Assembly (NCBI RefSeq): GCF_037893185.1
Contig: NZ_CP140772.1
Span: forward strand, 5,766,001 to 5,830,000
Length of the DNA stretch: 64,000 bases
Source of the DNA: Chitinophaga sp. 180180018-3
Lineage (GTDB): Bacteria > Bacteroidota > Bacteroidia > Chitinophagales > Chitinophagaceae
Direction of reading: 5' to 3'
A program made the translations under genes and the position numbers. Positions within the stretch are counted from its first letter, which is position 1. Each line of letters begins with the position of its first letter. Below are positions 1-64,000 of the stretch, piece by piece. The notes below the pieces were generated by a model that saw only the letters and a list, made by a program, of their open reading frames with translations, searched no databases and was not told the DNA's origin.

Positions 1-2
1 AC

Positions 3-725
3 TATGCAAAGGCGAGGGATTATGCAGACAGTGTGTTATTATCTTCCTATAACTACACGCTGGATGCCACTCCCGCAGCGGTATTTGCTTCCAGTAACTA
101 CCAGGCATCGAAAGAGCGCATCTTCTCCGTGGCCATGAGCCAGAGCGACAACCCTAACACCAACAATGCTTTGGGTCAGCACTACGGCAGCAGCGGAAGG
201 GGCGATATCACCATTAACAAAACAGCCTATTTCAGGTTGCCCAACTTTGATCCTAATACGGATCTGAGGGCAAAACCGCTGTATACTTTTACTACCAACG
301 CAGCTAAAACAGATACTACTTTCTATACCAAAAAATTCTTTGGTACCAGTACAGTAGATGCCTGGGTGCCTGTACTGCGCCTGGCGGAAGTAATGCTGAA
401 TAAAGCAGAAGCATTGGCACAGCTTAGCCCGGGCATTCCGGACCCTCAGGCAATATTGCTGCTGAACAAGATCAGGGCGAGAGCGAAAGCAGCAGATCTG
501 CATCCGCTTACACAAGCCGAGCTGCTCACCAATATCCTCACCGAACGCAGAATTGAGCTGGCGTTTGAAGGATTCGGGATGTTCGACTACGTAAGAACGC
601 ACCGGACGATCCCTGCCCGCGGCAACGTGAGCGCCCAGGATTGGAATGGTAAATATACCATTTTCCCGATTCCGTTCTCCGAAACAGAACGTAATCCTAA
701 TCTTCAACAAAACGACGGTTACTAA
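3..725 (+). CDS. RagB/SusD-family outer-membrane lipoprotein, C-terminal part
   Basis: The reading frame is open from base 3, so the start lies left of the window and about 240 residues of the C-terminal half are seen. SusD proteins are surface lipoproteins that bind glycan or peptide ligands and act as a lid on the partner SusC channel. Visible family hallmarks are the helical segment with LRLAEVMLNKAEALA, the LLNKIRARA stretch, the ERRIELAFEGFGMFDYVR signature and the terminal FPIPFSETERNPNLQQNDGY, where the closing NPxLxQNxGY pattern is typical. The partner susC is presumably just upstream, outside the window. A strong terminator follows about 30 bp after the stop, so this is the last gene of its operon. 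The family call is secure; the ligand cannot be judged. Confidence 0.95.
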   Translation, partial: YAKARDYADSVLLSSYNYTLDATPAAVFASSNYQASKERIFSVAMSQSDNPNTNNALGQHYGSSGRGDITINKTAYFRLPNFDPNTDLRAKPLYTFTTNAAKTDTTFYTKKFFGTSTVDAWVPVLRLAEVMLNKAEALAQLSPGIPDPQAILLLNKIRARAKAADLHPLTQAELLTNILTERRIELAFEGFGMFDYVRTHRTIPARGNVSAQDWNGKYTIFPIPFSETERNPNLQQNDGY

Positions 726-756
726 GCACCATTTTTTCATAAGCAAAAATGAAACA

Positions 757-791
757 GGCCATCCCATTACTGGGAAGGCCTTTTCTTTTTT
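757..791 (+). terminator. Rho-independent terminator after the SusD gene
   Basis: GGCCATCCCA, loop TTAC, then TGGGAAGGCC form a stem with a single A-A mismatch, followed directly by TTTTCTTTTTT. It sits about 30 bp after the SusD stop codon and before the start of the next small gene. Confidence 0.85.
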
Positions 792-830
792 ATGCAACCT
801 GCTCGCAGGGAAACGAAGTAAATTCAGTGC

Positions 831-1064
831 ATGAAAAGAGCAAGCGTGTTACTGGCACTGATAATTTTCTGCGTAGGCGGCGTATTGGCATTCCGCCCCA
901 AAGAATACTATCAGCCCGCCTATGAAGGCGGCAAATGTGTAGTTCCCACGGTTATTTATTATAGCGTGACACCGGATACAGGCATGAATTACCTGCTTGG
1001 CAGGCGGGCTAAACTGGCGGAAACGCCGGGTGACTGCCGGAGCTTTGTTATTATTGGAGAGTAA
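831..1064 (+). CDS. Small exported protein (77 aa), function unknown
   Basis: The product starts MKRASVLLALIIFCVGGVLA, a clear signal peptide with likely cleavage after VLA, leaving a mature domain of about 57 residues. It has two cysteines in the mature part (GGKC and GDC), as do the small exported peptides at 5521, 8329 and 9246. The same order is seen: MK-[RK]-A start, A-x-A-[FY] cleavage region, one Cys near the middle and one close to the C-terminus. Sequence similarity beyond that is weak, so a shared family is an inference. It is followed three bases after its stop by a 42-aa ORF, suggesting a two-gene operon. I do not recognise a named domain. Confidence 0.7.
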   Translation: MKRASVLLALIIFCVGGVLAFRPKEYYQPAYEGGKCVVPTVIYYSVTPDTGMNYLLGRRAKLAETPGDCRSFVIIGE

Positions 1065-1067
1065 ACT

Positions 1068-1196
1068 ATGAAAACGCTGAGGATAGTAATAGGAATTATT
1101 GCTATCGCTACGATAGCAGCCGTACTGCTGAGCTGGGCCGGCAGGAAGGATATTCCTGTGGACCGGGTTACCTGCCGCTCTACCCTGATGGGTTGA
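1068..1196 (+). CDS. Tiny membrane or exported peptide (42 aa), function unknown
   Basis: An ATG three bases after the preceding stop opens a 42-codon frame starting MKTLRIVIGIIAIATIAAVL, a hydrophobic segment after a Lys/Arg start, then SWAGRKDIPVDRVTCRSTLMG with a single Cys. It could be a signal peptide with a short secreted tail or a single-pass membrane peptide with about 20 residues outside. The close spacing to the 77-aa exported protein argues for co-translation. No family recognised. The main doubt is its length; the hydrophobic profile and position are the support. Confidence 0.5.
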   Translation: MKTLRIVIGIIAIATIAAVLLSWAGRKDIPVDRVTCRSTLMG

Positions 1197-1277
1197 CACC
1201 TATTTTTAATTCCCACTTATTTCCCTATATTGTTCCTCATACATTCCACGTTTTTCTCAAACATATACAGATCCATC

Positions 1278-2546
1278 ATGTCTTTACGCAACATCAGCTT
1301 CGTTCTGCTAATATTCTCCTGTTTTCATGTGAGTGCCCAGGACTTCCGCCAATCCAATACCGACGAATCCAAAGTTCCGCCATACACCTTACCGGATGTA
1401 CTGAAGATGCCCAATGGCAAGCAGGTTCAGACTGCCGCAGCGTGGCAGAAAATACAGCGGCCTTACATATACCACCTTTTTGAAGAAAATGTATACGGAA
1501 AGTTTCCCAGGGTACCGGTTCGGCTTAGTTCGAAACTGGTATCAACTGATAAACACGCCCTGAATGGCAAAGCTATCCGCAAACTGGTGGATATTTACTT
1601 CAACAACGATACCTCCGCAGTGATACATTTGCTGATGTACCTGCCCCACAATGCCCGACCTGTACCGGTATTCCTGGGTATGAATTTTCACGGCAACCAG
1701 AGTGTTTACAATGATCCTGCGGTACCTGTTACCAGCAAGTATTCGATAAACGGCGCGGGGATTGTTAACGATCATGCCACAGCCGCATCCAGAGGTAGTC
1801 AGTCGCAGCAGTGGCAGGTAGATACCCTGCTGGCACATGGTTTTGGCCTGGTCACCTTCTTTTATGGCGATGTGGAGGAAGACTATCCCGAAGGATGGCA
1901 ACATGGATTCAGGAGCAAGCTGGCTACCGCGTTGAAAACGGCGCCGGAAGAATGGAGCGCCATTGGCGCCTGGGCCTGGGCGCTCAGCAAAGTGATGGAT
2001 TATCTGCAACAGGAGCCATTGATTAATACGAAACAGGTATGCGTGATCGGGCATTCGCGGCTGGGCAAAACGGCGCTATGGGCAGGTGCTTCAGATCCGC
2101 GGTTTGCTATAGTGTATTCCAACGAATCAGGAGAAGGAGGCGCCGCGCTGGCCAGACGTTGGTATGGGGAGACGTTGCCGCTTATCAACGACCGGTTTCC
2201 ACATTGGTTTTGCGCCAAATACAAGCAGTATAATGAGCATGTGAGTGATTTACCGGTAGACCAGCATATGCTGCTGGCGATGATGGCGCCGAGGCCGTTG
2301 TATGTAGCCAGTGCGGAAGCGGATAAGTGGTCGGATCCGAGGGGAGAATTTTTGAGCGCGTGGAATGCGGGAGTGGTGTATAGGTTGTTTGGGAAGAAGG
2401 GGATTGGGAGTGAGCAGTATCCGGCTGTGCATGAGCCGGTGGGGGAATGGGTGAGGTATCATGTGAGAGCGGGGAAGCATGATGTGACGGAGTATGATTG
2501 GAGGGAGTTTTTGTGGTTTGCGGAGAGGGTTTATAAGATAAGATAG
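1278..2546 (+). CDS. CE15-like glucuronoyl esterase / alpha-beta hydrolase, secreted
   Basis: The start is set at the ATG at 1278, because the product then begins with the signal peptide MSLRNISFVLLIFSCFHVSA-Q; the frame extends 16 codons further upstream without adding a sensible leader. About 422 aa, the usual size for bacterial CE15 proteins. The nucleophile elbow GHSRLGKTALWAGA (Ser260) matches the G-[CH]-S-R-x-G-K motif of glucuronoyl esterases, followed by the conserved NESGEGGAALARRWYGE segment and a late VHEPVGEWVRYHVRAGKHD with the probable catalytic His. Family members cleave the ester between glucuronic acid side chains of xylan and lignin alcohols. The last codon abuts the stop codon of the convergent gene with no spacer. 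The activity on true glucuronoyl esters is inferred. Confidence 0.82.
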   Translation: MSLRNISFVLLIFSCFHVSAQDFRQSNTDESKVPPYTLPDVLKMPNGKQVQTAAAWQKIQRPYIYHLFEENVYGKFPRVPVRLSSKLVSTDKHALNGKAIRKLVDIYFNNDTSAVIHLLMYLPHNARPVPVFLGMNFHGNQSVYNDPAVPVTSKYSINGAGIVNDHATAASRGSQSQQWQVDTLLAHGFGLVTFFYGDVEEDYPEGWQHGFRSKLATALKTAPEEWSAIGAWAWALSKVMDYLQQEPLINTKQVCVIGHSRLGKTALWAGASDPRFAIVYSNESGEGGAALARRWYGETLPLINDRFPHWFCAKYKQYNEHVSDLPVDQHMLLAMMAPRPLYVASAEADKWSDPRGEFLSAWNAGVVYRLFGKKGIGSEQYPAVHEPVGEWVRYHVRAGKHDVTEYDWREFLWFAERVYKIR

Positions 2547-5216
2547 TTACTTCTTTTTTCCGAGAAAATAGGAAAACTTGACTAATATAACCCGGCCCAG
2601 AACGTTACTTCTGACATCTTCAACGAAGCCTTCACCAACAGTTCGGGTAACACTGGCGTTTTGATTCAGGAGATCGAAGCCCTGGAGGCTGAGAACACCT
2701 TGTTTTTTGCTGAAGAAGTTACGGGAGAGAGAGGCGTTGAGGATCCAGGAGTTTATATTGAACCCGGCGGCCTGGCCGGCGCTGCCGGAGTAGGACGTGT
2801 TGGTGTTCAGGGAGAGGTTGAATGGTAGTTTTAGGTTGCCATCGAAGTAGAAGCGGTAGCTGAGAAAGTTAGTGGATACAACTGATTGGTGAGGGTATAC
2901 AACGTCATTATAACTTGCACTTGCAGAAATAATGAAATCAAAATTATTACCCCGTGACAAGTTATAACTTATAAACGGGGTCACCGACTTTTCTATACTA
3001 AAAAGATTTACCTCGTTGATAGAAGCTATCATTTTTCTATACGCTAAATCAGCTCCAATTCTAAGTTGATCTTTTGTTTTCTTAAACATCCAACCCTGAT
3101 TAATATTAAGATTAAAAGTGTATCCACCTCTTAAATTAATGGGTTTCATAATTTGCCGGCCGGAAGAGTCAAAGTTGGAACTGTTGATAATTTGATTTCC
3201 CAAAAAATTGGCGCTACCACTAAGGAAAAAACTATGAAACAATCCCGGATCTATTGATGTATAAGTAAAACTCATGAAACTACTTTTAGCAGGGCTTAAT
3301 AATGGATTTCCCACTTTTATCTGAAGTGGATCGGCGTAATCTTTAATTGGCATTAATTGAATAAGCTCAGGAATTTGCAGACCATTTCCATATTGGAAAG
3401 TAAGCTTTTTATTCTTACCAACTAAATAAGTGAAATACATAAGTGGGTAGAAATCCATGGAATTTATGGAAAAGTCCGTATTACGAAAAATATCATGGGC
3501 CAACATTTTAAATGAAAAAAAACCCGCAGACAAGGAATACATAAACTTCTCCGTGCTACCGCTCCATGTTATTTTGCCATAATCTTTCTTAATATAACCG
3601 TTCAATAGGATATTGAGACTATCCACCGACCTATCGAACAGTGCATTCTTAAAATTATAATCAAGTACAGCGCGGTCGGATCGCAAAATAGTATGTTCAT
3701 GGGTAAAATCAACGCTAAGTGAGCTTTTTAGTGTGATTGGCTCAGTATAAGCTATTCCACTTAATAGTGACTGTCTATTTGTTATTCGGGTATTTTTCTG
3801 GGCAATTGTATCTATGCTTATATTATTGCCTGACATATACTGTGTGAACGATCGGTTCAACAATCTATTCATTTCTCTTCCATTAGCATAAGACAACCAC
3901 AGCTCCGCTTTCCGTCCTTTTTTCTGAAAATTAACTTCATATCTTCCTGAGCCGGACCAAGTTAGCGTACTCTGTTCATTCTTATTCTCCACGTTACCAT
4001 TGTTACTACTCTCCCTATTGCCAATAGACGATTGATAATTACTTAGTAAGGAGCCATTTAATCCTACATTAGAGATGTGCGACGTGATTGTCAATTTCTG
4101 AAATGAATCAACTTTGATAGCCGCTCTAATAGAAAAGTCATGATTGTATATTGTTTGCTTATTGACTGAGTTCCTTGTATAAAGTATAGCAGAATCACCA
4201 ATATTCGTTCTCCTCTGACTATTCTGCCAGTTTTCACTATATACCACATTGGTTGAAAAAGCGGTGGCGAACGCCACCCTTTCACTTAATTTATCTGCAT
4301 AGTTAATGCGGGTATCCCAAGTTGTCTGTAACTGAGGCCCGGAAGTACTCTTGGATTCCAAGAGGCCGTTAAAATTATTAGCTTCTCCCAGCATAAGGAG
4401 TTGTTGCTGCTCCTTAAAGCGGTTTAAATTCACTTTTGCTCCCATTTTAGTACCTAACCCAATACCGCCAGTAAGATCTCCCGAAAAAACTCCTTCCTTT
4501 TCCTTCCTTATGGTAAGATTAATAACTTTCTCCGACTTGGTATTAAGATCTTTTTTTGTATCATCATCTCCATCATTCTTATCTATAATCTGTAGCTTAT
4601 CAACTAGATCTGCCTGCAGGTTCCGAAGGAAAGTTTTCGGATCTGAATTACCTAAAAGTTTCTGTCCATTAATCATTATGTTGTCAATGACTACACCGTT
4701 AAATCGTATAACACCCTCTCTATCCACATCAAACCCAGGAATTTTCTTCAATACGTCAACAATTTGGTCATTTCCCTTCTTTCTAAGTGATGCCATGCTA
4801 AATTCCAGTGTATCCCTGGTTAATCTAACTAACTTCTTAACACCGACTACCTCAAAGGTTGTCAAGTGATATTCTTTTCTTTTTATTTCTACTTTCCCAA
4901 ACTTTTTAGATAATTGCTTATCCAATACAAATTGCAAAGTATAGGATTCATAACCAACAGATGAAATCTGCAGTGAATACTTTCCAGGTACCAAATTATC
5001 AAACTCAAAAAAGCCACTTTCGTCTGTCACGGCAGTGTAGGTAACCAAAGTGTCTCTCGCAGATACGCACAGAACTGTAGCCGATGGCAATGGCCGTGCG
5101 GTTCCCTGATCCACTAATTGTCCGCCTACTTTGATTGGATCTAACTTCTGCGATAGCGCCTGATCTATTTGTAGAAACAATAAAGATAGCAGCAATAAAA
5201 AAAAAAATCTCTTCAT
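2547..5216 (-). CDS. Outer-membrane beta-barrel receptor with carboxypeptidase-regulatory-like N-terminus
   Basis: 889 aa with signal peptide MKRFFFLLLLSLLFLQIDQA-LSQ. Residues about 25-115 form a CarboxypepD_reg-like beta-sandwich (VGGQLVDQGTARPLPSATV), about 125-225 a plug-like region (IVDVLKKIPGFDVDREGVIRFNG), and the rest an outer-membrane beta-barrel of the Bacteroidota OMP_b-brl_3 type ending FSYFLGKKK. It lacks the SusC signature and has no SusD partner. Such proteins resemble TonB-dependent transporters, but substrates are mostly unknown. Composition changes sharply inside the gene: the last 330 bases (2547 to about 2880) are GC-rich like the neighbouring chromosome and the remainder is AT-rich, which suggests a recombination joint. 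It is divergent from the peptide cluster at 5521. Confidence 0.85.
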   Translation of the reverse strand: MKRFFFLLLLSLLFLQIDQALSQKLDPIKVGGQLVDQGTARPLPSATVLCVSARDTLVTYTAVTDESGFFEFDNLVPGKYSLQISSVGYESYTLQFVLDKQLSKKFGKVEIKRKEYHLTTFEVVGVKKLVRLTRDTLEFSMASLRKKGNDQIVDVLKKIPGFDVDREGVIRFNGVVIDNIMINGQKLLGNSDPKTFLRNLQADLVDKLQIIDKNDGDDDTKKDLNTKSEKVINLTIRKEKEGVFSGDLTGGIGLGTKMGAKVNLNRFKEQQQLLMLGEANNFNGLLESKSTSGPQLQTTWDTRINYADKLSERVAFATAFSTNVVYSENWQNSQRRTNIGDSAILYTRNSVNKQTIYNHDFSIRAAIKVDSFQKLTITSHISNVGLNGSLLSNYQSSIGNRESSNNGNVENKNEQSTLTWSGSGRYEVNFQKKGRKAELWLSYANGREMNRLLNRSFTQYMSGNNISIDTIAQKNTRITNRQSLLSGIAYTEPITLKSSLSVDFTHEHTILRSDRAVLDYNFKNALFDRSVDSLNILLNGYIKKDYGKITWSGSTEKFMYSLSAGFFSFKMLAHDIFRNTDFSINSMDFYPLMYFTYLVGKNKKLTFQYGNGLQIPELIQLMPIKDYADPLQIKVGNPLLSPAKSSFMSFTYTSIDPGLFHSFFLSGSANFLGNQIINSSNFDSSGRQIMKPINLRGGYTFNLNINQGWMFKKTKDQLRIGADLAYRKMIASINEVNLFSIEKSVTPFISYNLSRGNNFDFIISASASYNDVVYPHQSVVSTNFLSYRFYFDGNLKLPFNLSLNTNTSYSGSAGQAAGFNINSWILNASLSRNFFSKKQGVLSLQGFDLLNQNASVTRTVGEGFVEDVRSNVLGRVILVKFSYFLGKKK

Positions 5217-5520
5217 AACAGGCAGTTCGTAATCCCTGCTAAATTCTAGTTTTATCGTGCGACAGTCCCGCAGTTTTCCAATATTTAAACCGAATCATTG
5301 AAAAATATGTCCACCGATATCTGATTGCAGCCAGGAAACATACCTTTGTTACAGAAGCATTAGAAACTAATTCACCTAAAGATTTCATGATATTTACCTG
5401 AACATAAGTCATCCGGTTTAGCTATTGCCAATAAGTACTATCATAAGTAGTTTTCCTCAACAACTGTATTTTTAATACCATTTCTACACTCAATTCTATC
5501 ACTAGTAAAACTCAATAATT
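5217..5520. promoter_or_regulatory. Divergent intergenic region with a possible promoter box
   Basis: This 304-base AT-rich gap separates the minus-strand receptor from the first small peptide gene. TACCTTTG at 5341-5348 fits the Bacteroidota -7 consensus TAnnTTTG reading rightward, about 170 bases before the 5521 start, but I see no well-spaced TTTG -33 element. No gene or strong hairpin was found. Confidence 0.35.
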
Positions 5521-5793
5521 ATGAAAAAGGCAAAAATAGCACTAGTAGTAATTCTCCTTTCATCCTTGTTAGGTGCATCCTCTGCATACAAATCTGCGAG
5601 AACTCTATATCCATTCTACGCTTACGGCACAACTCTTTCAAATGGGCTACTTTATACCGGTTGCGTAAACCTCAAATGGCTGTCATATACGTCAAACCCT
5701 GACGCATCACTAATAATCACCTATTCGAGCGACTACAATACGGCAGTAAGGGATGCATCGTTATGCACCTGTAGAGTAATCCCAGTTCCCTGA
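5521..5793 (+). CDS. Exported two-cysteine peptide paralog 1 (90 aa)
   Basis: Begins MKKAKIALVVILLSSLLGAS-SA, a signal peptide with probable cleavage before YKSAR; the mature peptide is about 68 residues. It shares with the paralogs at 8329 and 9246 the MKKAK start, the [YF]-[KN]-[AS] mature start, the PF[YF]AYG[ST]T motif (residues 31-38), a TGC cysteine (C48), the YSS-x-[YF]-N-[ST]-AVR motif (residues 68-77) and an LC cysteine (C82), ending in P. It carries one more Cys (C84). This copy is the most divergent of the three and lacks the PGGP insert before the first Cys. No named function is known to me; small Bacteroidota families such as DUF6520 have a similar layout, but membership cannot be checked here. 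It precedes the membrane protein and the thioredoxin gene in the same direction. Confidence 0.75.
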   Translation: MKKAKIALVVILLSSLLGASSAYKSARTLYPFYAYGTTLSNGLLYTGCVNLKWLSYTSNPDASLIITYSSDYNTAVRDASLCTCRVIPVP

Positions 5794-5997
5794 AAACAAC
5801 AACTGCAGTAATTAACAACAGATAAAAATATCAGAAAGTGGTGTAGGCAGGTTGCAGTAGATAGTCCTACCTTAGAGATGATTTAATAACAACGAACCGA
5901 CTTTAGATTATAGAACAAAATAGAGCTCTCGTTAAATTTCTGAAACGTCGTGGTTCGCTAACAAAAAATAATCATTAAACGGTCAATCATATTATTA
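5794..5997 (+). other. 204-base gap between peptide 1 and the membrane protein
   Basis: AT-rich DNA with a weak inverted repeat (GGTAGGACTA-type arms, GTAGG near 5851 and CCTAC near 5868) and no open frame of note. The hairpin has no T-run and may be an attenuator or nothing. Whether the peptide at 5521 is cotranscribed with the gene at 5998 is open. Confidence 0.3.
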
Positions 5998-7641
5998 ATG
6001 GATTCCTTAAGCCATTTATTAAAAAACACCCTACATTTATTTAAGCAACCCCACTTAAATGAAGAAAAGCCAATGGAAGAATTACCTTCAAATTCTTCGT
6101 ATCTTCCTATTCACCCGATCAGTCTAAAGGATTACGTACTCAAAAATCCCACCAATAAGAGGTATTTGATAATTGGCCTAATTACAATTTTTCTACAATT
6201 TACAATCTTTAAATATTTCTACCCTTTCGCAGGTTATATAAATGGAGATTCATATGTTTACCTCGAAACGGCTTATCATAATTTCAGTGTCAATACCTAT
6301 CCGGTTGGTTATTCAAATTTCCTACGGCTTATTAGCGTATTTACGAAATCTGACATAATAGTTGTTGCTATTCAATATCTATTACTACAGTTCAGCGCTC
6401 TATCTTTATTATTTACGCTATTCTACTTTTATTCGCCGGCCAAACTGACTAGAATAATTCTATTCCTATTTATAACAATTAATCCTGCTTCGTTATACCT
6501 TTCAAACTATATATCCAGCGATTGCTTTTTTCTTTCATTGAGTATCGCCTGGTTTACCTTGTTACTCTGGACAATAAGTTACCCTTCAAAAAAACTGATA
6601 TTAATAACCTCCCTGCTTCTTTTCATTGCATTTACAGTAAGGTATAATGCTTTGTTTTATCCAATAATTAGTGTGATTGCATTAGTACTAAGTAGGAAAA
6701 AAATACTTTTAAGCATTGGAGGATTCGCTGTGAGTCTTATTCTAATAGGAATATTCATCATTCATACAAGTAAAACGTACTATAAGCTCAGCGGGTACAA
6801 ACAATTCAGCCCTTTCACGGGTTGGCAACTAGCCAACAATGGAATGTATGCTTACAAATTCGTAGCTCCTAAAAACAGGAAACAGCCCCCCAAAAGATTG
6901 CAGGAACTTGACCAAATGGTTCGAAACTATATTGACTCCACACAGAATTTACAAAAATACCCTTATGAGAAAATAATAGCTGGCACCATTTACATGTGGT
7001 CTCCAAATTCACCTCTCTCAATATACATGAATAAGCAATTCATTAAGGATTCGACTGCCACGGCGTTAACGAAATGGTCCGCCACGGCTCCTATAATGAA
7101 AGAGTATGGGATTTTTTTAATAAAATCTTACCCTAAGGAGTTTTTAAGATACTATTTAATACCTAACGCTGTAAAATACTATGCACCGCCGGTCGAGTTT
7201 TTGGCAGCCTATAGTACCGGAGTAGATAGTGTATCTCCAATTGCAACTGCCTGGTTTGCGTACAAGAGCAACAAAATTAGTTGCCGCTTTAAAGACTTTA
7301 ATGTAAACAACTTAAACTATTATCCAATATTAAGTGGCACCGTTAATGTTCTATTTATCTTTTCATTGTTAAGCTTCATCATGCTCAAAGGATATAAAGA
7401 GCAAATACAATTAACTAAAGGGCTTGGATTAGTAATTGGGCTCTGGATAGTGAACTTTTCATTTAGCGTATTTGCTTCTCCTATTGCGCTGAGGTTCCAA
7501 CTCTTTCCGATACTTACCACGGCTTGCTTTTCTCTGCTGCTTCTAGAGTACCTGATTAAACTTGCCAAAAGCTCGAATCCTGCTACAAGCAATATTTTAA
7601 ACACTTCAACAGAACCGCCGAATATACAGGCGATCAGTTGA
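5998..7641 (+). CDS. Polytopic membrane protein, GT-C glycosyltransferase-like
   Basis: 547 aa with an N-terminal cytosolic stretch of about 55 residues and roughly ten to twelve hydrophobic segments, e.g. YLIIGLITIFLQFTIF, LILITSLLLFIAFTV, LLSIGGFAVSLILIGIFII and LGLVIGLWIVNFSF. The first loop after the first membrane segment holds NGDSYVYLETAYHN, an acidic-residue loop in the position where GT-C enzymes (PMT/ArnT/GT39-like, which use polyprenyl-phosphate sugars) carry their catalytic Asp. A large soluble loop of about 120 residues follows the middle helices. The fold assignment is by architecture only. It lies 17 bases before the thioredoxin-like gene and between exported peptide genes, so a role in modifying the peptides or their envelope target is conceivable but unproven. 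Confidence 0.65.
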   Translation: MDSLSHLLKNTLHLFKQPHLNEEKPMEELPSNSSYLPIHPISLKDYVLKNPTNKRYLIIGLITIFLQFTIFKYFYPFAGYINGDSYVYLETAYHNFSVNTYPVGYSNFLRLISVFTKSDIIVVAIQYLLLQFSALSLLFTLFYFYSPAKLTRIILFLFITINPASLYLSNYISSDCFFLSLSIAWFTLLLWTISYPSKKLILITSLLLFIAFTVRYNALFYPIISVIALVLSRKKILLSIGGFAVSLILIGIFIIHTSKTYYKLSGYKQFSPFTGWQLANNGMYAYKFVAPKNRKQPPKRLQELDQMVRNYIDSTQNLQKYPYEKIIAGTIYMWSPNSPLSIYMNKQFIKDSTATALTKWSATAPIMKEYGIFLIKSYPKEFLRYYLIPNAVKYYAPPVEFLAAYSTGVDSVSPIATAWFAYKSNKISCRFKDFNVNNLNYYPILSGTVNVLFIFSLLSFIMLKGYKEQIQLTKGLGLVIGLWIVNFSFSVFASPIALRFQLFPILTTACFSLLLLEYLIKLAKSSNPATSNILNTSTEPPNIQAIS

Positions 7642-7658
7642 CAACTTCAAAATAAAAA

Positions 7659-8198
7659 ATGAAAGGAAAAATAACAGTAGTATCAATACTTGCTATCTTA
7701 TTAGCAATTCTCTTCTACGAAGGAACAATGGTATTTCAACAAAAAAAAAGCCATGCTAACTATATAAAGCCCATAGTATCAACTCATATAGGGGAACCAG
7801 TCCCTAACATAGAACTTTTATCACCAGAAAGCTCAGTAAACATCAACATAAAAAAAATCACCAATCAACTGCCAACTGTACTATTCTATTTCAGTCCTTA
7901 TTGCCCCTATTGTCAGGCAGAGATAGAAGAAATAGTAAAAAACATCAAACATTTAAAGGAAATACAATTTTTTTTGATAACACCTTATTCACTTAATGAG
8001 CTAAAGATTTTTTATACAAAGAACAATTTGTCTAAATACAAAAACATCGTCGCCGGTGTGGACTATAATAGTTCTTTTCAGAAATACTTTGATGCTCAGA
8101 TCGTACCATATCTTGCGATATATAAGCACGATAAGCTAAAAGGCGCATTTATCGGAAATATGCCATACAGGCAAATCGCCGAGGAGACTGAAAAATAA
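7659..8198 (+). CDS. Membrane-anchored thioredoxin-like (TlpA/redoxin-type) protein
   Basis: 179 aa. An N-terminal membrane anchor (residues about 5-22, ITVVSILAILLAILFY) is followed by a thioredoxin fold. The segment TVLFYFSPYCPYC supplies the redox pair C82-x-x-C85, and IVPYLAIY supplies the cis-proline (P150) in the expected place. Such proteins face the periplasm and reduce, oxidise or isomerise disulfides. The active-site dipeptide PY is also found in glutaredoxins and TlpA-like proteins, so the direction of the reaction cannot be read from the sequence. It is 17 bases downstream of the GT-C-like gene and 130 bases upstream of a two-cysteine exported peptide, which makes that peptide a plausible substrate. 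A decayed copy of its 3' end lies at 9004-9117. Confidence 0.85.
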   Translation: MKGKITVVSILAILLAILFYEGTMVFQQKKSHANYIKPIVSTHIGEPVPNIELLSPESSVNINIKKITNQLPTVLFYFSPYCPYCQAEIEEIVKNIKHLKEIQFFLITPYSLNELKIFYTKNNLSKYKNIVAGVDYNSSFQKYFDAQIVPYLAIYKHDKLKGAFIGNMPYRQIAEETEK

Positions 8199-8328
8199 CT
8201 TGTTGCGCAACATAAAAGTGAACTCGAACCTACGATTTCACACATGGAGAAGCTGAAAACCATTATAAAAGAGTAAGCAATTCACAAACCCTAAAGTTTA
8301 GCTTTTTGACTAAAAAGCAAAATTCACC

Positions 8329-8619
8329 ATGAAAAAAGCAAAATTTGCATTAACAGCGATAGCTGTTCTGGCTGTAATTGGCGGTGCTATGGCATTCAAA
8401 GCTAGCAGGCAACTTAACCCCTTCTTTGCTTATGGTTCTACCAACACAACCACAGCTCCGGGCGGTCCGATAGTGCCAGTTACAGGTTGCGTACTTCCTA
8501 CCCAACTGAGCTATACAACTGCTCCTGGATCAGGCCTTACAATAGCATACTCCAGTACTTTCAATTCTGCAGTTAGAAATTCAGCTCTCTGCACAGCTGA
8601 AGTAATAGCAGTTCCTTGA
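8329..8619 (+). CDS. Exported two-cysteine peptide paralog 2 (96 aa)
   Basis: Signal peptide MKKAKFALTAIAVLAVIGGA-MA with probable cleavage before FKASRQ, giving a mature peptide of about 74 residues. The mature part contains PFFAYGSTNTTTAPGGP, then TGC (C54), a Thr/Ser/Gly-rich middle, YSSTFNSAVR and LC (C88), ending VIAVP. It is about 75% identical to the next paralog at 9246. The Ser/Thr-rich NTTT stretch would suit O-glycosylation, but no known acceptor motif is asserted. The 110-base leader is almost identical to that of the 9246 copy. The double glycine before MA is inside a normal signal peptide and is not taken as a bacteriocin leader. Function unknown. Confidence 0.8.
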   Translation: MKKAKFALTAIAVLAVIGGAMAFKASRQLNPFFAYGSTNTTTAPGGPIVPVTGCVLPTQLSYTTAPGSGLTIAYSSTFNSAVRNSALCTAEVIAVP

Positions 8620-8683
8620 TTAAGGTAAAATTAAAGTGCAGGTAACAAATATCTGTATTTATATAATCCTTAACAAGAGAAAA

Positions 8684-8714
8684 AACCGGCTTATTGGCAA
8701 TCGATAAGCCGGTT
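8684..8714 (-). terminator. Perfect 11-bp hairpin, oriented as a minus-strand terminator
   Basis: AACCGGCTTAT and ATAAGCCGGTT flank a 9-base loop. Six A residues at 8680-8685 abut the left arm, so on the minus strand the hairpin is followed by a T-run; on the plus strand no T-run follows. It would have ended the minus-strand peptidase whose decayed tail lies at 8922-8990, and may also stabilise the 3' end of the peptide mRNA. Confidence 0.6.
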
Positions 8715-8921
8715 GTTATGCTCTTAAGCTTAAAGTATGGGAAGATCTTTTTACAAGCATGATTATTTTAGATACTCCACGGTTATCGAATAATCCTTTC
8801 AGATTTTTAAACGGTAATTCACCAATAAGGTGGTTCCTCTTTTTTACAATGCTCTGTATCTGAAGTAATCTGTCACAACATTTCAATAGAATCATACATA
8901 TTGAACTCTACAATGCAAAAA

Positions 8922-8990
8922 GCCCCATTGTCTGACAACGAGGTTGAATTAATTTCATCCATTTCTGCCTCTTCCAATCATTCATTCCAG
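8922..8990 (-). pseudogene. Decayed C-terminal remnant of an S9 peptidase gene
   Basis: Read on the minus strand this stretch encodes a degraded version of the last residues of the peptidase at 9884-12574 (…EMDEINSTSLSDN versus the intact GFEVDSTSLLAQ end). It lies where the duplication predicts the peptidase 3' end in copy 1. Nothing of the rest of the peptidase is present here. Confidence 0.6.
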
Positions 8991-9003
8991 GGTTCATTAC
9001 ATA

Positions 9004-9117
9004 GATATTTTGATGCTCAGATCGTACCATATTTTGTTATATAACTGCGATAAGCTAGATGGTATACCTATCGAAAATATGCGAATCAATACATTTCCGA
9101 GAAAGCTGAAAATAAAT
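9004..9117 (+). pseudogene. Decayed C-terminal remnant of the thioredoxin-like gene
   Basis: TATTTTGATGCTCAGATCG and the following bases encode YFDAQIVPYFVI then a stop, matching YFDAQIVPYLAIY of the intact gene at 7659-8198 (copy position 8085). The rest is frameshifted but still aligns with the parent sequence up to its stop. It is the left border of duplication copy 2. Confidence 0.75.
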
Positions 9118-9245
9118 TATGTGCAACATAATGTGAACTCGTACATACGATTTCACAAATGGGGAAGCTGAAAACCATTATAAAAGAGTAAGCAATTCAC
9201 AAAAATCCTAAAGTTTAGCTTTTTTACTAAAAAGCAAAATTCACC

Positions 9246-9536
9246 ATGAAAAAAGCAAAACTTACGTTGACGGTGATAGCTATTCTTGCAATAATTGGAG
9301 CCGCCGCGGCATTCAACGCTAACAGGCAACTTAACACTTTCTATGCTTATGGCTCCACTAATACAACTACATCTCCGGGAGGCCCAATAATTCCAGTTAC
9401 CGGTTGTGTAATTCCCTCTCAAATAAGCTCTACAACTTCTCCTGGATCGGGTATTACAATACCCTACTCCAGTGCTTTCAATTCAGCTGTTAGACATCCT
9501 GCTCTCTGCATAGCTGAAGTAGTGCAAACTCCCTGA
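9246..9536 (+). CDS. Exported two-cysteine peptide paralog 3 (96 aa)
   Basis: Signal peptide MKKAKLTLTVIAILAIIGAA-AA followed by FNANRQLNTFYAYGSTNTTT, PGGP, TGC (C54), YSSAFNSAVR and LC (C88), ending VVQTP. Length and cysteine spacing are identical to the 8329 paralog, and differences between them are mostly conservative, so the frame has stayed under selection since the tandem duplication while the flanking gene fragments decayed. That contrast is good evidence that the short frame is a real gene. Function unknown; see the 5521 entry for the shared motifs. Confidence 0.8.
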   Translation: MKKAKLTLTVIAILAIIGAAAAFNANRQLNTFYAYGSTNTTTSPGGPIIPVTGCVIPSQISSTTSPGSGITIPYSSAFNSAVRHPALCIAEVVQTP

Positions 9537-9596
9537 TTAAGGTAAAATCAAAGAGAAGGAAGTAAATACCTGTATCTTATAACCATTAACAGAAAA

Positions 9597-9629
9597 CAAC
9601 CGGCCTATTCACAGTCAATAAGCCGGTTG
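9597..9629. terminator. Bidirectional terminator between peptide 3 and the S9 peptidase
   Basis: CAACCGGCCTATT and AATAAGCCGGTTG form a 13-bp stem with one G-T wobble and a 7-base loop. AAAA precedes it and TAATATTTTTAA follows it, so it can serve the plus-strand peptide and, although more than 250 bases away, the convergent peptidase. It is the copy-2 counterpart of the hairpin at 8684. Confidence 0.6.
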
Positions 9630-9883
9630 TAATATTTTTAAGTATATAAAGAGTTTTTTGCAGATGGTCATTAAATGTATGCTTTATATTTAGATCGCGC
9701 CTGATTATTCTTGGCATTTAACTGTTATCGAATAATTCTTTCAAATTCTTTAAAGATAATTTACAAATAAGGTAACTCATCTTTTCTCAACTAACTTTCC
9801 TTATCTATAGATAAAGTAATCTGTCACAGTATTTCAATACAATTATATACCTATAGGCTTCGAACATTCCAATGTAATAACAG

Positions 9884-12574
9884 TTATTGGGCTAACAATG
9901 ATGTTGAATCTACCTCAAATCCGTTACTATCTCTTTTTAATTGTTCTTTCCTGCTTTGAGTCATCCAAATTGGCGCTGGAAGTCCTTTCAGGTAGTGATC
10001 AAAAAATTGTCTGATCCGAATCGACAAATCAACGGCAGATTCTCCCTGAACTCCATGGCTTCCGTCTGTATACTCTAACAACCACACCTTCTTTCTTAAT
10101 CTACGCAAAGAAATAAAAAACTCAACAGCTTGAGAAAAACTACAGAGCCCATCATTTGTGGTATGCATCAAAAGGAGTGGTGTTGTAACATTTTTAACTG
10201 AAAAGATTGCGGAATTTTCAATGTATTTACTTGGATTTTTTGCTAGGCTCTCTCCGATACGCATTACTCCAAATTCGAGCAACCCTTGCGTATTAGCACT
10301 CTGATTATCCGGAATACTCCCATATGCGCTAACTAAATCCGACAAGGAAGATGCGGAATAAGCAGCAGCAAATAAGTTGCTATGAGTTACAATATAATTG
10401 GTTTCAATCCCTCCCAAGCTACATCCGCCAATTCCCATTCTACTTTTGTCTATAAATGAAAAATGAGACATATAATTTGCTGCAGACGTCACCGCTTCCA
10501 AAGCCCCGCGCATGGGGAAACCAATCTCATAGTCAATATCCGGAGTAAACACGAGATAACCATTACTAACAAACGTCGGGATATTAATTTCACAGCCGCT
10601 AGTTATTATCTCAGGTAAAATATATTCATTTAATGAATAAGATAATTTTTCATAATACTGAAAAATTATCGGGTATTTTTTATTTGGATCAAAATTTTCA
10701 GGCTTATATAATACTCCTTGACCAACGCTACCGTCGCCTCTGGTCCAGGTATGCAGTTCAGTAGTATACCAGTTATAATTCTGTTCAGGATATACATTGC
10801 TCAATTGCCTGAATTTCTTAAAATCAGAGGTATAATAATAATTAGGGCTTTCATTTGCCTTCATTCTTGTCACTAAATATTTCTCGCAACCAGTTGCACG
10901 AATTGGGTAGATTCCTTTATTTACAGTATACTTGTTGTTTATCAGTTGATAGATGTAATCTCCCATAGTTAACAAAACAGGATCTCCCAGTTCTGAAATC
11001 CTTTTTCTAAAATAACCATTCTTCTTGTCCGATAAATTTAATGCGTTTAATATAAGCGATTCGTTTTCAGAAACTACATACCTTCCCCTGCTTCGAAGCC
11101 CGAGGTAAAATACAATATCATTTTTCGATCCAAAACCGTTTGTAATATTAACCGGATGATTTAGCCCTTTCAAATCTACTCGCCATATATCAAATTTATC
11201 ATATAACAAAACAAAATCATCATCATCTTGCCAAGCCGCCACTCCTCTCGGGGCTGCATTAAAATCTTCCCAGCAATAATCCGCCCAATTAGTCTTCACT
11301 CCTTCCGTAATATAATGATATTGTCTGGTAGCAATCTCATAACTTATATAACCTTTCAATTTCCTATTAAAAAAAACAACATATCTTCCCGTTCTAGACA
11401 TCACCGGCAGGACAATATCTTTCAGATAACCCAGTGTCACCTCATTGCCTTTCTTCATAAATTTCAGGACATAGTATATCCTAGCAGAATCATTCCATCC
11501 TTCTTCACACACGTCCCCGTCACCGCTTCTTCTCTCAAGTAAAAGTACATCATTGTTGTAGTCCTCGCCAATTATCCGTTCTCTTTCTCCATTCACCTTT
11601 ACTATAGTACTATCTTCTATATCAAGCAAATTAATATCCATCGAAAATATATCATTATGTTTTACTGGTAATTCTTTTAGCCGCTCATCGAGATAACTCC
11701 ATAGATTCATAGTCGATTTTACACGTTTAAACGATGTTTCCTCTTTTCTTCGAGTATTAAAAGAAAAATATCTATTTTCATCCCCAATTGGAAACAGTGA
11801 GAAAATTTCAGCTGTATTGCCTATTCTATTGTCTCCTTCAGCAATAACCATAAATAGGCCTCGTTTTTCGTTATAGCACCAAATAGAATTCCAATTATCA
11901 GACTTATTTGAAATCAAGAGTAGAATTCTTGAGCACGTTGCATTATAATTTACTTCCTTCAGTCCGTTTCCCTTCCAAATAATTGTCTCCTTGATATCTG
12001 CCAGGTTCACTAAATCTATCATTTCACCTTTTTCTGTCGCATTATACTCGACTTTCAAAATAAGTTTTTTCTTATCCTCACTAAATTGAAATTCTTCAAC
12101 ACCCAAATAACTCTTATGAAGACCCGACTTAATATTTAACAGTACAACTTCATTTCTTCGGTTTCTATAAGCAATCCAGCTAGCATCTTTAGAAGCATTT
12201 AACTTAAACTCCGTAACATCTGGGATCGTGGTCTCGTGATGGCCTCCTAACTTAAGAATTACTAAAGAGTCCCCAGGTTTTAACAACACAATTGATTTAC
12301 TGTCACCAGTAAAGATCCCCAATCCACAAGGAGTTACCTTTTTCTCCCACTTCCCCTCGCATTGTTTAATGACTAGTGTACATTGATGCAAAGGTTCATT
12401 GTTAACAACATAGCTCATATACATTCCATTATCAGATATAGATGCGTCACCAACGGATGCCCATTTATCATGAGACAAAGAATTAATAACCGGCTTTGTC
12501 TGCTGCCCCTGAGCGTTTATGCTCATTAACAAAACAAAAAGTAGGATTATTCTAAAAATATTACACACTTTCAT
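9884..12574 (-). CDS. Secreted S9-family (prolyl oligopeptidase-like) serine peptidase
   Basis: 896 aa, signal peptide MKVCNIFRIILLFVLLMSINA-QGQQ. Residues about 30-620 look like a degenerate beta-propeller. The C-terminal alpha/beta hydrolase domain holds the nucleophile elbow GIGGCSLGG (Ser719), an Asp in LLLMHTTNDGLC and a His in EYTDGSHGV, the complete S9 triad. S9 enzymes cleave oligopeptides, often after proline or with a dipeptidyl-peptidase preference. The three neighbouring exported peptides contain several prolines and end in VP or TP, so they or their precursors are possible substrates; this is inference. It converges on the peptide cluster and is divergent from the SusC gene, sharing its 297-base promoter region. 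AT-rich like its neighbours. Confidence 0.85.
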   Translation of the reverse strand: MKVCNIFRIILLFVLLMSINAQGQQTKPVINSLSHDKWASVGDASISDNGMYMSYVVNNEPLHQCTLVIKQCEGKWEKKVTPCGLGIFTGDSKSIVLLKPGDSLVILKLGGHHETTIPDVTEFKLNASKDASWIAYRNRRNEVVLLNIKSGLHKSYLGVEEFQFSEDKKKLILKVEYNATEKGEMIDLVNLADIKETIIWKGNGLKEVNYNATCSRILLLISNKSDNWNSIWCYNEKRGLFMVIAEGDNRIGNTAEIFSLFPIGDENRYFSFNTRRKEETSFKRVKSTMNLWSYLDERLKELPVKHNDIFSMDINLLDIEDSTIVKVNGERERIIGEDYNNDVLLLERRSGDGDVCEEGWNDSARIYYVLKFMKKGNEVTLGYLKDIVLPVMSRTGRYVVFFNRKLKGYISYEIATRQYHYITEGVKTNWADYCWEDFNAAPRGVAAWQDDDDFVLLYDKFDIWRVDLKGLNHPVNITNGFGSKNDIVFYLGLRSRGRYVVSENESLILNALNLSDKKNGYFRKRISELGDPVLLTMGDYIYQLINNKYTVNKGIYPIRATGCEKYLVTRMKANESPNYYYTSDFKKFRQLSNVYPEQNYNWYTTELHTWTRGDGSVGQGVLYKPENFDPNKKYPIIFQYYEKLSYSLNEYILPEIITSGCEINIPTFVSNGYLVFTPDIDYEIGFPMRGALEAVTSAANYMSHFSFIDKSRMGIGGCSLGGIETNYIVTHSNLFAAAYSASSLSDLVSAYGSIPDNQSANTQGLLEFGVMRIGESLAKNPSKYIENSAIFSVKNVTTPLLLMHTTNDGLCSFSQAVEFFISLRRLRKKVWLLEYTDGSHGVQGESAVDLSIRIRQFFDHYLKGLPAPIWMTQSRKEQLKRDSNGFEVDSTSLLAQ

Positions 12575-12871
12575 TTCTAAACAGTTTGGAATTTCTTAAC
12601 TCTGTATTACTAGCAGATAATTTATGTAAAACAACTGCATCTATTCCGCAATCAACCACATTTATTCTCGATCGTTGCCCCAAAATCATTATCCAGGATT
12701 ATCTCCAATACGTCAAGCATTAATACAAGTCACCTTTCTAAAAAGTACCATGCAACAGATATAAAAAATCGCTGAGACCTAAAATAAATACGATCTATAG
12801 TACTGACGATACACTTAGAGTGTAGAATAATATATAACAGTCTTCTTCCTGTTTCGCATAAAATAGTTCTT
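12575..12871. promoter_or_regulatory. Divergent promoter region with composite CTATAGTAC/GTGTA motif
   Basis: The gap between the S9 peptidase and susC contains CTATAGTAC at 12795-12803, then 16 bases, GTGTA at 12820-12824 and AATATATAACA. The same arrangement occurs twice before the AraC-type regulator (20517-20545 and 20578-20605), with spacers of 15 and 14 bases. TACACTTAGAGTGTA at 12810-12824 is itself a short palindrome. It lies about 50-75 bases before the susC start codon. No gene is seen in this stretch. Confidence 0.5.
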
Positions 12872-15800
12872 ATGAGAAAAAAAATAAAACCTACGACACT
12901 TATGATAAAACATATAGTAATATATATTCTAGTCAATTTACACGCATTTACACAAATCAAAGCCGAAGTAACACGACAGGCACCCAGGATTACCATTGCA
13001 GGCAATAACATGCCAATAGAAGTTATATTCAATAAAATCAAGGAGCAAACGGGATTTACTGTCATTAATAATTTATCAGAGACACAACTAGATAAAGAAA
13101 AAAAAATAACTATCAACTTCCATAATGCAGAAATATCAGAAGTCATGAAGGTACTTCTCGGCGAACAAAAAAATCTAACCTTCACATTAATAGATTCGCA
13201 AATCATTATTCATAAAAACAAACATCTCCCATCGGAATTTGCTACACCTTCAGATACAATTCCCAACGCGGAAAAACTCTATGGAAAGATAACTGACATT
13301 GATGGTATGCCCATCCCTGGCGCTTCTATTAAATTAAAAAACACCAAGTCAGGCGCTATATCAAATGTTGATGGAAGATTTGCATTATCTGGTTTTACCA
13401 GTGGATCGATGATATCCGTTACTTGCATTGGATATGAATCCAAAGAAGTAACGGTCAAAGAGAAGAATATTTTCATTCAACTGAAAAATCACACCAATCT
13501 TCTAGATGAACGGGTAATTATTGCATACGGCAGTACTACCAAGCGATTCAATACCGGAAATATCAACGGGTTAAAAGCTTCTGATATTGAAAAACAACCA
13601 GTAAGCAATCCCCTGGCTGCTTTACAAGGACGCCTCCCAGGTGTATATATTAGTCCGGCAAGTGGGTTGGCGGGATCTGGCATGACTATACGAATACAGG
13701 GTATAAATAGTTTTTATAATGGTAGTGACCCTTACTTCGTGATTGACGGAGTTCCGTATGTTTCCCAGCTTCTTCCCACAAAGAATACAATAACCGGAAC
13801 ATCTGGAGTTTCGGGAGTCTCCGGTAATCCTCTCAATTATATAAATCCCGCTGATATCGAAAGTATAGAAGTGCTGAAAGATGCAGATGCAACAGCAATT
13901 TATGGCTCCCGGGCTGCAAATGGGGCTGTACTTATTACAACCAAAAAAGGGAAACCTGGTCCCCTTGCAATATTCGCTCAGTTTGAGCAAGGATGGTCAA
14001 AAGTACCTCGCAAAATGAGCGTTCTTAACAACAAACAATACCTAGAAATGCGTAAAGAGGCACTTAGAAATGACGGCAAAACTCCGGGGTCTTTTGATTG
14101 GGACTTAAATGGCACCTGGGATACTACACGTAATATTGATTGGCAAAAAGAGCTAATCGGAGGAACTGCAGGATATACAAATGCCCAGGTAAATATCTCT
14201 GGAGGAAGTCCGTTAATTCAATTTCAGGCAGGTGGAGGATATCGTAAAGAAACGAATGTATTTCCGGGCTCTTATTCTGATACCAAAGGCAGCGCTCATA
14301 TTTCAGTTAACAGCAACTCGGGAGACAATAAGCTAAAAGCCCAGGTTACCGGGTCATTTACATTTGATAACAATGGGCTTCCACAAGTTGATTTTACCAG
14401 CGCGGCACTCACATTATCACCGGTAGCCCCCCCCCTCTATACATCCAATGGGCTAGTCAACTGGGCACCCAATCCGACCAGATCAAGTACTTTCTTTTCA
14501 AATCCAGTTGGCAAGCTTGGAGTAAAAACCGTAAATAAAACAAGTAATCTACTAAGTAATATGATGCTTAGCTATGAATTTCTTCCCGGACTGCTCGTTA
14601 AAACCAGTCTTGGCTATAATAGCTTGTACACAACTGAAACCGCCTTAAATCCCACAAGTGCAATGCCTCCTGAGTACGCCAGGTATTTCTCTAATAGCAG
14701 CAATTTTATATTTAATCGTATCAATTCATGGATAGTCGAGCCCCAAATGGAATACAATCATCATATTCTTGATGGTAGTCTTAAGGCATTAATCGGTTAT
14801 ACTATCTCGCAACAAAATAGTGATCAGCAGAATATTTTCGCCGTCGGCTTCCCCAATGAGCTGGTTATGCAAAATCTTGGCGCAGCTACCAAACTAACGG
14901 GATCAAACCTTAACTCCATATACAAATACAATGCTATATATGCCCGAATTACCTACAATTGGTTAAACAAATACATTATAAATTTAACTTCCCGAAGAGA
15001 TGGCAGTTCTCGTTTCGGATCTCAAAATAGTTTCCACAATTTTGGAGCTATCGGACTTGCATGGATTTTTACTGAAGAACCATTTATTCATTCCCTTATT
15101 CCTATTCTTAGCTATGGTAAACTAAGAGGAAGTTATGGTACTACAGGAAATGACCAAATAGGAGATTATAACTACATGGATACTTATGTTCCTGTTATTG
15201 TACAGGGTCCTCCCTATCAAAATTCCTTAGGTTTAACTCCCAACCAACTAACCAATCCATATCTTCAATGGGAGTCTACAAAAAAACTCCAATTTGGAAT
15301 AGAGTTAGGATTTTTAAAAGATGCTATCCTGTTTACAGTAAACTACAATCAAAATAGATCCTCTAATCAATTAATGGGTTTCAACCTACCTTCAATCACC
15401 GGTTTCGGCAATATTACGAGGAATATTCCCGCTACAATCCAAAATAGCGGATGGGAGTTTACTATTACTTCCAATAATATCAAATCTAAAGCATTCTCCT
15501 GGTCAACTAATCTGAACTTAACCATTCCTAAAAGTGTCGTAGCTTCTTACAATGGAGATGACAAAAACAGAACTTTTTTTGTTGGAAAGCCATTATTGTC
15601 CAGCCTTTATCTTGACTTTGCCGGTGTGGACGAAAAAACCGGGCTATATCAATTCAGAGATGCCAAGGGTAACCTAACCAGCAATCCTTCTATTCCTGAT
15701 GATTATATCATACTAAGAAACACTGACACGAAGTTCTATGGAGGGCTTCAAAACACATTCACTTATAGGAATTTTTCACTGGATATATTCCTGCAATTCA

Positions 15801-16210
15801 CCAAGAAACCTGGCAGAGATTTCTATAGTTATGGATTCAATCCAACAAATCCAGGATTATTCAATGCCGGACTAAGTAACCAGCCAACTTACATTTTAGA
15901 TAGATGGCAGCATCCTGGGGATAAAGCCGCTACTCAAGAATATACCAGCAACTACGTAAATATGTTAAACCTGTCAAACAGCACTGCTGTTCTAACCGAT
16001 GCGTCTTTTATAAAACTAAAAAATATCTCTCTTTCATGGAGGTTACCTGATTCTTGGAATAAAAGAATCCACACACAAGAAATAAGAATCTTCTCCAATG
16101 CACAAAATATATTAACACTAACGAAATATAAAGGATTAGATCCCGAAATCCAATCCATGTCGCTTCCACCACTTCGAACAATTGTATTCGGATGTCGTGT
16201 GACTTTATAA
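12872..16210 (+). CDS. SusC/RagA-type TonB-linked outer-membrane transporter with STN domain
   Basis: 1112 aa. After the leader (cleavage near TQIKA-E) come an STN secretin/TonB short domain (residues about 40-115, MPIEVIFNKIKEQTGFTV), a CarboxypepD_reg domain (about 130-205, YGKITDIDGMPIPGASIKL), a TonB plug (about 215-360, with LQGRLPGVYI, DPYFVIDGVPY and ESIEVLKDADATAIYGSRAA) and the barrel. The STN domain usually talks to a FecR anti-sigma protein, but no fecR or sigma gene is present in this block. It imports a SusD-captured ligand across the outer membrane with TonB energy. It is followed 30 bases later by its susD. AT-rich composition matches the island. Confidence 0.93.
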   Translation: MRKKIKPTTLMIKHIVIYILVNLHAFTQIKAEVTRQAPRITIAGNNMPIEVIFNKIKEQTGFTVINNLSETQLDKEKKITINFHNAEISEVMKVLLGEQKNLTFTLIDSQIIIHKNKHLPSEFATPSDTIPNAEKLYGKITDIDGMPIPGASIKLKNTKSGAISNVDGRFALSGFTSGSMISVTCIGYESKEVTVKEKNIFIQLKNHTNLLDERVIIAYGSTTKRFNTGNINGLKASDIEKQPVSNPLAALQGRLPGVYISPASGLAGSGMTIRIQGINSFYNGSDPYFVIDGVPYVSQLLPTKNTITGTSGVSGVSGNPLNYINPADIESIEVLKDADATAIYGSRAANGAVLITTKKGKPGPLAIFAQFEQGWSKVPRKMSVLNNKQYLEMRKEALRNDGKTPGSFDWDLNGTWDTTRNIDWQKELIGGTAGYTNAQVNISGGSPLIQFQAGGGYRKETNVFPGSYSDTKGSAHISVNSNSGDNKLKAQVTGSFTFDNNGLPQVDFTSAALTLSPVAPPLYTSNGLVNWAPNPTRSSTFFSNPVGKLGVKTVNKTSNLLSNMMLSYEFLPGLLVKTSLGYNSLYTTETALNPTSAMPPEYARYFSNSSNFIFNRINSWIVEPQMEYNHHILDGSLKALIGYTISQQNSDQQNIFAVGFPNELVMQNLGAATKLTGSNLNSIYKYNAIYARITYNWLNKYIINLTSRRDGSSRFGSQNSFHNFGAIGLAWIFTEEPFIHSLIPILSYGKLRGSYGTTGNDQIGDYNYMDTYVPVIVQGPPYQNSLGLTPNQLTNPYLQWESTKKLQFGIELGFLKDAILFTVNYNQNRSSNQLMGFNLPSITGFGNITRNIPATIQNSGWEFTITSNNIKSKAFSWSTNLNLTIPKSVVASYNGDDKNRTFFVGKPLLSSLYLDFAGVDEKTGLYQFRDAKGNLTSNPSIPDDYIILRNTDTKFYGGLQNTFTYRNFSLDIFLQFTKKPGRDFYSYGFNPTNPGLFNAGLSNQPTYILDRWQHPGDKAATQEYTSNYVNMLNLSNSTAVLTDASFIKLKNISLSWRLPDSWNKRIHTQEIRIFSNAQNILTLTKYKGLDPEIQSMSLPPLRTIVFGCRVTL

Positions 16211-16240
16211 ACGGTAGACAATATTGTTAAAACTGATCAT

Positions 16241-17680
16241 ATGAATTTCCAAGCTATCATAAAAAAAAGGGCTCGCCTTAGTATATTTTTAATGCTAATT
16301 ACATTTGCTTTTACTGATATAAACTGCAAAAAAGCAATTGATGTAAATACTCCAACCACCAGCATTGACAGTAAAAATGTTTATACCAACAATAAAACAG
16401 CAGCAGCAGTTCTTACAGGTATTTATGCAGGAATTAGCACCAATACACCCCTCTCTCAGGATTTGGTTTCCATCGGTCTTAGAACAGGTCTTTCCAGCGA
16501 TGAATTGGTCCTTTATAGCGGATCAGATGATCAATCATTAAGAACGTACTATCAAAATAATTTAAGCCCATCGGAGATGGTATCTCTTTGGCAAATATTG
16601 TATAACAAACTATATGTAATCAATGCTGCAATAGAGGGTCTAAATAATTCAACAGGTCTCGATCCATCGTTAAAAAAGCAATTGCAAGGGGAAGCCAAAT
16701 TTATGAGAGCATTCGTTTTGTTTTACCTGACTAATTTATATGGGGATATTCCTCTTGTAACCAGTATTGACTATACGGTCAACTATGTTCTGTCAAGAAG
16801 CTCCCAACAACAAGTATTTGTACAAATCATATCCGATCTCAAAGAATCTCAAAATCTATTATCATCCGATTACTTAGATGGAACAATACTATCCAATACT
16901 AAAGAAAGGGTAAGACCGACCAAATGGGCTGCCATCGCTTTACTAGCCAGATGCTATCTATATACGCATGATTGGGAAAATGCAGAATCTCAGGCCAATT
17001 TTGTCATAAACAATACCGCACTTTATAATTTAGAGTCCCTGGATAGAACCTTCTTGATGAATAATAGAGAAGCAATCTGGCAGCTACAACCAGTTAACCA
17101 AGGGGCGAATACTGAAGATGCAAAAACATACATTATCCCACCAGAAGGCCTGGGCTTCCTAAATCCTGTATACTTAAGTGACCACCTGCTCAATAGTTTT
17201 GAGCTTGGGGATCAACGAAAATCAAAATGGATTGATACAATTACATCCGGAGGAACGCTTTACTATTTTGTATATAAGTATAAATCTGCAGTATTCAATG
17301 CCCCCGTTACAGAATATCACACAATATTCCGATTAGCGGAACAATATCTGATTCGGGCAGAAGCGAGAGCGCAACAAAACAATATCAACGGTGCATTGGA
17401 GGATGTAAATACCATTCGAAAAAGGGCGCAGCTAAATCCACTAAATATCAGTAACAAGGATGATCTGTTAACGGCCATTTACCACGAACGACAAGTTGAG
17501 TTATTTACTGAATGGGGGCATCGGTGGTTCGATCTGAAAAGAACTCAAACAGTCAATGGAATCATGTCGAAAGTCACTCCTGAAAAGGGAGGAACATGGA
17601 GTCCTAACTGGCAGTTTTATCCAATACCGGCTAATGACATCAAAATTGATGGTAACCTAATTCAAAATCCGGGATATTAA
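16241..17680 (+). CDS. RagB/SusD-family outer-membrane lipoprotein
   Basis: 479 aa, signal sequence with a probable lipobox ending DINC (Cys29). Typical SusD features are the helical TPR-like repeats (LQGEAKFMRAFVLFYLTNLY and GDIPLV), the LARCYLYTHDWENAESQA repeat, the late ERQVELFTEWGHRWFDLKRT signature and the terminal FYPIPANDIKIDGNLIQNPGY. It partners the SusC gene 30 bases upstream. The ligand is not identifiable; the neighbours argue for either a glycan (GH2 gene next) or a peptide (S9 peptidase on the other side). Confidence 0.93.
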   Translation: MNFQAIIKKRARLSIFLMLITFAFTDINCKKAIDVNTPTTSIDSKNVYTNNKTAAAVLTGIYAGISTNTPLSQDLVSIGLRTGLSSDELVLYSGSDDQSLRTYYQNNLSPSEMVSLWQILYNKLYVINAAIEGLNNSTGLDPSLKKQLQGEAKFMRAFVLFYLTNLYGDIPLVTSIDYTVNYVLSRSSQQQVFVQIISDLKESQNLLSSDYLDGTILSNTKERVRPTKWAAIALLARCYLYTHDWENAESQANFVINNTALYNLESLDRTFLMNNREAIWQLQPVNQGANTEDAKTYIIPPEGLGFLNPVYLSDHLLNSFELGDQRKSKWIDTITSGGTLYYFVYKYKSAVFNAPVTEYHTIFRLAEQYLIRAEARAQQNNINGALEDVNTIRKRAQLNPLNISNKDDLLTAIYHERQVELFTEWGHRWFDLKRTQTVNGIMSKVTPEKGGTWSPNWQFYPIPANDIKIDGNLIQNPGY

Positions 17681-17735
17681 TTAAAAAAATTGAAAAGAAA
17701 TAATATATATGAAGGGAAAATACGATTTAACCATT

Positions 17736-20417
17736 ATGAAAAAAAAATCACTATTACTAGTATCCAGCTTAATGACGTTAGCCTGTTATAGCCAGACAAC
17801 TGCAACAATGCACAACAGCAATATTCTCAACATTCCATTACAATCCAGGTGGGTCAAAGAGGTCAATCAGGATCATCCACTTAACAGTTACCCACGGCCT
17901 CAATTGCAACGTTCCAACTGGCAGAATCTGAATGGTCTTTGGGAATATGCAATCACAGACTCTATCGTTAACTATCCTGAAAACTACAACGGAAAAATCT
18001 CAGTTCCATTTCCGATTGAATCAGCGCTCTCGGGCGTACAAAAAACTCTGAAACCAGAAAATCGTCTATGGTATAAAACAAACTTTCTAAAACCCTCTTT
18101 AACTGTAGGTGAAAGAATTGTGCTGAATTTCGGTGCCGTAGATTGGCAGGCCACTGTTTTTATTAATGGCAAACAGGTAGGCGTACATTCCGGAGGGTAT
18201 CAAAGTTTTTCATTTGACATTACCGATTATCTAAAAAACGGTGATAACGAACTTCTCGTAAAAGTATATGATCCAACTGATCAAGGCATTAATCCCCATG
18301 GCAAGCAAACACTCAGTCCTGCTAATATTTACTACACTCCGTCCAGTGGAATATGGCAAACTGTATGGCTAGAAAAAGTTCCTGAAAATCATGTCAATCT
18401 CTTGAAAGTAGTACCGGATATCGACAAAGGCACTCTTAACGTCAATCTCAATTCAGTTGGGAAAGGAGAAGCTATCATAGTTGAAGTGGAAGCACTGGAA
18501 AATGGTAAAAAAGTAAGCACTGCAAGCTCAACTCTCTATCATAATAAAAGTGAATCAATAAGTTTGCAATTAAAAATACCAAATGCCCGATTATGGTCTC
18601 CAGATGATCCATTTCTTTATGATCTGAATGTTAAGCTTATAAAAAGTGGTCATATAGTGGATAATGTAAAGAGTTATTTTGGGATGCGGAAAATAGATAT
18701 ACAAAAGGATAGAAATGGGTTTGACAGGATATTTCTGAACAATAAGTACACTTATAACCTTGGTACACTAGATCAGGGTTTTTGGCCAGAAGGTTTATAT
18801 ACCGCTCCTACCGATGAGGCACTGGCATTTGACATCAAAACTATTAAATCCCTCGGATTCAATACAATCAGAAAACATATAAAAATTGAACCAGATCGAT
18901 GGTATTACTATGCAGATAAAATCGGAGTATTGGTATGGCAGGATTTTGTTAATCCACCTCATAATCTGCCTGATGGCTCTAAAGTCATATTTGAGAAAGA
19001 AGTGAAGGAAACAATGAACCAGCTATATAATCACCCGAGTATAGTAACCTGGGTACTATTTAATGAACGTTGGGGTGCTTATGATCAAGAGCGGTTAACC
19101 AAATGGGTAAAATCTCAGGATCCATCCAGACTAGTTAATGGCCATTCGGGAGAACTCTTGTACGTAAATGACCAATTAAGGTTCCCTTCAGATCACCCCT
19201 GGATTAGCAGTGATATGACAGATGTACACTCCTACCCAGATCCCCGTGATGTACCAACCCTGCCGGGAAAGGTCAAAGTCATTGGCGAATACGGAGGCAT
19301 TGGCGTTCCCGTTCCAGGACACGAATGGGATGATGTGCAAGGATGGGGCTACGTGCAGGGAACTGCCAGCGAATTGAAAAATAAGTATACCCAAATGGTA
19401 GGAGAGCTCAAGAACCTCGAAACGAAAGGATTAAGTGCCTCTATCTATACCCAGCCATTTGATGTAGAAGGAGAAGAAAATGGACTACTTACTTATGACA
19501 GAGAAATCATAAAAATTCCGGTCAATGAAATACGAGCTATTAACCAACAATTGGTGCCCTATACTCCTGGCTTCTCCCTGGATCCAAGATTTAATATTGC
19601 TACAAATATCGATATAAATGATAACGATGGAAGATACCAGGAATTTCTTGGAGAATATCGGAATGGGAAGCGAGACTCTGCGTTCCTGAGACGACTAGTT
19701 TTAATCAGTTTACGCAAAAAAAATCAGGAGATGTTAACCCAAGCAGGTAACGACTATATCAGCATGCTAAAAGCTCCATTTTCAAAAAACAATCTTGAAT
19801 TCATAAGTGGTATTACCATGACAAGTAAGGATAAAGGATTCGAAATGTTTCTGAAGAACCCCGATAAAGTTGATGTAGCGCTTTACACAAACGCAGCTCG
19901 AAGGAAGGTATGGACCATCATTGACAAAGAAGAAGTAGCTCCTTTTACTAAAGGCACGCCTGATTGGAACACCATTCAGCAAAGGGTTATTAATAAATTT
20001 GGAAATATAGGGGAAGAACTGGTGCTCGGAAGACGCATGTTTTACTATGGCAATGTGACTAAGGATTGGGATAACTATGGAAAATACTATAAACAATACT
20101 TTGAAAAGGCCATGACACATTCTGAATATCATATCAATAACGCAACCTGGCCCCTTTTCGAAAACGTCACAGATACCAATATCCTTAAATTCGCTGCCCA
20201 GGTCATGAAATACGATCTTGACCACTTCGATCAGGAGAACACAGAAGCATACGACACATACGCCAATCTTCTCTACAAGCTCAACCAAACCAGTGAAGCC
20301 ATAAAATGGGAAGAAAAGGCCCTGGAACGCAAAAAAGGCGCACCAGATGAAAAAATATACGCCGACGTCCTCCAAAAAATGAAATCCGGCCAGCCAACCT
20401 GGCCCACCAAAAACTAA
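17736..20417 (+). CDS. GH2-family glycoside hydrolase with extra C-terminal helical domain
   Basis: The start is set at the ATG at 17736, which gives the signal peptide MKKKSLLLVSSLMTLACYS-Q (893 aa); an ATG nine codons earlier adds nothing useful. Residues about 30-620 are a GH2 protein: jelly-roll sugar-binding domain (FGAVDWQATVFINGKQVG), Ig-like domain, then a TIM barrel with acid/base Glu444 in FNERWG and nucleophile Glu518 in VIGEYGG. The barrel closes with the usual YDREIIK ending. Residues about 630-893 are an additional helical domain (YQEFLGEYRNGKRDSAFLRR…), which I associate with the C-terminal region of Bacteroidota thioredoxin-family proteins; no CxxC thioredoxin core is present. 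The fold of the tail is inference. Activity could be beta-galactosidase, beta-glucuronidase or similar. Confidence 0.85.
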   Translation: MKKKSLLLVSSLMTLACYSQTTATMHNSNILNIPLQSRWVKEVNQDHPLNSYPRPQLQRSNWQNLNGLWEYAITDSIVNYPENYNGKISVPFPIESALSGVQKTLKPENRLWYKTNFLKPSLTVGERIVLNFGAVDWQATVFINGKQVGVHSGGYQSFSFDITDYLKNGDNELLVKVYDPTDQGINPHGKQTLSPANIYYTPSSGIWQTVWLEKVPENHVNLLKVVPDIDKGTLNVNLNSVGKGEAIIVEVEALENGKKVSTASSTLYHNKSESISLQLKIPNARLWSPDDPFLYDLNVKLIKSGHIVDNVKSYFGMRKIDIQKDRNGFDRIFLNNKYTYNLGTLDQGFWPEGLYTAPTDEALAFDIKTIKSLGFNTIRKHIKIEPDRWYYYADKIGVLVWQDFVNPPHNLPDGSKVIFEKEVKETMNQLYNHPSIVTWVLFNERWGAYDQERLTKWVKSQDPSRLVNGHSGELLYVNDQLRFPSDHPWISSDMTDVHSYPDPRDVPTLPGKVKVIGEYGGIGVPVPGHEWDDVQGWGYVQGTASELKNKYTQMVGELKNLETKGLSASIYTQPFDVEGEENGLLTYDREIIKIPVNEIRAINQQLVPYTPGFSLDPRFNIATNIDINDNDGRYQEFLGEYRNGKRDSAFLRRLVLISLRKKNQEMLTQAGNDYISMLKAPFSKNNLEFISGITMTSKDKGFEMFLKNPDKVDVALYTNAARRKVWTIIDKEEVAPFTKGTPDWNTIQQRVINKFGNIGEELVLGRRMFYYGNVTKDWDNYGKYYKQYFEKAMTHSEYHINNATWPLFENVTDTNILKFAAQVMKYDLDHFDQENTEAYDTYANLLYKLNQTSEAIKWEEKALERKKGAPDEKIYADVLQKMKSGQPTWPTKN

Positions 20418-20468
20418 TTACGCGGTACAAGCTGATGATTGGTTTACATCACTTGTGCACTCATGCAA

Positions 20469-20500
20469 GTCGCTGGGATTCTTCCCAGCGACGATTTTCT
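20469..20500 (+). terminator. Rho-independent terminator after the GH2 gene
   Basis: GTCGCTGGGA, loop TTCT, TCCCAGCGAC is a perfect 10-bp stem followed by GATTTTCT. It closes the susC-susD-GH2 operon and marks the right end of the AT-rich block. Confidence 0.85.
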
Positions 20501-20510
20501 AAAAAACTTT

Positions 20511-20629
20511 CACACTCTATAGTACCCAACCTTTTTAAACGTGTATTATATATAGTAGCAAAGAATATTTCAACTTCCTATAGTACCTAACCTATTAAAA
20601 GTGTACTATATATAGTAACAAACGAATTT
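20511..20629. repeat. Two tandem copies of a 60-base element before the AraC-type gene
   Basis: Copy 1 (20511-20570) and copy 2 (20571-20629) share CTATAGTAC, then CTAACCT/CCAACCT, GTGTA and ATATATAGTA, then CAAA and AATTT, at equal spacing. Each copy also contains an imperfect inverted pair (CTATAGTAC against GTACTATATATAG). Downstream, AATTTGTTA and TAACAAATT (about 20654-20708) form a further 9-bp inverted repeat around the probable promoter. A duplicated operator for the adjacent regulator is the simplest reading. Confidence 0.65.
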
Positions 20630-20713
20630 GATAAGCCCTGATTGATTGAGATTAATTTGTTACTATCCTATAAAACCTTTTTTTATTCCTATAAAGAATA
20701 ACAAATTAAATTT

Positions 20714-21730
20714 ATGTTTAAACCCAAACTAAGTCTGTTACCGAAAATCGTGCTGAGAATAGAAAGCGATGACACCAATTTCACCCCAAATGAAAACATC
20801 CCGGTTGAATTTCATCACCTCTTTATCGCAGCAGCAGGCGCCTTCTTTACCCAGGATGATCACGCCACCATTCTTTGCCAAACCCTCAAATTAAACGAGT
20901 TCTCCCTCTGGACACATGAAATATTTGCTCTGGATCCCATCATGCTCATATCCAAACCATGCCGCGATATATTCGCGCTGCATTTCATGGCCAGCAGCAG
21001 TATCCGGGCCGAAACAAAAAAGAAAAATAAAGGCCCCTTCATGATGAACGGAAGAGAAGTAAACCTCTTCAAATTAAAGGGTATTACACATAAAACACCC
21101 CTCTACGATATAGAACACCTTTTTAGCTTTCACATCAACATTACACCCGAAGGGCTGGCGAAATTGGCGGAAAAACACCCTGAACTACAAATACTGGCAG
21201 GCAAGAAAATAGAACCAGGGAGTGGCCCCGTCAATGCTCAGCCTTATAAAATGAATCCTATCTGCCAGGATATCATCAACCGGATCTGTCAATGTAAACA
21301 CGTGGAACAAGCCGGCATCGTCTACCTCAACAGATGCTGCCTTAACCTGTACATTAACTTCGCTAACCAGGACAAACAGGGCGTGCAGCCAATGAGAGTG
21401 TATTCAAAGGAAATCGAGACAGCATTGCCCGCAGCATTGGAATATCTCAGCACCAACCTGTCTGAAACATACTCCCTGGCTAAAATGGCGTATCTGCTCG
21501 ATGTAAATGCCCAGGCACTGGAAGCTGCCTTCGAAAGTACCTATTTCATTACACCGGAAACATATCGGTGGTATTGTAAAATGGAATTTGCCTTTTTGAG
21601 CGCCGTAACATCAAATACCCCACCCGAAGATATTGCACAACAAATAGGTATGTCCGATCTAAACGAATTTATTGGTGCATTTAATGATTACTATAACTAC
21701 TCTTTTTTTTCCCTTCGCAATGCCCAATGA
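20714..21730 (+). CDS. AraC-type transcriptional regulator
   Basis: 338 aa with no signal peptide. Residues about 1-215 are a variable sensor region with no recognisable domain. Residues about 235-335 look like an AraC-type double helix-turn-helix: LPAALEYLSTNLSETYSLAKMAYLLDV, then the second helix pair EDIAQQIGMSDLNEFIGAFND, where the A-x-x-x-G-[FM]-x-[SD] pattern is typical. The usual final P-x-x-[FY]R is reduced to YSFFSLR. It follows duplicated repeats that also occur once before the susC gene at 12872, so autoregulation and control of the SusCD operon are plausible. A terminator follows, so it is probably monocistronic. Confidence 0.75.
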   Translation: MFKPKLSLLPKIVLRIESDDTNFTPNENIPVEFHHLFIAAAGAFFTQDDHATILCQTLKLNEFSLWTHEIFALDPIMLISKPCRDIFALHFMASSSIRAETKKKNKGPFMMNGREVNLFKLKGITHKTPLYDIEHLFSFHINITPEGLAKLAEKHPELQILAGKKIEPGSGPVNAQPYKMNPICQDIINRICQCKHVEQAGIVYLNRCCLNLYINFANQDKQGVQPMRVYSKEIETALPAALEYLSTNLSETYSLAKMAYLLDVNAQALEAAFESTYFITPETYRWYCKMEFAFLSAVTSNTPPEDIAQQIGMSDLNEFIGAFNDYYNYSFFSLRNAQ

Positions 21731-21811
21731 AGGGATTTGATTGCACATAGGTTATAGATATGTTTGCTACGGAAGTATCAGACCCTTGGTGATTTCTTAG
21801 GTTGATACCCC

Positions 21812-21842
21812 GCGGGACCAATCCTGGTCCCGCTCCTTTTTT
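21812..21842 (+). terminator. Rho-independent terminator after the AraC-type gene
   Basis: GCGGGACCA, loop ATCC, TGGTCCCGC is a perfect 9-bp stem followed by TCCTTTTTTTCTTCTTTTT. Confidence 0.9.
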
Positions 21843-21899
21843 TCTTCTTTTTGCAGTCAGGGAAAGATTCCTTAAATTCCTTTGACAAAAGCAAGGATT

Positions 21900-22715
21900 A
21901 TGGCATTCCAGCAACGCACCATCTTTATCACCGGCGCCAGCCGCGGCATCGGTAAAGCCATTGCTCTCCACCTGGCCGGCAAAGGCGCTAATATCATCAT
22001 CGCCGCTAAAAGTGTTGAAGAAGATCCCCGCCTCGGCGGCACCATTTATTCCGCCGCCCGGGAAGTAGAAGCTGCCGGCGGTAAAGCCTTCCCCGTTCAG
22101 GTAGATATACGCGATGAAGAACAGATAGCCCGCGCCGTAGGAGAAGGAGCGGAAAAATTCGGCGGTATCGATGTGGTGATCAACAACGCCTCTGCCATCC
22201 AGCTCACCAACACCGAACAAACACCCGCCAAACGGTTCGATCTGATGCACGATATCAACGTACGTGGTACCTTCCTCGTTACCCAACACTGCATCCCCTG
22301 GCTGAAGAAAGGCCATAATCCACATATCCTCACCCTCTCCCCTCCCATCAATCTCGATGCTAAATGGCTCGGCCCCCACGTGGCCTACACCATCAGCAAA
22401 TACAATATGAGCATGCTGGCTATCGGCTGGGCGGCCGAACTGGCCCCCTACCAGATCGCCTCCAACGCTCTCTGGCCTGCTACTACCATCGCCACTGCAG
22501 CTGTGAAAAACCTGCTGGGCGGAGATGCACTCATTAACCGGAGCCGCACTCCCGAAATCCTCGCTGATGCAGTGGAATATATCCTTCAGCAACCCGCTGC
22601 CTATTCAGGTCAGACCCTGATAGATGAAACGGTATTGCAGGCTGCCGGGATTACCAATTTCGATAAATACGCGGTGGTTCCGGGAGGCAAACTTCAAAAA
22701 GATCTATTTCTGTGA
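21900..22715 (+). CDS. Short-chain dehydrogenase/reductase (HSDL2-like SDR)
   Basis: The ATG at 21900 is preferred over an upstream TTG because an AAGGA sits just before it and the Rossmann strand then begins at once. 271 aa, the normal SDR length. The cofactor motif TGASRGIG (residues 11-18), the NNAS motif in VVINNASAIQL and the catalytic pair Tyr163-x-x-x-Lys167 in YTISKYNMS are present, with the active-site Ser in LTLSPP. The LTLSPPINL and LWPATTIATAAV segments resemble hydroxysteroid dehydrogenase-like protein 2 and its bacterial relatives, which act on uncertain lipid or ketone substrates with NAD(P)H. Its 3' end overlaps the convergent GH78 gene by 12 bases. Confidence 0.88.
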   Translation: MAFQQRTIFITGASRGIGKAIALHLAGKGANIIIAAKSVEEDPRLGGTIYSAAREVEAAGGKAFPVQVDIRDEEQIARAVGEGAEKFGGIDVVINNASAIQLTNTEQTPAKRFDLMHDINVRGTFLVTQHCIPWLKKGHNPHILTLSPPINLDAKWLGPHVAYTISKYNMSMLAIGWAAELAPYQIASNALWPATTIATAAVKNLLGGDALINRSRTPEILADAVEYILQQPAAYSGQTLIDETVLQAAGITNFDKYAVVPGGKLQKDLFL

Positions 22716-25529
22716 TGAAATATCGCGTATACATCTCCCTATATGAAGGGCATAAGAGCCAGCAGTAGGCTGAGAAGGCTGCCGGTTCACGACACGAAAT
22801 GAATACCTGCCCGATCCTGCGGTCATGATATAACGGCCATCCTTATAATTGTTGTCGATCGCCACCGGCTGCGCGTTTACGCTAACATCGGAAGTAGACT
22901 CGGCCGGGATATAGAAAGTAACATGTGTATTGGCAGGAATGGTTACTTCCATGGAAAAGATGTTGTCTTCTTTTTTCCAACTGGTACTGATCTCACCGTA
23001 GGGCGATAAATAACTGGCACGCGCCCACGTAATTTCTCCCACCACCTCCGGACGGATCACGATGTCGTGGAAAGCAGTACTGCCGGGCGCCTGCCTGATG
23101 CCTGCCAGCACGCTGTAAAACCATTCCATCAGGTGCCCCATCGCGAAGTGATTGTTGGAAGCATTATGGTATGCCTGCCAGGATTCCGTCAGTGCGGTGG
23201 CTCCCTTAGCCAATTGCATGCTGTACCCCGGCACCTCATCACTACTGTTCATATCGTATATTACATCCGAACGCCCTTCTTCGCTGAGTACGCGCAGCAG
23301 GTAACGATGACCAATATCGCCGGCCGTAAAGCTGTTGTTATGTTTGCGGATATCGGCCACTATATTTTCCACCACATCGGCTTTGCAGGATGGCTCCACC
23401 AGCTCCATGAATACCGACATGGCATTCGCAGTCTGACTACCAGTGGCGTATTGCCGGGTACTGTCGTTGAAGAATGCTTTGTTGTATGCCTGCTTCACTT
23501 CGGCTCCCAAAGACTGATACTGCTGCTCATCGTTTTTCCTGCCAAGTATGCCGGCTATTTTTGAGAGGATGCTGAGATCATAAAAGTACATAGCCGTTGC
23601 CGTTATACCCTTAGGTGTAAGCTGCGATTCTCCGGGGGAAGCGGCGCCTATATCATACCAATCGCCCAGCCCATAGAGCAGCAGGTGATGATCTGATTTT
23701 TTAGCAAGATAGTTAACATAGCGGGCCATCATCTCATAGCTCTCTTCCAGTACTGCCTTGTCGCCAAACCATTGGTACATATACCAGGGCAGTATAACGC
23801 TGCAGCTGCCCCATTCGGGAGAGTCGCGGAAGCCGTCTTCAAAGGGTACATATTCCGGTGCTATATCCGGTACGAGTCCTTCCGAAGTTTGTGCCGTGAT
23901 CATATCCCTGACCACTTTCCGGCAAAGCGATGCTATATCGTAGTTATAGCGGATAGCGCTGCCCATCAGGTGGATTTGCTCCAGCCAGCCCAGTTTTTCG
24001 CGGTGCGGGCAGTCCGTGAACACGCTGGCGGTATTACTTCTTATGGCCCAGTCGATCAGTTTGAAGGTTCTATTGAACAATTCACTGGAGCAGCTGAACT
24101 GCCCCGTGGCCGGTGCGGCACTACGGGTATGCAAACCGTTGATCTGTTGTATCACCGGCAATCCGCCGGGGTTGGGCATTCCTGCCGGTACGGCGCCTTC
24201 CACCTGTATATAACGGAAACCATAGTACATAAACTGTGGCTGCCAGGATGCTTCGCTGCTATCTTTCAGTGTATAATTGAAATATACCGGAGTGCCTACG
24301 GCAGATTGATCTGCAAGGCCGTTTTCTTTGAGTAGTTCTGCGGGCATCAGCTTCACGGTGGCACCTTTTGTGCCTTTCAGGGTGATGGCCGGGATACCGG
24401 AGGCATTCTGGCCCATATCGTATACCCATACACCTGGCGTGGGTTGCGATACTTTCACCGGACTAAATGTGTCGAATATACGAAGCGGATAGGTGGTCTG
24501 TGCCAATAGCTGTGGTGGCCCATCAGTGACCAACGCATTTCTCCATGCTGAGTCGGAAAATCGGGGGCCGTCCCAGCCGCTTTGTTCCAGGTTGGCATTG
24601 TAGTCTTCCCCACCGTAAATACTGGAGAAGGTAACAGGCCCCGGGGCCGTTCTCCAGGAGGTATCGCTGACGATATTTTCGCTGCTGCCATCCTGGTATT
24701 GCAGGTACAGCCGGCAAATCATTTTCGGATAGCCATAGGCGGTAGTAAGCTTGCGGTATCGTTCGCCCGGTATGTAGTAGAAACCATTGCCCAGCATTAC
24801 GCCCAGGGCATTGGCGCCTGGCTGCAGCTGCGGTGTTACATCAAATGTCACGTAAAGTGCATGCTGATCGTATTGAGTCCAGCCGGGATCCAGGAAATGA
24901 TCGCCTGTTTTTTTACCGTTTATATGGAGATCAAACTGGCCCAGGCCGCAGATATACATCATCGCCTTCCGCAGTGGCTTGTTGATGCTGAATGATTTTC
25001 TCATCAATGGCAGCACATCTTTCCTGCCCCGGTATTTAGGATCGCTGTCGTTGGTGAGAGCCGGAACGATGCGCTCTTTCGCCGGCAGCTGCTCGTAGCC
25101 GATCCATTGTGCGTTTTGCCAGTCGCCCTGCGTAAAAAGTCCCGTTTCCCACTGTGCCGGCGCGCTCCATGCCGAAGGCCTGTTCTGCTGATCCCAGATC
25201 ATCACCTTCCAGTAATAAACGGTAGCCGGGTGTAGGGCTTTTCCTTCGTACCTCACCTGTATCGACTGATCCGTGGCTACTTTCCGTGAATCCCAGATAT
25301 TGCCTCTATTCTTCCGCAGCAGCGCCGGATCATCCGATACGATGATACGGTAGGCATTCTGCCTGATATTGGTTCCATTGCTGTTCAATTGCCAGCTGAG
25401 TGCAGGGGCCGTTGAATCGGTACCAACAGGGTTTTCCTGGTAGCCGCAACGCAGATGATGCAGTGTAAGCTGCGCTATAGCAGGAACAGACAGAACAAGC
25501 TGGAGTAACAATAACAGGGACTTCGCCAT
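22704..25529 (-). CDS. GH78-family alpha-L-rhamnosidase, secreted
   Basis: The start at 25529 gives the signal peptide MAKSLLLLLQLVLSVPAIA-Q; the seven codons upstream are left out. About 941 aa, usual for GH78. Order: N-terminal Ig-like domain (LRCGYQENPVGTDSTAPALSW), two beta-sandwich domains (FDLHINGKKTGDHFLDPGWTQYD), an (alpha/alpha)6 barrel with DCPHREKLGW, where the general acid Glu/Asp cluster of GH78 lies, and a C-terminal beta-sandwich. It releases terminal alpha-L-rhamnose from rhamnogalacturonan-type or other plant glycans and glycosides, probably in the periplasm. It is the last gene of the minus-strand utilization locus, starting 10 bases after the alcohol dehydrogenase stop. Confidence 0.92.
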   Translation of the reverse strand: MAKSLLLLLQLVLSVPAIAQLTLHHLRCGYQENPVGTDSTAPALSWQLNSNGTNIRQNAYRIIVSDDPALLRKNRGNIWDSRKVATDQSIQVRYEGKALHPATVYYWKVMIWDQQNRPSAWSAPAQWETGLFTQGDWQNAQWIGYEQLPAKERIVPALTNDSDPKYRGRKDVLPLMRKSFSINKPLRKAMMYICGLGQFDLHINGKKTGDHFLDPGWTQYDQHALYVTFDVTPQLQPGANALGVMLGNGFYYIPGERYRKLTTAYGYPKMICRLYLQYQDGSSENIVSDTSWRTAPGPVTFSSIYGGEDYNANLEQSGWDGPRFSDSAWRNALVTDGPPQLLAQTTYPLRIFDTFSPVKVSQPTPGVWVYDMGQNASGIPAITLKGTKGATVKLMPAELLKENGLADQSAVGTPVYFNYTLKDSSEASWQPQFMYYGFRYIQVEGAVPAGMPNPGGLPVIQQINGLHTRSAAPATGQFSCSSELFNRTFKLIDWAIRSNTASVFTDCPHREKLGWLEQIHLMGSAIRYNYDIASLCRKVVRDMITAQTSEGLVPDIAPEYVPFEDGFRDSPEWGSCSVILPWYMYQWFGDKAVLEESYEMMARYVNYLAKKSDHHLLLYGLGDWYDIGAASPGESQLTPKGITATAMYFYDLSILSKIAGILGRKNDEQQYQSLGAEVKQAYNKAFFNDSTRQYATGSQTANAMSVFMELVEPSCKADVVENIVADIRKHNNSFTAGDIGHRYLLRVLSEEGRSDVIYDMNSSDEVPGYSMQLAKGATALTESWQAYHNASNNHFAMGHLMEWFYSVLAGIRQAPGSTAFHDIVIRPEVVGEITWARASYLSPYGEISTSWKKEDNIFSMEVTIPANTHVTFYIPAESTSDVSVNAQPVAIDNNYKDGRYIMTAGSGRYSFRVVNRQPSQPTAGSYALHIGRCIRDISSQK

Positions 25530-25539
25530 TATAAGTTGT

Positions 25540-26550
25540 TTACAATTCAACTATCGCTTTGATTACTTCGTTACGCGGATCGAGCCAGGAGCTAAAAACA
25601 TTTTTCACATCCCCGAACCTTACGCGATGAGTAATATATCGTTCTGGTTTAACGAGACCATTCTTTATACAATGTACTACCTGTTCAAAATCGGCCCGGG
25701 TAGCGTTTCTGCTGCTCATCAGCGTGGTTTCTCTTTTGTGAAATTCCGGATGGGGGAACATCAGCAATTCCTTCTGCAGGCCTATCAGCACATATCTTCC
25801 GCCGTGCGCCAGGTAGAAGACGCCACTATTGATAGCTTTCTGGTTGCCGGTAGCATCTATTACCACCGTAGGCATATCGCCTCCGGTGATATGTTGCAGC
25901 TGTTCCTCTATATCAGTGCTCACTTTCACTATATGCGGAATTCCCAATACATTCCGTGCAAATTGCAGCCGTTGCTCATTCACATCGGCAGCAATCACTT
26001 CAGCACCGGCTATGCGGGCAAACTCCATCGCTGCCAGGCCTATAGGGCCGGCGCCCATTACCAGCACATATTCTCCCGGTTCCACACCTGCCCGGCTAAC
26101 GCAATGAGCGCTTATCGCCAATGGCTCTACCAATGCCAGCTGGTCGGCAGTGAGCCCGTCGCCGTGTACCAGCAGCCGTTCCGGCACCTGCAGAAACTCT
26201 ACCATGCCACCGTCTTTATGAACACCCAGCACCGCCACCCGTTCGCAGCAATTGGGTTTTCCCCGCCTGCAGGCAATACAGCTACCGCAGTTTTCATAGG
26301 GAATCACTGTCACCAGCTCTCCCGGCTGAAACCCGGCCACAGCATTTGCATCCACAATTTCCCCCGCCAGTTCGTGCCCTAATATCCGCGGATAGGTGAA
26401 GTAGGGTTGGGTGCCTTCAAAGGCATGAAGATCCGTGCCACAGATCCCGATCCTTCTTATCCTGATCAGCGCATAACCCGGCTCCGGCGAAGGCATCGCT
26501 GTTAGTCCGTATTCAAATGTGCCCGGTGTTGTGCAGATGAGCGTTTTCAT
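25540..26550 (-). CDS. Zinc-dependent medium-chain alcohol/polyol dehydrogenase
   Basis: The start at 26550 gives MKTLICTTPG and a standard 336-aa MDR enzyme; the frame's upstream 21 codons are not needed. Catalytic zinc ligands are Cys37 in GICGTD and His59-Glu60 in GHE; the structural zinc site is Cys88, Cys91, Cys94 and Cys102. The NAD-binding motif is VMGAGPIGLAA. Closest in style to sugar-acid or polyol dehydrogenases such as L-galactonate/L-idonate 5-dehydrogenases. Being inside a rhamnosidase locus, it may oxidise a sugar or sugar acid released from the glycan in the cytoplasm; this substrate guess is inference. Confidence 0.9.
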   Translation of the reverse strand: MKTLICTTPGTFEYGLTAMPSPEPGYALIRIRRIGICGTDLHAFEGTQPYFTYPRILGHELAGEIVDANAVAGFQPGELVTVIPYENCGSCIACRRGKPNCCERVAVLGVHKDGGMVEFLQVPERLLVHGDGLTADQLALVEPLAISAHCVSRAGVEPGEYVLVMGAGPIGLAAMEFARIAGAEVIAADVNEQRLQFARNVLGIPHIVKVSTDIEEQLQHITGGDMPTVVIDATGNQKAINSGVFYLAHGGRYVLIGLQKELLMFPHPEFHKRETTLMSSRNATRADFEQVVHCIKNGLVKPERYITHRVRFGDVKNVFSSWLDPRNEVIKAIVEL

Positions 26551-26586
26551 TGTACTTAAATTTAAAAAAGAATTGCGAAATAGAAC

Positions 26587-26630
26587 GAAGACCTTAGCGA
26601 AAGATAGTATCATCCTTCACTAAGGTCTTC
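26587..26630 (-). repeat. Imperfect 19-bp hairpin with GAAGACCTTAG arms
   Basis: GAAGACCTTAGCGAAAGAT (26587-26605) and ATCCTTCACTAAGGTCTTC (26612-26630) pair at 17 of 19 positions with a 6-base loop. It lies between the dehydrogenase start and the stop of the preceding gene in the same operon, so it may act as a partial terminator or RNA-stability element. Its CGAAGACCTTAGCG is one base from the CGAAGACCTAAGCG in the long palindrome at 47398, which suggests one dispersed repeat family. Confidence 0.6.
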
Positions 26631-26694
26631 AAGTTATTTCACAATTTCTGATCGCTATTTCTCTCCTTTTCAATCTCTCCGCTATTTCTTCTCT

Positions 26695-28875
26695 CTACCA
26701 ACTCAACCTCACCTCCGTTCCTTCCGGGCTGTTTTCAAAACTCAGGTAGCAGGTATGCGATAAGGCATCCCAGGATGATTTTACATCAGCAATGCGGTTT
26801 CCCTGATGATCGGTAAGCTCGATGCGGGTAGGTTCTTTGGGTAGATATATCCGAACACTGTTGGTGGTATTCAATGGGCTTTTCGACAGGAACGCATATC
26901 CCCCCGGGCTTATCTTTTCGTTGTAGATACGGGAGGCGGAAGCTAGTACCTGCGGCTGTTTTCCAGGCATACGGCTCAGGTTGTAGAGCAGTGCCTGGTG
27001 CCCTGGTTCAACGGACTTTTCCGTCAGCACGGGTAACTCCGGATCAAACAGATCTATCACCGGCCCTTTGATAACATAAGGCGCGGCATCTGTATTTTCA
27101 TCTATCACGGACACAATATCATAAGGCCCTCTTTTCACATACAGGGAGTTTTTAAATATCAGTTTGCCGGCCTTTGCATCCTGCTCGTATGCACGCTGCA
27201 GGGTGCCGGTGAATTCATTATCACCGTTGGCCTGCATCACAAATTCTTTAGGATCTCTGCGGATAATGTATACGGCTCCCTTTCCTACGCTGAACCTGTT
27301 GCTGGTTCCGGGCGTGATCTGCAATAGTTTGAACAAATGCCCGGATGGTGTGGCAAAATGGTTTCCCTTGGTATTCCACCACTCCATCACAGATTGATAG
27401 GGATCATCGTCTTTACCGCAGTAGATCAGCACGCCGCCTTTCTTTACCCAGTCGGCGATGTATTGATGCCCTTCAGCGGATAACGGTTTCATATTGGAAT
27501 AACTCATCACCAGCACTTTTATATCTTTTAAAGTGGCCGGGTACGACAGGTTTTCCATATGCACCGTTTCTACCGGAACACCACGTTTTACAAGCGGCAG
27601 CGTTTGTCCGTAGAAGTTAGAGAACTGCGGATCTTCATAACCGTTATGAGTAGGGAAGCGCTGAAACATAAGAGAATTCCCCATCAGCACGCCAATTCCA
27701 CCGGACCCTGATACTTTGTCTTTAGTAGCAGGCATATTATTCAGGGTATTTACCATTATCTGCATCTGCGTGGAATAAGTGCGTGGAATCAACACTTTCT
27801 CCCCGCTGTTAGCCAGTTTGTACGGATGTGTATAAATCCTTTCGGGCCAGGGCATTACCTCGTAATCCGCTACCGTCGGGTACAACAGCTTTGCAGTAAA
27901 GGTAGCCTGGTAATTCTGTTTGTAGTCGGCCCAGTCTCTTGGCCAGTCTTCGATCGGATCCGTGAGGAAATACATTTTTCGTTTAGTCGGCGCCGTCATA
28001 GATACCATGGAACCATATTCCAGGAAAGCGTTTTCAAACACGCGTTCTTTCTGCACACCGTTGAAAAAGGTGGCGGTTCTGGAGGTACCTGTCCACACCT
28101 GTGCGATGTAACCATCAATTCCCGGCAGCGAAGCCAGGCTGGCTTCCGGACTTACTATTTGCCAGGAAGAATAATTCACCAGCGAATGCGTGGCTATCAG
28201 CACTTTGATATCCTTCCCTTTGCTTTTGCCATATGCTTTGGCATATTCGGATACCTCTTTGATGGCATTGTAATACAGGTGGTACTTCAGCTTGCTGGAG
28301 AGATAGGTATTCTCAGGGCTTTCGTGCTGCGGACGCCAGGGGAAGCCATAATATTTCTGCCATTCTTTTTTAAATCCTTCGCTGTAACCCGCGCGGGCCC
28401 AGAATTCCGGCTCTTCAAAAAACAGGGTGGTAATACCGGCATCTATCACTTTTTTGGTAATAGCGGTTTTCATGTATTCCACGAAAGAAGCGCTGGGTAC
28501 AATATAAGGCGTATTATGGTCATGCCAGATCGTATCGCCCTTCCGCTCTACCTGCCCGTCGCCAAGATGATTCTGCCCATCCCATTTGCCCAGGAAATAG
28601 TCCTGGTAGCCACCCCAGGCAATGCCCGTCATAAACTGCACATTATATCCGCGATCGCGCCAGCTTTGTATACGCTGTTCAAATGTCATTCCCGGGCGGT
28701 CGCCTGCACCATATACGATAGCTACATCAGACCTTACATCAATCTGCGGTATCCAGGGGCTACCGGTCTGGAAGGCGGTTTTCTCTTTCAATTCCTTTAC
28801 CGGCGGATGCTCCTGTGCCTGAACTGTTGTAATAGCTGCTGCCAACAGCCATCCTGCTAAAATCCTTTTTTGCAT
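26695..28875 (-). CDS. Large secreted protein of unknown family, putative glycoside hydrolase
   Basis: The start at 28875 is chosen for the signal peptide MQKRILAGWLLAAAITTVQA-Q, giving 726 aa. Residues about 60-400 have the look of a TIM barrel (FMTGIAWGGYQDYFLGKWDG, ITTLFFEEPEFWARAGYS, IKVLIATHSLVNYSSW), with the acidic pair FFEEPEFW on a predicted strand end. Residues about 450-560 (VLMGNSLMFQRFP … VLVMSYSNMKPLSAEGHQYIADWVKKGGVLIYCGKDD) resemble the amidotransferase-like domain that follows the barrel in GH42-type enzymes. A beta-rich domain ends the chain. I cannot place it in a numbered GH family. It sits between a DUF3823 lipoprotein and the dehydrogenase in a rhamnosidase locus. Confidence 0.7.
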   Translation of the reverse strand: MQKRILAGWLLAAAITTVQAQEHPPVKELKEKTAFQTGSPWIPQIDVRSDVAIVYGAGDRPGMTFEQRIQSWRDRGYNVQFMTGIAWGGYQDYFLGKWDGQNHLGDGQVERKGDTIWHDHNTPYIVPSASFVEYMKTAITKKVIDAGITTLFFEEPEFWARAGYSEGFKKEWQKYYGFPWRPQHESPENTYLSSKLKYHLYYNAIKEVSEYAKAYGKSKGKDIKVLIATHSLVNYSSWQIVSPEASLASLPGIDGYIAQVWTGTSRTATFFNGVQKERVFENAFLEYGSMVSMTAPTKRKMYFLTDPIEDWPRDWADYKQNYQATFTAKLLYPTVADYEVMPWPERIYTHPYKLANSGEKVLIPRTYSTQMQIMVNTLNNMPATKDKVSGSGGIGVLMGNSLMFQRFPTHNGYEDPQFSNFYGQTLPLVKRGVPVETVHMENLSYPATLKDIKVLVMSYSNMKPLSAEGHQYIADWVKKGGVLIYCGKDDDPYQSVMEWWNTKGNHFATPSGHLFKLLQITPGTSNRFSVGKGAVYIIRRDPKEFVMQANGDNEFTGTLQRAYEQDAKAGKLIFKNSLYVKRGPYDIVSVIDENTDAAPYVIKGPVIDLFDPELPVLTEKSVEPGHQALLYNLSRMPGKQPQVLASASRIYNEKISPGGYAFLSKSPLNTTNSVRIYLPKEPTRIELTDHQGNRIADVKSSWDALSHTCYLSFENSPEGTEVRLSW

Positions 28876-28906
28876 AACGCGGAAATTATATTTAACGTGG
28901 AATAAA

Positions 28907-28934
28907 TTACCTGTTCCCTTTCGGGAACAGGTAA
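28907..28934 (-). terminator. Intra-operon 12-bp hairpin with GAAA tetraloop
   Basis: TTACCTGTTCCC and GGGAACAGGTAA pair perfectly around a 4-base loop, which reads GAAA on the transcribed minus strand. Only TTTATT follows, so it is a weak terminator or a 3'-end stabiliser that would favour the susC-susD-DUF3823 part of the transcript over the downstream enzymes. Confidence 0.6.
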
Positions 28935-28945
28935 ACATACAACAT

Positions 28946-29710
28946 TTATTTTGCAGGTACATTGACACTTTTCACTTCGTTATAATTGTACTGCTTCTGA
29001 CCGAAATCCGTACGTGCACCTACGCGCAGGAAGTAAGTATAACCAGCCGGCAGTTTACCGGTGGTTTTTATAGTGACAGGCTGGCCCAGCTGCGCATTGG
29101 CGGCATTACCATTGTAGGTAATTCTTGTTGAATACCTGTTATCATAATTGTTATTACCGGTATACTGATTGGAATTCACAAAGAGGAACAGGTCGGTGAT
29201 ATTGTTCTGGAATGCCGGGTTCACCGTTCCGCGGGAGAACTTCACGGTAACGCTGACGGTGCTGTCGGCGTTCAGTACCGGATCGCCCACCCATTCTACT
29301 TTCAGTATCGGTGCTACCCAAAAGGTGGCGGTGGTCACACCCTGGATCTGCATGGTTTGCCTTCTGTCTACCAGAATATTACCGCTGTTATCTTTCTGCA
29401 GCAGCGGAACAAAGGGACCATCAACGGACACCCGGAAGTTTCCTTTGAAGATCTTGGTATTATTGAAGGTACCATCCTGCATGCCGTAAAAGTAAAAAGG
29501 CGTAGGGTTATCGCTCCAGCTGAGATCATCGAGCTGAATACGTATGCCCCCGCTGCCTACTTCGCATTGCATGGGCTTACCGGTAGTGGAATCGATCACG
29601 CTTCCCTTGAAGGTTTCGGAAGGGCCGTCGTAGTTATCCAGGTTCTTCTTACAAGCCTGACCAGCTGCCAGTGTCAACCCGGTGGCTATATACAAGAGTA
29701 TCTTTTTCAT
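28946..29710 (-). CDS. DUF3823-type surface lipoprotein (probable glycan-binding protein)
   Basis: 254 aa. The lipobox is at the end of MKKILLYIATGLTLAAGQAC (Cys20), so the mature protein is lipid-anchored. The first domain (FKGSVIDSTTGKPMQCEVGSGGIRI) is a carboxypeptidase-regulatory-like fold, and the second, from about residue 130 (TATFWVAPILKVEWVGDPVL), is a fibronectin/Ig-like sandwich; this two-domain layout fits DUF3823 proteins found directly after SusD genes. They are thought to help capture the polysaccharide at the cell surface. It starts 33 bases after the SusD stop. Confidence 0.85.
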   Translation of the reverse strand: MKKILLYIATGLTLAAGQACKKNLDNYDGPSETFKGSVIDSTTGKPMQCEVGSGGIRIQLDDLSWSDNPTPFYFYGMQDGTFNNTKIFKGNFRVSVDGPFVPLLQKDNSGNILVDRRQTMQIQGVTTATFWVAPILKVEWVGDPVLNADSTVSVTVKFSRGTVNPAFQNNITDLFLFVNSNQYTGNNNYDNRYSTRITYNGNAANAQLGQPVTIKTTGKLPAGYTYFLRVGARTDFGQKQYNYNEVKSVNVPAK

Positions 29711-29743
29711 GTGTTACTTATTTTATCGGTCAAACCGGATGTT

Positions 29744-31687
29744 TTAGTACCCTGGGTTCTGTACCAGGCTTGGACTCTTGGCGATGGCGCCATTAGGGAT
29801 CTGCAGGTAATACCACCTTACATCGAACGAGAATGTTTTATTGCGTTCGTCGAGGCGGGTGTCTACGTAATACTTGTTGGCTTTGGCCACGTAAAACGGC
29901 ATAGCTGCCCGGTAGATCGTCTGATTCTGTTCCAGGTCTGATATCCGCCATCTTCTTAAATCCCACCAGGTCTGGTTCTCAAACGCCAGTTCTTTACGTC
30001 TTTCCCGGCGCACAATGTTTACATTGTTCAGCTCTCCGGCACCATTGAGCTTCACTGCTCCGGCACGTTCCCTTACCTGGTTGATGCAGGTGTAGGCATC
30101 GTTCAGATACTGACTACCCTGGCCGGCGGAAGCCAGTTCGTATCCTGCTTCGGCACGGTTCAGCAGCACTTCGGCGTAACGCAGCTCTATCCAGGTTTGT
30201 GCAGAGTGGTTTTCCAGTACTTCTGATTTCGGCATTTTCTCGTTCAGATATTTACGGATAGAAAAGCCGGTCATAGCACAGGTATTATCGGAGGTATTAA
30301 ACGGACCGCTTAACCCGGAGGCATTCATCTTGGTACCATTGGGCAGCGTATATACGATCTGGTTATTACCGCTGGGGCTCAGAAGCAGGCGCTTCAACTG
30401 AGGATTGGCATTCATATCCGCAGGCGATGCATTATACGCCAGCTTGGAACCCGGCGGCAAAAGCGGGGATATGCCACTGCCTATATCAGCGGTATCTATC
30501 CCGCGTCTTATCTCTATATTTTCTCCTTTAAACACATCTCCCGGCAGTATTACGGTAGCCCGCAGGCGAGGTTCTGCGTTGGCGTACAAATCCATGGTAG
30601 TATTGTAAAGAATATATTTTCCGGTGTTCGGGTCAATGGTCTGTAACCTGCCATTGGCATCTTTCGGAATACCATCAAACATTTCCACAAACTCTAATGT
30701 AGGATTGATTTCTGCGGAATATCCGTTAGCACCCATCGACTGGCGGGGTACGTTGTAGGAATCAAAACCATGCACCGATTCCGGATAGTGATATTGTTTT
30801 ACCAGGATGTTTTCCGGGCTGGCGGCATCAAAAAACAGGTTCACGTAGTTGGTGTACTGTGCCTGGCGATCGGTGGCAGACCAGCTGTTTTTATACAGGC
30901 TGTATTTCCCATCCAGCAACATCGCGGCATCATAGGCTGCTTTGAAATAATCATTTGCCTTCGCAGCCGGAATACCACACAACTGGTTTTTGTTGTTATC
31001 GAACAACATGGTTTTGTTGTATTTGGCGATAGATCCTGCAAACAACATGGCTCTTGATTTGAAACCTGCAGCGGCATAACGGTTAGCACGGCCTACCTGG
31101 TTGGTTTCCGGCAGATATTTATACGCCAGATCCAGATCGCTGGCAATGGAGTCATATACCGCCTGCTCGGAGTAACGCGGTACCATCAGGCTATCCAGGC
31201 TGCGGGTGGGATCCAGCACAGTATTCACCACCGGCACACCGCCGTAACGTTTTACCAGTGCAAAGTAGGCAACGGCACGAACGAAACGCGCTTCGCCCAT
31301 CCAGCCCTTGATTTGCGCATCGGTGAAATTGGCGGAGTATTTCGGTAATGTTTGCAGAAAATAATCTGTTTCACGGATCAGCGAATAGGCGGCAGACCAA
31401 TAGTTGTTGGTCTCGCTGTTGTTGCCGATATCGCGACTGATACCTTCACCGGTGATGCAACTGAAGGGGCTGATGATCCAGAAAAAATTGAATCCTCTGG
31501 TAGGAGAAAAACGAAAATCTTCAATCGGCATTTCGCTGTAAATCCTGGCCATATAAGCCTGCACTCCGTTCGGAGATGCGAATATATCCTTGTCCTGCAC
31601 GATATTCACCGGGGGCACATCCAGCTTCCGGCATCCTGCCATACAGCTGATCACGATCAGGAGTGTACTAAGTATTTTAAGTTTCAT
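29744..31687 (-). CDS. RagB/SusD-family outer-membrane lipoprotein
   Basis: 647 aa, lipobox VISCMAGC near residue 19. SusD signatures include GEARFVRAVAYFALVKRYGGVP, the RYAAAGFKSRAMLFAG repeat, the LLNRAEAGYELASAG helix, ERRKELAFENQTWWDLRRWR and the terminal YYLQIPNGAIAKSPSLVQNPGY. It is longer than average, with an inserted loop region at about 400-500, in line with binding a large glycan. It forms a pair with the SusC gene 38 bases upstream. Confidence 0.94.
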   Translation of the reverse strand: MKLKILSTLLIVISCMAGCRKLDVPPVNIVQDKDIFASPNGVQAYMARIYSEMPIEDFRFSPTRGFNFFWIISPFSCITGEGISRDIGNNSETNNYWSAAYSLIRETDYFLQTLPKYSANFTDAQIKGWMGEARFVRAVAYFALVKRYGGVPVVNTVLDPTRSLDSLMVPRYSEQAVYDSIASDLDLAYKYLPETNQVGRANRYAAAGFKSRAMLFAGSIAKYNKTMLFDNNKNQLCGIPAAKANDYFKAAYDAAMLLDGKYSLYKNSWSATDRQAQYTNYVNLFFDAASPENILVKQYHYPESVHGFDSYNVPRQSMGANGYSAEINPTLEFVEMFDGIPKDANGRLQTIDPNTGKYILYNTTMDLYANAEPRLRATVILPGDVFKGENIEIRRGIDTADIGSGISPLLPPGSKLAYNASPADMNANPQLKRLLLSPSGNNQIVYTLPNGTKMNASGLSGPFNTSDNTCAMTGFSIRKYLNEKMPKSEVLENHSAQTWIELRYAEVLLNRAEAGYELASAGQGSQYLNDAYTCINQVRERAGAVKLNGAGELNNVNIVRRERRKELAFENQTWWDLRRWRISDLEQNQTIYRAAMPFYVAKANKYYVDTRLDERNKTFSFDVRWYYLQIPNGAIAKSPSLVQNPGY

Positions 31688-31725
31688 CTGTTTATATTTA
31701 ATTGTTCAGAATGGTCAGATGGCGC

Positions 31726-34700
31726 TTAGAACCTGACATTTAAACCAACGGCATACTTCTTCATCAGCGGATACAGATAACCGTAAGTAGTACCATTACC
31801 ATCCGTTTTCTGACCGGAAGGATGTTCCGGATCCACGAACTTCAACCCTGAAAAAGTCAGCAGGTCATAGCCGTTTGCAAATACCCGCAGGTTTTTGATG
31901 CCTACACGTGAATACAGGCGGGCCGGGATACTGTAGCCGATGTCAATCGATTTCAATCGCAGGTAAGACGCATCTTTCACATTGAACATAGAATTCTGAT
32001 AAGGCAGCGTACCGGTGTAGGCATAGCTACCCTGCACCCATTTTACAGAAGGATCATAAGGATTGGCTTTAGGATCAACAGGATGCCATCTGTCGAGGAA
32101 CTGACTGAGTGCATTGGCATTCGGATCGCCCCACATAGGTTCGTACAATTGTTCCATATAAGCAGTATTGCACAAGGTAGCACCCTGCCAGAGCATGTTC
32201 AGATCGATTCCTTTCCACGCTACATTCAGGTTGAGGCCGAAAGTGACCAACGGTACGTTGCTATCGGGGTTCCAGCCGTAAGCCACGGGATGTTTGTCGT
32301 TATCAGTGATCTGCCCGTCACCGTCCCAGTCCTGGTACATATAATCGCCCGGAAGTGTACCTCTGTCAACATACACCGGCGAATGCTGTATCTGATCCCA
32401 GGAGGTATAGCGGCCGGCAGCGCCGTAGCCAAAGAGGATATTGTTCCATCTGTTGTTTGGGTTATTCCTCCAGTCATCCCAGGGGTTACCGGCGCGGGCG
32501 CGCACTACGTTAATATTTTTCGTACGGGTGTAACCGAAAGTTCCTTTCACACCATAGGTAAATTCACCAACATGGTTGCGGTGGCTGATTTCCAGATCGA
32601 TGCCCTGTGTGCGGTCGCTGTTGAGGTTTTCCTGTGGGAAGCCAACGCCCACTACATCCGGTACAGCGCCGGCGCGGGTGGCCAGCAGGCCGCTGCGATC
32701 ACGGCGGAACACGTCCACAGTGAGCCCCAATAAACCCTGCCATGCTTCTATATCAATACCAAAGTCGAGGGATTTGGAAGTATACCAGGTGAAGTTGGAA
32801 TTAACCAATCCTTTATTCTGTACACCGCCTACGAAAGTGCCATCGAATACGGAACCACCGGGGAGTGTATTGTTGTTGCCGCCGGCAGGATAAAAGTAGC
32901 CCTGGGTGAAGTTATTGGGCCAGCTGTCGCGGTCGTCTCCCAGTTTACCATAAGAGGCTCTTACTTTCAGGTTATTGATGAATTTTAAGGAAGATGAATT
33001 CTTCCAGAAGTTTTCATCTGAAATACGCCACCCGATGGAAGCGCCCGGGAAGAAGCCAAAGCGGTTACTGGGAGCGTTTTTGGAACTACCATCATAGCGG
33101 AAGCTGAACTCGGCGAGATACTTTCCTTCGAAAGCATAATTGAATTTACCTACCAACGCCTGGTAAGTGTATTTTCCGAGGTTGTTGTTACCGAGGTCCT
33201 GGCCCGCCTGCGTATTGAGGCTGTTACCTGCAAACAGCTGATCCAGCTGGAGGTTGAGATCCCTGGAGGCCCAGAAGTTATCGTTGTTGATATAGCTTTG
33301 TTCTCCCAGTATCAGGGCATTTACGGCGTGTTTACCGTCGAATACCTTGTCGTAGTTAGCAGATACCTGCATCAGCTGTATAGGCTTTTCATAGAATTCG
33401 CGCCGGATATTGTTGGCGGAATTCACGGTGTAGGCCTTATAGCTGGAAGAAGCTGCATCGTAAGTATACTGGTTATATTGCTGCACATATATTTTGTTGG
33501 AAGACGTGTTGTAGTCGTAGCTGAACATACCATTCAGTTTCAGGCCGTCGACCCCTGGTACCTGGTAATGCAGTGCGAGCGACGACTGCAGCCAGTTATT
33601 TTTATTGATCCTTCCGCCAGAAACATTGGAGTTGGAATAAGCAATAGGATTGGTACCATCCACTACGGTTTGGGCTAGATAGTTAGGATCATTATTGGCG
33701 TAGATAGGCTGAAGTGCCGATTGCCTCCATACGGAGCGGACGATCCAGATAGCGTCTGTTACAGGCTTGTTGGTTTGTCCTACAATATAGCTGGCATTCA
33801 GATCCATGGTGAGGTTCCTGGTGATCTTTGCACTCACGTTGCTGCGCAGGTTGTACCGGTTGTAGAACAGGTCGTTGCTGCGATACATACCGCCCTGGTA
33901 CAGATATCCGAGACTGGCGTAGTAAGTGATCCTGTCTGTTCCCCCGCTAACGCCGATGTTATGCTGTGTTTGCGGTACTGAATTACTGATGGTGGCCTTG
34001 TACCAGTCGCTGCTGCTTTTGGTACCATCGATATAAGGCTTCATATCCGCATCTGAGAACGTCAGCGTTCCCCCGTTAGGGTTATGCATGGTCCGTTCGT
34101 TCCGCAGCATCATGTAATCGAGTGCGCTGGTAGATTTGGGCATATTGCTGGGCACCTGCCAGCCAACATCGCCGGTGTAGTTGATTTCAGCAGTGCCGGA
34201 TTTTCCTTTTTTGGTAGTGATCAGTAATACGCCGTTGGCAGCGCGTACACCATAAACGGCAGCGGAAGCATCTTTCAGTACAGAAATGCTTTCTACATCC
34301 TGCGGATCTATTGCCGACATATTATCCCGTGGTACTCCGTCGATAATGATCAGGGGGCTTCCCAGGCCGCGGATATCGAAGGTGTTACTGAAGGCACCGG
34401 GTTCGCTGCTGTTCTGTATTACCCTTACGCCGGCCAGTTTACCCGTCAGCATATTCTGCAGGTTTTCGTTTCTTGTAGTAACGATTTCTTTTGAAGTAAC
34501 CGCTGCTACAGCTCCGGTGAGTGTAGCTTTTTTCTGTGTACCGTAACCTACTACCACTACATCGGAGAGCGTGGAAAAGTCGGCCGGTAGTTTAATGGTA
34601 ATGCTGGCCTGACCGGCGCCCACCATGTAAGATTGTGTTTTGAAACCGATAGAGCTGAATTTAAGCTCTTCCCCGTTATCGGCGGGGATAGTAAAATATC

Positions 34701-34908
34701 CGTTGACATCGGTGAAGGTGCCACCACTTTTTCCCTTGATGGTAACGTTGATGTTCGGCAGTGGTTTGCCGGCATCATCCACCACCCTTCCGGATACTTT
34801 TCTGGCCTGCGCCAGCGAAGTCATTGTACAGTAAAGCAATAAGGCCAGTGATAAGCATAGCCTTATCCCCCAATTCCGGGTAAGATGAGCGTTTAGATTT
34901 AAATTCAT
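31726..34908 (-). CDS. SusC/RagA-type TonB-linked outer-membrane transporter
   Basis: 1060 aa with signal peptide ending TMTSLA-QA. Order: CarboxypepD_reg domain (VSGRVVDDAGKPLPNINV), the VVVGYGTQKKATLTGAV joining motif, TonB plug (MLTGKLAGVRVI, SPLIIIDGVPRD, VESISVLKDASAAVYGVRAA) and a 22-strand-type barrel ending KKYAVGLNVRF. No STN domain is present, so it should be regulated by something other than FecR. First gene of the minus-strand rhamnosidase locus. About 1.2 kb without a gene lies upstream, where the promoter must be. Confidence 0.95.
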   Translation of the reverse strand: MNLNLNAHLTRNWGIRLCLSLALLLYCTMTSLAQARKVSGRVVDDAGKPLPNINVTIKGKSGGTFTDVNGYFTIPADNGEELKFSSIGFKTQSYMVGAGQASITIKLPADFSTLSDVVVVGYGTQKKATLTGAVAAVTSKEIVTTRNENLQNMLTGKLAGVRVIQNSSEPGAFSNTFDIRGLGSPLIIIDGVPRDNMSAIDPQDVESISVLKDASAAVYGVRAANGVLLITTKKGKSGTAEINYTGDVGWQVPSNMPKSTSALDYMMLRNERTMHNPNGGTLTFSDADMKPYIDGTKSSSDWYKATISNSVPQTQHNIGVSGGTDRITYYASLGYLYQGGMYRSNDLFYNRYNLRSNVSAKITRNLTMDLNASYIVGQTNKPVTDAIWIVRSVWRQSALQPIYANNDPNYLAQTVVDGTNPIAYSNSNVSGGRINKNNWLQSSLALHYQVPGVDGLKLNGMFSYDYNTSSNKIYVQQYNQYTYDAASSSYKAYTVNSANNIRREFYEKPIQLMQVSANYDKVFDGKHAVNALILGEQSYINNDNFWASRDLNLQLDQLFAGNSLNTQAGQDLGNNNLGKYTYQALVGKFNYAFEGKYLAEFSFRYDGSSKNAPSNRFGFFPGASIGWRISDENFWKNSSSLKFINNLKVRASYGKLGDDRDSWPNNFTQGYFYPAGGNNNTLPGGSVFDGTFVGGVQNKGLVNSNFTWYTSKSLDFGIDIEAWQGLLGLTVDVFRRDRSGLLATRAGAVPDVVGVGFPQENLNSDRTQGIDLEISHRNHVGEFTYGVKGTFGYTRTKNINVVRARAGNPWDDWRNNPNNRWNNILFGYGAAGRYTSWDQIQHSPVYVDRGTLPGDYMYQDWDGDGQITDNDKHPVAYGWNPDSNVPLVTFGLNLNVAWKGIDLNMLWQGATLCNTAYMEQLYEPMWGDPNANALSQFLDRWHPVDPKANPYDPSVKWVQGSYAYTGTLPYQNSMFNVKDASYLRLKSIDIGYSIPARLYSRVGIKNLRVFANGYDLLTFSGLKFVDPEHPSGQKTDGNGTTYGYLYPLMKKYAVGLNVRF

Positions 34909-35981
34909 AGTTCGTGAAATTTTGTTTTACCAAATCGGAAAGCAAACTGCCTTCCCAACAAAAGCAAGAGGAGTTGACCGGGAGCTAAGCCCCGTCAACC
35001 GGATAATAACCATCTGTTCATCTGAGCATATTTAAATGTTATGGTGATATTGATTAAAGTGATAAAATCGTTATAGCAAAGCAGTACAAACATTCCAGTT
35101 GTCCATAAGTAACCTATAGCTGATAAAAACCAGGTGATGATATGACGGGGCGACAGCAGAACAATCATTTCGTGGAATGCCTGAAAGTAATGCGAATACA
35201 CTGCCGTTCACCGTCTTTGCAGATGTGTCAATTCAGTAGAATAATGATATAGTTATCCTTGCGGCAACAATACTTATTGTATTGCCCGCAGGACATTCTT
35301 TATACAGGACACCTATCTTTTTCCTGTTACCACAGCCTTATACCTGCTTACTGCATTTTTTAAAGAAATAGTTTTTCAAATTGAATCATGCTCCTTATCT
35401 GTCTCCTGTAATATAAACGACAACGAACTGGTCTGAGGGGGATGACGACCACTTCTGTTGTTTTCTTGTCTTGTTCTTTTTCCGTGCTACTACCAGCTTT
35501 GCCCTTCCTTAATATTGACTACAAACCGGCTACATGGGGCAATGCCACTTTCCTTACTAATTTTTGGGGTGGAGTTAATTTATACGGTTGATAACTCCGG
35601 GGCCCTGATACTGCTATTGCCAATACTGGTTATTCCATTGTTCTTCCTGCGCAGGATGCAATTCACGTGAATCTGCTTTCATTCAATTCGGCACCATGGG
35701 AAAATCTGAACTGGAAGCGGGGGAAACAGTCCATTCCAGGCTTTTTGCAGGAAAACGGTTAAGCTGCTATGATGGTGTATTTCGGGCGACGCCATTACTA
35801 ATCAACCGGCGCCAAACATGGATGAGCGTTACAGCCGCTTACGTGGAATTCCTTTATTTGTTTTGGTCGACAGCAATGTTATTTGTTTTCATACGCAATT
35901 GTTTCAATAAGTTGCTTTATCGATTTAGCTACTTAGAACAAATGTATTAATCTTTTTCTAAAAAACAGCTGTTTTCTAAAA
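34909..35981. other. 1.07-kb region without a convincing gene, upstream of susC
   Basis: No frame here looks like a family I know. A hairpin near 34974-35001 (GTTGAC/GTCAAC arms with GGG/CCC inside) would lie in the susC leader on the minus strand. An imperfect inverted repeat lies at about 35256-35292 (CCTTGCGGCAACAATA against TATTGTATTGCCCGCAGG). Plus-strand frames at 35442-35591, 35458-35670 and 35696-35950 have membrane-like stretches but differ in frame and composition, and could be remains of a decayed gene. The palindrome AAAACAGCTGTTTT at 35962-35975 is flanked by two TTTTCTAAAAAA copies. Confidence 0.5.
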
Positions 35982-36095
35982 AATTAAGAATAGGGAATAA
36001 AGAATGAAGAATGCCAGCGGAGATAGTAAACGCGAAGATCAACTTCGCTACTATCTCCGCTGGCATTCTTCATTCTTTATTCCCTATTCTTAATT
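35982..36095. repeat. Perfect 47-bp-arm inverted repeat with an inner 6-bp hairpin
   Basis: The left arm 35982-36028 (from AATTAAGAATAGGG to GGAGATAGTA) is the exact reverse complement of 36049-36095. The centre adds GCGAAG-ATCAA-CTTCGC. It ends two bases from the stop codon of the minus-strand DUF1080 gene, so its RNA forms a very long 3' hairpin. Runs of GAATGAAGAAT in the arms are like those of the palindrome at 47398. Confidence 0.9.
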
Positions 36096-36097
36096 CT

Positions 36098-36871
36098 CTA
36101 CAGTTCTCTTATCCAGATATTTCTGAAGCTCAGAGGTTCGCTCTTATCACCGTGAGCCTGCAGTTTAATAGGGCAGGCGCCATGAGCCTGGCGGTACGCC
36201 GGGGCTCCGATATATTGCGTAGGTCCTTTCAGCTCTACATCGTTTTGTACAAGTACTCCGTTGAAGAATACGGTTACTTTAGCAGGCTTCGTCAGGGAAC
36301 CATCGGCAGCGAATACGGGAGCAGTCCAAACTACATCGTAGGTCTGCCATTCTCCGGGTTTCAGCGTTGGGTTTGCCAGTGGCACAAATTGTTTGTAGAT
36401 ACTACCTGCCTGTCCGTTTGTATAGGTTTTATTTTTATAGGAATCCAGGATCTGCAGTTCATAGCCGGCATCTCCTTTTCCGGTGGAAGCCAGGAACAAA
36501 CCACTGTTGCCACGGCCCTGGCCAGTTCCGGTAATATCAGATGGTACTCTCCATTCCAGGTGAAGCTGGTAATTGGTGAAGGTTCGTTTGGTTTCAATGT
36601 TGCCGGTATGTTTATTCACCGTAAGAATACCACTGCCAACAGTCCACTCCGCCGGCTTGTTCCGGTCATCAGCCATTACCCACTCTTCCAGGTTGTGGCC
36701 ATCAAACAGGATAATTGCATCGGAAGGCGCATCCCCGCATTTCTTACCGGGCTGTACTTCCGGCGGTACCGGGCTGTATACCTCGGTATCTTCCGGTTTA
36801 GGTTTGTCCTGTGCCTGAGCAGCGCAAAAGCCTCCTGCCAGCAACATGGTAAATAAGAATTTTCTTTTCAT
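36098..36871 (-). CDS. DUF1080 (3-keto-disaccharide hydrolase-like) secreted protein
   Basis: 257 aa, signal peptide MKRKFLFTMLLAGGFCAAQA-QD. A single jelly-roll domain of the DUF1080/PF06439 type with the typical ILFDGHNLEEWV start, the GILTVNKHTGNIETKRTFTNYQLHLEWRVP core, RGNSGLFLAS, YELQILDSY and the closing LSFRNIWIREL. Members are laminin-G-like and include enzymes that hydrolyse 3-keto-glucosides. It stands alone: divergent from the regulator at 37042 and not in an obvious operon. The stop codon is two bases from a 47-bp-arm palindrome. Confidence 0.9.
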   Translation of the reverse strand: MKRKFLFTMLLAGGFCAAQAQDKPKPEDTEVYSPVPPEVQPGKKCGDAPSDAIILFDGHNLEEWVMADDRNKPAEWTVGSGILTVNKHTGNIETKRTFTNYQLHLEWRVPSDITGTGQGRGNSGLFLASTGKGDAGYELQILDSYKNKTYTNGQAGSIYKQFVPLANPTLKPGEWQTYDVVWTAPVFAADGSLTKPAKVTVFFNGVLVQNDVELKGPTQYIGAPAYRQAHGACPIKLQAHGDKSEPLSFRNIWIREL

Positions 36872-37041
36872 TATCGATAGTTTTATGAGTATAAAATGTA
36901 ACCGTTCTCACAATAATATACAAAATTGTATACTAGTGCAAGCATTTTTCCGTCAGCGGTTGTTAAGCTGGTAACATACAGTTAACACAAAAAACGATTC
37001 TTTGCGATTATTTTCTTTTACCAGACCATGCCTTCGTTTAT
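36872..37041. promoter_or_regulatory. Divergent promoter region with a 16-bp palindrome
   Basis: TATACAAAATTGTATA at 36917-36932 is a perfect palindrome midway between the DUF1080 and TPR-regulator genes. It has the size of a dimeric repressor operator. Which gene it controls is not visible. Confidence 0.4.
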
Positions 37042-38610
37042 ATGAAATGGTTTTTTCTGTTGCTGTTACTGATCTGCACTATCAATACCTTCGCTACGCG
37101 CGACTCATTACAATTACAGCTGCGGGCAGCGGCCAAACTCAGCCAGCAGTCGCCCGATGCGGCTTTCCTCGCCCTTCGGAAACTACACGATCAGGCGGTG
37201 GCCGCCGGTAACGACCCTGGCGCCGGCAAATGCCTGCAGGAAATGGGCCGCGTTTGTTATACACTCGGTCACTACGCCAAATCACTCGAATATTACCATC
37301 AGGCTGCTAATATCTTCATCGCTGCTAAAGATAAAAACGCTGAAGCTGCCGTATTGAATGATATCGGTCAGCTGCAATACCGGAACATCAACCGGAAAGC
37401 AGCCAAACAGCAATACGACAAAGCCCTGCTGCTGTACCGCCAAACCGGCAACCAGGCCGGCATGGCCGCTACCTATGGCTATATCGGGCATCACTACGAA
37501 AAACAGCAGCAATACGACAGCGCTTACTTCTTCCAACAACTCGCCCTGACACATTATCAAAGCGTACATGATACCTTCGGCATGGCAGGGATATACGAAA
37601 ATCTGGGGACTATTCACGAAGACCTCGAAAAATACGACACTGCCCTGGCCTGCTTCCGCAATGCCCTGCAATTGTACGACCTGCACCACGATCATATTGC
37701 CGGCATTGAAGTGATTAACAACATCGGGGATGTACTCCGGAAAACGGGCGACTACAAAAACAGCATGCCCTATTCGAAAGAGGCACTGACGCTGGCACAA
37801 CGAACCAATAACAAATACCAGGAAGCGGCCGCCTGTAAAGATGTAGCCAAAACATTCAGCCTCATGGGTCGTCACGACAGTGCCTATTATTATATGGAAC
37901 AAAGCCGCAAATGCCTGCTGGAAATATACTCAGCGCAAAATAGCCAGCAGATGAACTTCCTGCAGGCTCTCTACGATACCGGTAAAAAAAATGATGAGAT
38001 CCTGCAGCTGGAAAACAGTCATAAAATAAACCTTATCATATATATAGCCACCGGCATTGTACTGGTGCTCCTGATTATACTTGCCCTGGTTACCATCTCC
38101 CGGCAAAAATTAAAAATCAGTCAGACGCAAACAGTCTCCGAGAGAAATGCAGAGATCAATCGCGTACAAAAAGCCCAGCTGGAGCTGAAAAGCCGGCAGC
38201 TCGCCACCCATACCCTCGACGTGATACAGCGCAACCAGTTCCTCGATGAACTGCGTACGACCCTTTCTCTTATGGTAAAAGACGACAAAAGGGATCAAAA
38301 AAAACAACTGCAGCAACTGGTGATGAAAATAAGCCAGAATGTCAATCACGAACAACAATGGAAAGAATTCACGGGCATCTTCGAACAGGTGCACCAGGTT
38401 TTCTTCGACAAGCTCAATACGCTGTATACGGATCTGACCAATAACGATATCCGCCTGCTTGCCCTCCATAAAATGAATATGGACTCCAAAGATATGGCCA
38501 CCATTCTCGGTATTTCACCCGATAGTTTACGTGTAGCCAGGTACCGGCTGAGGAAGAAATTAAACATCCCCGAAGGAGATACATTAGGCGCCTTCGTACA
38601 GGGGTTGTAA
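37042..38610 (+). CDS. TPR-membrane-HTH signalling regulator
   Basis: 522 aa. A signal peptide or first membrane segment (MKWFFLLLLLICTINTFA) is followed by about seven tetratricopeptide repeats (residues about 40-300: GKCLQEMGRVCYTLGHYAKS, AVLNDIGQLQYRNINRKAA, ATYGYIGHHYEKQQQYDSA, GIYENLGTIHEDLEKYDTA and so on), a membrane helix (about 330-352, LIIYIATGIVLVLLIILALV), a coiled coil (about 355-400) and a C-terminal LuxR-type HTH (about 450-515, LTNNDIRLLALHKMNMDSKD, MATILGISPDSLRVARYRLR). TPRs face the periplasm and the HTH the cytosol. This is a common Bacteroidota one-protein signalling design. It immediately precedes the phytate operon and is its natural candidate regulator. Confidence 0.85.
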   Translation: MKWFFLLLLLICTINTFATRDSLQLQLRAAAKLSQQSPDAAFLALRKLHDQAVAAGNDPGAGKCLQEMGRVCYTLGHYAKSLEYYHQAANIFIAAKDKNAEAAVLNDIGQLQYRNINRKAAKQQYDKALLLYRQTGNQAGMAATYGYIGHHYEKQQQYDSAYFFQQLALTHYQSVHDTFGMAGIYENLGTIHEDLEKYDTALACFRNALQLYDLHHDHIAGIEVINNIGDVLRKTGDYKNSMPYSKEALTLAQRTNNKYQEAAACKDVAKTFSLMGRHDSAYYYMEQSRKCLLEIYSAQNSQQMNFLQALYDTGKKNDEILQLENSHKINLIIYIATGIVLVLLIILALVTISRQKLKISQTQTVSERNAEINRVQKAQLELKSRQLATHTLDVIQRNQFLDELRTTLSLMVKDDKRDQKKQLQQLVMKISQNVNHEQQWKEFTGIFEQVHQVFFDKLNTLYTDLTNNDIRLLALHKMNMDSKDMATILGISPDSLRVARYRLRKKLNIPEGDTLGAFVQGL

Positions 38611-38615
38611 CCACA

Positions 38616-38653
38616 TAACATTACGGTAATGTTCCGGTAACATTATGGTAATG
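38616..38653. promoter_or_regulatory. Direct repeat pair TAACATTAyGGTAATG, 22-base period
   Basis: TAACATTACGGTAATG (38616-38631) and TAACATTATGGTAATG (38638-38653) differ at one base. The first copy is also part of the palindrome AACATTAC-G-GTAATGTT. They begin 6 bases after the regulator stop and about 195 bases before the receptor start. They could be binding sites for the upstream HTH regulator, or the first could act as a short 3' hairpin of its mRNA. Confidence 0.5.
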
Positions 38654-38706
38654 GCGGATGGTGTAACAAACAAATTTCTAATTATCAATCACTTACAATC
38701 TGTTTG

Positions 38707-38764
38707 TATACGCTGATTACGCTTTGTTTACGGCCCTGTTAACGCTGTATACGTTTTGCTTACG
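38707..38764. promoter_or_regulatory. Pho-box-like array of six TWNACG hexamers
   Basis: TATACG (38707), ATTACG (38716), TTTACG (38727), TTAACG (38739), TATACG (38748) and CTTACG (38759) lie on one strand at spacings of 9, 11, 12, 9 and 11 bases, about one helical turn each. PhoB and PhoP sites in other phyla are built from tandem hexamers or heptamers with 11-base periodicity; TTAACA is the Bacillus unit. A possible promoter follows (TTG at 38773, CACATTTG at 38797). The position before phytase and phosphatase genes supports phosphate control. Confidence 0.55.
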
Positions 38765-38847
38765 CTTGTTTCTTGTAATTTTTTTGATGGAAAATCACAT
38801 TTGCGATGCCATTCATCCAGAACATGAACTGCATCAAATTCATCAAA

Positions 38848-41604
38848 ATGAAAACAATTCTACAAACATGGCTATGCCTGCTGCTGAGTGTGACCATCGC
38901 ACAGGCTGCCAGCCTGAAAGGGCATGTGTACGATCAGAAAACCGGGGAGCCGCTGGTAGGCGTTACCATCCTCCTGCAACCTGCCAATATAGTGGCAGTA
39001 ACCGGACTTGACGGATCATTTGAGTTTAAAAAAATTGAAACAGGGAAGTTTTCCCTCGTAATTTCCCATCTTACCTACAAGACATTAACACAACAGGTAA
39101 CAGTTACGGAGAAAGATAACCCCCTCCTGAATGTTTACCTCAGTGAACGCAGTAGCAAAAATCTCAGTGAAGTGATAGTGGCCGCCAACCAGAAGGCTTC
39201 TTCCGAGAAAACTGCCAGGAAGCTGGAACAGCAATCGATCCAGGTGATGAACGTAGTATCCGGCCAGGCCATAGAAGTATCGCCCGACCTCACCGTTGCC
39301 AATGTGATACAAAGGGTTTCCGGCATTTCCATTGAACGCAGCAGCAACGGCGACGGCCAGTATGCGATCCTGCGGGGGATGGATAAACGTTACAACTATA
39401 CGCTGATTAATGGGGTGAAGATCCCCAGTCCGGATAACAAATACCGCTACGTGCCACTGGATATCTTCCCTTCCGAACTGCTCGACCGGCTGGAAGTATA
39501 CAAATCGCTCACGCCCAACATGGAAGGTGATGCCGTAGGTGGTGTAGTAAATATGGTCATGAAAGATGCGCCCGCCCGGTTTCAGCTTAACGCCAATCTC
39601 GCCACAGGTTACAGCCAGGGCGTACTGGATAAGGGCTTCACGGGCTTTGATGCCGGCGGTATTCGCAGCAAGTCGCCCTATGAAGCACATGGCCCACTTT
39701 ATAACGCCACGCCTGCCGACTTTGCGTCCGGGACACTGAACTATCAGTCAAAAAACTTCGTGCCCAACGTAGTAGCCGGATTATCTATAGGCCAGCGTTT
39801 CTTCAACAACAAACTCGGTGTCATACTGGCAGGAAGCTTTCAGAATAACTACCGCTCTACCACCAGCACCTTATACAGCGCCTCTTCCGCAGAAACAGAT
39901 AAAATATTTGTAGTTACCGACCAGCAGGAACGCCAGTACAGTGAGCGCCAGCAGCGCAGCGGTTTTCATGGCAAGGCAGATTATGCTTTCAATGAAAACA
40001 ACAAGCTCTCCCTCTACAGCGCTTACATGAACCTGCTCAGCTTCCAGACCCGGGAAAGCGTATCCACCAGCTTTTCCAGCGATTATAAACCGGAAACCGG
40101 CGATGCAAAACTCAGCTATTCCAGCCGTTCCCGGAAAACCAATCAGCAGATCTACAACGCTACCCTGACAGGCGATCACAAGCTCGTTCCCGGCAAACTG
40201 AAACTGCATTGGGCAGCGGTGTTCTCTTCTGCAAGGAATGAAATACCGGACAATACTACGATTACACTGAATGGTGTGCGCAAGGCTAACGTCGACAGCC
40301 GTACGACAGTCGATAAAAACAACCGTCGCTGGGAACGCAATACCGATGATGATCTGGCCGGTTATCTCGATTTGACCTATAGTACACGGATTGCCGGCGC
40401 CAGGGTGGATTTCTCTGCGGGAGGCCTCTACCGCGATAAACAGCGCAGCGCCTTTTACAACAACTATGTGTTCAAACCACAAAATACCGGCGCGCTATAC
40501 GGAAAGGACTTTACTGCCTATACTGATGTACAATGGGATATTCAGAACCCTAACGGCTCAGTAGCCAATGCACTCACTTACGATGCCTCCGAGAAAACAG
40601 CCGCCGGATACGGCATGTTCCGGCTGAAAACATCCGGCTGGGAAGTTACCGGAGGGGTGCGGGTAGAACATACCAACCAGGGCTATCATATGCTTTTTCC
40701 CCAGGGAGAAGACCGGCCCACCGGCAGCCAGGTATATACAGATGTATTGCCCAGCCTGAACCTGAAGTATGAGCTCACTCATCATCAGAACCTGCGTGGC
40801 TCTTACTTCCGCTCTCTCAACCGCCCCGGCTTTTTTGAAATTGTTCCGGGAAAAATTGTACAGGAAGAATATGTGGAACGCGGTAACCCTGATCTGAAGC
40901 GCGCTATCGCCGACAATCTCGATCTCCGATATGAACTCTTTCCCAATCATACCGATCAGTTGCTGGCAGGCATTTTCTACAAGCGGATACAAAACCCGAT
41001 TGAAAATACCATCCAGGCAGATGCCGTTCGCGGACAGGACCAGTTCTACGCTCCCGGTAACTTTGGTAACGCCAACAACTACGGACTGGAAATAGACTAT
41101 ATCAAATTCTTTCATAAAATAGGGTTCAAAGCCAATTATACCTATACCCATTCCAGTATCACCACCTCCAAAAGTAAACGGATCAGGGACAACGACGGTA
41201 ACCTGAAACTCATCTCCGTGGAACAGACCAGACCACTGTACGGCCAGTCCGAACATATCGGTAACCTGTCGTTCCTGTACAAAGACACCCGCAACGGCTG
41301 GGATGCCCAGTTGGCCGGCGCGTACACCGGCCCAAGGATCAATACCGTTTCCCAGTTCGCAGACAACGATTTCTGGCAGAAAGGCTTCATCCAAATGGAT
41401 GTATCCGTGGAAAAAACTTTCAGAAACCGTATCAGTGTATATGCCAAAGCCGGTAACCTGCTGAACACGCCGGCGGTTATCTTCATCAAAGGAGCGAATA
41501 CCAAAAACGCAGATATACCAGGACAGGGTAAAGTCAATGAAACACTGATCAGAAAAGATTATTACAAACAGACTTACCTCGTTGGTGTGCGTTACAAATT
41601 ATAA
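38848..41604 (+). CDS. TonB-dependent outer-membrane receptor of the phytate operon
   Basis: The ATG at 38848 is chosen because it opens the signal peptide MKTILQTWLCLLLSVTIAQA; ATGs at 38806 and 38824 are possible. About 918 aa. Order: CarboxypepD_reg domain (LKGHVYDQKTGEPLVGVTI), TonB plug (LTVANVIQRVSGISIERSSN, GQYAILRGMDKRYNYTLING, LLDRLEVYKSLTPNMEGDAVGG) and barrel ending QTYLVGVRYKL. It is not a SusC (no SusC signature) and has no SusD partner. It should import a phosphate ester or a product of the enzymes encoded next to it; phytate or inositol phosphates are plausible. Starts the five-gene operon, with 20 bases to the next gene. Confidence 0.92.
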   Translation: MKTILQTWLCLLLSVTIAQAASLKGHVYDQKTGEPLVGVTILLQPANIVAVTGLDGSFEFKKIETGKFSLVISHLTYKTLTQQVTVTEKDNPLLNVYLSERSSKNLSEVIVAANQKASSEKTARKLEQQSIQVMNVVSGQAIEVSPDLTVANVIQRVSGISIERSSNGDGQYAILRGMDKRYNYTLINGVKIPSPDNKYRYVPLDIFPSELLDRLEVYKSLTPNMEGDAVGGVVNMVMKDAPARFQLNANLATGYSQGVLDKGFTGFDAGGIRSKSPYEAHGPLYNATPADFASGTLNYQSKNFVPNVVAGLSIGQRFFNNKLGVILAGSFQNNYRSTTSTLYSASSAETDKIFVVTDQQERQYSERQQRSGFHGKADYAFNENNKLSLYSAYMNLLSFQTRESVSTSFSSDYKPETGDAKLSYSSRSRKTNQQIYNATLTGDHKLVPGKLKLHWAAVFSSARNEIPDNTTITLNGVRKANVDSRTTVDKNNRRWERNTDDDLAGYLDLTYSTRIAGARVDFSAGGLYRDKQRSAFYNNYVFKPQNTGALYGKDFTAYTDVQWDIQNPNGSVANALTYDASEKTAAGYGMFRLKTSGWEVTGGVRVEHTNQGYHMLFPQGEDRPTGSQVYTDVLPSLNLKYELTHHQNLRGSYFRSLNRPGFFEIVPGKIVQEEYVERGNPDLKRAIADNLDLRYELFPNHTDQLLAGIFYKRIQNPIENTIQADAVRGQDQFYAPGNFGNANNYGLEIDYIKFFHKIGFKANYTYTHSSITTSKSKRIRDNDGNLKLISVEQTRPLYGQSEHIGNLSFLYKDTRNGWDAQLAGAYTGPRINTVSQFADNDFWQKGFIQMDVSVEKTFRNRISVYAKAGNLLNTPAVIFIKGANTKNADIPGQGKVNETLIRKDYYKQTYLVGVRYKL

Positions 41605-41624
41605 ACCTGATTAAAATATTCATC

Positions 41625-42893
41625 ATGATAAACTATCAAAAATTATTACTGGCTTCGTTACTCGCCGTTGTTGTTTTCGCTGGTTGTAAGAAAGCCAACA
41701 GCGATGTGGTGATTACTCCCGAAGTAGTAGGCTCCGGTACTGTAAAAGGGGAAGTATCTGGTATATGGACAAGAGGAAGCGTTAAAAGGGTTTCCGGTGA
41801 TATCATTATTCCGGAAGGGAAATCACTCACGATCGAAGAAGGCGTGCTGGTAATCATGGATACGCTTGCAAAACCTGAAGTGATCGTTAAAGGAAATCTT
41901 TATGTAACCGGCACTACCGATAACCCGGTACGGTTCACTATTGAAGAAAATCTCCGTACCGACAGCCGCAAATTCGGCAAGCTGTGGGGCGGTATACTTG
42001 CCGCACAATCCTGCTCAGAACTGCTGTTGGAAAATGCTATCGTGGAATATGGCGGTGGTACCACCACGGAGTCGTCCACCTCTGTAAAAATGGGGCTGTA
42101 CAAGGCTACCAGCGGGGAAAACCTGCCTGCTTTATGGTATAGCAATGTAAACGGAAAACTGGTAGTGACCAACTGCATTTTCCGGAACTTCTTCGAAGAT
42201 TGTACCTATATAGAAGGTGGCAAAATCATCTTCTCGAATAATAAATTTTATACTACCGGCCTTACCGGCGGGGAAGGTATCAATATCAAATCCGGTTGCA
42301 TTGCCGACGTAGCTTATAACCTCTTCTACTCCAACAATACCAATGCACTGAAACTCTCTAACTCCGGCGACCGTACGCCGCAGGCTCACGTGATCGCTTA
42401 TAACAATACCCTGCTGAATACAGGCTGGAGAAGGCCTACCGTTAAGGGCGGATCTGTATGGCTGGAAGCAACAGTATTTGCAGAACTTTATAATAACCTG
42501 TTTGCGAATACCAGGTTTGGAATTAAGAGAGATACCAAAAAGCCGGAAGATACCCGCTCCGTCATCAGCAACAACCTTTACTATGGCTACGATCAGCTGA
42601 CAGTAGATCAGTTTCAGCCATCTAAGGATGTAGTGGCAGGAAAGAAAGATGTGATAGGTACAAAGGCCGGTGAAAACGATCCTAAGTTTGTCAGCTATCC
42701 GCTGAACACAGCTGTTTCCAGCCCGGATTTCAATACCGGCTGGGACTTTCACCTGCAGGCAGGCTCTCCTGCCCTCGGTGCAGGCATTACCACATTCACC
42801 CGTAACTTCGCCAATGGTGTACAGATAAACGGCACCACTTATACTTCTCCCGCTCCTTCTTCTTTCATCGGTGCATTTGGTACCCGTAATTAA
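41625..42893 (+). CDS. Right-handed beta-helix lipoprotein
   Basis: 422 aa, lipobox in LLASLLAVVVFAGC (Cys20), so surface- or periplasm-anchored. The chain is a repetitive parallel beta-helix: KSLTIEEGVLVIMD, EVIVKGNLYVTGTTDNPVRFTI, LLLENAIVEYGGG, KLVVTNCIFRNFFEDCTYIEGGKIIFSNNKFY, and NNTLLNTGW, with the LQAGSPALGAG segment often seen near the end of such proteins. No catalytic residues of pectin lyases are evident. It follows the receptor gene by 20 bases and precedes phytase by 14, so it may be the receptor's surface partner in ligand capture, in the place that SusD takes in glycan loci. That role is inferred. Confidence 0.85.
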   Translation: MINYQKLLLASLLAVVVFAGCKKANSDVVITPEVVGSGTVKGEVSGIWTRGSVKRVSGDIIIPEGKSLTIEEGVLVIMDTLAKPEVIVKGNLYVTGTTDNPVRFTIEENLRTDSRKFGKLWGGILAAQSCSELLLENAIVEYGGGTTTESSTSVKMGLYKATSGENLPALWYSNVNGKLVVTNCIFRNFFEDCTYIEGGKIIFSNNKFYTTGLTGGEGINIKSGCIADVAYNLFYSNNTNALKLSNSGDRTPQAHVIAYNNTLLNTGWRRPTVKGGSVWLEATVFAELYNNLFANTRFGIKRDTKKPEDTRSVISNNLYYGYDQLTVDQFQPSKDVVAGKKDVIGTKAGENDPKFVSYPLNTAVSSPDFNTGWDFHLQAGSPALGAGITTFTRNFANGVQINGTTYTSPAPSSFIGAFGTRN

Positions 42894-42907
42894 CAGATCT
42901 AACAGTA

Positions 42908-44026
42908 ATGAGTAAACGTAATATCATATTATCCACAGCAGTTCCCGGACTGCTGTGGATATTCTCCTGCGCCACACCTACCGGTACATTAACAGCCGGG
43001 ATACCAGCAAATATAACAGATACGACTACACGTAATGCTATTTACGATACCGTTACCCCTATCCGGCCGGTAGTGATCACCGAACCGGTGAAATTTGACT
43101 CGGATGATCCGGCTATCTGGGTGAACCCGAAAGATCCTTCTCAAAGCCTCATCATTGGTACCGACAAAGCCGCTGAAGGCGCCCTTTATGTATTCGATCT
43201 GCAGGGTAAGATCAGGCAGATCGTACCTCATCTGCAGCGCCCGAACAACGTGGATGTAGCGTATGGCCTTGTGCTGAACGGACGGCCTGTCGATTATGCC
43301 GTTACCACCGAGCGGTACACCCACAAGCTCCGTTTCTTTTCCCTGCCGGATATGCAGCCCATCGACGATGGCGGCATTCCTATATTTGAAGGCGAGCAGG
43401 GCAAACAATACCGCGATGGCATGGGCATTGCCATTTATACCAGCAAAACAGGACAACATTACGCCATCGTAGGCCGCAAAGACGGGCCACAGAATGGCAG
43501 TTACCTCTGGCAATACCTGCTCAGCGACAATGGCGCCGGGAAGATAAAAGCTACCCTCGTACGAAAATTCGGTTACTACAGCGGTAAAAAAGAAATAGAA
43601 TCCATCGCAGTTGATAACGAGAACGGCTATATTTACTATTCTGATGAACAACATGGGGTGCGGCAATACTATGCCGACCCGGAAAAAGGTAACAAAGAAT
43701 TAGCATTGTTTGCTACTACCGGGTTTACGGAAGATCACGAGGGAATATCCATTTATAAAACTACTCCTGATAAAGGATACCTCCTTGTTTCCGACCAGGG
43801 GGCCAATAAGTTTCATATCTTTAGCCGTTCCGGCACCAGCCACGCCCTGCTGAAAGTGATCAGGGTAAGCGCCGGTCATAGTGATGGTTCCGATATGGTA
43901 AACGTACCGTTGAATGAAACATTCCGCCACGGCCTTTTCGTAGTAATGAGCGACGACCGCACTTTTCATTACTACCGCTGGGAAGATATCAGCAAAGGCC
44001 TGGAACAAACGTCCGTAAAAAAATAG
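42908..44026 (+). CDS. Beta-propeller phytase (3-phytase), lipoprotein
   Basis: 372 aa with a lipobox in PGLLWIFSC (Cys21). The BPP family signatures are DSDDPAIWVNPKDPSQSLIIG, then RPNNVDVAYGL, ERYTHKLRFFSL, DGMGIAIY, KEIESIAVDNENGYIYYSDE, TEDHEGISIY and SDQGANKFHIFSR. These provide the acidic calcium sites and the phosphate-binding residues of the six-bladed propeller. The enzyme releases phosphate from calcium-phytate. Its placement between a beta-helix lipoprotein and a purple acid phosphatase defines the operon as a phytate or organophosphate scavenging system. The lipid anchor keeps it on the cell. Confidence 0.93.
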   Translation: MSKRNIILSTAVPGLLWIFSCATPTGTLTAGIPANITDTTTRNAIYDTVTPIRPVVITEPVKFDSDDPAIWVNPKDPSQSLIIGTDKAAEGALYVFDLQGKIRQIVPHLQRPNNVDVAYGLVLNGRPVDYAVTTERYTHKLRFFSLPDMQPIDDGGIPIFEGEQGKQYRDGMGIAIYTSKTGQHYAIVGRKDGPQNGSYLWQYLLSDNGAGKIKATLVRKFGYYSGKKEIESIAVDNENGYIYYSDEQHGVRQYYADPEKGNKELALFATTGFTEDHEGISIYKTTPDKGYLLVSDQGANKFHIFSRSGTSHALLKVIRVSAGHSDGSDMVNVPLNETFRHGLFVVMSDDRTFHYYRWEDISKGLEQTSVKK

Positions 44027-44036
44027 CTTTCTATAT

Positions 44037-45602
44037 ATGAAAACGCTCTTCATTGCATCCCTTTGCCTCAGCTGCATCTTCAGCGGTGTACAAGCACAGG
44101 AAGCCGCAAAGAAAAAAAATGTGCAACCCGCACTGATCCGCGGACCCTATCTGCAGGCAGCCGCCAGCAACAGCATCGTTATCCGCTGGCGCACCGACGT
44201 TTCCGCCCGCAGCCGCGTAAGGTTCGGCACCACGCCCGATAAACTGGATCAGCAGTCCGACGACGCCACCCTGGTGACAGAGCACAAAGTAAAACTCAAC
44301 GGCCTGCAGCCCGGCACCCGCTACTACTATGCCATCGGCGGATTCAAAGATGTGCTGCAGGGCGACAGCAGCAACTACTTCATGACGCTGCCGGAAGCAG
44401 GTAAAACCGGCCTATACAGGATAGCCGCCCTCGGCGACTGTGGCGACAACTCCGTTAACCAGCGCCAGGTAAAAGAACAACTGCTCAAATACCTCGGCAA
44501 TAACTACCTGCAGGCCTGGATACTCCTGGGCGATAATGCTTATCCCGACGGCACCGATGCAGAGTTCCAGACGAAGTTCTTCAACGTTTATAAAGACGAC
44601 CTGCTGAAAAAATTCCCGCTGTTCCCGGCGCCGGGCAATCATGATTATCATGATACCGACCTGTCGGCCAAATACGCACAGGAAACGCATCAGACGTCTT
44701 ATTACCAAAACTTCACCATGCCTGCTGAAGGCGAATCAGGCGGCCTGCCTTCACATACCCAGGCGTTCTATTCGTTCGACATCGGCAATGTGCATTTCCT
44801 GTCACTCGACAGCTACGGCAAAGAAGACAGTGCCTACCGTCTTTACGATACCCTGGGGCCGCAGGTAAGATGGATCAGGGAAGACCTGGCCGCCAACAAA
44901 AACAAAGGCTGGGTGATTGCTTACTGGCACCATCCGCCCTATACCATGGGATCGCACAACTCCGACGAAGAAGATGAGCTGATAAAGATTCGTGAGAACT
45001 TCATACAGGTACTTGAGCGCAACGGAGTAGACCTCGTATTGAATGGCCACAGTCATAACTATGAAAGATCCAGGCTGATGAAAGGCCACTATGGCATGTC
45101 GGCTACTTTTGATCCGGCCCGCCACAATCTCAGTAATTCCTCCGGCCGCTACGATGGCAGCCAGAATGCTGCACCCTATGTAAAAGACAGTATCCGCAAT
45201 GCGGGAACGGTATATGTGGTAAGCGGCTCCGCCGGTAAACTGGGTGGTAAGCAAACACCATACCCGCATAAGGCCATGTATTTTGCAGATGCAGACCACG
45301 GCGGATCCAGCCTGCTGGAGATACAGGACAACCGCCTCGACCTGAAATGGATCTGCGCCGATGGTACTATCCGCGATCAGTTTACTATGATGAAGAATGT
45401 GGGCAAACAGCACGACATCCATATTAAAAAGGGCGAATCGGCCACGCTTACGGCTTCTTATGTTGGCAGTTATAAATGGAACAACAGCCGGGAAACCTCC
45501 CGCAGCATTGAGGTGAAACCCACTGCTGCTGTTACAAAATACACCGTAACTGATCCTTACAATCAGGTAAAAGATACCTTCACCGTGCATGTATCGAAAT
45601 AA
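44037..45602 (+). CDS. Purple-acid-phosphatase-like metallophosphoesterase
   Basis: 521 aa, signal peptide MKTLFIASLCLSCIFSGVQA-QEAA. Residues about 30-120 are a fibronectin-like purple acid phosphatase N-domain (IRGPYLQAAASNSIVIRWRT). The catalytic domain supplies all five metal-binding blocks: LGDCGD, LLGDNAYPDG, GNHDYHD, YWHHPPY and NGHSHNYER. A C-terminal beta-domain (about 440-521) has a Por/Ig-like look (VTDPYNQVKDTFTVHVSK). It hydrolyses phosphomonoesters in the periplasm or outside, for example inositol phosphates left by the phytase. Its 3' end overlaps the next gene by 14 bases. Confidence 0.92.
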   Translation: MKTLFIASLCLSCIFSGVQAQEAAKKKNVQPALIRGPYLQAAASNSIVIRWRTDVSARSRVRFGTTPDKLDQQSDDATLVTEHKVKLNGLQPGTRYYYAIGGFKDVLQGDSSNYFMTLPEAGKTGLYRIAALGDCGDNSVNQRQVKEQLLKYLGNNYLQAWILLGDNAYPDGTDAEFQTKFFNVYKDDLLKKFPLFPAPGNHDYHDTDLSAKYAQETHQTSYYQNFTMPAEGESGGLPSHTQAFYSFDIGNVHFLSLDSYGKEDSAYRLYDTLGPQVRWIREDLAANKNKGWVIAYWHHPPYTMGSHNSDEEDELIKIRENFIQVLERNGVDLVLNGHSHNYERSRLMKGHYGMSATFDPARHNLSNSSGRYDGSQNAAPYVKDSIRNAGTVYVVSGSAGKLGGKQTPYPHKAMYFADADHGGSSLLEIQDNRLDLKWICADGTIRDQFTMMKNVGKQHDIHIKKGESATLTASYVGSYKWNNSRETSRSIEVKPTAAVTKYTVTDPYNQVKDTFTVHVSK

Positions 45603-47412
45603 GCTGCTATGGTGCCTGTTTGTGCTTGCCGCCGTTGCTGCTGCATGGGGATTTAAACAGGCAGGGCAAAATATTGGTGTGGAAAACACACTGGCCATTT
45701 TCAGGGAAGGCGCAGCTGATTTTGCCAGCGCCTCCCTGGAACTGGAAAAATGTGTACGGGGTATAGACAGCCGGCAGCCAGCCACCATCGATAGTGCCAA
45801 AGCAGCGTTGCGGAGATGCCGCCTTCAATACAAACGAATCGAATTTTTCCTCGACTATTTTTTCTACAGCTCTTCCCTTGCTTTCAACCGGCCGGCAAAA
45901 ACGGAAATTGAAGAACCGTATATGGAATACGATGCCCCGGTAGGTTTGCAGCAAATCGCGGTATTGTTGTTTGACGAAGAGCCCTTCTCTCAAAAGCAGG
46001 CATTGCTGGAACAGGCAACAGTGGTCAGTTCCACGGCCACCGATCTGGCCTCGCTGCTATATGGCTTCAATACGACCGATAAAGCTATCCTGGAAAGCGT
46101 GCGACTGGAACTGGTACGGCTATACGCTAAAGGTATTACAGGATTCGACGCTCCTGAGTTAAAAAGCAGTATTCCTGAAACGGCGCAGTCGCTCCAAACG
46201 CTCCGGGATGTGCTACAGCCCTGGCTGCGCATCTCATCTCCCGAAAGCAAAATGGTAAGCAACTACCTGAACCAGTGTATTGTATACCTGCGGCAGCACC
46301 CCGATTTCGATAGCTTCGACCGCCTCACCTTCCTCTCCGAGTATGCGTTACCGTTACAAACCGGTTTGGGGCAATTAATCCGTACGCTACATCTCGAACA
46401 ACATACCCGGAGCGCGCTGAACTACGATGCACCGCACCTTTTCAGTAACAACGCTTTAAACCCCGCCGCTTTCGCTGACGGTGTTGTTGTTACCCCGGCC
46501 CTGAAAAAACTGGGCAAACGGCTCTTCTTTGAAAATGCGCTTTCGGGTAATAATAACCGTAACTGCGCTACCTGCCACCAGCCAGAAAAATATTTCAGCG
46601 ACGGCCTTCGTACCAGTCTTGCCCTGGATGAAAAGCATTATGTGCGCAGAAACGCGCCCAGCCTGTATTACGCCGGCTTTCAATACGCGCAGTTCTGGGA
46701 TGGCCGCGCCGGCAACCTGCACAAACAGATACTGGAGGTGATCAGTAATCCGGAAGAAATGAACGGCATACACGCCGTTGTTATCCGCCGGCTTAAAGAC
46801 AGCAGTACTTACCAGCTGGCCTTCCGGGAAGCTTTTCCGGAAGATACCAACGCCATCAGCATGCCCCACCTCGCCACCGCCATAGCTGCCTGGCTCCGGA
46901 CACTGGCCCCTATGAACAGCCCGCTGGACGCCTATTTCGCAGGTAACAAAAACGCCCTGACGCCTGCGCAAAAACGAGGCTTCAATCTCTTCATGGGTAA
47001 GGCACAATGCGCCACCTGCCATTTTGCACCTTTATTCAATGGTCTTACACCTCCGCTATACCAGTTCACTGAATTCGAAAACCTTGGTGTTCCCCTGCAC
47101 AACAATCTTCAGGCCCCTGTATCCGACACGGATCACGGCCGGTTCGGATTCTTCCCTGTCAAATACTATCAGCGGGCATTTAAAACGCCCACAGTACGGA
47201 ATGCAGCTGTTACCGCCCCTTACATGCACAACGGCATTTTTCCTGATCTGGAAACAGTCATGAAATTCTACAATGAAGGCGGAGGAAATGGTCTGGGCCT
47301 GAAAGACCCGTATCAGACGTTGTCGCCGGCGAAGCTGCATCTGACGGATGAGGAGATCAGGGAGGTGGTTGATTTTATGCGGGGACTAACGGATAAGAGA
47401 ATTACGAATTAA
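45589..47412 (+). CDS. Di-heme cytochrome c peroxidase (MauG/CcpA-like) with N-terminal helical extension
   Basis: 607 aa, starting inside the phosphatase gene (14-base overlap, so translationally coupled). A signal anchor (WCLFVLAAVAAAWGF) is followed by about 270 helical residues of unknown role, which in similar Bacteroidota proteins precede the peroxidase. Residues about 300-600 are the di-heme peroxidase: two CATCH heme sites at Cys326 and Cys474, RRNAPSLYYAGF, FWDGRAGNLHKQ, and a late RAFKTPTVRNAAVTAPYMHNG with the usual heme-ligand region. It reduces peroxide or oxidises another protein in the periplasm. Why it is in a phytase operon is unclear. It ends RITN inside the long inverted repeat at 47398. 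Confidence 0.9.
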   Translation: MYRNKLLWCLFVLAAVAAAWGFKQAGQNIGVENTLAIFREGAADFASASLELEKCVRGIDSRQPATIDSAKAALRRCRLQYKRIEFFLDYFFYSSSLAFNRPAKTEIEEPYMEYDAPVGLQQIAVLLFDEEPFSQKQALLEQATVVSSTATDLASLLYGFNTTDKAILESVRLELVRLYAKGITGFDAPELKSSIPETAQSLQTLRDVLQPWLRISSPESKMVSNYLNQCIVYLRQHPDFDSFDRLTFLSEYALPLQTGLGQLIRTLHLEQHTRSALNYDAPHLFSNNALNPAAFADGVVVTPALKKLGKRLFFENALSGNNNRNCATCHQPEKYFSDGLRTSLALDEKHYVRRNAPSLYYAGFQYAQFWDGRAGNLHKQILEVISNPEEMNGIHAVVIRRLKDSSTYQLAFREAFPEDTNAISMPHLATAIAAWLRTLAPMNSPLDAYFAGNKNALTPAQKRGFNLFMGKAQCATCHFAPLFNGLTPPLYQFTEFENLGVPLHNNLQAPVSDTDHGRFGFFPVKYYQRAFKTPTVRNAAVTAPYMHNGIFPDLETVMKFYNEGGGNGLGLKDPYQTLSPAKLHLTDEEIREVVDFMRGLTDKRITN

Positions 47413-47522
47413 GAATTACGAATTACGGATCAGAGCGAAGACCTAAGCGGATAATAGCATTTAAGTTATTCGCTTAGGTCTTCGCTCTGATCCGTAATTC
47501 GTAATTCTTAATTCGTAATTCT
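47398..47522. repeat. Perfect 52-bp-arm inverted repeat spanning two gene ends
   Basis: 47398-47449 and 47471-47522 are exact reverse complements separated by a 21-base loop. Each arm includes the last codons and stop of the gene entering it: AGA ATT ACG AAT TAA. Both the plus-strand cytochrome peroxidase and the minus-strand 317-aa protein therefore end in R-I-T-N. As RNA it is a very stable bidirectional 3' hairpin. The inner CGAAGACCTAAGCG matches the hairpin at 26587 with one change. Confidence 0.95.
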
Positions 47523-48461
47523 AACCTCCTTCAGTTCATACCCCTTCCCCGCTCTGTACACATATCTTTCTTCAGCAACAAAAGCAGCAGTTTTCCGGCC
47601 TTTCAGCACAGCTTTGATCTGGCTGGGCAGGGCGTCGGTATCAGCTGCATTGATGGTACCTTTCAGGGTAATGATGATGTCTCTGAAGTACGTTTTATTG
47701 GAGGGATCTACGCGGTATTCGCTGGTCCACGACGATTCCTGTTCTTCAGGATCTACCTGGGTTTTCGCAACGCCGTAGGCGGCCATGATCTGTTGATATC
47801 CGCCGTTGATACCGGCAACGAGGTAGTAGTCTTTCGTAAAGGGCCCGCCACCCGGACCATTCGAATGAGGAAGTACAAAGGCGTATTGATCTTTACCAAT
47901 CAGCAATGGCCGGGGAGTAGGGCATTGCGCGAAGGCGCCGTATGAGGCGATGGCAGGTTGATACATACGCAGTTTCCAGCCCTGGTCGGTCAGCACAAAT
48001 TTGGCGAGGCCCAGGAGGCCGCCGGTAAAGCGGGATACCTGGAGGCCTTCGGCATCAAATACAGAGTGGTTAAACGCCACTACTTTGTATTGCATACCGG
48101 AGGAATCTTTAAAATCCATCACGTTGATGACACGGGTAGCTACTCCATCCCGGAAGGGGAAGGCCTCTACTTCTTCCTGGTTTGCATCGGGATAAACTTT
48201 GGATTGGCAGGTTTTGCATTCCCAGTTCACCAGCTCATCTTTTCCTTCCTTTCCATAGGAGCGGCTGTAATACTTGCCGGGAAACAGCTGCAGCATGGCC
48301 TTCTGAGCATCGAAGGTACCCGCCAGCAGCAGGGTGCGGTTTTGAAGAATGGTGTCGCTGACATTCTTTTTTACCATATCCACACCGCCTCCGGTTTGGG
48401 CGGCAACATCAACAACCAGCCCACAAAATAAAGTGGCTGTAACAAACAATCGTCTGATCAT
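47508..48461 (-). CDS. Secreted protein of unknown function (317 aa)
   Basis: Signal peptide MIRRLFVTATLFCGLVVDVAA-QT. The mature part has no motif I recognise: a CxxC pair (WECKTCQSK), GYEL and beta-rich repeats (RVINVMDFKDSSGMQYKVVAFN, KFVLTDQGWKLRMYQPAIASYGAF) suggest a lipocalin-like or beta-sandwich domain in the periplasm. The frame has good coding composition along its whole length, so the gene is real. It is convergent with the phytate operon, sharing the inverted repeat, and divergent from the HipA-like gene. No operon partner. Confidence 0.75.
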   Translation of the reverse strand: MIRRLFVTATLFCGLVVDVAAQTGGGVDMVKKNVSDTILQNRTLLLAGTFDAQKAMLQLFPGKYYSRSYGKEGKDELVNWECKTCQSKVYPDANQEEVEAFPFRDGVATRVINVMDFKDSSGMQYKVVAFNHSVFDAEGLQVSRFTGGLLGLAKFVLTDQGWKLRMYQPAIASYGAFAQCPTPRPLLIGKDQYAFVLPHSNGPGGGPFTKDYYLVAGINGGYQQIMAAYGVAKTQVDPEEQESSWTSEYRVDPSNKTYFRDIIITLKGTINAADTDALPSQIKAVLKGRKTAAFVAEERYVYRAGKGYELKEVRITN

Positions 48462-48563
48462 AGTTATATCGTATTTAAATAGCTGTCTGCTGATAGCAAC
48501 TAAAGGCTAAAGGCTAACAGCTTTCAAAGGTACGTATCCGTGTTAAAAAACCGGCAGTAACCT

Positions 48564-48571
48564 TACCTTTG
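48564..48571 (+). promoter_or_regulatory. Candidate -7 promoter box TACCTTTG for the HipA-like gene
   Basis: TACCTTTG matches the Bacteroidota TAnnTTTG consensus and lies 40 bases before the ATG at 48612. A clear AGGAGGA ribosome-binding site follows at 48599-48605, which is stronger than usual for this phylum. Confidence 0.45.
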
Positions 48572-48611
48572 TCCGGTTAATTGGTTAATTTGATCACAGG
48601 AGGATACCCAG

Positions 48612-49409
48612 ATGATAGAAGATATACAATTACAGCTGCGGACGGTGAACGTAACCCGATATGTAACTCCTTTGCGGGAAGGTGGATCGCTGCCGGCTAT
48701 CGCGGAAGCTGACGACGACTTCCTTTATGCCCTGAAGTTCCGGGGGGCCGGGCAGGGCGTAAAAGCGCTGATTGCGGAACTGATAGGTGGAGAAATTGCC
48801 CGGTTGCTGGGCCTGAAAGTACCGGAAATTGTATTTGCCAATCTCGATTCCGCGTTTGGACGTACAGAACCGGATGAGGAAATTCAGGATCTGCTGAAGA
48901 AAAGCGTAGGGCTGAACCTGGCGATACACTACCTTTCGGGCGCCGTTACTTACGACCCTACCGTGAACAAAATACCTTCTCCCCTCGCCTCTCAGATTGT
49001 GTGGCTGGACTGTTTGCTTACCAACGTAGACCGTACACCGCGCAACACCAATATGCTGATGTGGCGGAATGAGCTGTGGCTGATCGATCACGGCGCTTCT
49101 CTCTATTTCCATCACTCCTGGCAGAACTGGCAGGAACAATCTGTACGGCCCTTTGTGCAGGTGAAAGATCACGTATTACTGCCACAGGCCGGCGACCTGG
49201 AAAAAACAGATGCCGCCTTCCGGCTGCTGCTCACGCCGGAGCGTATACGTAACGTTGTACATCTTATTCCCGACGAATGGCTGACCGCCGATAATACCGA
49301 CACAGCGGAAGAAAGAAGGGAAGTATACTATAACTTTTTAATCAACCGGATCCAACACTCCGGAATTTTTGTAAAAGAAGCACTGCATGCAAGAACAACA
49401 CTTATATGA
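48612..49409 (+). CDS. HipA-like kinase (HipA_2-type)
   Basis: 265 aa, no signal peptide. Resembles the HipA-like kinase family that stands without a HipB partner: ATP-binding Lys42 in FLYALKFRG, the catalytic-loop-like NVDRTPRNTN (Asp140, Asn145) and the metal-binding LIDHGASLYF (Asp159), in the order of a protein-kinase-like fold. At 265 aa it is shorter than canonical HipA (about 440 aa) and lacks its N-terminal subdomain. The ATG is preceded by AGGAGGA. Its last 23 bases overlap the DUF3037 gene in another frame. The substrate and role, including any toxin activity, are unknown. Confidence 0.85.
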   Translation: MIEDIQLQLRTVNVTRYVTPLREGGSLPAIAEADDDFLYALKFRGAGQGVKALIAELIGGEIARLLGLKVPEIVFANLDSAFGRTEPDEEIQDLLKKSVGLNLAIHYLSGAVTYDPTVNKIPSPLASQIVWLDCLLTNVDRTPRNTNMLMWRNELWLIDHGASLYFHHSWQNWQEQSVRPFVQVKDHVLLPQAGDLEKTDAAFRLLLTPERIRNVVHLIPDEWLTADNTDTAEERREVYYNFLINRIQHSGIFVKEALHARTTLI

Positions 49410-49773
49410 ATACGCCGTCATACGCATAGTACCCAGCGTAGAACGCGAAGAATTTTTGAATGTTGGTGTGATCCTTTATTGCAAACAGCAAAAATTCCTG
49501 CAGGCCGTTTATACCCTGAATGAAGAGAAACTGGCTATTTTTTCTCCGAAGACAGATATCAATATGATCCGCCCTTACCTCGATGCCTTCGTAGAGATTG
49601 CCAAAGGCGGACCTTCCGGCGGGCCTATCGGCCGGCTGGATCTTGCTTCCCGCTTTCGCTGGCTCACGGCCACACGTAGCAGCGTAGTACAAACCTCCCG
49701 TGTACACCCCGGGTTTTGCCATGAAAATGCAGCAGATACTTTGAAGAAATTGCTGGAGCAGTTGGTATTGTAG
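49387..49773 (+). CDS. DUF3037 protein
   Basis: 128 aa. The YEYAVIRIVPSVEREEFLNVGVILYC start is the diagnostic part of DUF3037, followed by IGRLDLASRFRWLTATRSSVVQTSRVHPG. The family is cytosolic, of unknown function, and found next to HipA-like kinases. The start at 49387 lies inside the kinase gene, so the two are translationally coupled and probably form a complex or a regulator-target pair. No catalytic residues can be named. Confidence 0.88.
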   Translation: MQEQHLYEYAVIRIVPSVEREEFLNVGVILYCKQQKFLQAVYTLNEEKLAIFSPKTDINMIRPYLDAFVEIAKGGPSGGPIGRLDLASRFRWLTATRSSVVQTSRVHPGFCHENAADTLKKLLEQLVL

Positions 49774-49777
49774 AGAA

Positions 49778-49933
49778 TTACTTCCTCTTCTTCCTCAACA
49801 GGGCTACCATCGCCAGTAATACCAGCACACCGGTAAGCACTGCTATAGCCAGCAGCCAGTCACTGTCGATCGTAACAGGAGCCGGGCTATCCAGCAGGGA
49901 ATAGCATAGATGAGAGTTATGGAGTTTAGTCAT
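49778..49933 (-). CDS. Single-pass membrane peptide (51 aa), putative
   Basis: On the minus strand an ATG at 49933 opens 51 codons: a polar N-terminus (MTKLHNSHLCYSLLDS), PAPVTIDSDW, a membrane helix (LLAIAVLTGVLVLLAMVALL) and a basic tail RKKRK. The layout, polar outside, helix, basic inside, is that of a small type I membrane protein. The stop is five bases from the convergent DUF3037 stop. No family is known to me and the length allows chance. Confidence 0.45.
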   Translation of the reverse strand: MTKLHNSHLCYSLLDSPAPVTIDSDWLLAIAVLTGVLVLLAMVALLRKKRK

Positions 49934-50114
49934 TAACAGCTTTGCTTAAATATTGTCCTACTACCGGGCAGCAAAATATATTGCAATTTTATGGCGGCCA
50001 CCATAAAATCAAAAGTAACAGGAATAAAATTGATTCCAAAACCGCTTAAAATATTTTAAGCGATTTAATGGTAATCCGGCTCACAGCAAAGCTTAAAAAT
50101 AGTAAAAAGACAGG

Positions 50115-50262
50115 CTACTCTGTTCGCATACTTTTTACAGGGTTGGTTAATGCTGATTTCACAGATTGGAAACTGACCGTGCACATAGCTATAAACAGCG
50201 CAATAACGCCGGCCAGAATCCATACCCGTATTTCGAAATCAGTAATAAGCAAATAAAGAAAA
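50115..50262 (-). pseudogene. 3' remnant of an FtsX/MacB-type ABC transporter permease
   Basis: The minus-strand frame ending at 50115 encodes ILAGVIALFIAMCTVSFQSV then KSALTNPVKSMRTE and a stop. This is the conserved last membrane helix and NPVKSLRxE tail of FtsX-like/MacB permeases. About 48 residues are open and nothing resembling the rest of the permease (usually about 800 aa) is upstream, where the GH30 terminator region begins. It is read as the leftover of a deletion. Confidence 0.65.
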
Positions 50263-50268
50263 TAGTAA

Positions 50269-50309
50269 TATGTCCGCTTTTAATATGGGGCTGTCCGGAT
50301 GCGGACATA
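50269..50309 (-). terminator. Inverted repeat after the GH30 gene
   Basis: TATGTCCGC (50269-50277) and GCGGACATA (50301-50309) pair perfectly, with an inner TGTCCG-GATG-CGGACA alternative at about 50292-50307. On the minus strand the larger stem is followed by TTACTATTTTCTTTATTT. It begins about 23 bases after the GH30 stop. Confidence 0.55.
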
Positions 50310-50331
50310 AATAGCTGCTGACGGCTTGTAG

Positions 50332-51783
50332 CTAGAAAACGATCGTCATTGCTCCACCGCCCGGAACAGTCAGCGGCAGCTGTTTGCCCTGGTAACGGAG
50401 GTTAAAGGAACCGGCGTTGCTGCTATCGTTTAATACAATCAATACTTTTTTTCCATCGGGCCTTTTAAAAGCCACGCTGCTGAATACTCCGCCATTATTA
50501 CTACCGATCCTTACCGAACCCGCCGGCACGAATTTAGACGCCTGTGCCACGATGTAATAGGCCGGATTCCTGGTAATAGTGTTCCCTGCAATGGTTAATG
50601 CGCCTTTACATTCTGTGCAGCCACCCGGAGTATGTGGTCCGTAAGCAGGATCATTGGCCAGGTTCCACTGCAGCGCAATCCGACTATAATTCCGCATAGA
50701 TCCAATGATCACATTCTTCATATGCCATTTAAAATCATCTGCAAATGAGCTCTTTGAGCCGGTCCATTGCTCCGTGAAATAAAGCGCCTTGTCAGGTGCG
50801 GCAGCATGTACGGTACTTAAAGCGCTGATATCGCCGGAGTACAGGTGAAAAGCACTGCCATTCACGTATTTAGCCGCAGCCGGATCAGCCAGGATGGTAA
50901 GCGGATAATCGGGATGATCACAGTTATGATCATATACGATGATCTTTGTTGCCAATCCGTTTTTTTCAAATGCCGGTCCGAGATTATTCTTTATAAAATC
51001 CCGTTGCTCGGTGGCTATCATTTTCAGGCTGGGATTATTATCGGGATTCAGCGGTTCATTTTGTACGGTAATAGCGTCTACCGTTACACCGGCAGCTTTC
51101 ATTTCCTGTATATACTTTACAAAATATTGTGCGTATGCATCGTAGTATTTCGGCAACAGCTTTCCTCCTTTGGTAGCGCCATTGTCTTTCATCCAGGCGG
51201 GTGGGCTCCAGGGAGATGCCAGTATCTTCAGCGCCGGGTTCATGGCGAGTATTTCTTTTAACAGCGGGATCAGCCCTGTACCACCGTCCATATCAGGCTT
51301 CAGGGAAAATGAATCCAGTGCCAGGTCTGTTTGCCCGGGGGGCATATCATCATAGGAAAAAACAGCTGTATTCAGATCGGATGCTCCCAGGCTGATACGC
51401 AGGTAGCTTACGCCTATGCTGTTAGCGTTATTACCAAACAGCTCCTGCAGCAACTGCTTTTTGGCGTTTGCCTCCATTGCATTAATCACCTGTGCGCTTC
51501 CGCCTGTCAGCGTATAGCCGAAACCGTCTATCTCCTGGAAAGTCTGCGTGGTATCTACCTCTATTATCGTATACCCGTTGGCGGTAGTATCCGAAAAACG
51601 GAGCGAATGGTTTTGTTCTTTCAGTAGTTGTTGCTGATCGGCCGTACTGATCCAGTAGCTGATACCTCCACCCGAGGTATCAGACAGGTGCGCCGGGCTG
51701 TTATTCCCCTGTCTGCCGGTACAGGAGAGCAGGAATAATGCAATACCACCGGCAAGCAGGGTGCTGAGCATGTATTTTTTCAT
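50332..51783 (-). CDS. GH30-family glycoside hydrolase, lipoprotein
   Basis: 483 aa with lipobox ALFLLSC (Cys21). GH30 features: QEIDGFGYTLTGGSAQVIN at the start of the barrel, SYLRISLGASDL, LKILASPWSPPAWMKDNG, acid/base Glu243 in TVQNEPLN, nucleophile Glu338 in YFTEQWTG, and the closing beta-domain ending GGGAMTIVF. Bacteroidota GH30 subfamily 1/3 members act as beta-glucosidases/glucosylceramidase-like enzymes or endo-beta-1,6-glucanases. Terminal gene of the FecR-SusC-SusD-GH30 locus, 67 bases after susD. The lipid anchor would fit a surface endo-enzyme that makes oligosaccharides for SusCD. Confidence 0.92.
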   Translation of the reverse strand: MKKYMLSTLLAGGIALFLLSCTGRQGNNSPAHLSDTSGGGISYWISTADQQQLLKEQNHSLRFSDTTANGYTIIEVDTTQTFQEIDGFGYTLTGGSAQVINAMEANAKKQLLQELFGNNANSIGVSYLRISLGASDLNTAVFSYDDMPPGQTDLALDSFSLKPDMDGGTGLIPLLKEILAMNPALKILASPWSPPAWMKDNGATKGGKLLPKYYDAYAQYFVKYIQEMKAAGVTVDAITVQNEPLNPDNNPSLKMIATEQRDFIKNNLGPAFEKNGLATKIIVYDHNCDHPDYPLTILADPAAAKYVNGSAFHLYSGDISALSTVHAAAPDKALYFTEQWTGSKSSFADDFKWHMKNVIIGSMRNYSRIALQWNLANDPAYGPHTPGGCTECKGALTIAGNTITRNPAYYIVAQASKFVPAGSVRIGSNNGGVFSSVAFKRPDGKKVLIVLNDSSNAGSFNLRYQGKQLPLTVPGGGAMTIVF

Positions 51784-51803
51784 ATCTCGTTATTTTAAGC
51801 GAA

Positions 51804-51824
51804 AGGCCCGGATTGTCCAGGCCT
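51804..51824 (-). terminator. Short hairpin between SusD and GH30 genes
   Basis: AGGCCCGGA, loop TTG, TCCAGGCCT: eight of nine positions pair. Only TTT follows the stem on the minus strand, so it would stop or stabilise only part of the transcripts. Confidence 0.4.
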
Positions 51825-51850
51825 CTGCACTTTCATTTTTCAATTTCAGG

Positions 51851-53248
51851 TTATTTATTAATGTTAGGATTACTATCTATTTCATCCTGCGAGATAGGGA
51901 AATAAAGTTTATCCGCAGTAACGTTGTAATTCAGTGAATTGCCGTTTCCGTCTTTCACGGCATTCATCACCTGGATGGCCCTGTTGGTGCGCATCAGGTC
52001 GTACCAGCGCTGGCCTTCGAATGCCAGTTCCATCTGCCGTTCCTTCTCCACGGCCAGTCGCAGCTCAGCCTGTGTGCTGGCTGGCGTATCGCCCAGTTTG
52101 GCACGGTGGCGGACCTTATTGATATAGAATTGTGCACCGGAAGCATTATCCAGTTTATTCAGCTCTGTCAGTGCTTCTGCTTTCAGCAGTAATATGTCTG
52201 CATAACGCAGGCGATAGGTATTGCTTTTCCCATCCGGATCATTGTATTTGCAGATCACCGGAACAGGCTGCTGCCAGTAGTCATCTTTCCAGCTGGTATT
52301 TACAAGTCTAACGCTACCTGCTTTACGTACCGCATCGCCTTCTGCATCCCATACCGCAATGAGCGCATGAGCGGGTATATTGAATTTTTTCCAATCTCCC
52401 CACATAAACGGTGTATTCATACCCGTTACCCAGTTCTGATGCAGAATACCATCGAACTGTGTTTCCCAGATGGATTCCACATTGTTTTTATTGGAGACAG
52501 CAAACAGGCTGGTAAAATCTGCTACCAGGTCGTAACCACCGGCTGTTACGGCATCACAATAGCTGACTACTTTATTCCAATCCGGCTTTGGCTGCTGGGC
52601 ATATGCCTTTGCCAGCAGTGCATTTACGCAGCCTTTGGTAACAATGCCTTTGTTATTGGAGGGAGGCGTTTCACGTACACGGCTCAATGCGAACTCCAGG
52701 TCTTTAATGATCAGTGCGTACACGGAATCAGCCGGTTTTTTGGGTACGTACATGGCGGACAAATCCGCGGGAATGCCGGTAATAATGGGTACTTCTTTCC
52801 AGGACCTGATCAGATTAAAATAATGCCAGGCACGCAGGAAAGATGCCTCTCCCAGGATCTGCTGGCGGCGTGTATCTGTCAGCCCCTGGTCCTGCAACGT
52901 TGGTACCAGCGCCAGTACGAGGTTACAATTCTTGATATCTGTATAAAGATAGTTCCAGTCTCTTTTGATGTTACCGTTCACGGAGTTGACAGCAAATTTA
53001 TCTATCCCGAAATTGGCCGGGTTATCACCGCCTGCATAACAGTTATCCGAACTCACATCTCCATTTACCAAAAAATCGGATGTGTAGTATTCATCATACA
53101 GGTTATCGTAAGCCCCTGTCAACAAGGTTTCTGCCGTTGCTGTTTCTGAACTGGAGATAGGTTTCTTATCCAGGAAGTCTTTTGTACAGGAAGCCATTGT
53201 TGCCATACTAAGAACGCCGGACGCTATATATTTAGTCAGTTGTTTCAT
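51851..53248 (-). CDS. RagB/SusD-family outer-membrane lipoprotein
   Basis: 465 aa, lipobox SMATMASC (Cys21). SusD signatures: LGEASFLRAWHYFNLIRSWKEVP, VTKGCVNALLAKAYAQ, RYADILLLKAEALTELNKL, ERQMELAFEGQRWYDLMRTN and the terminal LYFPISQDEIDSNPNINK. Shorter than the SusD at 29744 and typical for small oligosaccharides. Pairs with the SusC gene 24 bases upstream. Confidence 0.94.
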   Translation of the reverse strand: MKQLTKYIASGVLSMATMASCTKDFLDKKPISSSETATAETLLTGAYDNLYDEYYTSDFLVNGDVSSDNCYAGGDNPANFGIDKFAVNSVNGNIKRDWNYLYTDIKNCNLVLALVPTLQDQGLTDTRRQQILGEASFLRAWHYFNLIRSWKEVPIITGIPADLSAMYVPKKPADSVYALIIKDLEFALSRVRETPPSNNKGIVTKGCVNALLAKAYAQQPKPDWNKVVSYCDAVTAGGYDLVADFTSLFAVSNKNNVESIWETQFDGILHQNWVTGMNTPFMWGDWKKFNIPAHALIAVWDAEGDAVRKAGSVRLVNTSWKDDYWQQPVPVICKYNDPDGKSNTYRLRYADILLLKAEALTELNKLDNASGAQFYINKVRHRAKLGDTPASTQAELRLAVEKERQMELAFEGQRWYDLMRTNRAIQVMNAVKDGNGNSLNYNVTADKLYFPISQDEIDSNPNINK

Positions 53249-53272
53249 AATCGGAATAATTAATTTTTAAGA

Positions 53273-56200
53273 TCAAAACTCAGCATTCAAACCAAAAATA
53301 AAGGCGCGCGCCTGTGGGTAAGTACCGTAGTCAACTCCCATAGAAGGCCCGTTTGAGGCATCCCGGCTCACTTCCGGATCTATTCCCTTATACTTTGTAA
53401 TGGTGAAGAGGTTCTGCGCTGTTACATACACATTCAGGCGACCGATACCGGCATGTTTCAATAATCCGTTGGCAAACTTGTAGCTCAGCGTGGCTGATTT
53501 AAGGCGCAGGTAGGCGCCGTTTTCCACGAACCGTGACGATACAAGGCTGTTGTTGGTATTGTCTTTCTGCGCTCTGGGAATATCTGTGATATCGCCTGCC
53601 TGTTTCCATCTTCTCAATACTGCAGTGCTTTGATTCTTTGAATCGTACAGGCCTTCCAGCTCTATGCGGGAAGCGTTGAAGATGTCGTTGCCATGTACAC
53701 CCTGGAAGAATACGTTCAGCTCGAAATTCTTATAGCTAACGGTATTCGTTAACGCATATACGAAATCGGGCTGCGCGTTGCCGATCCAGGTGCGGTCGCC
53801 GTCGGATATGCTCTTGCTGCCGTCCAGATCTTTGTACTTCATATCGCCGGTAGCGGGGTCTACTCCTTCTGCGATATAGCCATAGAAGGCGCCCAGCGGA
53901 TGACCTGGTTCTACGCGGATAGCGTTTCCTCTTTCGTAAACACCGCCGTACGACAGTGAAGGTGTGGTGCTGCCGAGACTAAGCACTTTGTTCCGGTTAA
54001 AGGAAATATTACCATTGATATTCCACCTTACAGCCTTATCGATGGCCAGTGCGCCAATGCTCAGTTCCACGCCTTTATTCTCGATGCTGCCAACGTTGTA
54101 ACGCTGCGAGCCATACCCGCTGCTGGGAGGTGTTTGTACAAACACCAGCAGGTCAGTTGTTTTCTTGATATAGGCATCCAGGTTAACGGTGAGCCGGTTG
54201 TTGAGCATACTGGCGTCGATACCCACGTTGCTCTGCGCCGTTTTTTCCCAGGTCAGCCCGTCTTTGGGAAGATTGCTCTGTGTTAAACCTCCGGTGGTGG
54301 TAGGCGCAAAAAGCAGGCGCCAGTCGTAATCACCGATGGCATCATTACCTGTTTTACCCCAGCCGGCACGCAATTTCAGATCTGATACAAATCCTTTGTT
54401 GAAGAAATGTTCATTGGAAATGCGCCATGCACCGGCCACTGAAGGGAACCAGCCATAACGGCCTTCCGGTGTGAAACGGGAAGATCCATCGTAGCGGAGT
54501 GTGGCCGTGAGCAGGTACCTGTCGTCGTAACCATAGTTTACACGTCCGAGGTAAGAACGTTTTGCCCACTGCGACTTCGTAGTACTCTGTGTTTCCCGGA
54601 TGGTAGATCCACCCAGTGTGGGGATCTTATCGCTGCTGTATCCTTTGGCGGCATCATCCGTGAGGTTGTAGTTAGATTCCTGCATGGTATGCCCGATCAT
54701 GGCATTCAGGTTATGTTTGCCGAACAGTTTGGTATAATTGAGGGTATTTTCCCATAACCACACGAAACGCTCTACCGACTGCGACTTACCATACCCTTTC
54801 TTTTCATTTCTTCCGAAATCAGTAGAAAAAGGATCCAGGAAATAATCGTAGCGGTATCCTTCAGATTCCACGCCCAGGTTAGAACGGAAATGCAGTTCGG
54901 GGATAATGGTAAAATCTGCGCTAACGTTACCCAGGAAGCGGTTGTTGATAGCTTTTTGTTTAGGTGCAAAAGCATAGGCAATTGGGTTCTGCCAGCTCTT
55001 CTGGTTAGGGTTGGCGGTATAGCTGCCATCTGGATTGTAGATGCCGATGGTAGGTGGGGAAGTCAGTGCTGCGAGAATGGTTCCGCCTTTAGCCACACCA
55101 TTGTTATCAGGCACATCCACATAAACCGAGCGGTTGAACGAAAGGTTCGAAGCCAGTGTGAGCCAGTCTTTCACCCGGTTGTCGATATTAGCCCGTACAG
55201 AATAACGATCGTAATCAGCCGGCGCCACCACACCTTTCTGTTTCTGGTAGCCACCGGATACATAATAGTGTCCTTTATCCGTTCCACCAGATACGCCTAC
55301 CTGGATGTTCTGTTCCCTTCCGGTTTTGAAAGTTTCTTTCTGCCAGTCGGTGTTTGCAGTACCATCGGCCGTAAAGCCCATCTCTTTCATCAGGTCTTTG
55401 TACTGATCTACATTCAGCACATTTATCTTCTTTGCAAAATCAGACATACCGGTATAGGCATTCACAAATACTTTCGACTGGTTAGTACCTTTCTTAGTAG
55501 TGACCAGCACCACACCATTCGCACCACTTGCCCCGTAAATGGCAGCAGAGGAAGCATCCTTCAGTACGGAATAGCTTTCTATATCAGCAGGGTTCAGGAA
55601 ATCGATATTCTGTACAATCACACCATCTACCACATACAGCGGATCATTGCTGGCGTTCAGCGAGGTATTACCGCGGATGCTTACAGACATGGCAGCGCCG
55701 GGTTTACCGCTCGGTGCTGTTACGACCACGCCGGCAGCCTGGCCCTGTAAGCCGGCAGCAGCGCTCACGATAGGCCTGTTTTCGAAAGCATCGGATCTTA
55801 CGACGGACACTGCGCCGGTAATATCTTTCTTACGCTGGGTACCATATCCCACCACCACTACTTCATTCAGCCGGCTATTTTCGGCAGCCAGCTTTATGCT
55901 GATATTCACCTGGTCTCCTACCGATACTTCCTGTTGCTGATAACCGATAAAAGAAATCACCAGTACCGCCTGTTTATCCGGCACAGACATGGTAAAGCGG
56001 CCATCCACACCGGTAGTAGTTCCCACACTACTCCCCTTGATGCGAACGGTAGCGCCGGGAACCGGATCGCCGTTTTCGGCCAGTACCCGGCCGGTGATGA
56101 CAATATCTTTACGGCTCTGATCCGCAGGCGCCTGGTACAGCAGTATCTGCTGGTTATCGATCACCTTAAAATCGATACCCATCGGCTTCAGTACATCATT

Positions 56201-56488
56201 GAAGAACTCTTTCAGCTGCCTGGCTTCGAGCTGACAGGATATTTTCTGGTTTACATCCACCATATCGCTGCTATAGGTAAAGCTCACGCCTGTCTGCACC
56301 CTGATCTGGTTCAGCAGTTTCCGCACGGACATTTGTTCCGCGGAAAGGGAAATCGGTTTTTCCAGCACCGATTGCGAGTTAACCTTGTTAGCATACAGCG
56401 AGAGTGAAAAAGCAGCAGCTAGCATTAGTTGGATGGCTGTTAATCTCATAACGTAGTAGATTGCGGCAGCAAATCGCTTTTTTTTCAT
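53273..56488 (-). CDS. SusC/RagA-type TonB-linked transporter with STN domain
   Basis: 1071 aa. Leader, then an STN domain (residues about 45-115, LSAEQMSVRKLLNQIRVQTGV), CarboxypepD_reg (about 130-205, ITGRVLAENGDPVPGATVRI), joining motif VVVGYGTQRKKDITGAVSVV, TonB plug with DPLYVVDGVIVQ and IESYSVLKDASSAAIYGASG, and a barrel ending RAFIFGLNAEF. The STN domain is the usual partner of FecR, which is encoded 120 bases upstream, so ligand sensing through FecR is expected. TAACCG and CGGTTA at 56540-56559 form a small inverted repeat in its leader. Confidence 0.95.
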   Translation of the reverse strand: MKKKRFAAAIYYVMRLTAIQLMLAAAFSLSLYANKVNSQSVLEKPISLSAEQMSVRKLLNQIRVQTGVSFTYSSDMVDVNQKISCQLEARQLKEFFNDVLKPMGIDFKVIDNQQILLYQAPADQSRKDIVITGRVLAENGDPVPGATVRIKGSSVGTTTGVDGRFTMSVPDKQAVLVISFIGYQQQEVSVGDQVNISIKLAAENSRLNEVVVVGYGTQRKKDITGAVSVVRSDAFENRPIVSAAAGLQGQAAGVVVTAPSGKPGAAMSVSIRGNTSLNASNDPLYVVDGVIVQNIDFLNPADIESYSVLKDASSAAIYGASGANGVVLVTTKKGTNQSKVFVNAYTGMSDFAKKINVLNVDQYKDLMKEMGFTADGTANTDWQKETFKTGREQNIQVGVSGGTDKGHYYVSGGYQKQKGVVAPADYDRYSVRANIDNRVKDWLTLASNLSFNRSVYVDVPDNNGVAKGGTILAALTSPPTIGIYNPDGSYTANPNQKSWQNPIAYAFAPKQKAINNRFLGNVSADFTIIPELHFRSNLGVESEGYRYDYFLDPFSTDFGRNEKKGYGKSQSVERFVWLWENTLNYTKLFGKHNLNAMIGHTMQESNYNLTDDAAKGYSSDKIPTLGGSTIRETQSTTKSQWAKRSYLGRVNYGYDDRYLLTATLRYDGSSRFTPEGRYGWFPSVAGAWRISNEHFFNKGFVSDLKLRAGWGKTGNDAIGDYDWRLLFAPTTTGGLTQSNLPKDGLTWEKTAQSNVGIDASMLNNRLTVNLDAYIKKTTDLLVFVQTPPSSGYGSQRYNVGSIENKGVELSIGALAIDKAVRWNINGNISFNRNKVLSLGSTTPSLSYGGVYERGNAIRVEPGHPLGAFYGYIAEGVDPATGDMKYKDLDGSKSISDGDRTWIGNAQPDFVYALTNTVSYKNFELNVFFQGVHGNDIFNASRIELEGLYDSKNQSTAVLRRWKQAGDITDIPRAQKDNTNNSLVSSRFVENGAYLRLKSATLSYKFANGLLKHAGIGRLNVYVTAQNLFTITKYKGIDPEVSRDASNGPSMGVDYGTYPQARAFIFGLNAEF

Positions 56489-56564
56489 AACTTGTGTGGC
56501 TTTGTTTTCGTTAATGTTAGATTACGGACATAGGGCACCTTAACCGCTGCAAACGGTTATTTTC

Positions 56565-56598
56565 AAAAACTGGTAATGCGCTATCATTACCAGTTTTT
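56565..56598 (-). terminator. Terminator between FecR and SusC genes
   Basis: AAAAACTGGTAATG (56565-56578) and CATTACCAGTTTTT (56585-56598) form a perfect 14-bp stem with a 6-base loop. On the minus strand it follows the FecR stop by about 10 bases and ends in TTTTT, so FecR and the SusC operon are largely separate transcripts. Confidence 0.8.
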
Positions 56599-56608
56599 TA
56601 GCTACAGG

Positions 56609-57634
56609 CTAGTAGCTGTTCTTTATATATATTGTTGTTCCCTTCACTTCGTAGGAGGCCTGAATAGACTGACAAATAATATCCAGCTTCCCGTATAGAT
56701 TTTGTTTGGTTATATCTCCTGTAAAATGACGTTTTCTGAGTTGTTCATTATCCGTTTCAATGGTAATGGCATATGTTTCTTCCAATGCGTGCAGTACATC
56801 TTCCAGTGGTGCTTCTTCGTAAGCAAATGAAACTGTTCTGGCGACTTCCACCGGCTTTGGATCATCGACCAGTGAAGTAGTAAACTGATTATTCTCTGTT
56901 TTATAGGTCACCTTTTGATTAGGTGTAATAATAATGCCTCCGGCAGATGGGATAAAGGCGGCGGTGTCTTTCTTCCTGTGCTCATACACCGACACCTTTC
57001 CTGTAACCACCGCTACTTCTACCTTATGATGCTCTTTATCATGACTCACCTGAAAGCTGGTACCCAGCACTTCTGCCAGCACGCCCTCGCTGGTGTGGAC
57101 GATAAAGTGCCGGCTGGCATCCGGCGCCACCTCGAAAAACGCATTGCCAGACAGGAATACATCCCGGGTATTTTTCCTGAAAACGGGCGGATAATACACC
57201 TGGCTTCCTGGTTCCAGCGTCACAATAGAGCCATCGGCCAACGCCACATGCTGGTTTTTATCGCTTTCATTGTATTCGTATACATATTCTGCCGGTACCT
57301 GCTCTTCGGTAAACATCTCCTTCCGGGGTGCTGCTCCGCGGCGTACCAGCCAGTAGGCCCCCAAAGCCGCCACCACGGCCAGGCATCCTGCCAGCGCGAG
57401 GCGATAAATACGTACTGGCCGCATTTTCACCACGGGCGCCTCTTCCTGTGCCGCCGTAGCTGCCACATTTGCCCAGATCCGGCTTTCTATCTGCTGCTTC
57501 TCCTCATCGGAAATGCTGATCTCACTCTCCTCTATGAAAGACCTGTACCAGGCCAATACCAGCTTTTCTTCCTGTGGTGTACATCGACCCAAAAGGTATT
57601 TCTCCAGCAGGTCGTCGAATTCATATTGGCTCAT
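56609..57634 (-). CDS. FecR-type anti-sigma factor with DUF4974 domain
   Basis: 341 aa. A cytosolic N-terminal domain (residues 1-70; FDDLLEKYLLGRCTPQEEKLVLAWY is the sigma-binding part), one membrane helix (about 77-97), a FecR domain (about 120-225, NQHVALADGSIVTLEPGSQVYYP and HFIVHTSEGVLAEVLGTSFQV) and a C-terminal DUF4974 domain (about 265-340, VSFAYEEAPLEDVLHALEETY), which contacts the STN domain of the cognate SusC. In most Bacteroidota the ECF sigma gene lies directly upstream; none is found here. It should respond to substrate occupancy of the SusC at 53273. Confidence 0.93.
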   Translation of the reverse strand: MSQYEFDDLLEKYLLGRCTPQEEKLVLAWYRSFIEESEISISDEEKQQIESRIWANVAATAAQEEAPVVKMRPVRIYRLALAGCLAVVAALGAYWLVRRGAAPRKEMFTEEQVPAEYVYEYNESDKNQHVALADGSIVTLEPGSQVYYPPVFRKNTRDVFLSGNAFFEVAPDASRHFIVHTSEGVLAEVLGTSFQVSHDKEHHKVEVAVVTGKVSVYEHRKKDTAAFIPSAGGIIITPNQKVTYKTENNQFTTSLVDDPKPVEVARTVSFAYEEAPLEDVLHALEETYAITIETDNEQLRKRHFTGDITKQNLYGKLDIICQSIQASYEVKGTTIYIKNSY

Positions 57635-57816
57635 GGAATCAGTTTATCTGATTATATTGACGCAGAGATGGAAGGAACCCCTAAAGGGATTTTAACTTTT
57701 TTTTAGAAAAAAATTGGGTATATGAGTATGGCAGCCAACTCACGCTTAATATGCATTCGGTTCTGCCATTGATGATAATGTTCTTTTGCAAAAATGCAGG
57801 GCCAGCAGGGGTATAC

Positions 57817-57850
57817 AAATTATTCGCCGCAAATTTGCGGCGAATAATTT
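57817..57850. promoter_or_regulatory. Perfect 34-bp palindrome upstream of fecR
   Basis: AAATTATTCGCCGCAAA and TTTGCGGCGAATAATTT are adjacent exact reverse complements with no spacer. It lies about 180 bases before the FecR start and 60 bases from the GH31 terminator. It could be an operator for a dimeric regulator or a second terminator (CTCTTTTTGCC follows it on the plus strand). The surrounding 57635-57904 stretch has no supported gene. Confidence 0.6.
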
Positions 57851-57904
57851 CTCTTTTTGCCGCAGAAACAATACGTAACCATTGAAAGACCATCGTTTGC
57901 CTGT

Positions 57905-57945
57905 CAAAAAAAACGCCGTCTCAAAGGTACTTTGAGACGGCGTTT
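57905..57945 (-). terminator. Strong Rho-independent terminator of the GH31 operon
   Basis: AAACGCCGTCTCAAAG (57911-57926) and CTTTGAGACGGCGTTT (57930-57945) form a perfect 16-bp stem with a 3-base loop. On the minus strand the stem ends in eight T residues. It starts 22 bases after the GH31 stop. Confidence 0.93.
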
Positions 57946-57966
57946 ATAAGATGACCCTGCCAGTTC

Positions 57967-60120
57967 TTATCTCCCCATAAATTTCCACGCCATATTCTTA
58001 TACTGTACTTTCAACCCATACTTATTGTCGGTGGTCACCTTTCCAATCCATTTGCCCTTCGCATCTTTCTTCGCAGCAAACTGGTAAGTCATATACTTTC
58101 CCTGCTGATATGCATAGGTTTCCCCATCATCGTCATACACCTGCGAGTTGCTTTCTGCGTCCCCGTAATGGCGAAGTTCCAGTGGCAGGGTTTCGCTCTG
58201 TACGGGTGTATGCAACACAGGCGGCACCATAGGTATAATACCACCATCCTTTACATATAAAGGGATGTGATCCAGGCCTGGCGTGATTTCTATCACTTCG
58301 CCATTACCCACATACTGGCCGGTGTAAAAATCGTACCATTTGCCGCGGGGCAACACTACTTTTCTTTTCGTTTCCCCGGCAAACATAGGCGCCACCAACA
58401 GATAATCGCCCAGCATGAACTGGTCTTTGATGTCTTTACGAAGCGCTGTCCGGTACGGGTTTTCAGTGGCATCCAGCTTGCCTTCTTCCGTGGTATACTG
58501 AAAAGTAAAACCCTCTTCCAGGTTCATAGCTCTCACAGGAGGCTTACCTTCCAGGTAGTACTGCGAAAAAGTGGTATAGATATAAGGGAACAGTTGCATT
58601 CTCAGCAGCGCAACATCCTTTACCTGTTTTTCAACTTCCGGAAAGCTCCAGGGTTTGGTGCCATCGGCCCAGGCATTGAGCATTGCCATGGGAGAAAAAC
58701 AGGCCGACTGCATACGCCGCAGCCATTCTTCTGCAGTTTTGGAAGCTCTTACCTCCGGCGTCCACAACACGCCAATAAAGCTACTGTTACACAAAGCTGT
58801 GATAAAATCCCGGTGATTATAGTAGTCATTGTATATGACATACGGGAACGAGGATGCACCGGCATTGGAAGCGCGCACCAGACCATAAGTTCGCTGGCCT
58901 TTCTCCCGGAACCATTCCGTGGTCATCCGTTGCATCAGCAGTCCATATACCTGACGCATCTGCTCAGCATCCGCGCCTGATGGAAAGGTAGCAACATCCG
59001 GCCATAGCCAGTTATCAACGCCATCCACTTCATCAATTTTGTAGCCGGAGACACCAATATCGAGATGCTGCGTACGGAAAAGATTTTTAAACAGCTGTCT
59101 TGCCTGTGGCAGCGTGAAGTCGGGCACCAGGCCGTTCCATACGGTATGTGAACCCGACAGGAGCTTTACACTGTCATAAAGTGCTGAAGCAGGCGAGAGG
59201 TAAGGGTTCAGCCAGAGGTTGAGGTGAATACCTTTCTCCCGCATCTCTTTCACGAAACCAGCCGGATCGGGAAATCTGGATTTATCCCATTCGAAGGTGC
59301 AGGGATACGCTTTGCTCTGCCAGCCAGGTTCCAGGCCAATGAAGTCGAGCGGGAAACCATGTTCTCTGAATGCAACTGCTTCTGCTTTTACCTGTTCGGC
59401 CGTATATAACGTAGGTGTGCGTTGCGTAAAGCCTAATCCCCATTTCGGAGGTAACACGCCGCCACCATTGAACAGATTATAGCGCTGTACTACTTCCATC
59501 GGGGTTTTGCCGGCAAAAACATACACTTCCGTGCCTGCTGCAGGCACCAGCATTTCCACGGCGTCTGAATAAGGTTGTGCGCTCCATCCCGGATCTGTAT
59601 TGCGGTCATATACCTTCGGAGGATGCTGACTGTCTTTACGTACAGCCGTTCCCGTATACACATCGATGTAACGTGCGCTGTTAATCAGTACACCATATCC
59701 TTTGCTGGAAATATAGAAGGGAACCGGCGCATGCGTCCGGCCGTTGTCTGTTCCACCATAGTGATCCATATGCAGATGCAGTACCTGTCCTCTCCGGTTG
59801 ACGGTTTTAAATTGAAGACCTAACCCGTATATCTGCTCATCCTCCTGTAAAGGAAACCGGAGATGAACCTTTCCTGCTGCGGACGCCGCAAAACAATCAG
59901 CCGGGGAGAACGGGAAGTCCCGTTCTCCTAATTGTTGCAATGCTTCTTTCCGTGGCTGGATGCCGGCAGTTCCCAGCAGGTCTATCTTCTCCGGATTCCC
60001 TACAACGGCTTTCCATACTCCGGGTGCCACCGGTTCCCAATGTAACGCTAACTGTTGCGCCTGTACGAAATATCCTGCCAGGAGGATATAGATGAAACAT
60101 ATCACTGATCTCATTATCAA
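57967..60120 (-). CDS. GH31-family glycoside hydrolase (alpha-glucosidase/xylosidase type)
   Basis: 717 aa, signal peptide MIMRSVICFIYILLAGYFVQA-QQ. The N-terminal beta-sandwich (EQIYGLGLQFKTVNRRGQ) and the barrel (LPPKWGLGFTQRT, FPLDFIGLEPGWQ, GIHLNLWLNPYLSP) are typical of GH31. The nucleophile Asp363 lies in YKIDEVDG. The region of the acid/base residue reads LWTPEVRASKTAEEWLRRMQ, not the common WxGDN, so substrate range may differ from classic alpha-glucosidases. Two C-terminal beta-domains follow (VVLPRGKWYDFYTGQYV). It cleaves alpha-linked glucose or xylose and starts 6 bases after susD, the last gene of this operon. Confidence 0.9.
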   Translation of the reverse strand: MIMRSVICFIYILLAGYFVQAQQLALHWEPVAPGVWKAVVGNPEKIDLLGTAGIQPRKEALQQLGERDFPFSPADCFAASAAGKVHLRFPLQEDEQIYGLGLQFKTVNRRGQVLHLHMDHYGGTDNGRTHAPVPFYISSKGYGVLINSARYIDVYTGTAVRKDSQHPPKVYDRNTDPGWSAQPYSDAVEMLVPAAGTEVYVFAGKTPMEVVQRYNLFNGGGVLPPKWGLGFTQRTPTLYTAEQVKAEAVAFREHGFPLDFIGLEPGWQSKAYPCTFEWDKSRFPDPAGFVKEMREKGIHLNLWLNPYLSPASALYDSVKLLSGSHTVWNGLVPDFTLPQARQLFKNLFRTQHLDIGVSGYKIDEVDGVDNWLWPDVATFPSGADAEQMRQVYGLLMQRMTTEWFREKGQRTYGLVRASNAGASSFPYVIYNDYYNHRDFITALCNSSFIGVLWTPEVRASKTAEEWLRRMQSACFSPMAMLNAWADGTKPWSFPEVEKQVKDVALLRMQLFPYIYTTFSQYYLEGKPPVRAMNLEEGFTFQYTTEEGKLDATENPYRTALRKDIKDQFMLGDYLLVAPMFAGETKRKVVLPRGKWYDFYTGQYVGNGEVIEITPGLDHIPLYVKDGGIIPMVPPVLHTPVQSETLPLELRHYGDAESNSQVYDDDGETYAYQQGKYMTYQFAAKKDAKGKWIGKVTTDNKYGLKVQYKNMAWKFMGR

Positions 60121-60125
60121 GAATT

Positions 60126-61808
60126 TTATTGCAATGGGTCAAAAGCGCCCCCTTCCCATCCCAGGGTCTGTTGCAAGTGGCTGTTTAGCTCCAGGTGAGT
60201 AGTGGGGATAGCGTAAAAGTAATAATTGCTTTTAAAGTTAATAGGAAACACTTTGTCTACCGCTACCAGCGAGTCTTTGAAGTAAATGCTGTAACGCTGG
60301 TCGAGGTTCACGGTATCCCGTATTTTATTAAAGTCCTCCTGTGGTATTTTGAGGGAGATCACCAGCCCGTGCCGCACAGTCCCGTTCAGCGTTCCTTCGA
60401 ACAGTTTTCTCCTTCTCAGATCCCAGTAGCGTTTTCCTTCGTAGGCAAATTCTATCTTCCTTTCCAGCATAATGGCGTCCCGCATTTCAGCGGTGCTCAT
60501 GGCTGCTTTCAGGCCATACATATTACTGCTGCCGGCTATTATACCGGCCCTGTTCCTGATTGCTTTCAGGATATCATATGCCTCATTCGTTTTGCCGGTT
60601 TCATTGGCGCATTCAGCGAGGTTCATCAATACTTCAGCAAAGCGTATCTCAATCCAGTCGGTGCTGCTGTTTTCTGTATAGAAAGGCGTATAACTCACGT
60701 CCACTGCTTTTTTGCAATAGAAACCTGTTTGCGTAAGGCCCTGTGATTCTGCGCCTACATAGTTCCATTGCCTGCGTCCGGATTTTCCGCTCAGCTCCCA
60801 GAGGCAGCCATTGTAGGCAATAGTAGCATTAAAGCGAGGGTCTCTGTTCAGCCAGTAATAAGTGGCATCGTAACCGGCTGCCGGGTCGGTAATGGGCAAC
60901 CCGTTTTTCATAGGAAAGGCCTGTACCATTTCCAATGTAGGATGATTGGCGCCGGTGGCGTTCTGGGCTTCGCTCAGCGGGCGGGTAGCCGCATTCCAGT
61001 TATTCACCCGGTCGGGGTACGCATAACGGCTTACAAACACTACTTCCTTATTCATTTCATTGAACCACATGGTGGCGAAATTATCATACAGCCCAAACCC
61101 ATCCGCTTCCAGCGTTTCCCTGGCCGCTTTGTTGGCGTCATATGCCGTTTGCCATCTTGCCTGGTCATTGGAAGGGTTGAACTGCGGGCTGGCATAATAC
61201 AACAATACCCTTCCTTTTAAAGCCATAGCAGCTCCTTTCGTGATTCTGCCGGCGTCGTTACCGGTCCAGTTATGCGGCAACAGACCAGTGGCTTTATCCA
61301 GGTCGGCTACGATCTGGCTGATGCATTCGGAGGTTTTATTTCTCGATACCAGCAGGTTATCGGTACGCTGCTGCGGCTCCAGCACCAGGGGTACACCTCC
61401 GTAAAGTCTTACCAGTTGAAAGTAACGCCAGGCCCTTAAAAACAAGGCCTGTCCTTTTAGCGGGTCCTTTATTTCCGTACTTAAGGTGCCGCCATCTATC
61501 TCCTTCAACAGGATGTTAATATTTCTGATGGCGTCATAAGGCCATGAATCAATGGAATTGATCGTTAACTGACCATACATGATAGCATCGCCTCCGGGCG
61601 CTTCGTCTGAATTGGCGGCAATATCATTATCCCATCCGGGAAGGTTATCTGCATACAATTTATTTACAAAAGCGGTGGCCAGCCGGGTATCATTCCATAC
61701 GTCGGACTGGTTAACAGCGCTCAGATCTTTTTTCTCCAGTATCTTGCTGCATCCGGTAAAACCAATGAGGAGGATTAGTGTGTATATAGCTGTGTATCTG
61801 TATTTCAT
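60126..61808 (-). CDS. RagB/SusD-family outer-membrane lipoprotein
   Basis: The ATG at 61808 (MKYRYTAIYTLILLIGFTGC, lipobox Cys20) is preferred to one four codons earlier. 560 aa. SusD signatures: LKGQALFLRAWRYFQLVRLYGGVP, GAAMALKGRVLLYYAS, IRFAEVLMNLAECANETGKT, ERKIEFAYEGKRYWDLRRRK and a C-terminus HLQQTLGWEGGAFDPLQ, which departs from the usual NPGY ending. It starts 18 bases after the partner SusC stop. Confidence 0.94.
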   Translation of the reverse strand: MKYRYTAIYTLILLIGFTGCSKILEKKDLSAVNQSDVWNDTRLATAFVNKLYADNLPGWDNDIAANSDEAPGGDAIMYGQLTINSIDSWPYDAIRNINILLKEIDGGTLSTEIKDPLKGQALFLRAWRYFQLVRLYGGVPLVLEPQQRTDNLLVSRNKTSECISQIVADLDKATGLLPHNWTGNDAGRITKGAAMALKGRVLLYYASPQFNPSNDQARWQTAYDANKAARETLEADGFGLYDNFATMWFNEMNKEVVFVSRYAYPDRVNNWNAATRPLSEAQNATGANHPTLEMVQAFPMKNGLPITDPAAGYDATYYWLNRDPRFNATIAYNGCLWELSGKSGRRQWNYVGAESQGLTQTGFYCKKAVDVSYTPFYTENSSTDWIEIRFAEVLMNLAECANETGKTNEAYDILKAIRNRAGIIAGSSNMYGLKAAMSTAEMRDAIMLERKIEFAYEGKRYWDLRRRKLFEGTLNGTVRHGLVISLKIPQEDFNKIRDTVNLDQRYSIYFKDSLVAVDKVFPINFKSNYYFYAIPTTHLELNSHLQQTLGWEGGAFDPLQ

Positions 61809-61826
61809 AACAATTATCATTTCAGG

Positions 61827-64000
61827 TTATAAAGTGATATTCACGCCCAGGGAATAATTTTTCATCAGCGGGTAAGACCGCATGCTTGCCGCTTCCGGGT
61901 CACGGAATTTCACGTGATCTTCCAGCAGGAATAAATTGGTACCAATAAAGAACAGCCTCAGGGAGCTGATGCCTGCCCTGTTCATTATCTGTTTAGGCAG
62001 TTCATAGGAAAGGTTAATATTTTTCAACCGCAAAAAGGAGCCATTGCGCAACCAGAAAGTAGATGGGTTGTCTCCTGTATTTCTGTTGGCTCTTGGAAAA
62101 GCTGCATTCGTGTTCTCCGGCGTCCAGTGATCATTCCAGAAAGCAAAGTTGGTTTCTTCTGCCCTTGCCTGTACATACCTGGCATCGATCATGACCTGAT
62201 GCCCGGCCAGGCCCTGGAAAAGCAGATCAAGGCTAAGCCCCTTCCAGGCTGCACCCAAAGCAATCCCATAATTAACAGGAGGCGTACTGTGTTTGCCAAT
62301 GTACTGCGCGTCGTTGTCGTCGATCTTGCCATCCGGCTTATCATCCACTGCTCCGCGGATATCGCGGTAATTCATCATACCCAGTTCCGGCTTCTGACCA
62401 AAAATAGTGTACCCGGCAGGCAGCGCGTCAAGGTCGGCCTGGGTACGAAGTATACCAGTGGCCTCCATTCCCCAGATACGATCGGTGCTATACCCTATAA
62501 CGGACTTGTATGCACGCTGATTTTCAGGTTGGTCCTGCATAATCACTTTGTTGGTAGCATAGCCCATGTTGGCGGCAATGGTATAGCGGAAATCCTTGCC
62601 AATGGTATTGTTATATCCTGCAGAAAGCTCAAATCCTTTTGAGTCGATGATCCCGTAGTTCTCGGCAGGCAGCGTTGCGCCAAAGGTAGAAGGAACGCTT
62701 TGCTGGCGCGCCCCCAGGATATCGTAGGTATGCCGGCGAAATACTTCCGCAGAAAAATTGAGTTTACTATCCAGCAGCACGGCGTCTAATCCGCCGTTCC
62801 AGGACAGTGATTTTTCCCAGGTAATATCCGGGTTGGGAAGTCCTACCGGCGCAATACCGGCAGTGGTATTGCCAAAAACAGCACCCGTGTAAATATTGTA
62901 CCGTTGCATCCATTGCCAGCCACCCACGGCATCATTACCTAACATCGCTACTGAGCCTCGCAACTTCAGGTCATTGATAAATTTTACGTTATTCTTAAAG
63001 AAAGACTCTTCGGAAATACGCCATGCGGCGGCCAACGAAGGGAAAAAGCCCCAGCGTCTGCCGGGAGCAAATTTTACGGAGCCATCGTACCGGAATGCTC
63101 CTTCTACAATATATTTATCTGCATAGTTATAATTTACCCTGCCTACATAGGATAAACGACCATCTTCCCATCCGCTTCCGTTCGCAAACTGACTGGAAAG
63201 GCTGCCCGCAAACAGCTGGTCTACCAAAGGCGAAGTAAAGTTGTTACGCTTTGCATTGAACGTGTTGTCATTACCTTCTGCCTGTTCATAAACAAACAGT
63301 GCATTAATTTTATGCAGCCCAAACGACCGGTTATAAGTAACATAACCATTCAACTGGTAAGACTCCGGGTTATCATAAGATTCATACAGGAATTCGCCAT
63401 CATCCCGCACTTTTACGCTTTCCGGCTTATCTGTTACAATATGGTTGTGCTGTCCTGAACGGGCGAATACAGTGAGCTCATATGGCAAACTGAATTGTTT
63501 GATAAAGGTATGCCGGGAGTATTTATTGAACATGATCTTTACATCCAGTCCTGGTACAAATGGTATCTTATACTGCAGTGCAGCAATGGCGTTATAATCT
63601 GAATATTTCTTTTTATTATAACCGGTTTTCCCTTGTACTATGGCCAACGGCGACCATTCCACAAAAGTGCCGTTCAACTTGCCGTTGATATAGGGAGGCA
63701 CCATATGTGTTCTGAACAGAAATGCCTTGTACAGGTCTTCCATGTCGTCATTGTCGCCATCCCATCTCCAGTAAGGTTTCTGATCATTCCGGATGTCGGT
63801 GCTTACATTCAGCGAAGCGGTCAGGTCTTTCGTGATATCTGCCTCTATATTTGCCCGCAATGTATATTTTTTGAAATCCAGCCTGTTGAAGGATCCGCTG
63901 CCATAGTAATAAGCGCCGTTCATGAAATAGCGGACCTTTGATGTACCGCCGCTTACAGACAGCGCATGACGCGTAGTAACAGGATTTTTCCATGCTTCAT
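61827..64000 (-). CDS. SusC/RagA-type TonB-linked transporter, cut by the right window edge
   Basis: The frame continues past base 64000 on the minus strand (…HALSVSGGTSKVRYFMNGAY), so the N-terminal domains and plug are outside and about 724 residues of the barrel are seen. The SGGTSKVRYF segment, KYIVEGAFRYDGSVKFAPGRRWGFFPSLAAAWRISEE, the LRLKNINLSYELP stretch and the final YSLGVNITL are SusC hallmarks. A local ATG at 63923 is internal and not the start. Presence of an STN domain cannot be judged. It is the first visible gene of the SusC-SusD-GH31 operon. Confidence 0.95.
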   Translation of the reverse strand, partial: EAWKNPVTTRHALSVSGGTSKVRYFMNGAYYYGSGSFNRLDFKKYTLRANIEADITKDLTASLNVSTDIRNDQKPYWRWDGDNDDMEDLYKAFLFRTHMVPPYINGKLNGTFVEWSPLAIVQGKTGYNKKKYSDYNAIAALQYKIPFVPGLDVKIMFNKYSRHTFIKQFSLPYELTVFARSGQHNHIVTDKPESVKVRDDGEFLYESYDNPESYQLNGYVTYNRSFGLHKINALFVYEQAEGNDNTFNAKRNNFTSPLVDQLFAGSLSSQFANGSGWEDGRLSYVGRVNYNYADKYIVEGAFRYDGSVKFAPGRRWGFFPSLAAAWRISEESFFKNNVKFINDLKLRGSVAMLGNDAVGGWQWMQRYNIYTGAVFGNTTAGIAPVGLPNPDITWEKSLSWNGGLDAVLLDSKLNFSAEVFRRHTYDILGARQQSVPSTFGATLPAENYGIIDSKGFELSAGYNNTIGKDFRYTIAANMGYATNKVIMQDQPENQRAYKSVIGYSTDRIWGMEATGILRTQADLDALPAGYTIFGQKPELGMMNYRDIRGAVDDKPDGKIDDNDAQYIGKHSTPPVNYGIALGAAWKGLSLDLLFQGLAGHQVMIDARYVQARAEETNFAFWNDHWTPENTNAAFPRANRNTGDNPSTFWLRNGSFLRLKNINLSYELPKQIMNRAGISSLRLFFIGTNLFLLEDHVKFRDPEAASMRSYPLMKNYSLGVNITL

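Follow-up and report, generated by a model that had tools for sequence, protein, structure and literature searches.

Lasso-peptide isopeptidase loci bring together an S9 hydrolase, an adjoining TonB-dependent receptor and a peptide. The chryseobasin/DAG-RiPP clusters, as presented in the available portion of PMC12636315, encode small precursors with a Sec signal (signal peptidase I or II), count Chitinophaga among their hosts, and often co-occur with SusC/SusD. Bufferins also carry a Sec signal on a Cys-containing precursor, with a DoxX membrane protein in many clusters (available portion of PMC12452194). Within the open-licence literature, no paper was found on a lasso isopeptidase with TonB receptor and prolyl oligopeptidase, on the DUF6520 family (PF20130), or on DUF805b or a DUF805 RNA motif in Bacteroidetes, nor was the present system found described. 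The locus considered here lies in a window of 64,000 nt (the whole stretch of DNA analysed), and we regard the chances as evenly balanced that it exemplifies a conserved cassette making a RiPP-like exported peptide and then retrieving it.

All features that the preliminary description had placed in the window were recovered there (Table 1). The three paralogous exported peptides have the positions and lengths reported, with the correction that peptide 1 carries three cysteines instead of two; it shares 51% identity with peptide 2 and 46% with peptide 3, while peptides 2 and 3 are 72% identical to each other and sit within a tandem duplication of ~918 bp. The convergent S9 peptidase does face peptide 3, and the CPYC redoxin scores above the Pfam Redoxin cut-off of 26.6 bits. 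The SusC, SusD and GH2 assignments hold as well, and the STN domain attributed to SusC is a weak match (E 0.016, 15.4 bits against a cut-off of 28.4). Among the flanking genes, homologues of the OMP_b-brl_3 beta-barrel protein occur at 9/20 peptide loci (first set taken), and stronger relatives of the AraC-like regulator adjoin other clusters; the C-terminal part of the GH2 protein resembles short TPR proteins of relatives. Absent from the preliminary description were the RNA element, the LanKC-like variants, the parallel MauE/DUF6520 layout and the genus-wide scale.

Table 1. Features of the window, with positions counted from its first nucleotide.
Feature	Position	Strand	Basis or remark
Peptide 4, divergent (77 aa, two Cys)	831..1064	+	family HMM 23.4 bits; downstream of another SusC/SusD pair
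Outer-membrane beta-barrel protein, OMP_b-brl_3 + carboxypeptidase-regulatory domain	2547..5216	-	Pfam PF14905 75.8 bits
Peptide 1 (90 aa with three Cys; leader resembles a signal peptide)	5521..5793	+	sequence
GT-C glycosyltransferase-fold protein	5998..7641	+	fold closest to protein O-mannosyltransferases
TlpA/MauD-like redoxin, CPYC, N-terminal membrane anchor read from sequence	7659..8198	+	Pfam Redoxin 28.2 bits
DUF805b structured RNA (RF02914), upstream of peptide 2	8243..8279	+	cmscan 36.5 bits, gathering 35.6
AT-rich hairpin directly before peptide 2 start codon	8301..8318	+	sequence
Peptide 2 (96 aa, two Cys)	8329..8619	+	sequence; AF2 model
Inverted repeat 3' of peptide 2	8684..8717	.	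repeat search; not called as terminator
Decayed redoxin 3' end copy, in second tandem unit	8992..9082	+	direct repeats D5/D6, 85% and 72%
DUF805b structured RNA (RF02914), upstream of peptide 3	9158..9194	+	cmscan 42.9 bits
AT-rich hairpin directly before peptide 3 start codon	9218..9235	+	sequence
Peptide 3 (96 aa, two Cys)	9246..9536	+	sequence
Inverted repeat 3' of peptide 3, terminator-like for minus strand	9595..9628	.	repeat + terminator calls
S9 (prolyl oligopeptidase family) peptidase, N-terminal signal by eye	9884..12574	-	Pfam PF00326 74.7 bits; triad Ser719/Asp808/His840
SusC/RagA TonB-dependent importer	12872..16210	+	TIGR04056 654 bits; solved SusC relatives
SusD/RagB family protein	16241..17680	+	PF07980 101.5 bits
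GH2-family glycosidase	17709..20417	+	PF02837/PF00703/PF02836
AraC-like regulator, weak	20714..21730	+	HTH_18 E 0.0023, under cut-off; ARAC family HMM 36.6 bits, threshold 40

The peptides belong to a family of precursors of ~75-130 aa, in which a conserved Sec-type leader (approximately MKKAKFALTAVAVLAVIGGALAFKANR) is followed by a variable, Thr-rich mature part with mostly paired cysteines, and up to 12 matches are found in a single related genome (G035). They are coding sequences, judging by a dN/dS of ~0.2 over 77 peptide pairs that are not independent of each other. Mature parts diverge strongly between loci (mean identity 23%), and the residues FKANR are conserved just after the likely cleavage point, which was read by eye. 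Leader statistics cover 87 of 98 peptides, six others lying outside the leader frame and five being shifted; DNA-level conservation or gene conversion was rejected as the main source of the constant leader (4-fold sites 0.405 versus 0.361 expected). Such conservation is not what a plain Sec signal usually shows, and the leader could alternatively be a cytoplasmic RiPP leader. As in RiPPs with Sec-signal precursors, a short encoded precursor stands beside a candidate modifying enzyme; the label 'small signal-peptide protein' itself follows a rough ad hoc rule that is also positive in 6/20 random regions. The AF2 model of peptide 2 consists of a helix (2-26) and then beta strands (pLDDT 84), and its comparison with solved structures gave no match, an absence that carries little weight.

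The GT-C protein matches nothing in Pfam or NCBIfam, and the label it had been given agrees with structure comparison, which returns the GT-C transmembrane fold. Its Asp84, in an NGDSY motif, is invariant across seven aligned sequences, and by analogy we take it to be a candidate acidic catalytic residue of the first outer loop. In many relatives the protein is fused to a flavin oxidoreductase domain. That the peptides are glycosylated, as had been proposed, is made plausible by this PMT-like fold and by their ~20% Thr; on the other side, Thr content is not higher next to a GT-C (0.180 with a local GT-C versus 0.218 without), and GH2 occurs at 2/19 peptide loci with GT-C versus 8/15 without (p = 0.01). 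Because of this anti-association GH2 is not simply the counterpart of GT-C, and a role as its counter-enzyme was discarded. The proposed oxidation of the peptides is indirectly favoured by an even Cys count in 164/170 of them. Joint loss of the redoxin CxxC and the peptide cysteines was looked for and rejected: CxxC is present at 6/7 loci whose nearest peptide is Cys-free and absent at 11/58 with a Cys peptide (p = 1.0), three of the cases without CxxC resembling mis-set starts or odd frames. The redoxin gene of the window is not shortened by a stop codon, its end matching that of relatives. The S9 protein has the features of its family, and its catalytic triad is retained at the aligned columns (Ser 111/111, Asp 109/111, His 111/111).

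Do these genes form a system, as the preliminary description held? Where the scan started from close relatives of the GT-C, a redoxin accompanies it at 59/61 loci and a family peptide at 55/61. The independent part of this count consists of the 26 loci not named Chitinophaga (redoxin 25/26, peptide 24/26), because many Chitinophaga loci coincide with those on which the family HMMs were trained (L050-L069 and the window, with extra families on some of L059-L060 and L100-L121). The scan was seeded by two conserved stretches of peptide-linked GT-Cs and therefore favours close relatives; in 20 hand-picked regions around GT-Cs, distant ones included, a family peptide is found in 10/20, and four of these regions (L158-L161) hold MauE and redoxin without a family peptide. 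Loci chosen by their peptide carry S9 at 32/34, GT-C at 19/34 and redoxin at 20/34. The idea of a system is thus partly supported: the gene set is conserved, but, against the preliminary description's own test, GT-C and redoxin are not needed beside each peptide. A GT-C relative is nevertheless present somewhere in the genome in 36/38 peptide-positive genomes, versus 24/110 peptide-negative ones. Chance does not explain the grouping: in 20 fixed-position control regions of 5 related genomes, no match above threshold was found to the peptide, GT-C, redoxin or S9 family (0/20 for each; a single redoxin-like and a single S9-like match scored under the thresholds used). SusC, which is common in these genomes, occurs in 5/20. 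Several of the locus sets were hand-picked among the matches listed, mostly best-scoring first. The 34 peptide loci exclude L126, which continues L063 and has no peptide; the random-region comparison counts include it. Altogether, the module with both GT-C and peptide is seen in eight named genera.

Another component is the DUF805b RNA, whose copies before peptides 2 and 3 both exceed the gathering score. No such element was found upstream of peptide 1, and the profile search did not detect one before 60/98 peptide genes; tandem peptide arrays have one RNA-led copy in 16/30 cases, two in 8/30 and none in 6/30. Hairpin stems of 6 or more precede 50/98 peptide genes versus 10.1 in shuffles. The profile was built from 15 copies; it also matches upstream of 11/64 other small-peptide genes, including those of the L100 and L108 peptides, whose copies were among the 15. 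In this genome and its relatives, DUF805b additionally precedes double-glycine RiPP-like precursors and hydrophobic peptides of 21-28 aa. A restriction to small peptides was ruled out, as 17 of 40 loci lead larger ORFs; the 40 loci split by loop, the CCGAAAACC type (22) standing before ORFs of <=96 aa and CCGAAAAGCC (17) before ORFs of >=149 aa, a division made by eye on best-scoring matches after L223 had been dropped as a spurious below-cut-off match. In the copies that precede family peptides, covariation for a pseudoknot was not upheld, with pairing at 0.964 and 1.000 versus shuffled means of 0.932 and 0.956; the test is weak, since the majority of copies have the same sequence and the regex already selects for pairing.

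In the proposed explanation, the redoxin (or a MauE homologue) would set the peptide disulfide and the PMT-like GT-C would add a lipid-carried sugar to peptide threonines, both acting at the periplasmic side of the inner membrane; docking of the precursor to the GT-C may be mediated by the conserved leader. Once outside the cell, the product would be caught by a SusC/SusD pair of its own, and its trimming or degradation would fall to the S9 peptidase together with GH2 or thioredoxin/TPR partners, while the DUF805b RNA in the mRNA leader would control the main peptide genes. No outer-membrane exporter was recognised for the peptides. Their most likely role is that of an extracellular binder or signal that is retrieved.

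The same genes could be read otherwise. The peptides may be antagonistic, bacteriocin-like products that gain entry to competitors via SusCD-type receptors; kin uptake or self-protection by degradation would then be the task of the local SusCD, S9 and GH2. DUF805b before RiPP-like and hydrophobic peptides, a LanKC-like lanthionine synthetase homologue at some loci, and the strong divergence of mature parts between loci all lean this way; yet positive selection on the core was rejected, the mature parts being under purifying selection among close relatives (dN/dS 0.22) with no arms-race sign at that scale, no immunity gene was noticed in passing, and S9 keeps a complete, constant triad. We consider antagonism unlikely. 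Rather improbable, too, is a cell-bound envelope component, in which the peptides would be small proteins of the periplasm or surface that are never released, forming a glycosylated, disulfide-bonded coat or assisting SusCD, and S9 would provide turnover only. The compact beta structure modelled behind the signal helix, nearer to a small folded protein than to a linear toxin, and the conserved FKANR residues would suit such a component, but a structural subunit would not usually come in tandem arrays with strongly differing mature parts and mostly one or two RNA-led copies each, and the SusCD and peptidase partners are import machinery. Finally, chance or shared regulation alone might have placed the peptide operon beside an ordinary locus for peptide or glycan utilisation. 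Although the frequency of SusC in random regions and the anti-association of GH2 and GT-C speak for unrelated export and import sides, S9 at nearly all peptide loci and at none of the random regions argues against this, as does the recurrence of the convergent layout with S9 (or S8/TlpA) and SusCD at DUF6520 peptide loci of other families, and we hold it to be very improbable.

If the make-and-retrieve explanation is true, secreted peptides are made, modified and retrieved in a genus where as many as a dozen family peptides were detected in one genome, and searches for RiPPs that are keyed to cytoplasmic enzymes would probably overlook this route. SusCD pairs would then have a self-made ligand, part of the unexplained DUF805b RNA family a function, and genome mining a handle for new glycopeptides (leader, RNA, GT-C and S9). 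More tentatively, and somewhat doubtfully, it may represent an undescribed class of natural products: Sec-exported, DUF805b-controlled peptides, O-glycosylated on Thr in the periplasm by a dedicated PMT-like GT-C (with flavin oxidoreductase and redoxin) and recovered by cognate SusCD and peptidase, in which GT-C and LanKC-like enzymes would be interchangeable modifiers of Thr-rich cores in one scheme across several families of the class, and DUF805b carrying the CCGAAAACC loop would be the signature of a secreted small-peptide regulon. Even if this chemistry is wrong, the module shared by eight named genera is a testable unknown.

How does the locus compare with the known systems? S9, TonB receptor and peptide stand together as in lasso isopeptidase loci, and the isopeptidase model NF033523 is the top NCBIfam match of the window S9, although its score of 54.9 bits is far under the cut-off of 400. 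Among the ten window proteins scanned, none was a lasso B or C protein. In some relatives' clusters, homologues of class III/IV lanthipeptide synthetases (LanKC/LanL, with RamC_N, kinase and LanC-like parts) lie beside redoxin, GT-C and peptide, but they score under the NCBIfam cut-offs (360-362 versus 650) and some of the associated peptides are Cys-free. The class IV LanC zinc ligands WCxG and CHG occur in 0/23 of them; class III enzymes are not known to carry these ligands either. The window was rejected as a lanthipeptide cluster, having no LanKC/LanL, and the one RamC_N match of the genome (2336414) is at another peptide locus.

The DUF6520 family shares a weak leader match with peptides 2 and 3 (19.2 and 17.0 bits), and seven over-cut-off sites in other families have the same layout (MauE, S9 or S8/TlpA, SusD, SusC). 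The matches, however, end at the leader under the cut-off of 25.4, DUF6520 loci are without GT-C, and the peptides do not qualify for the family, peptide 1 being unmatched and this genome having 0 matches over cut-off. One MauE of the module barely passes the Pfam DoxX cut-off (24.1 versus 23.6 bits), but bufferins are MNIO-modified copper chelators, and SusC and MauE are nowhere mentioned in the available portion of PMC12452194. An MNIO-modified cluster (chryseobasin or bufferin) was dismissed for the window, which has no such enzyme locally; the three MNIO genes of the genome, at ~1.02, 7.24 and 7.58 Mb, are none of them <1 Mb from the locus at 5.77-5.79 Mb. The chryseobasin/DAG-RiPP clusters differ in using a cytoplasmic MNIO on a CPACGMG motif (available portion of PMC12636315), whereas here a membrane GT-C and a redoxin accompany Thr-rich cores with paired cysteines.

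All genes named in the preliminary description lie where it had placed them, as verified by sequence and family profile checks. Peptides 1 to 3 have their leader in common, as well as two cysteines in the mature part; peptide 1 has one cysteine more. Peptides 2 and 3 lie in a tandem duplication of about 918 bp, and a decayed remnant of the redoxin gene's 3' end stands at the beginning of its second unit. Mean identity reaches 51% in the leader versus 23% in the mature part (1200 pairs, 87 peptides), and a leader-only profile recovers 118 of the 126 family members at GT-C-seeded loci, against 39 for a mature-only profile. As four-fold degenerate sites of the peptide genes stay near expectation despite this strong leader conservation (0.405 observed, 0.361 expected), the constraint on the leader acts mainly on the protein. 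Across 77 pairs, dN/dS is 0.18 for the leader and 0.22 for the mature part: the peptide ORFs are real genes under purifying selection. The cysteine count past residue 22 is even in 164 of 170 distinct peptides (zero in 14 of the 164).

A profile built from the three peptides detects the family in 38 of 148 genomes, including the own genome, all from the same genus and with at most 12 matches per genome. A protein search returned 13 proteins, of which two come from the window itself and three have a named organism (each Chitinophaga). Members in other genera are detected as well with a broader HMM, for which Chitinophaga loci served as the training set. The neighborhood is recurrent: 34 loci chosen by their peptide contain S9 (32), SusC or SusD (24), redoxin (20) and GT-C (19), whereas in 20 control regions, taken at fixed positions in five related genomes, peptide, GT-C, redoxin, LanKC, MauE and S9 are each absent and SusC occurs in five. 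Twenty regions taken down the GT-C match list of related genomes include redoxin in 15, SusC in 14, peptide in 10 and S9 in 8; among those devoid of peptide are distant GT-Cs and the group L158-L161, which combines a FAD-GT-C with MauE, redoxin and a GH2-type protein.

A larger test, in which the GT-C alignment was scanned against 84,980 species (one genome each), yielded 77 loci. At GT-C identities of at least 45% (61 loci), redoxin is found in 59, peptide in 55, S9 in 45, SusD in 36 and SusC in 31, the S9 and SusCD counts being lower bounds since contig ends cut several loci; FAD-GT-C fusions occur in 24, MauE in 22 and a LanKC-like protein in 6. The order GT-C, redoxin, peptide on one strand is kept in 42 of them. 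Among the 26 not named Chitinophaga (Niastella 12, Longitalea 5, Puia 3, Olivibacter 2, and MAGs named Flavihumibacter 2, Mucilaginibacter 1 and Chitinophagaceae 1), redoxin is present in 25, peptide in 24, and this order in 22. Three of the six loci at 40-44% identity have a peptide, including those of Pedobacter paludis and Paraflavitalea. Below 40% (10 loci), peptide, redoxin, S9 and RNA element were never found, and SusC (4), MauE (2) and LanKC (2) were. Because a GT-C relative exists in 36 of 38 peptide-positive genomes versus 24 of 110 peptide-negative ones, several peptide loci of one genome may share a single GT-C that acts in trans.

The Rfam structured RNA DUF805b (RF02914) lies upstream of peptides 2 and 3, above the gathering score, and seven sites exceed the cut-off in the own genome (see table). 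An RNA profile trained on 15 DUF805b copies outside the window family matches before 38 of 98 family peptide genes (30 of 48 loci) and before 11 of the 64 remaining small genes with a signal peptide; the 339 genes from random regions and the 109 further genes at peptide loci gave no match. At GT-C-seeded loci, the peptide is the next gene past the element in 51 of 53 cases. In 30 arrays with at least two family peptides, the element precedes one copy in 16, two in 8 and none in 6. Since leaders are better in the copies that carry the element (19.0 of 27 consensus residues versus 13.7 without) and 35 of these 38 copies have exactly two cysteines, sequence comparison suggests that each array consists of one or two main copies accompanied by decaying paralogues. 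A second, AT-rich hairpin sits directly ahead of the start codon in 50 of 98 peptide genes, versus 10.1 in shuffles.

Small genes are not the sole partners of DUF805b: larger proteins follow copies with a second type of loop. Within a subset of L225-L257 (fetched loci), loop CCGAAAAGCC precedes proteins of 149 aa and more and loop CCGAAAACC small peptides, which may reflect a split in function within this RNA family. In the hydrophobic ORF array (L226), a copy lies about 22-24 nt ahead of each ORF, two of the five being below the cut-off. L227, with the order DUF805b, 61-aa precursor, 433-aa protein and candidate transporter, is probably a separate natural-product cluster; past its precursor, a protein bears a motif that we take to resemble a peptidase-containing ABC transporter.

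Features of the own genome, in window positions or on its single 8.13-Mb contig (G000:C1; window at 5766001-5830000)
Feature	Position	Context
Fourth, divergent family peptide	831-1064 (window)	Behind another SusC/SusD pair
DUF805b, two sites	Window	Before peptides 2 and 3
DUF805b		Before LanKC-associated peptide at 2339429
DUF805b	L227:9352-13179 (G000:C1 about 4003352)	Before 61-aa double-glycine-type precursor (position is that of the whole cluster)
DUF805b, three sites		Tandem 21-28-aa hydrophobic peptide ORF array beside rpsJ
Five 21-28-aa hydrophobic ORFs	L226:9095-11229 (G000:C1 about 6427095-6429229)	Between rpsJ and outer-membrane protein gene
LanKC-like synthetase, MauE, redoxin, two small peptides, TlpA-like, DsbD_N, SusD, SusC	L100:7025-19901 (G000:C1 about 2334000-2346900)	
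MNIO (PF05114) genes	G000:C1 1019903, 7236596, 7582095	

Clusters of relatives vary in their enzymes. In many of them, the GT-C protein begins with a fused flavin amine-oxidase-like domain (Pfam PF01593; NCBIfam NF005546, score above cut-off), and some also carry a RamC_N-kinase-LanC protein, a class III/IV lanthionine synthetase homologue below NCBIfam cut-offs; zinc ligands were found in none of 23 such homologues. Several module redoxins (L059, L066, L103, L274 and others) have CPYS, a monothiol site, in place of CPYC. Other LanKC-type loci, one of them in the own genome (L100), have different small peptides in a comparable arrangement, with MauE or redoxin, an AraC regulator, TlpA/DsbD_N/S8 proteins and SusD/SusC. 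A second GT-C homologue of the own genome lies at 2348511, beside L100. Peptides adjoining LanKC-like enzymes at L101:11997-12266 and L102:11878-12138 are cysteine-free, so no lanthionine is possible within them, and the enzyme there may perform only phosphorylation or dehydration.

DUF6520, a small peptide family, is rare (9 of 247 genomes of the class sample, E 0.001). Its seven sites over the cut-off outside the genus (L195-L201), in other families of the class, all have one small peptide placed between MauE and a convergent S9 (at L201, S8/TlpA instead), together with SusD and SusC; six of the seven peptides have four cysteines past residue 25. Two weaker sites were fetched: L203 has a partial layout (MauE, peptide, SusD, SusC, TlpA-like), and L202 lacks the layout of MauE, peptide, peptidase, SusD and SusC. 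L195-L201 are perhaps the ancestral form of the peptide module.

Taken together, we favor a system in which peptides are made and then retrieved. The peptide would be exported by Sec; in the periplasm, its disulfide would be formed and its threonines glycosylated, after which the modified peptide would be released, captured by its cognate SusCD and processed by S9. Threonine makes up 20.3% of the mature parts of 98 family peptides, versus 6.3% in proteins of random regions; in the 36 peptides next to LanKC genes the share is 14.9%, and in seven DUF6520 peptides from other families of the class it is 8.0%. Three expectations failed: the redoxin CxxC does not track the peptide cysteines, threonine content is no higher beside a GT-C, and GH2 is rarer at loci with a GT-C.

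No description of this system was found in the open-licence literature searched, and none of the three MNIO genes of the own genome lies near the window locus. RiPP precursors with Sec signals are called rare in a source that also reports DoxX proteins in bufferin clusters (PMC12452194). In Bacteroidota, according to another, clusters of Sec-signal RiPPs are frequently found together with SusC/SusD, and one has a secreted prolyl oligopeptidase (PMC12636315). These RiPPs share the design of the present system, but differ from it in enzymes, cores and RNA control.
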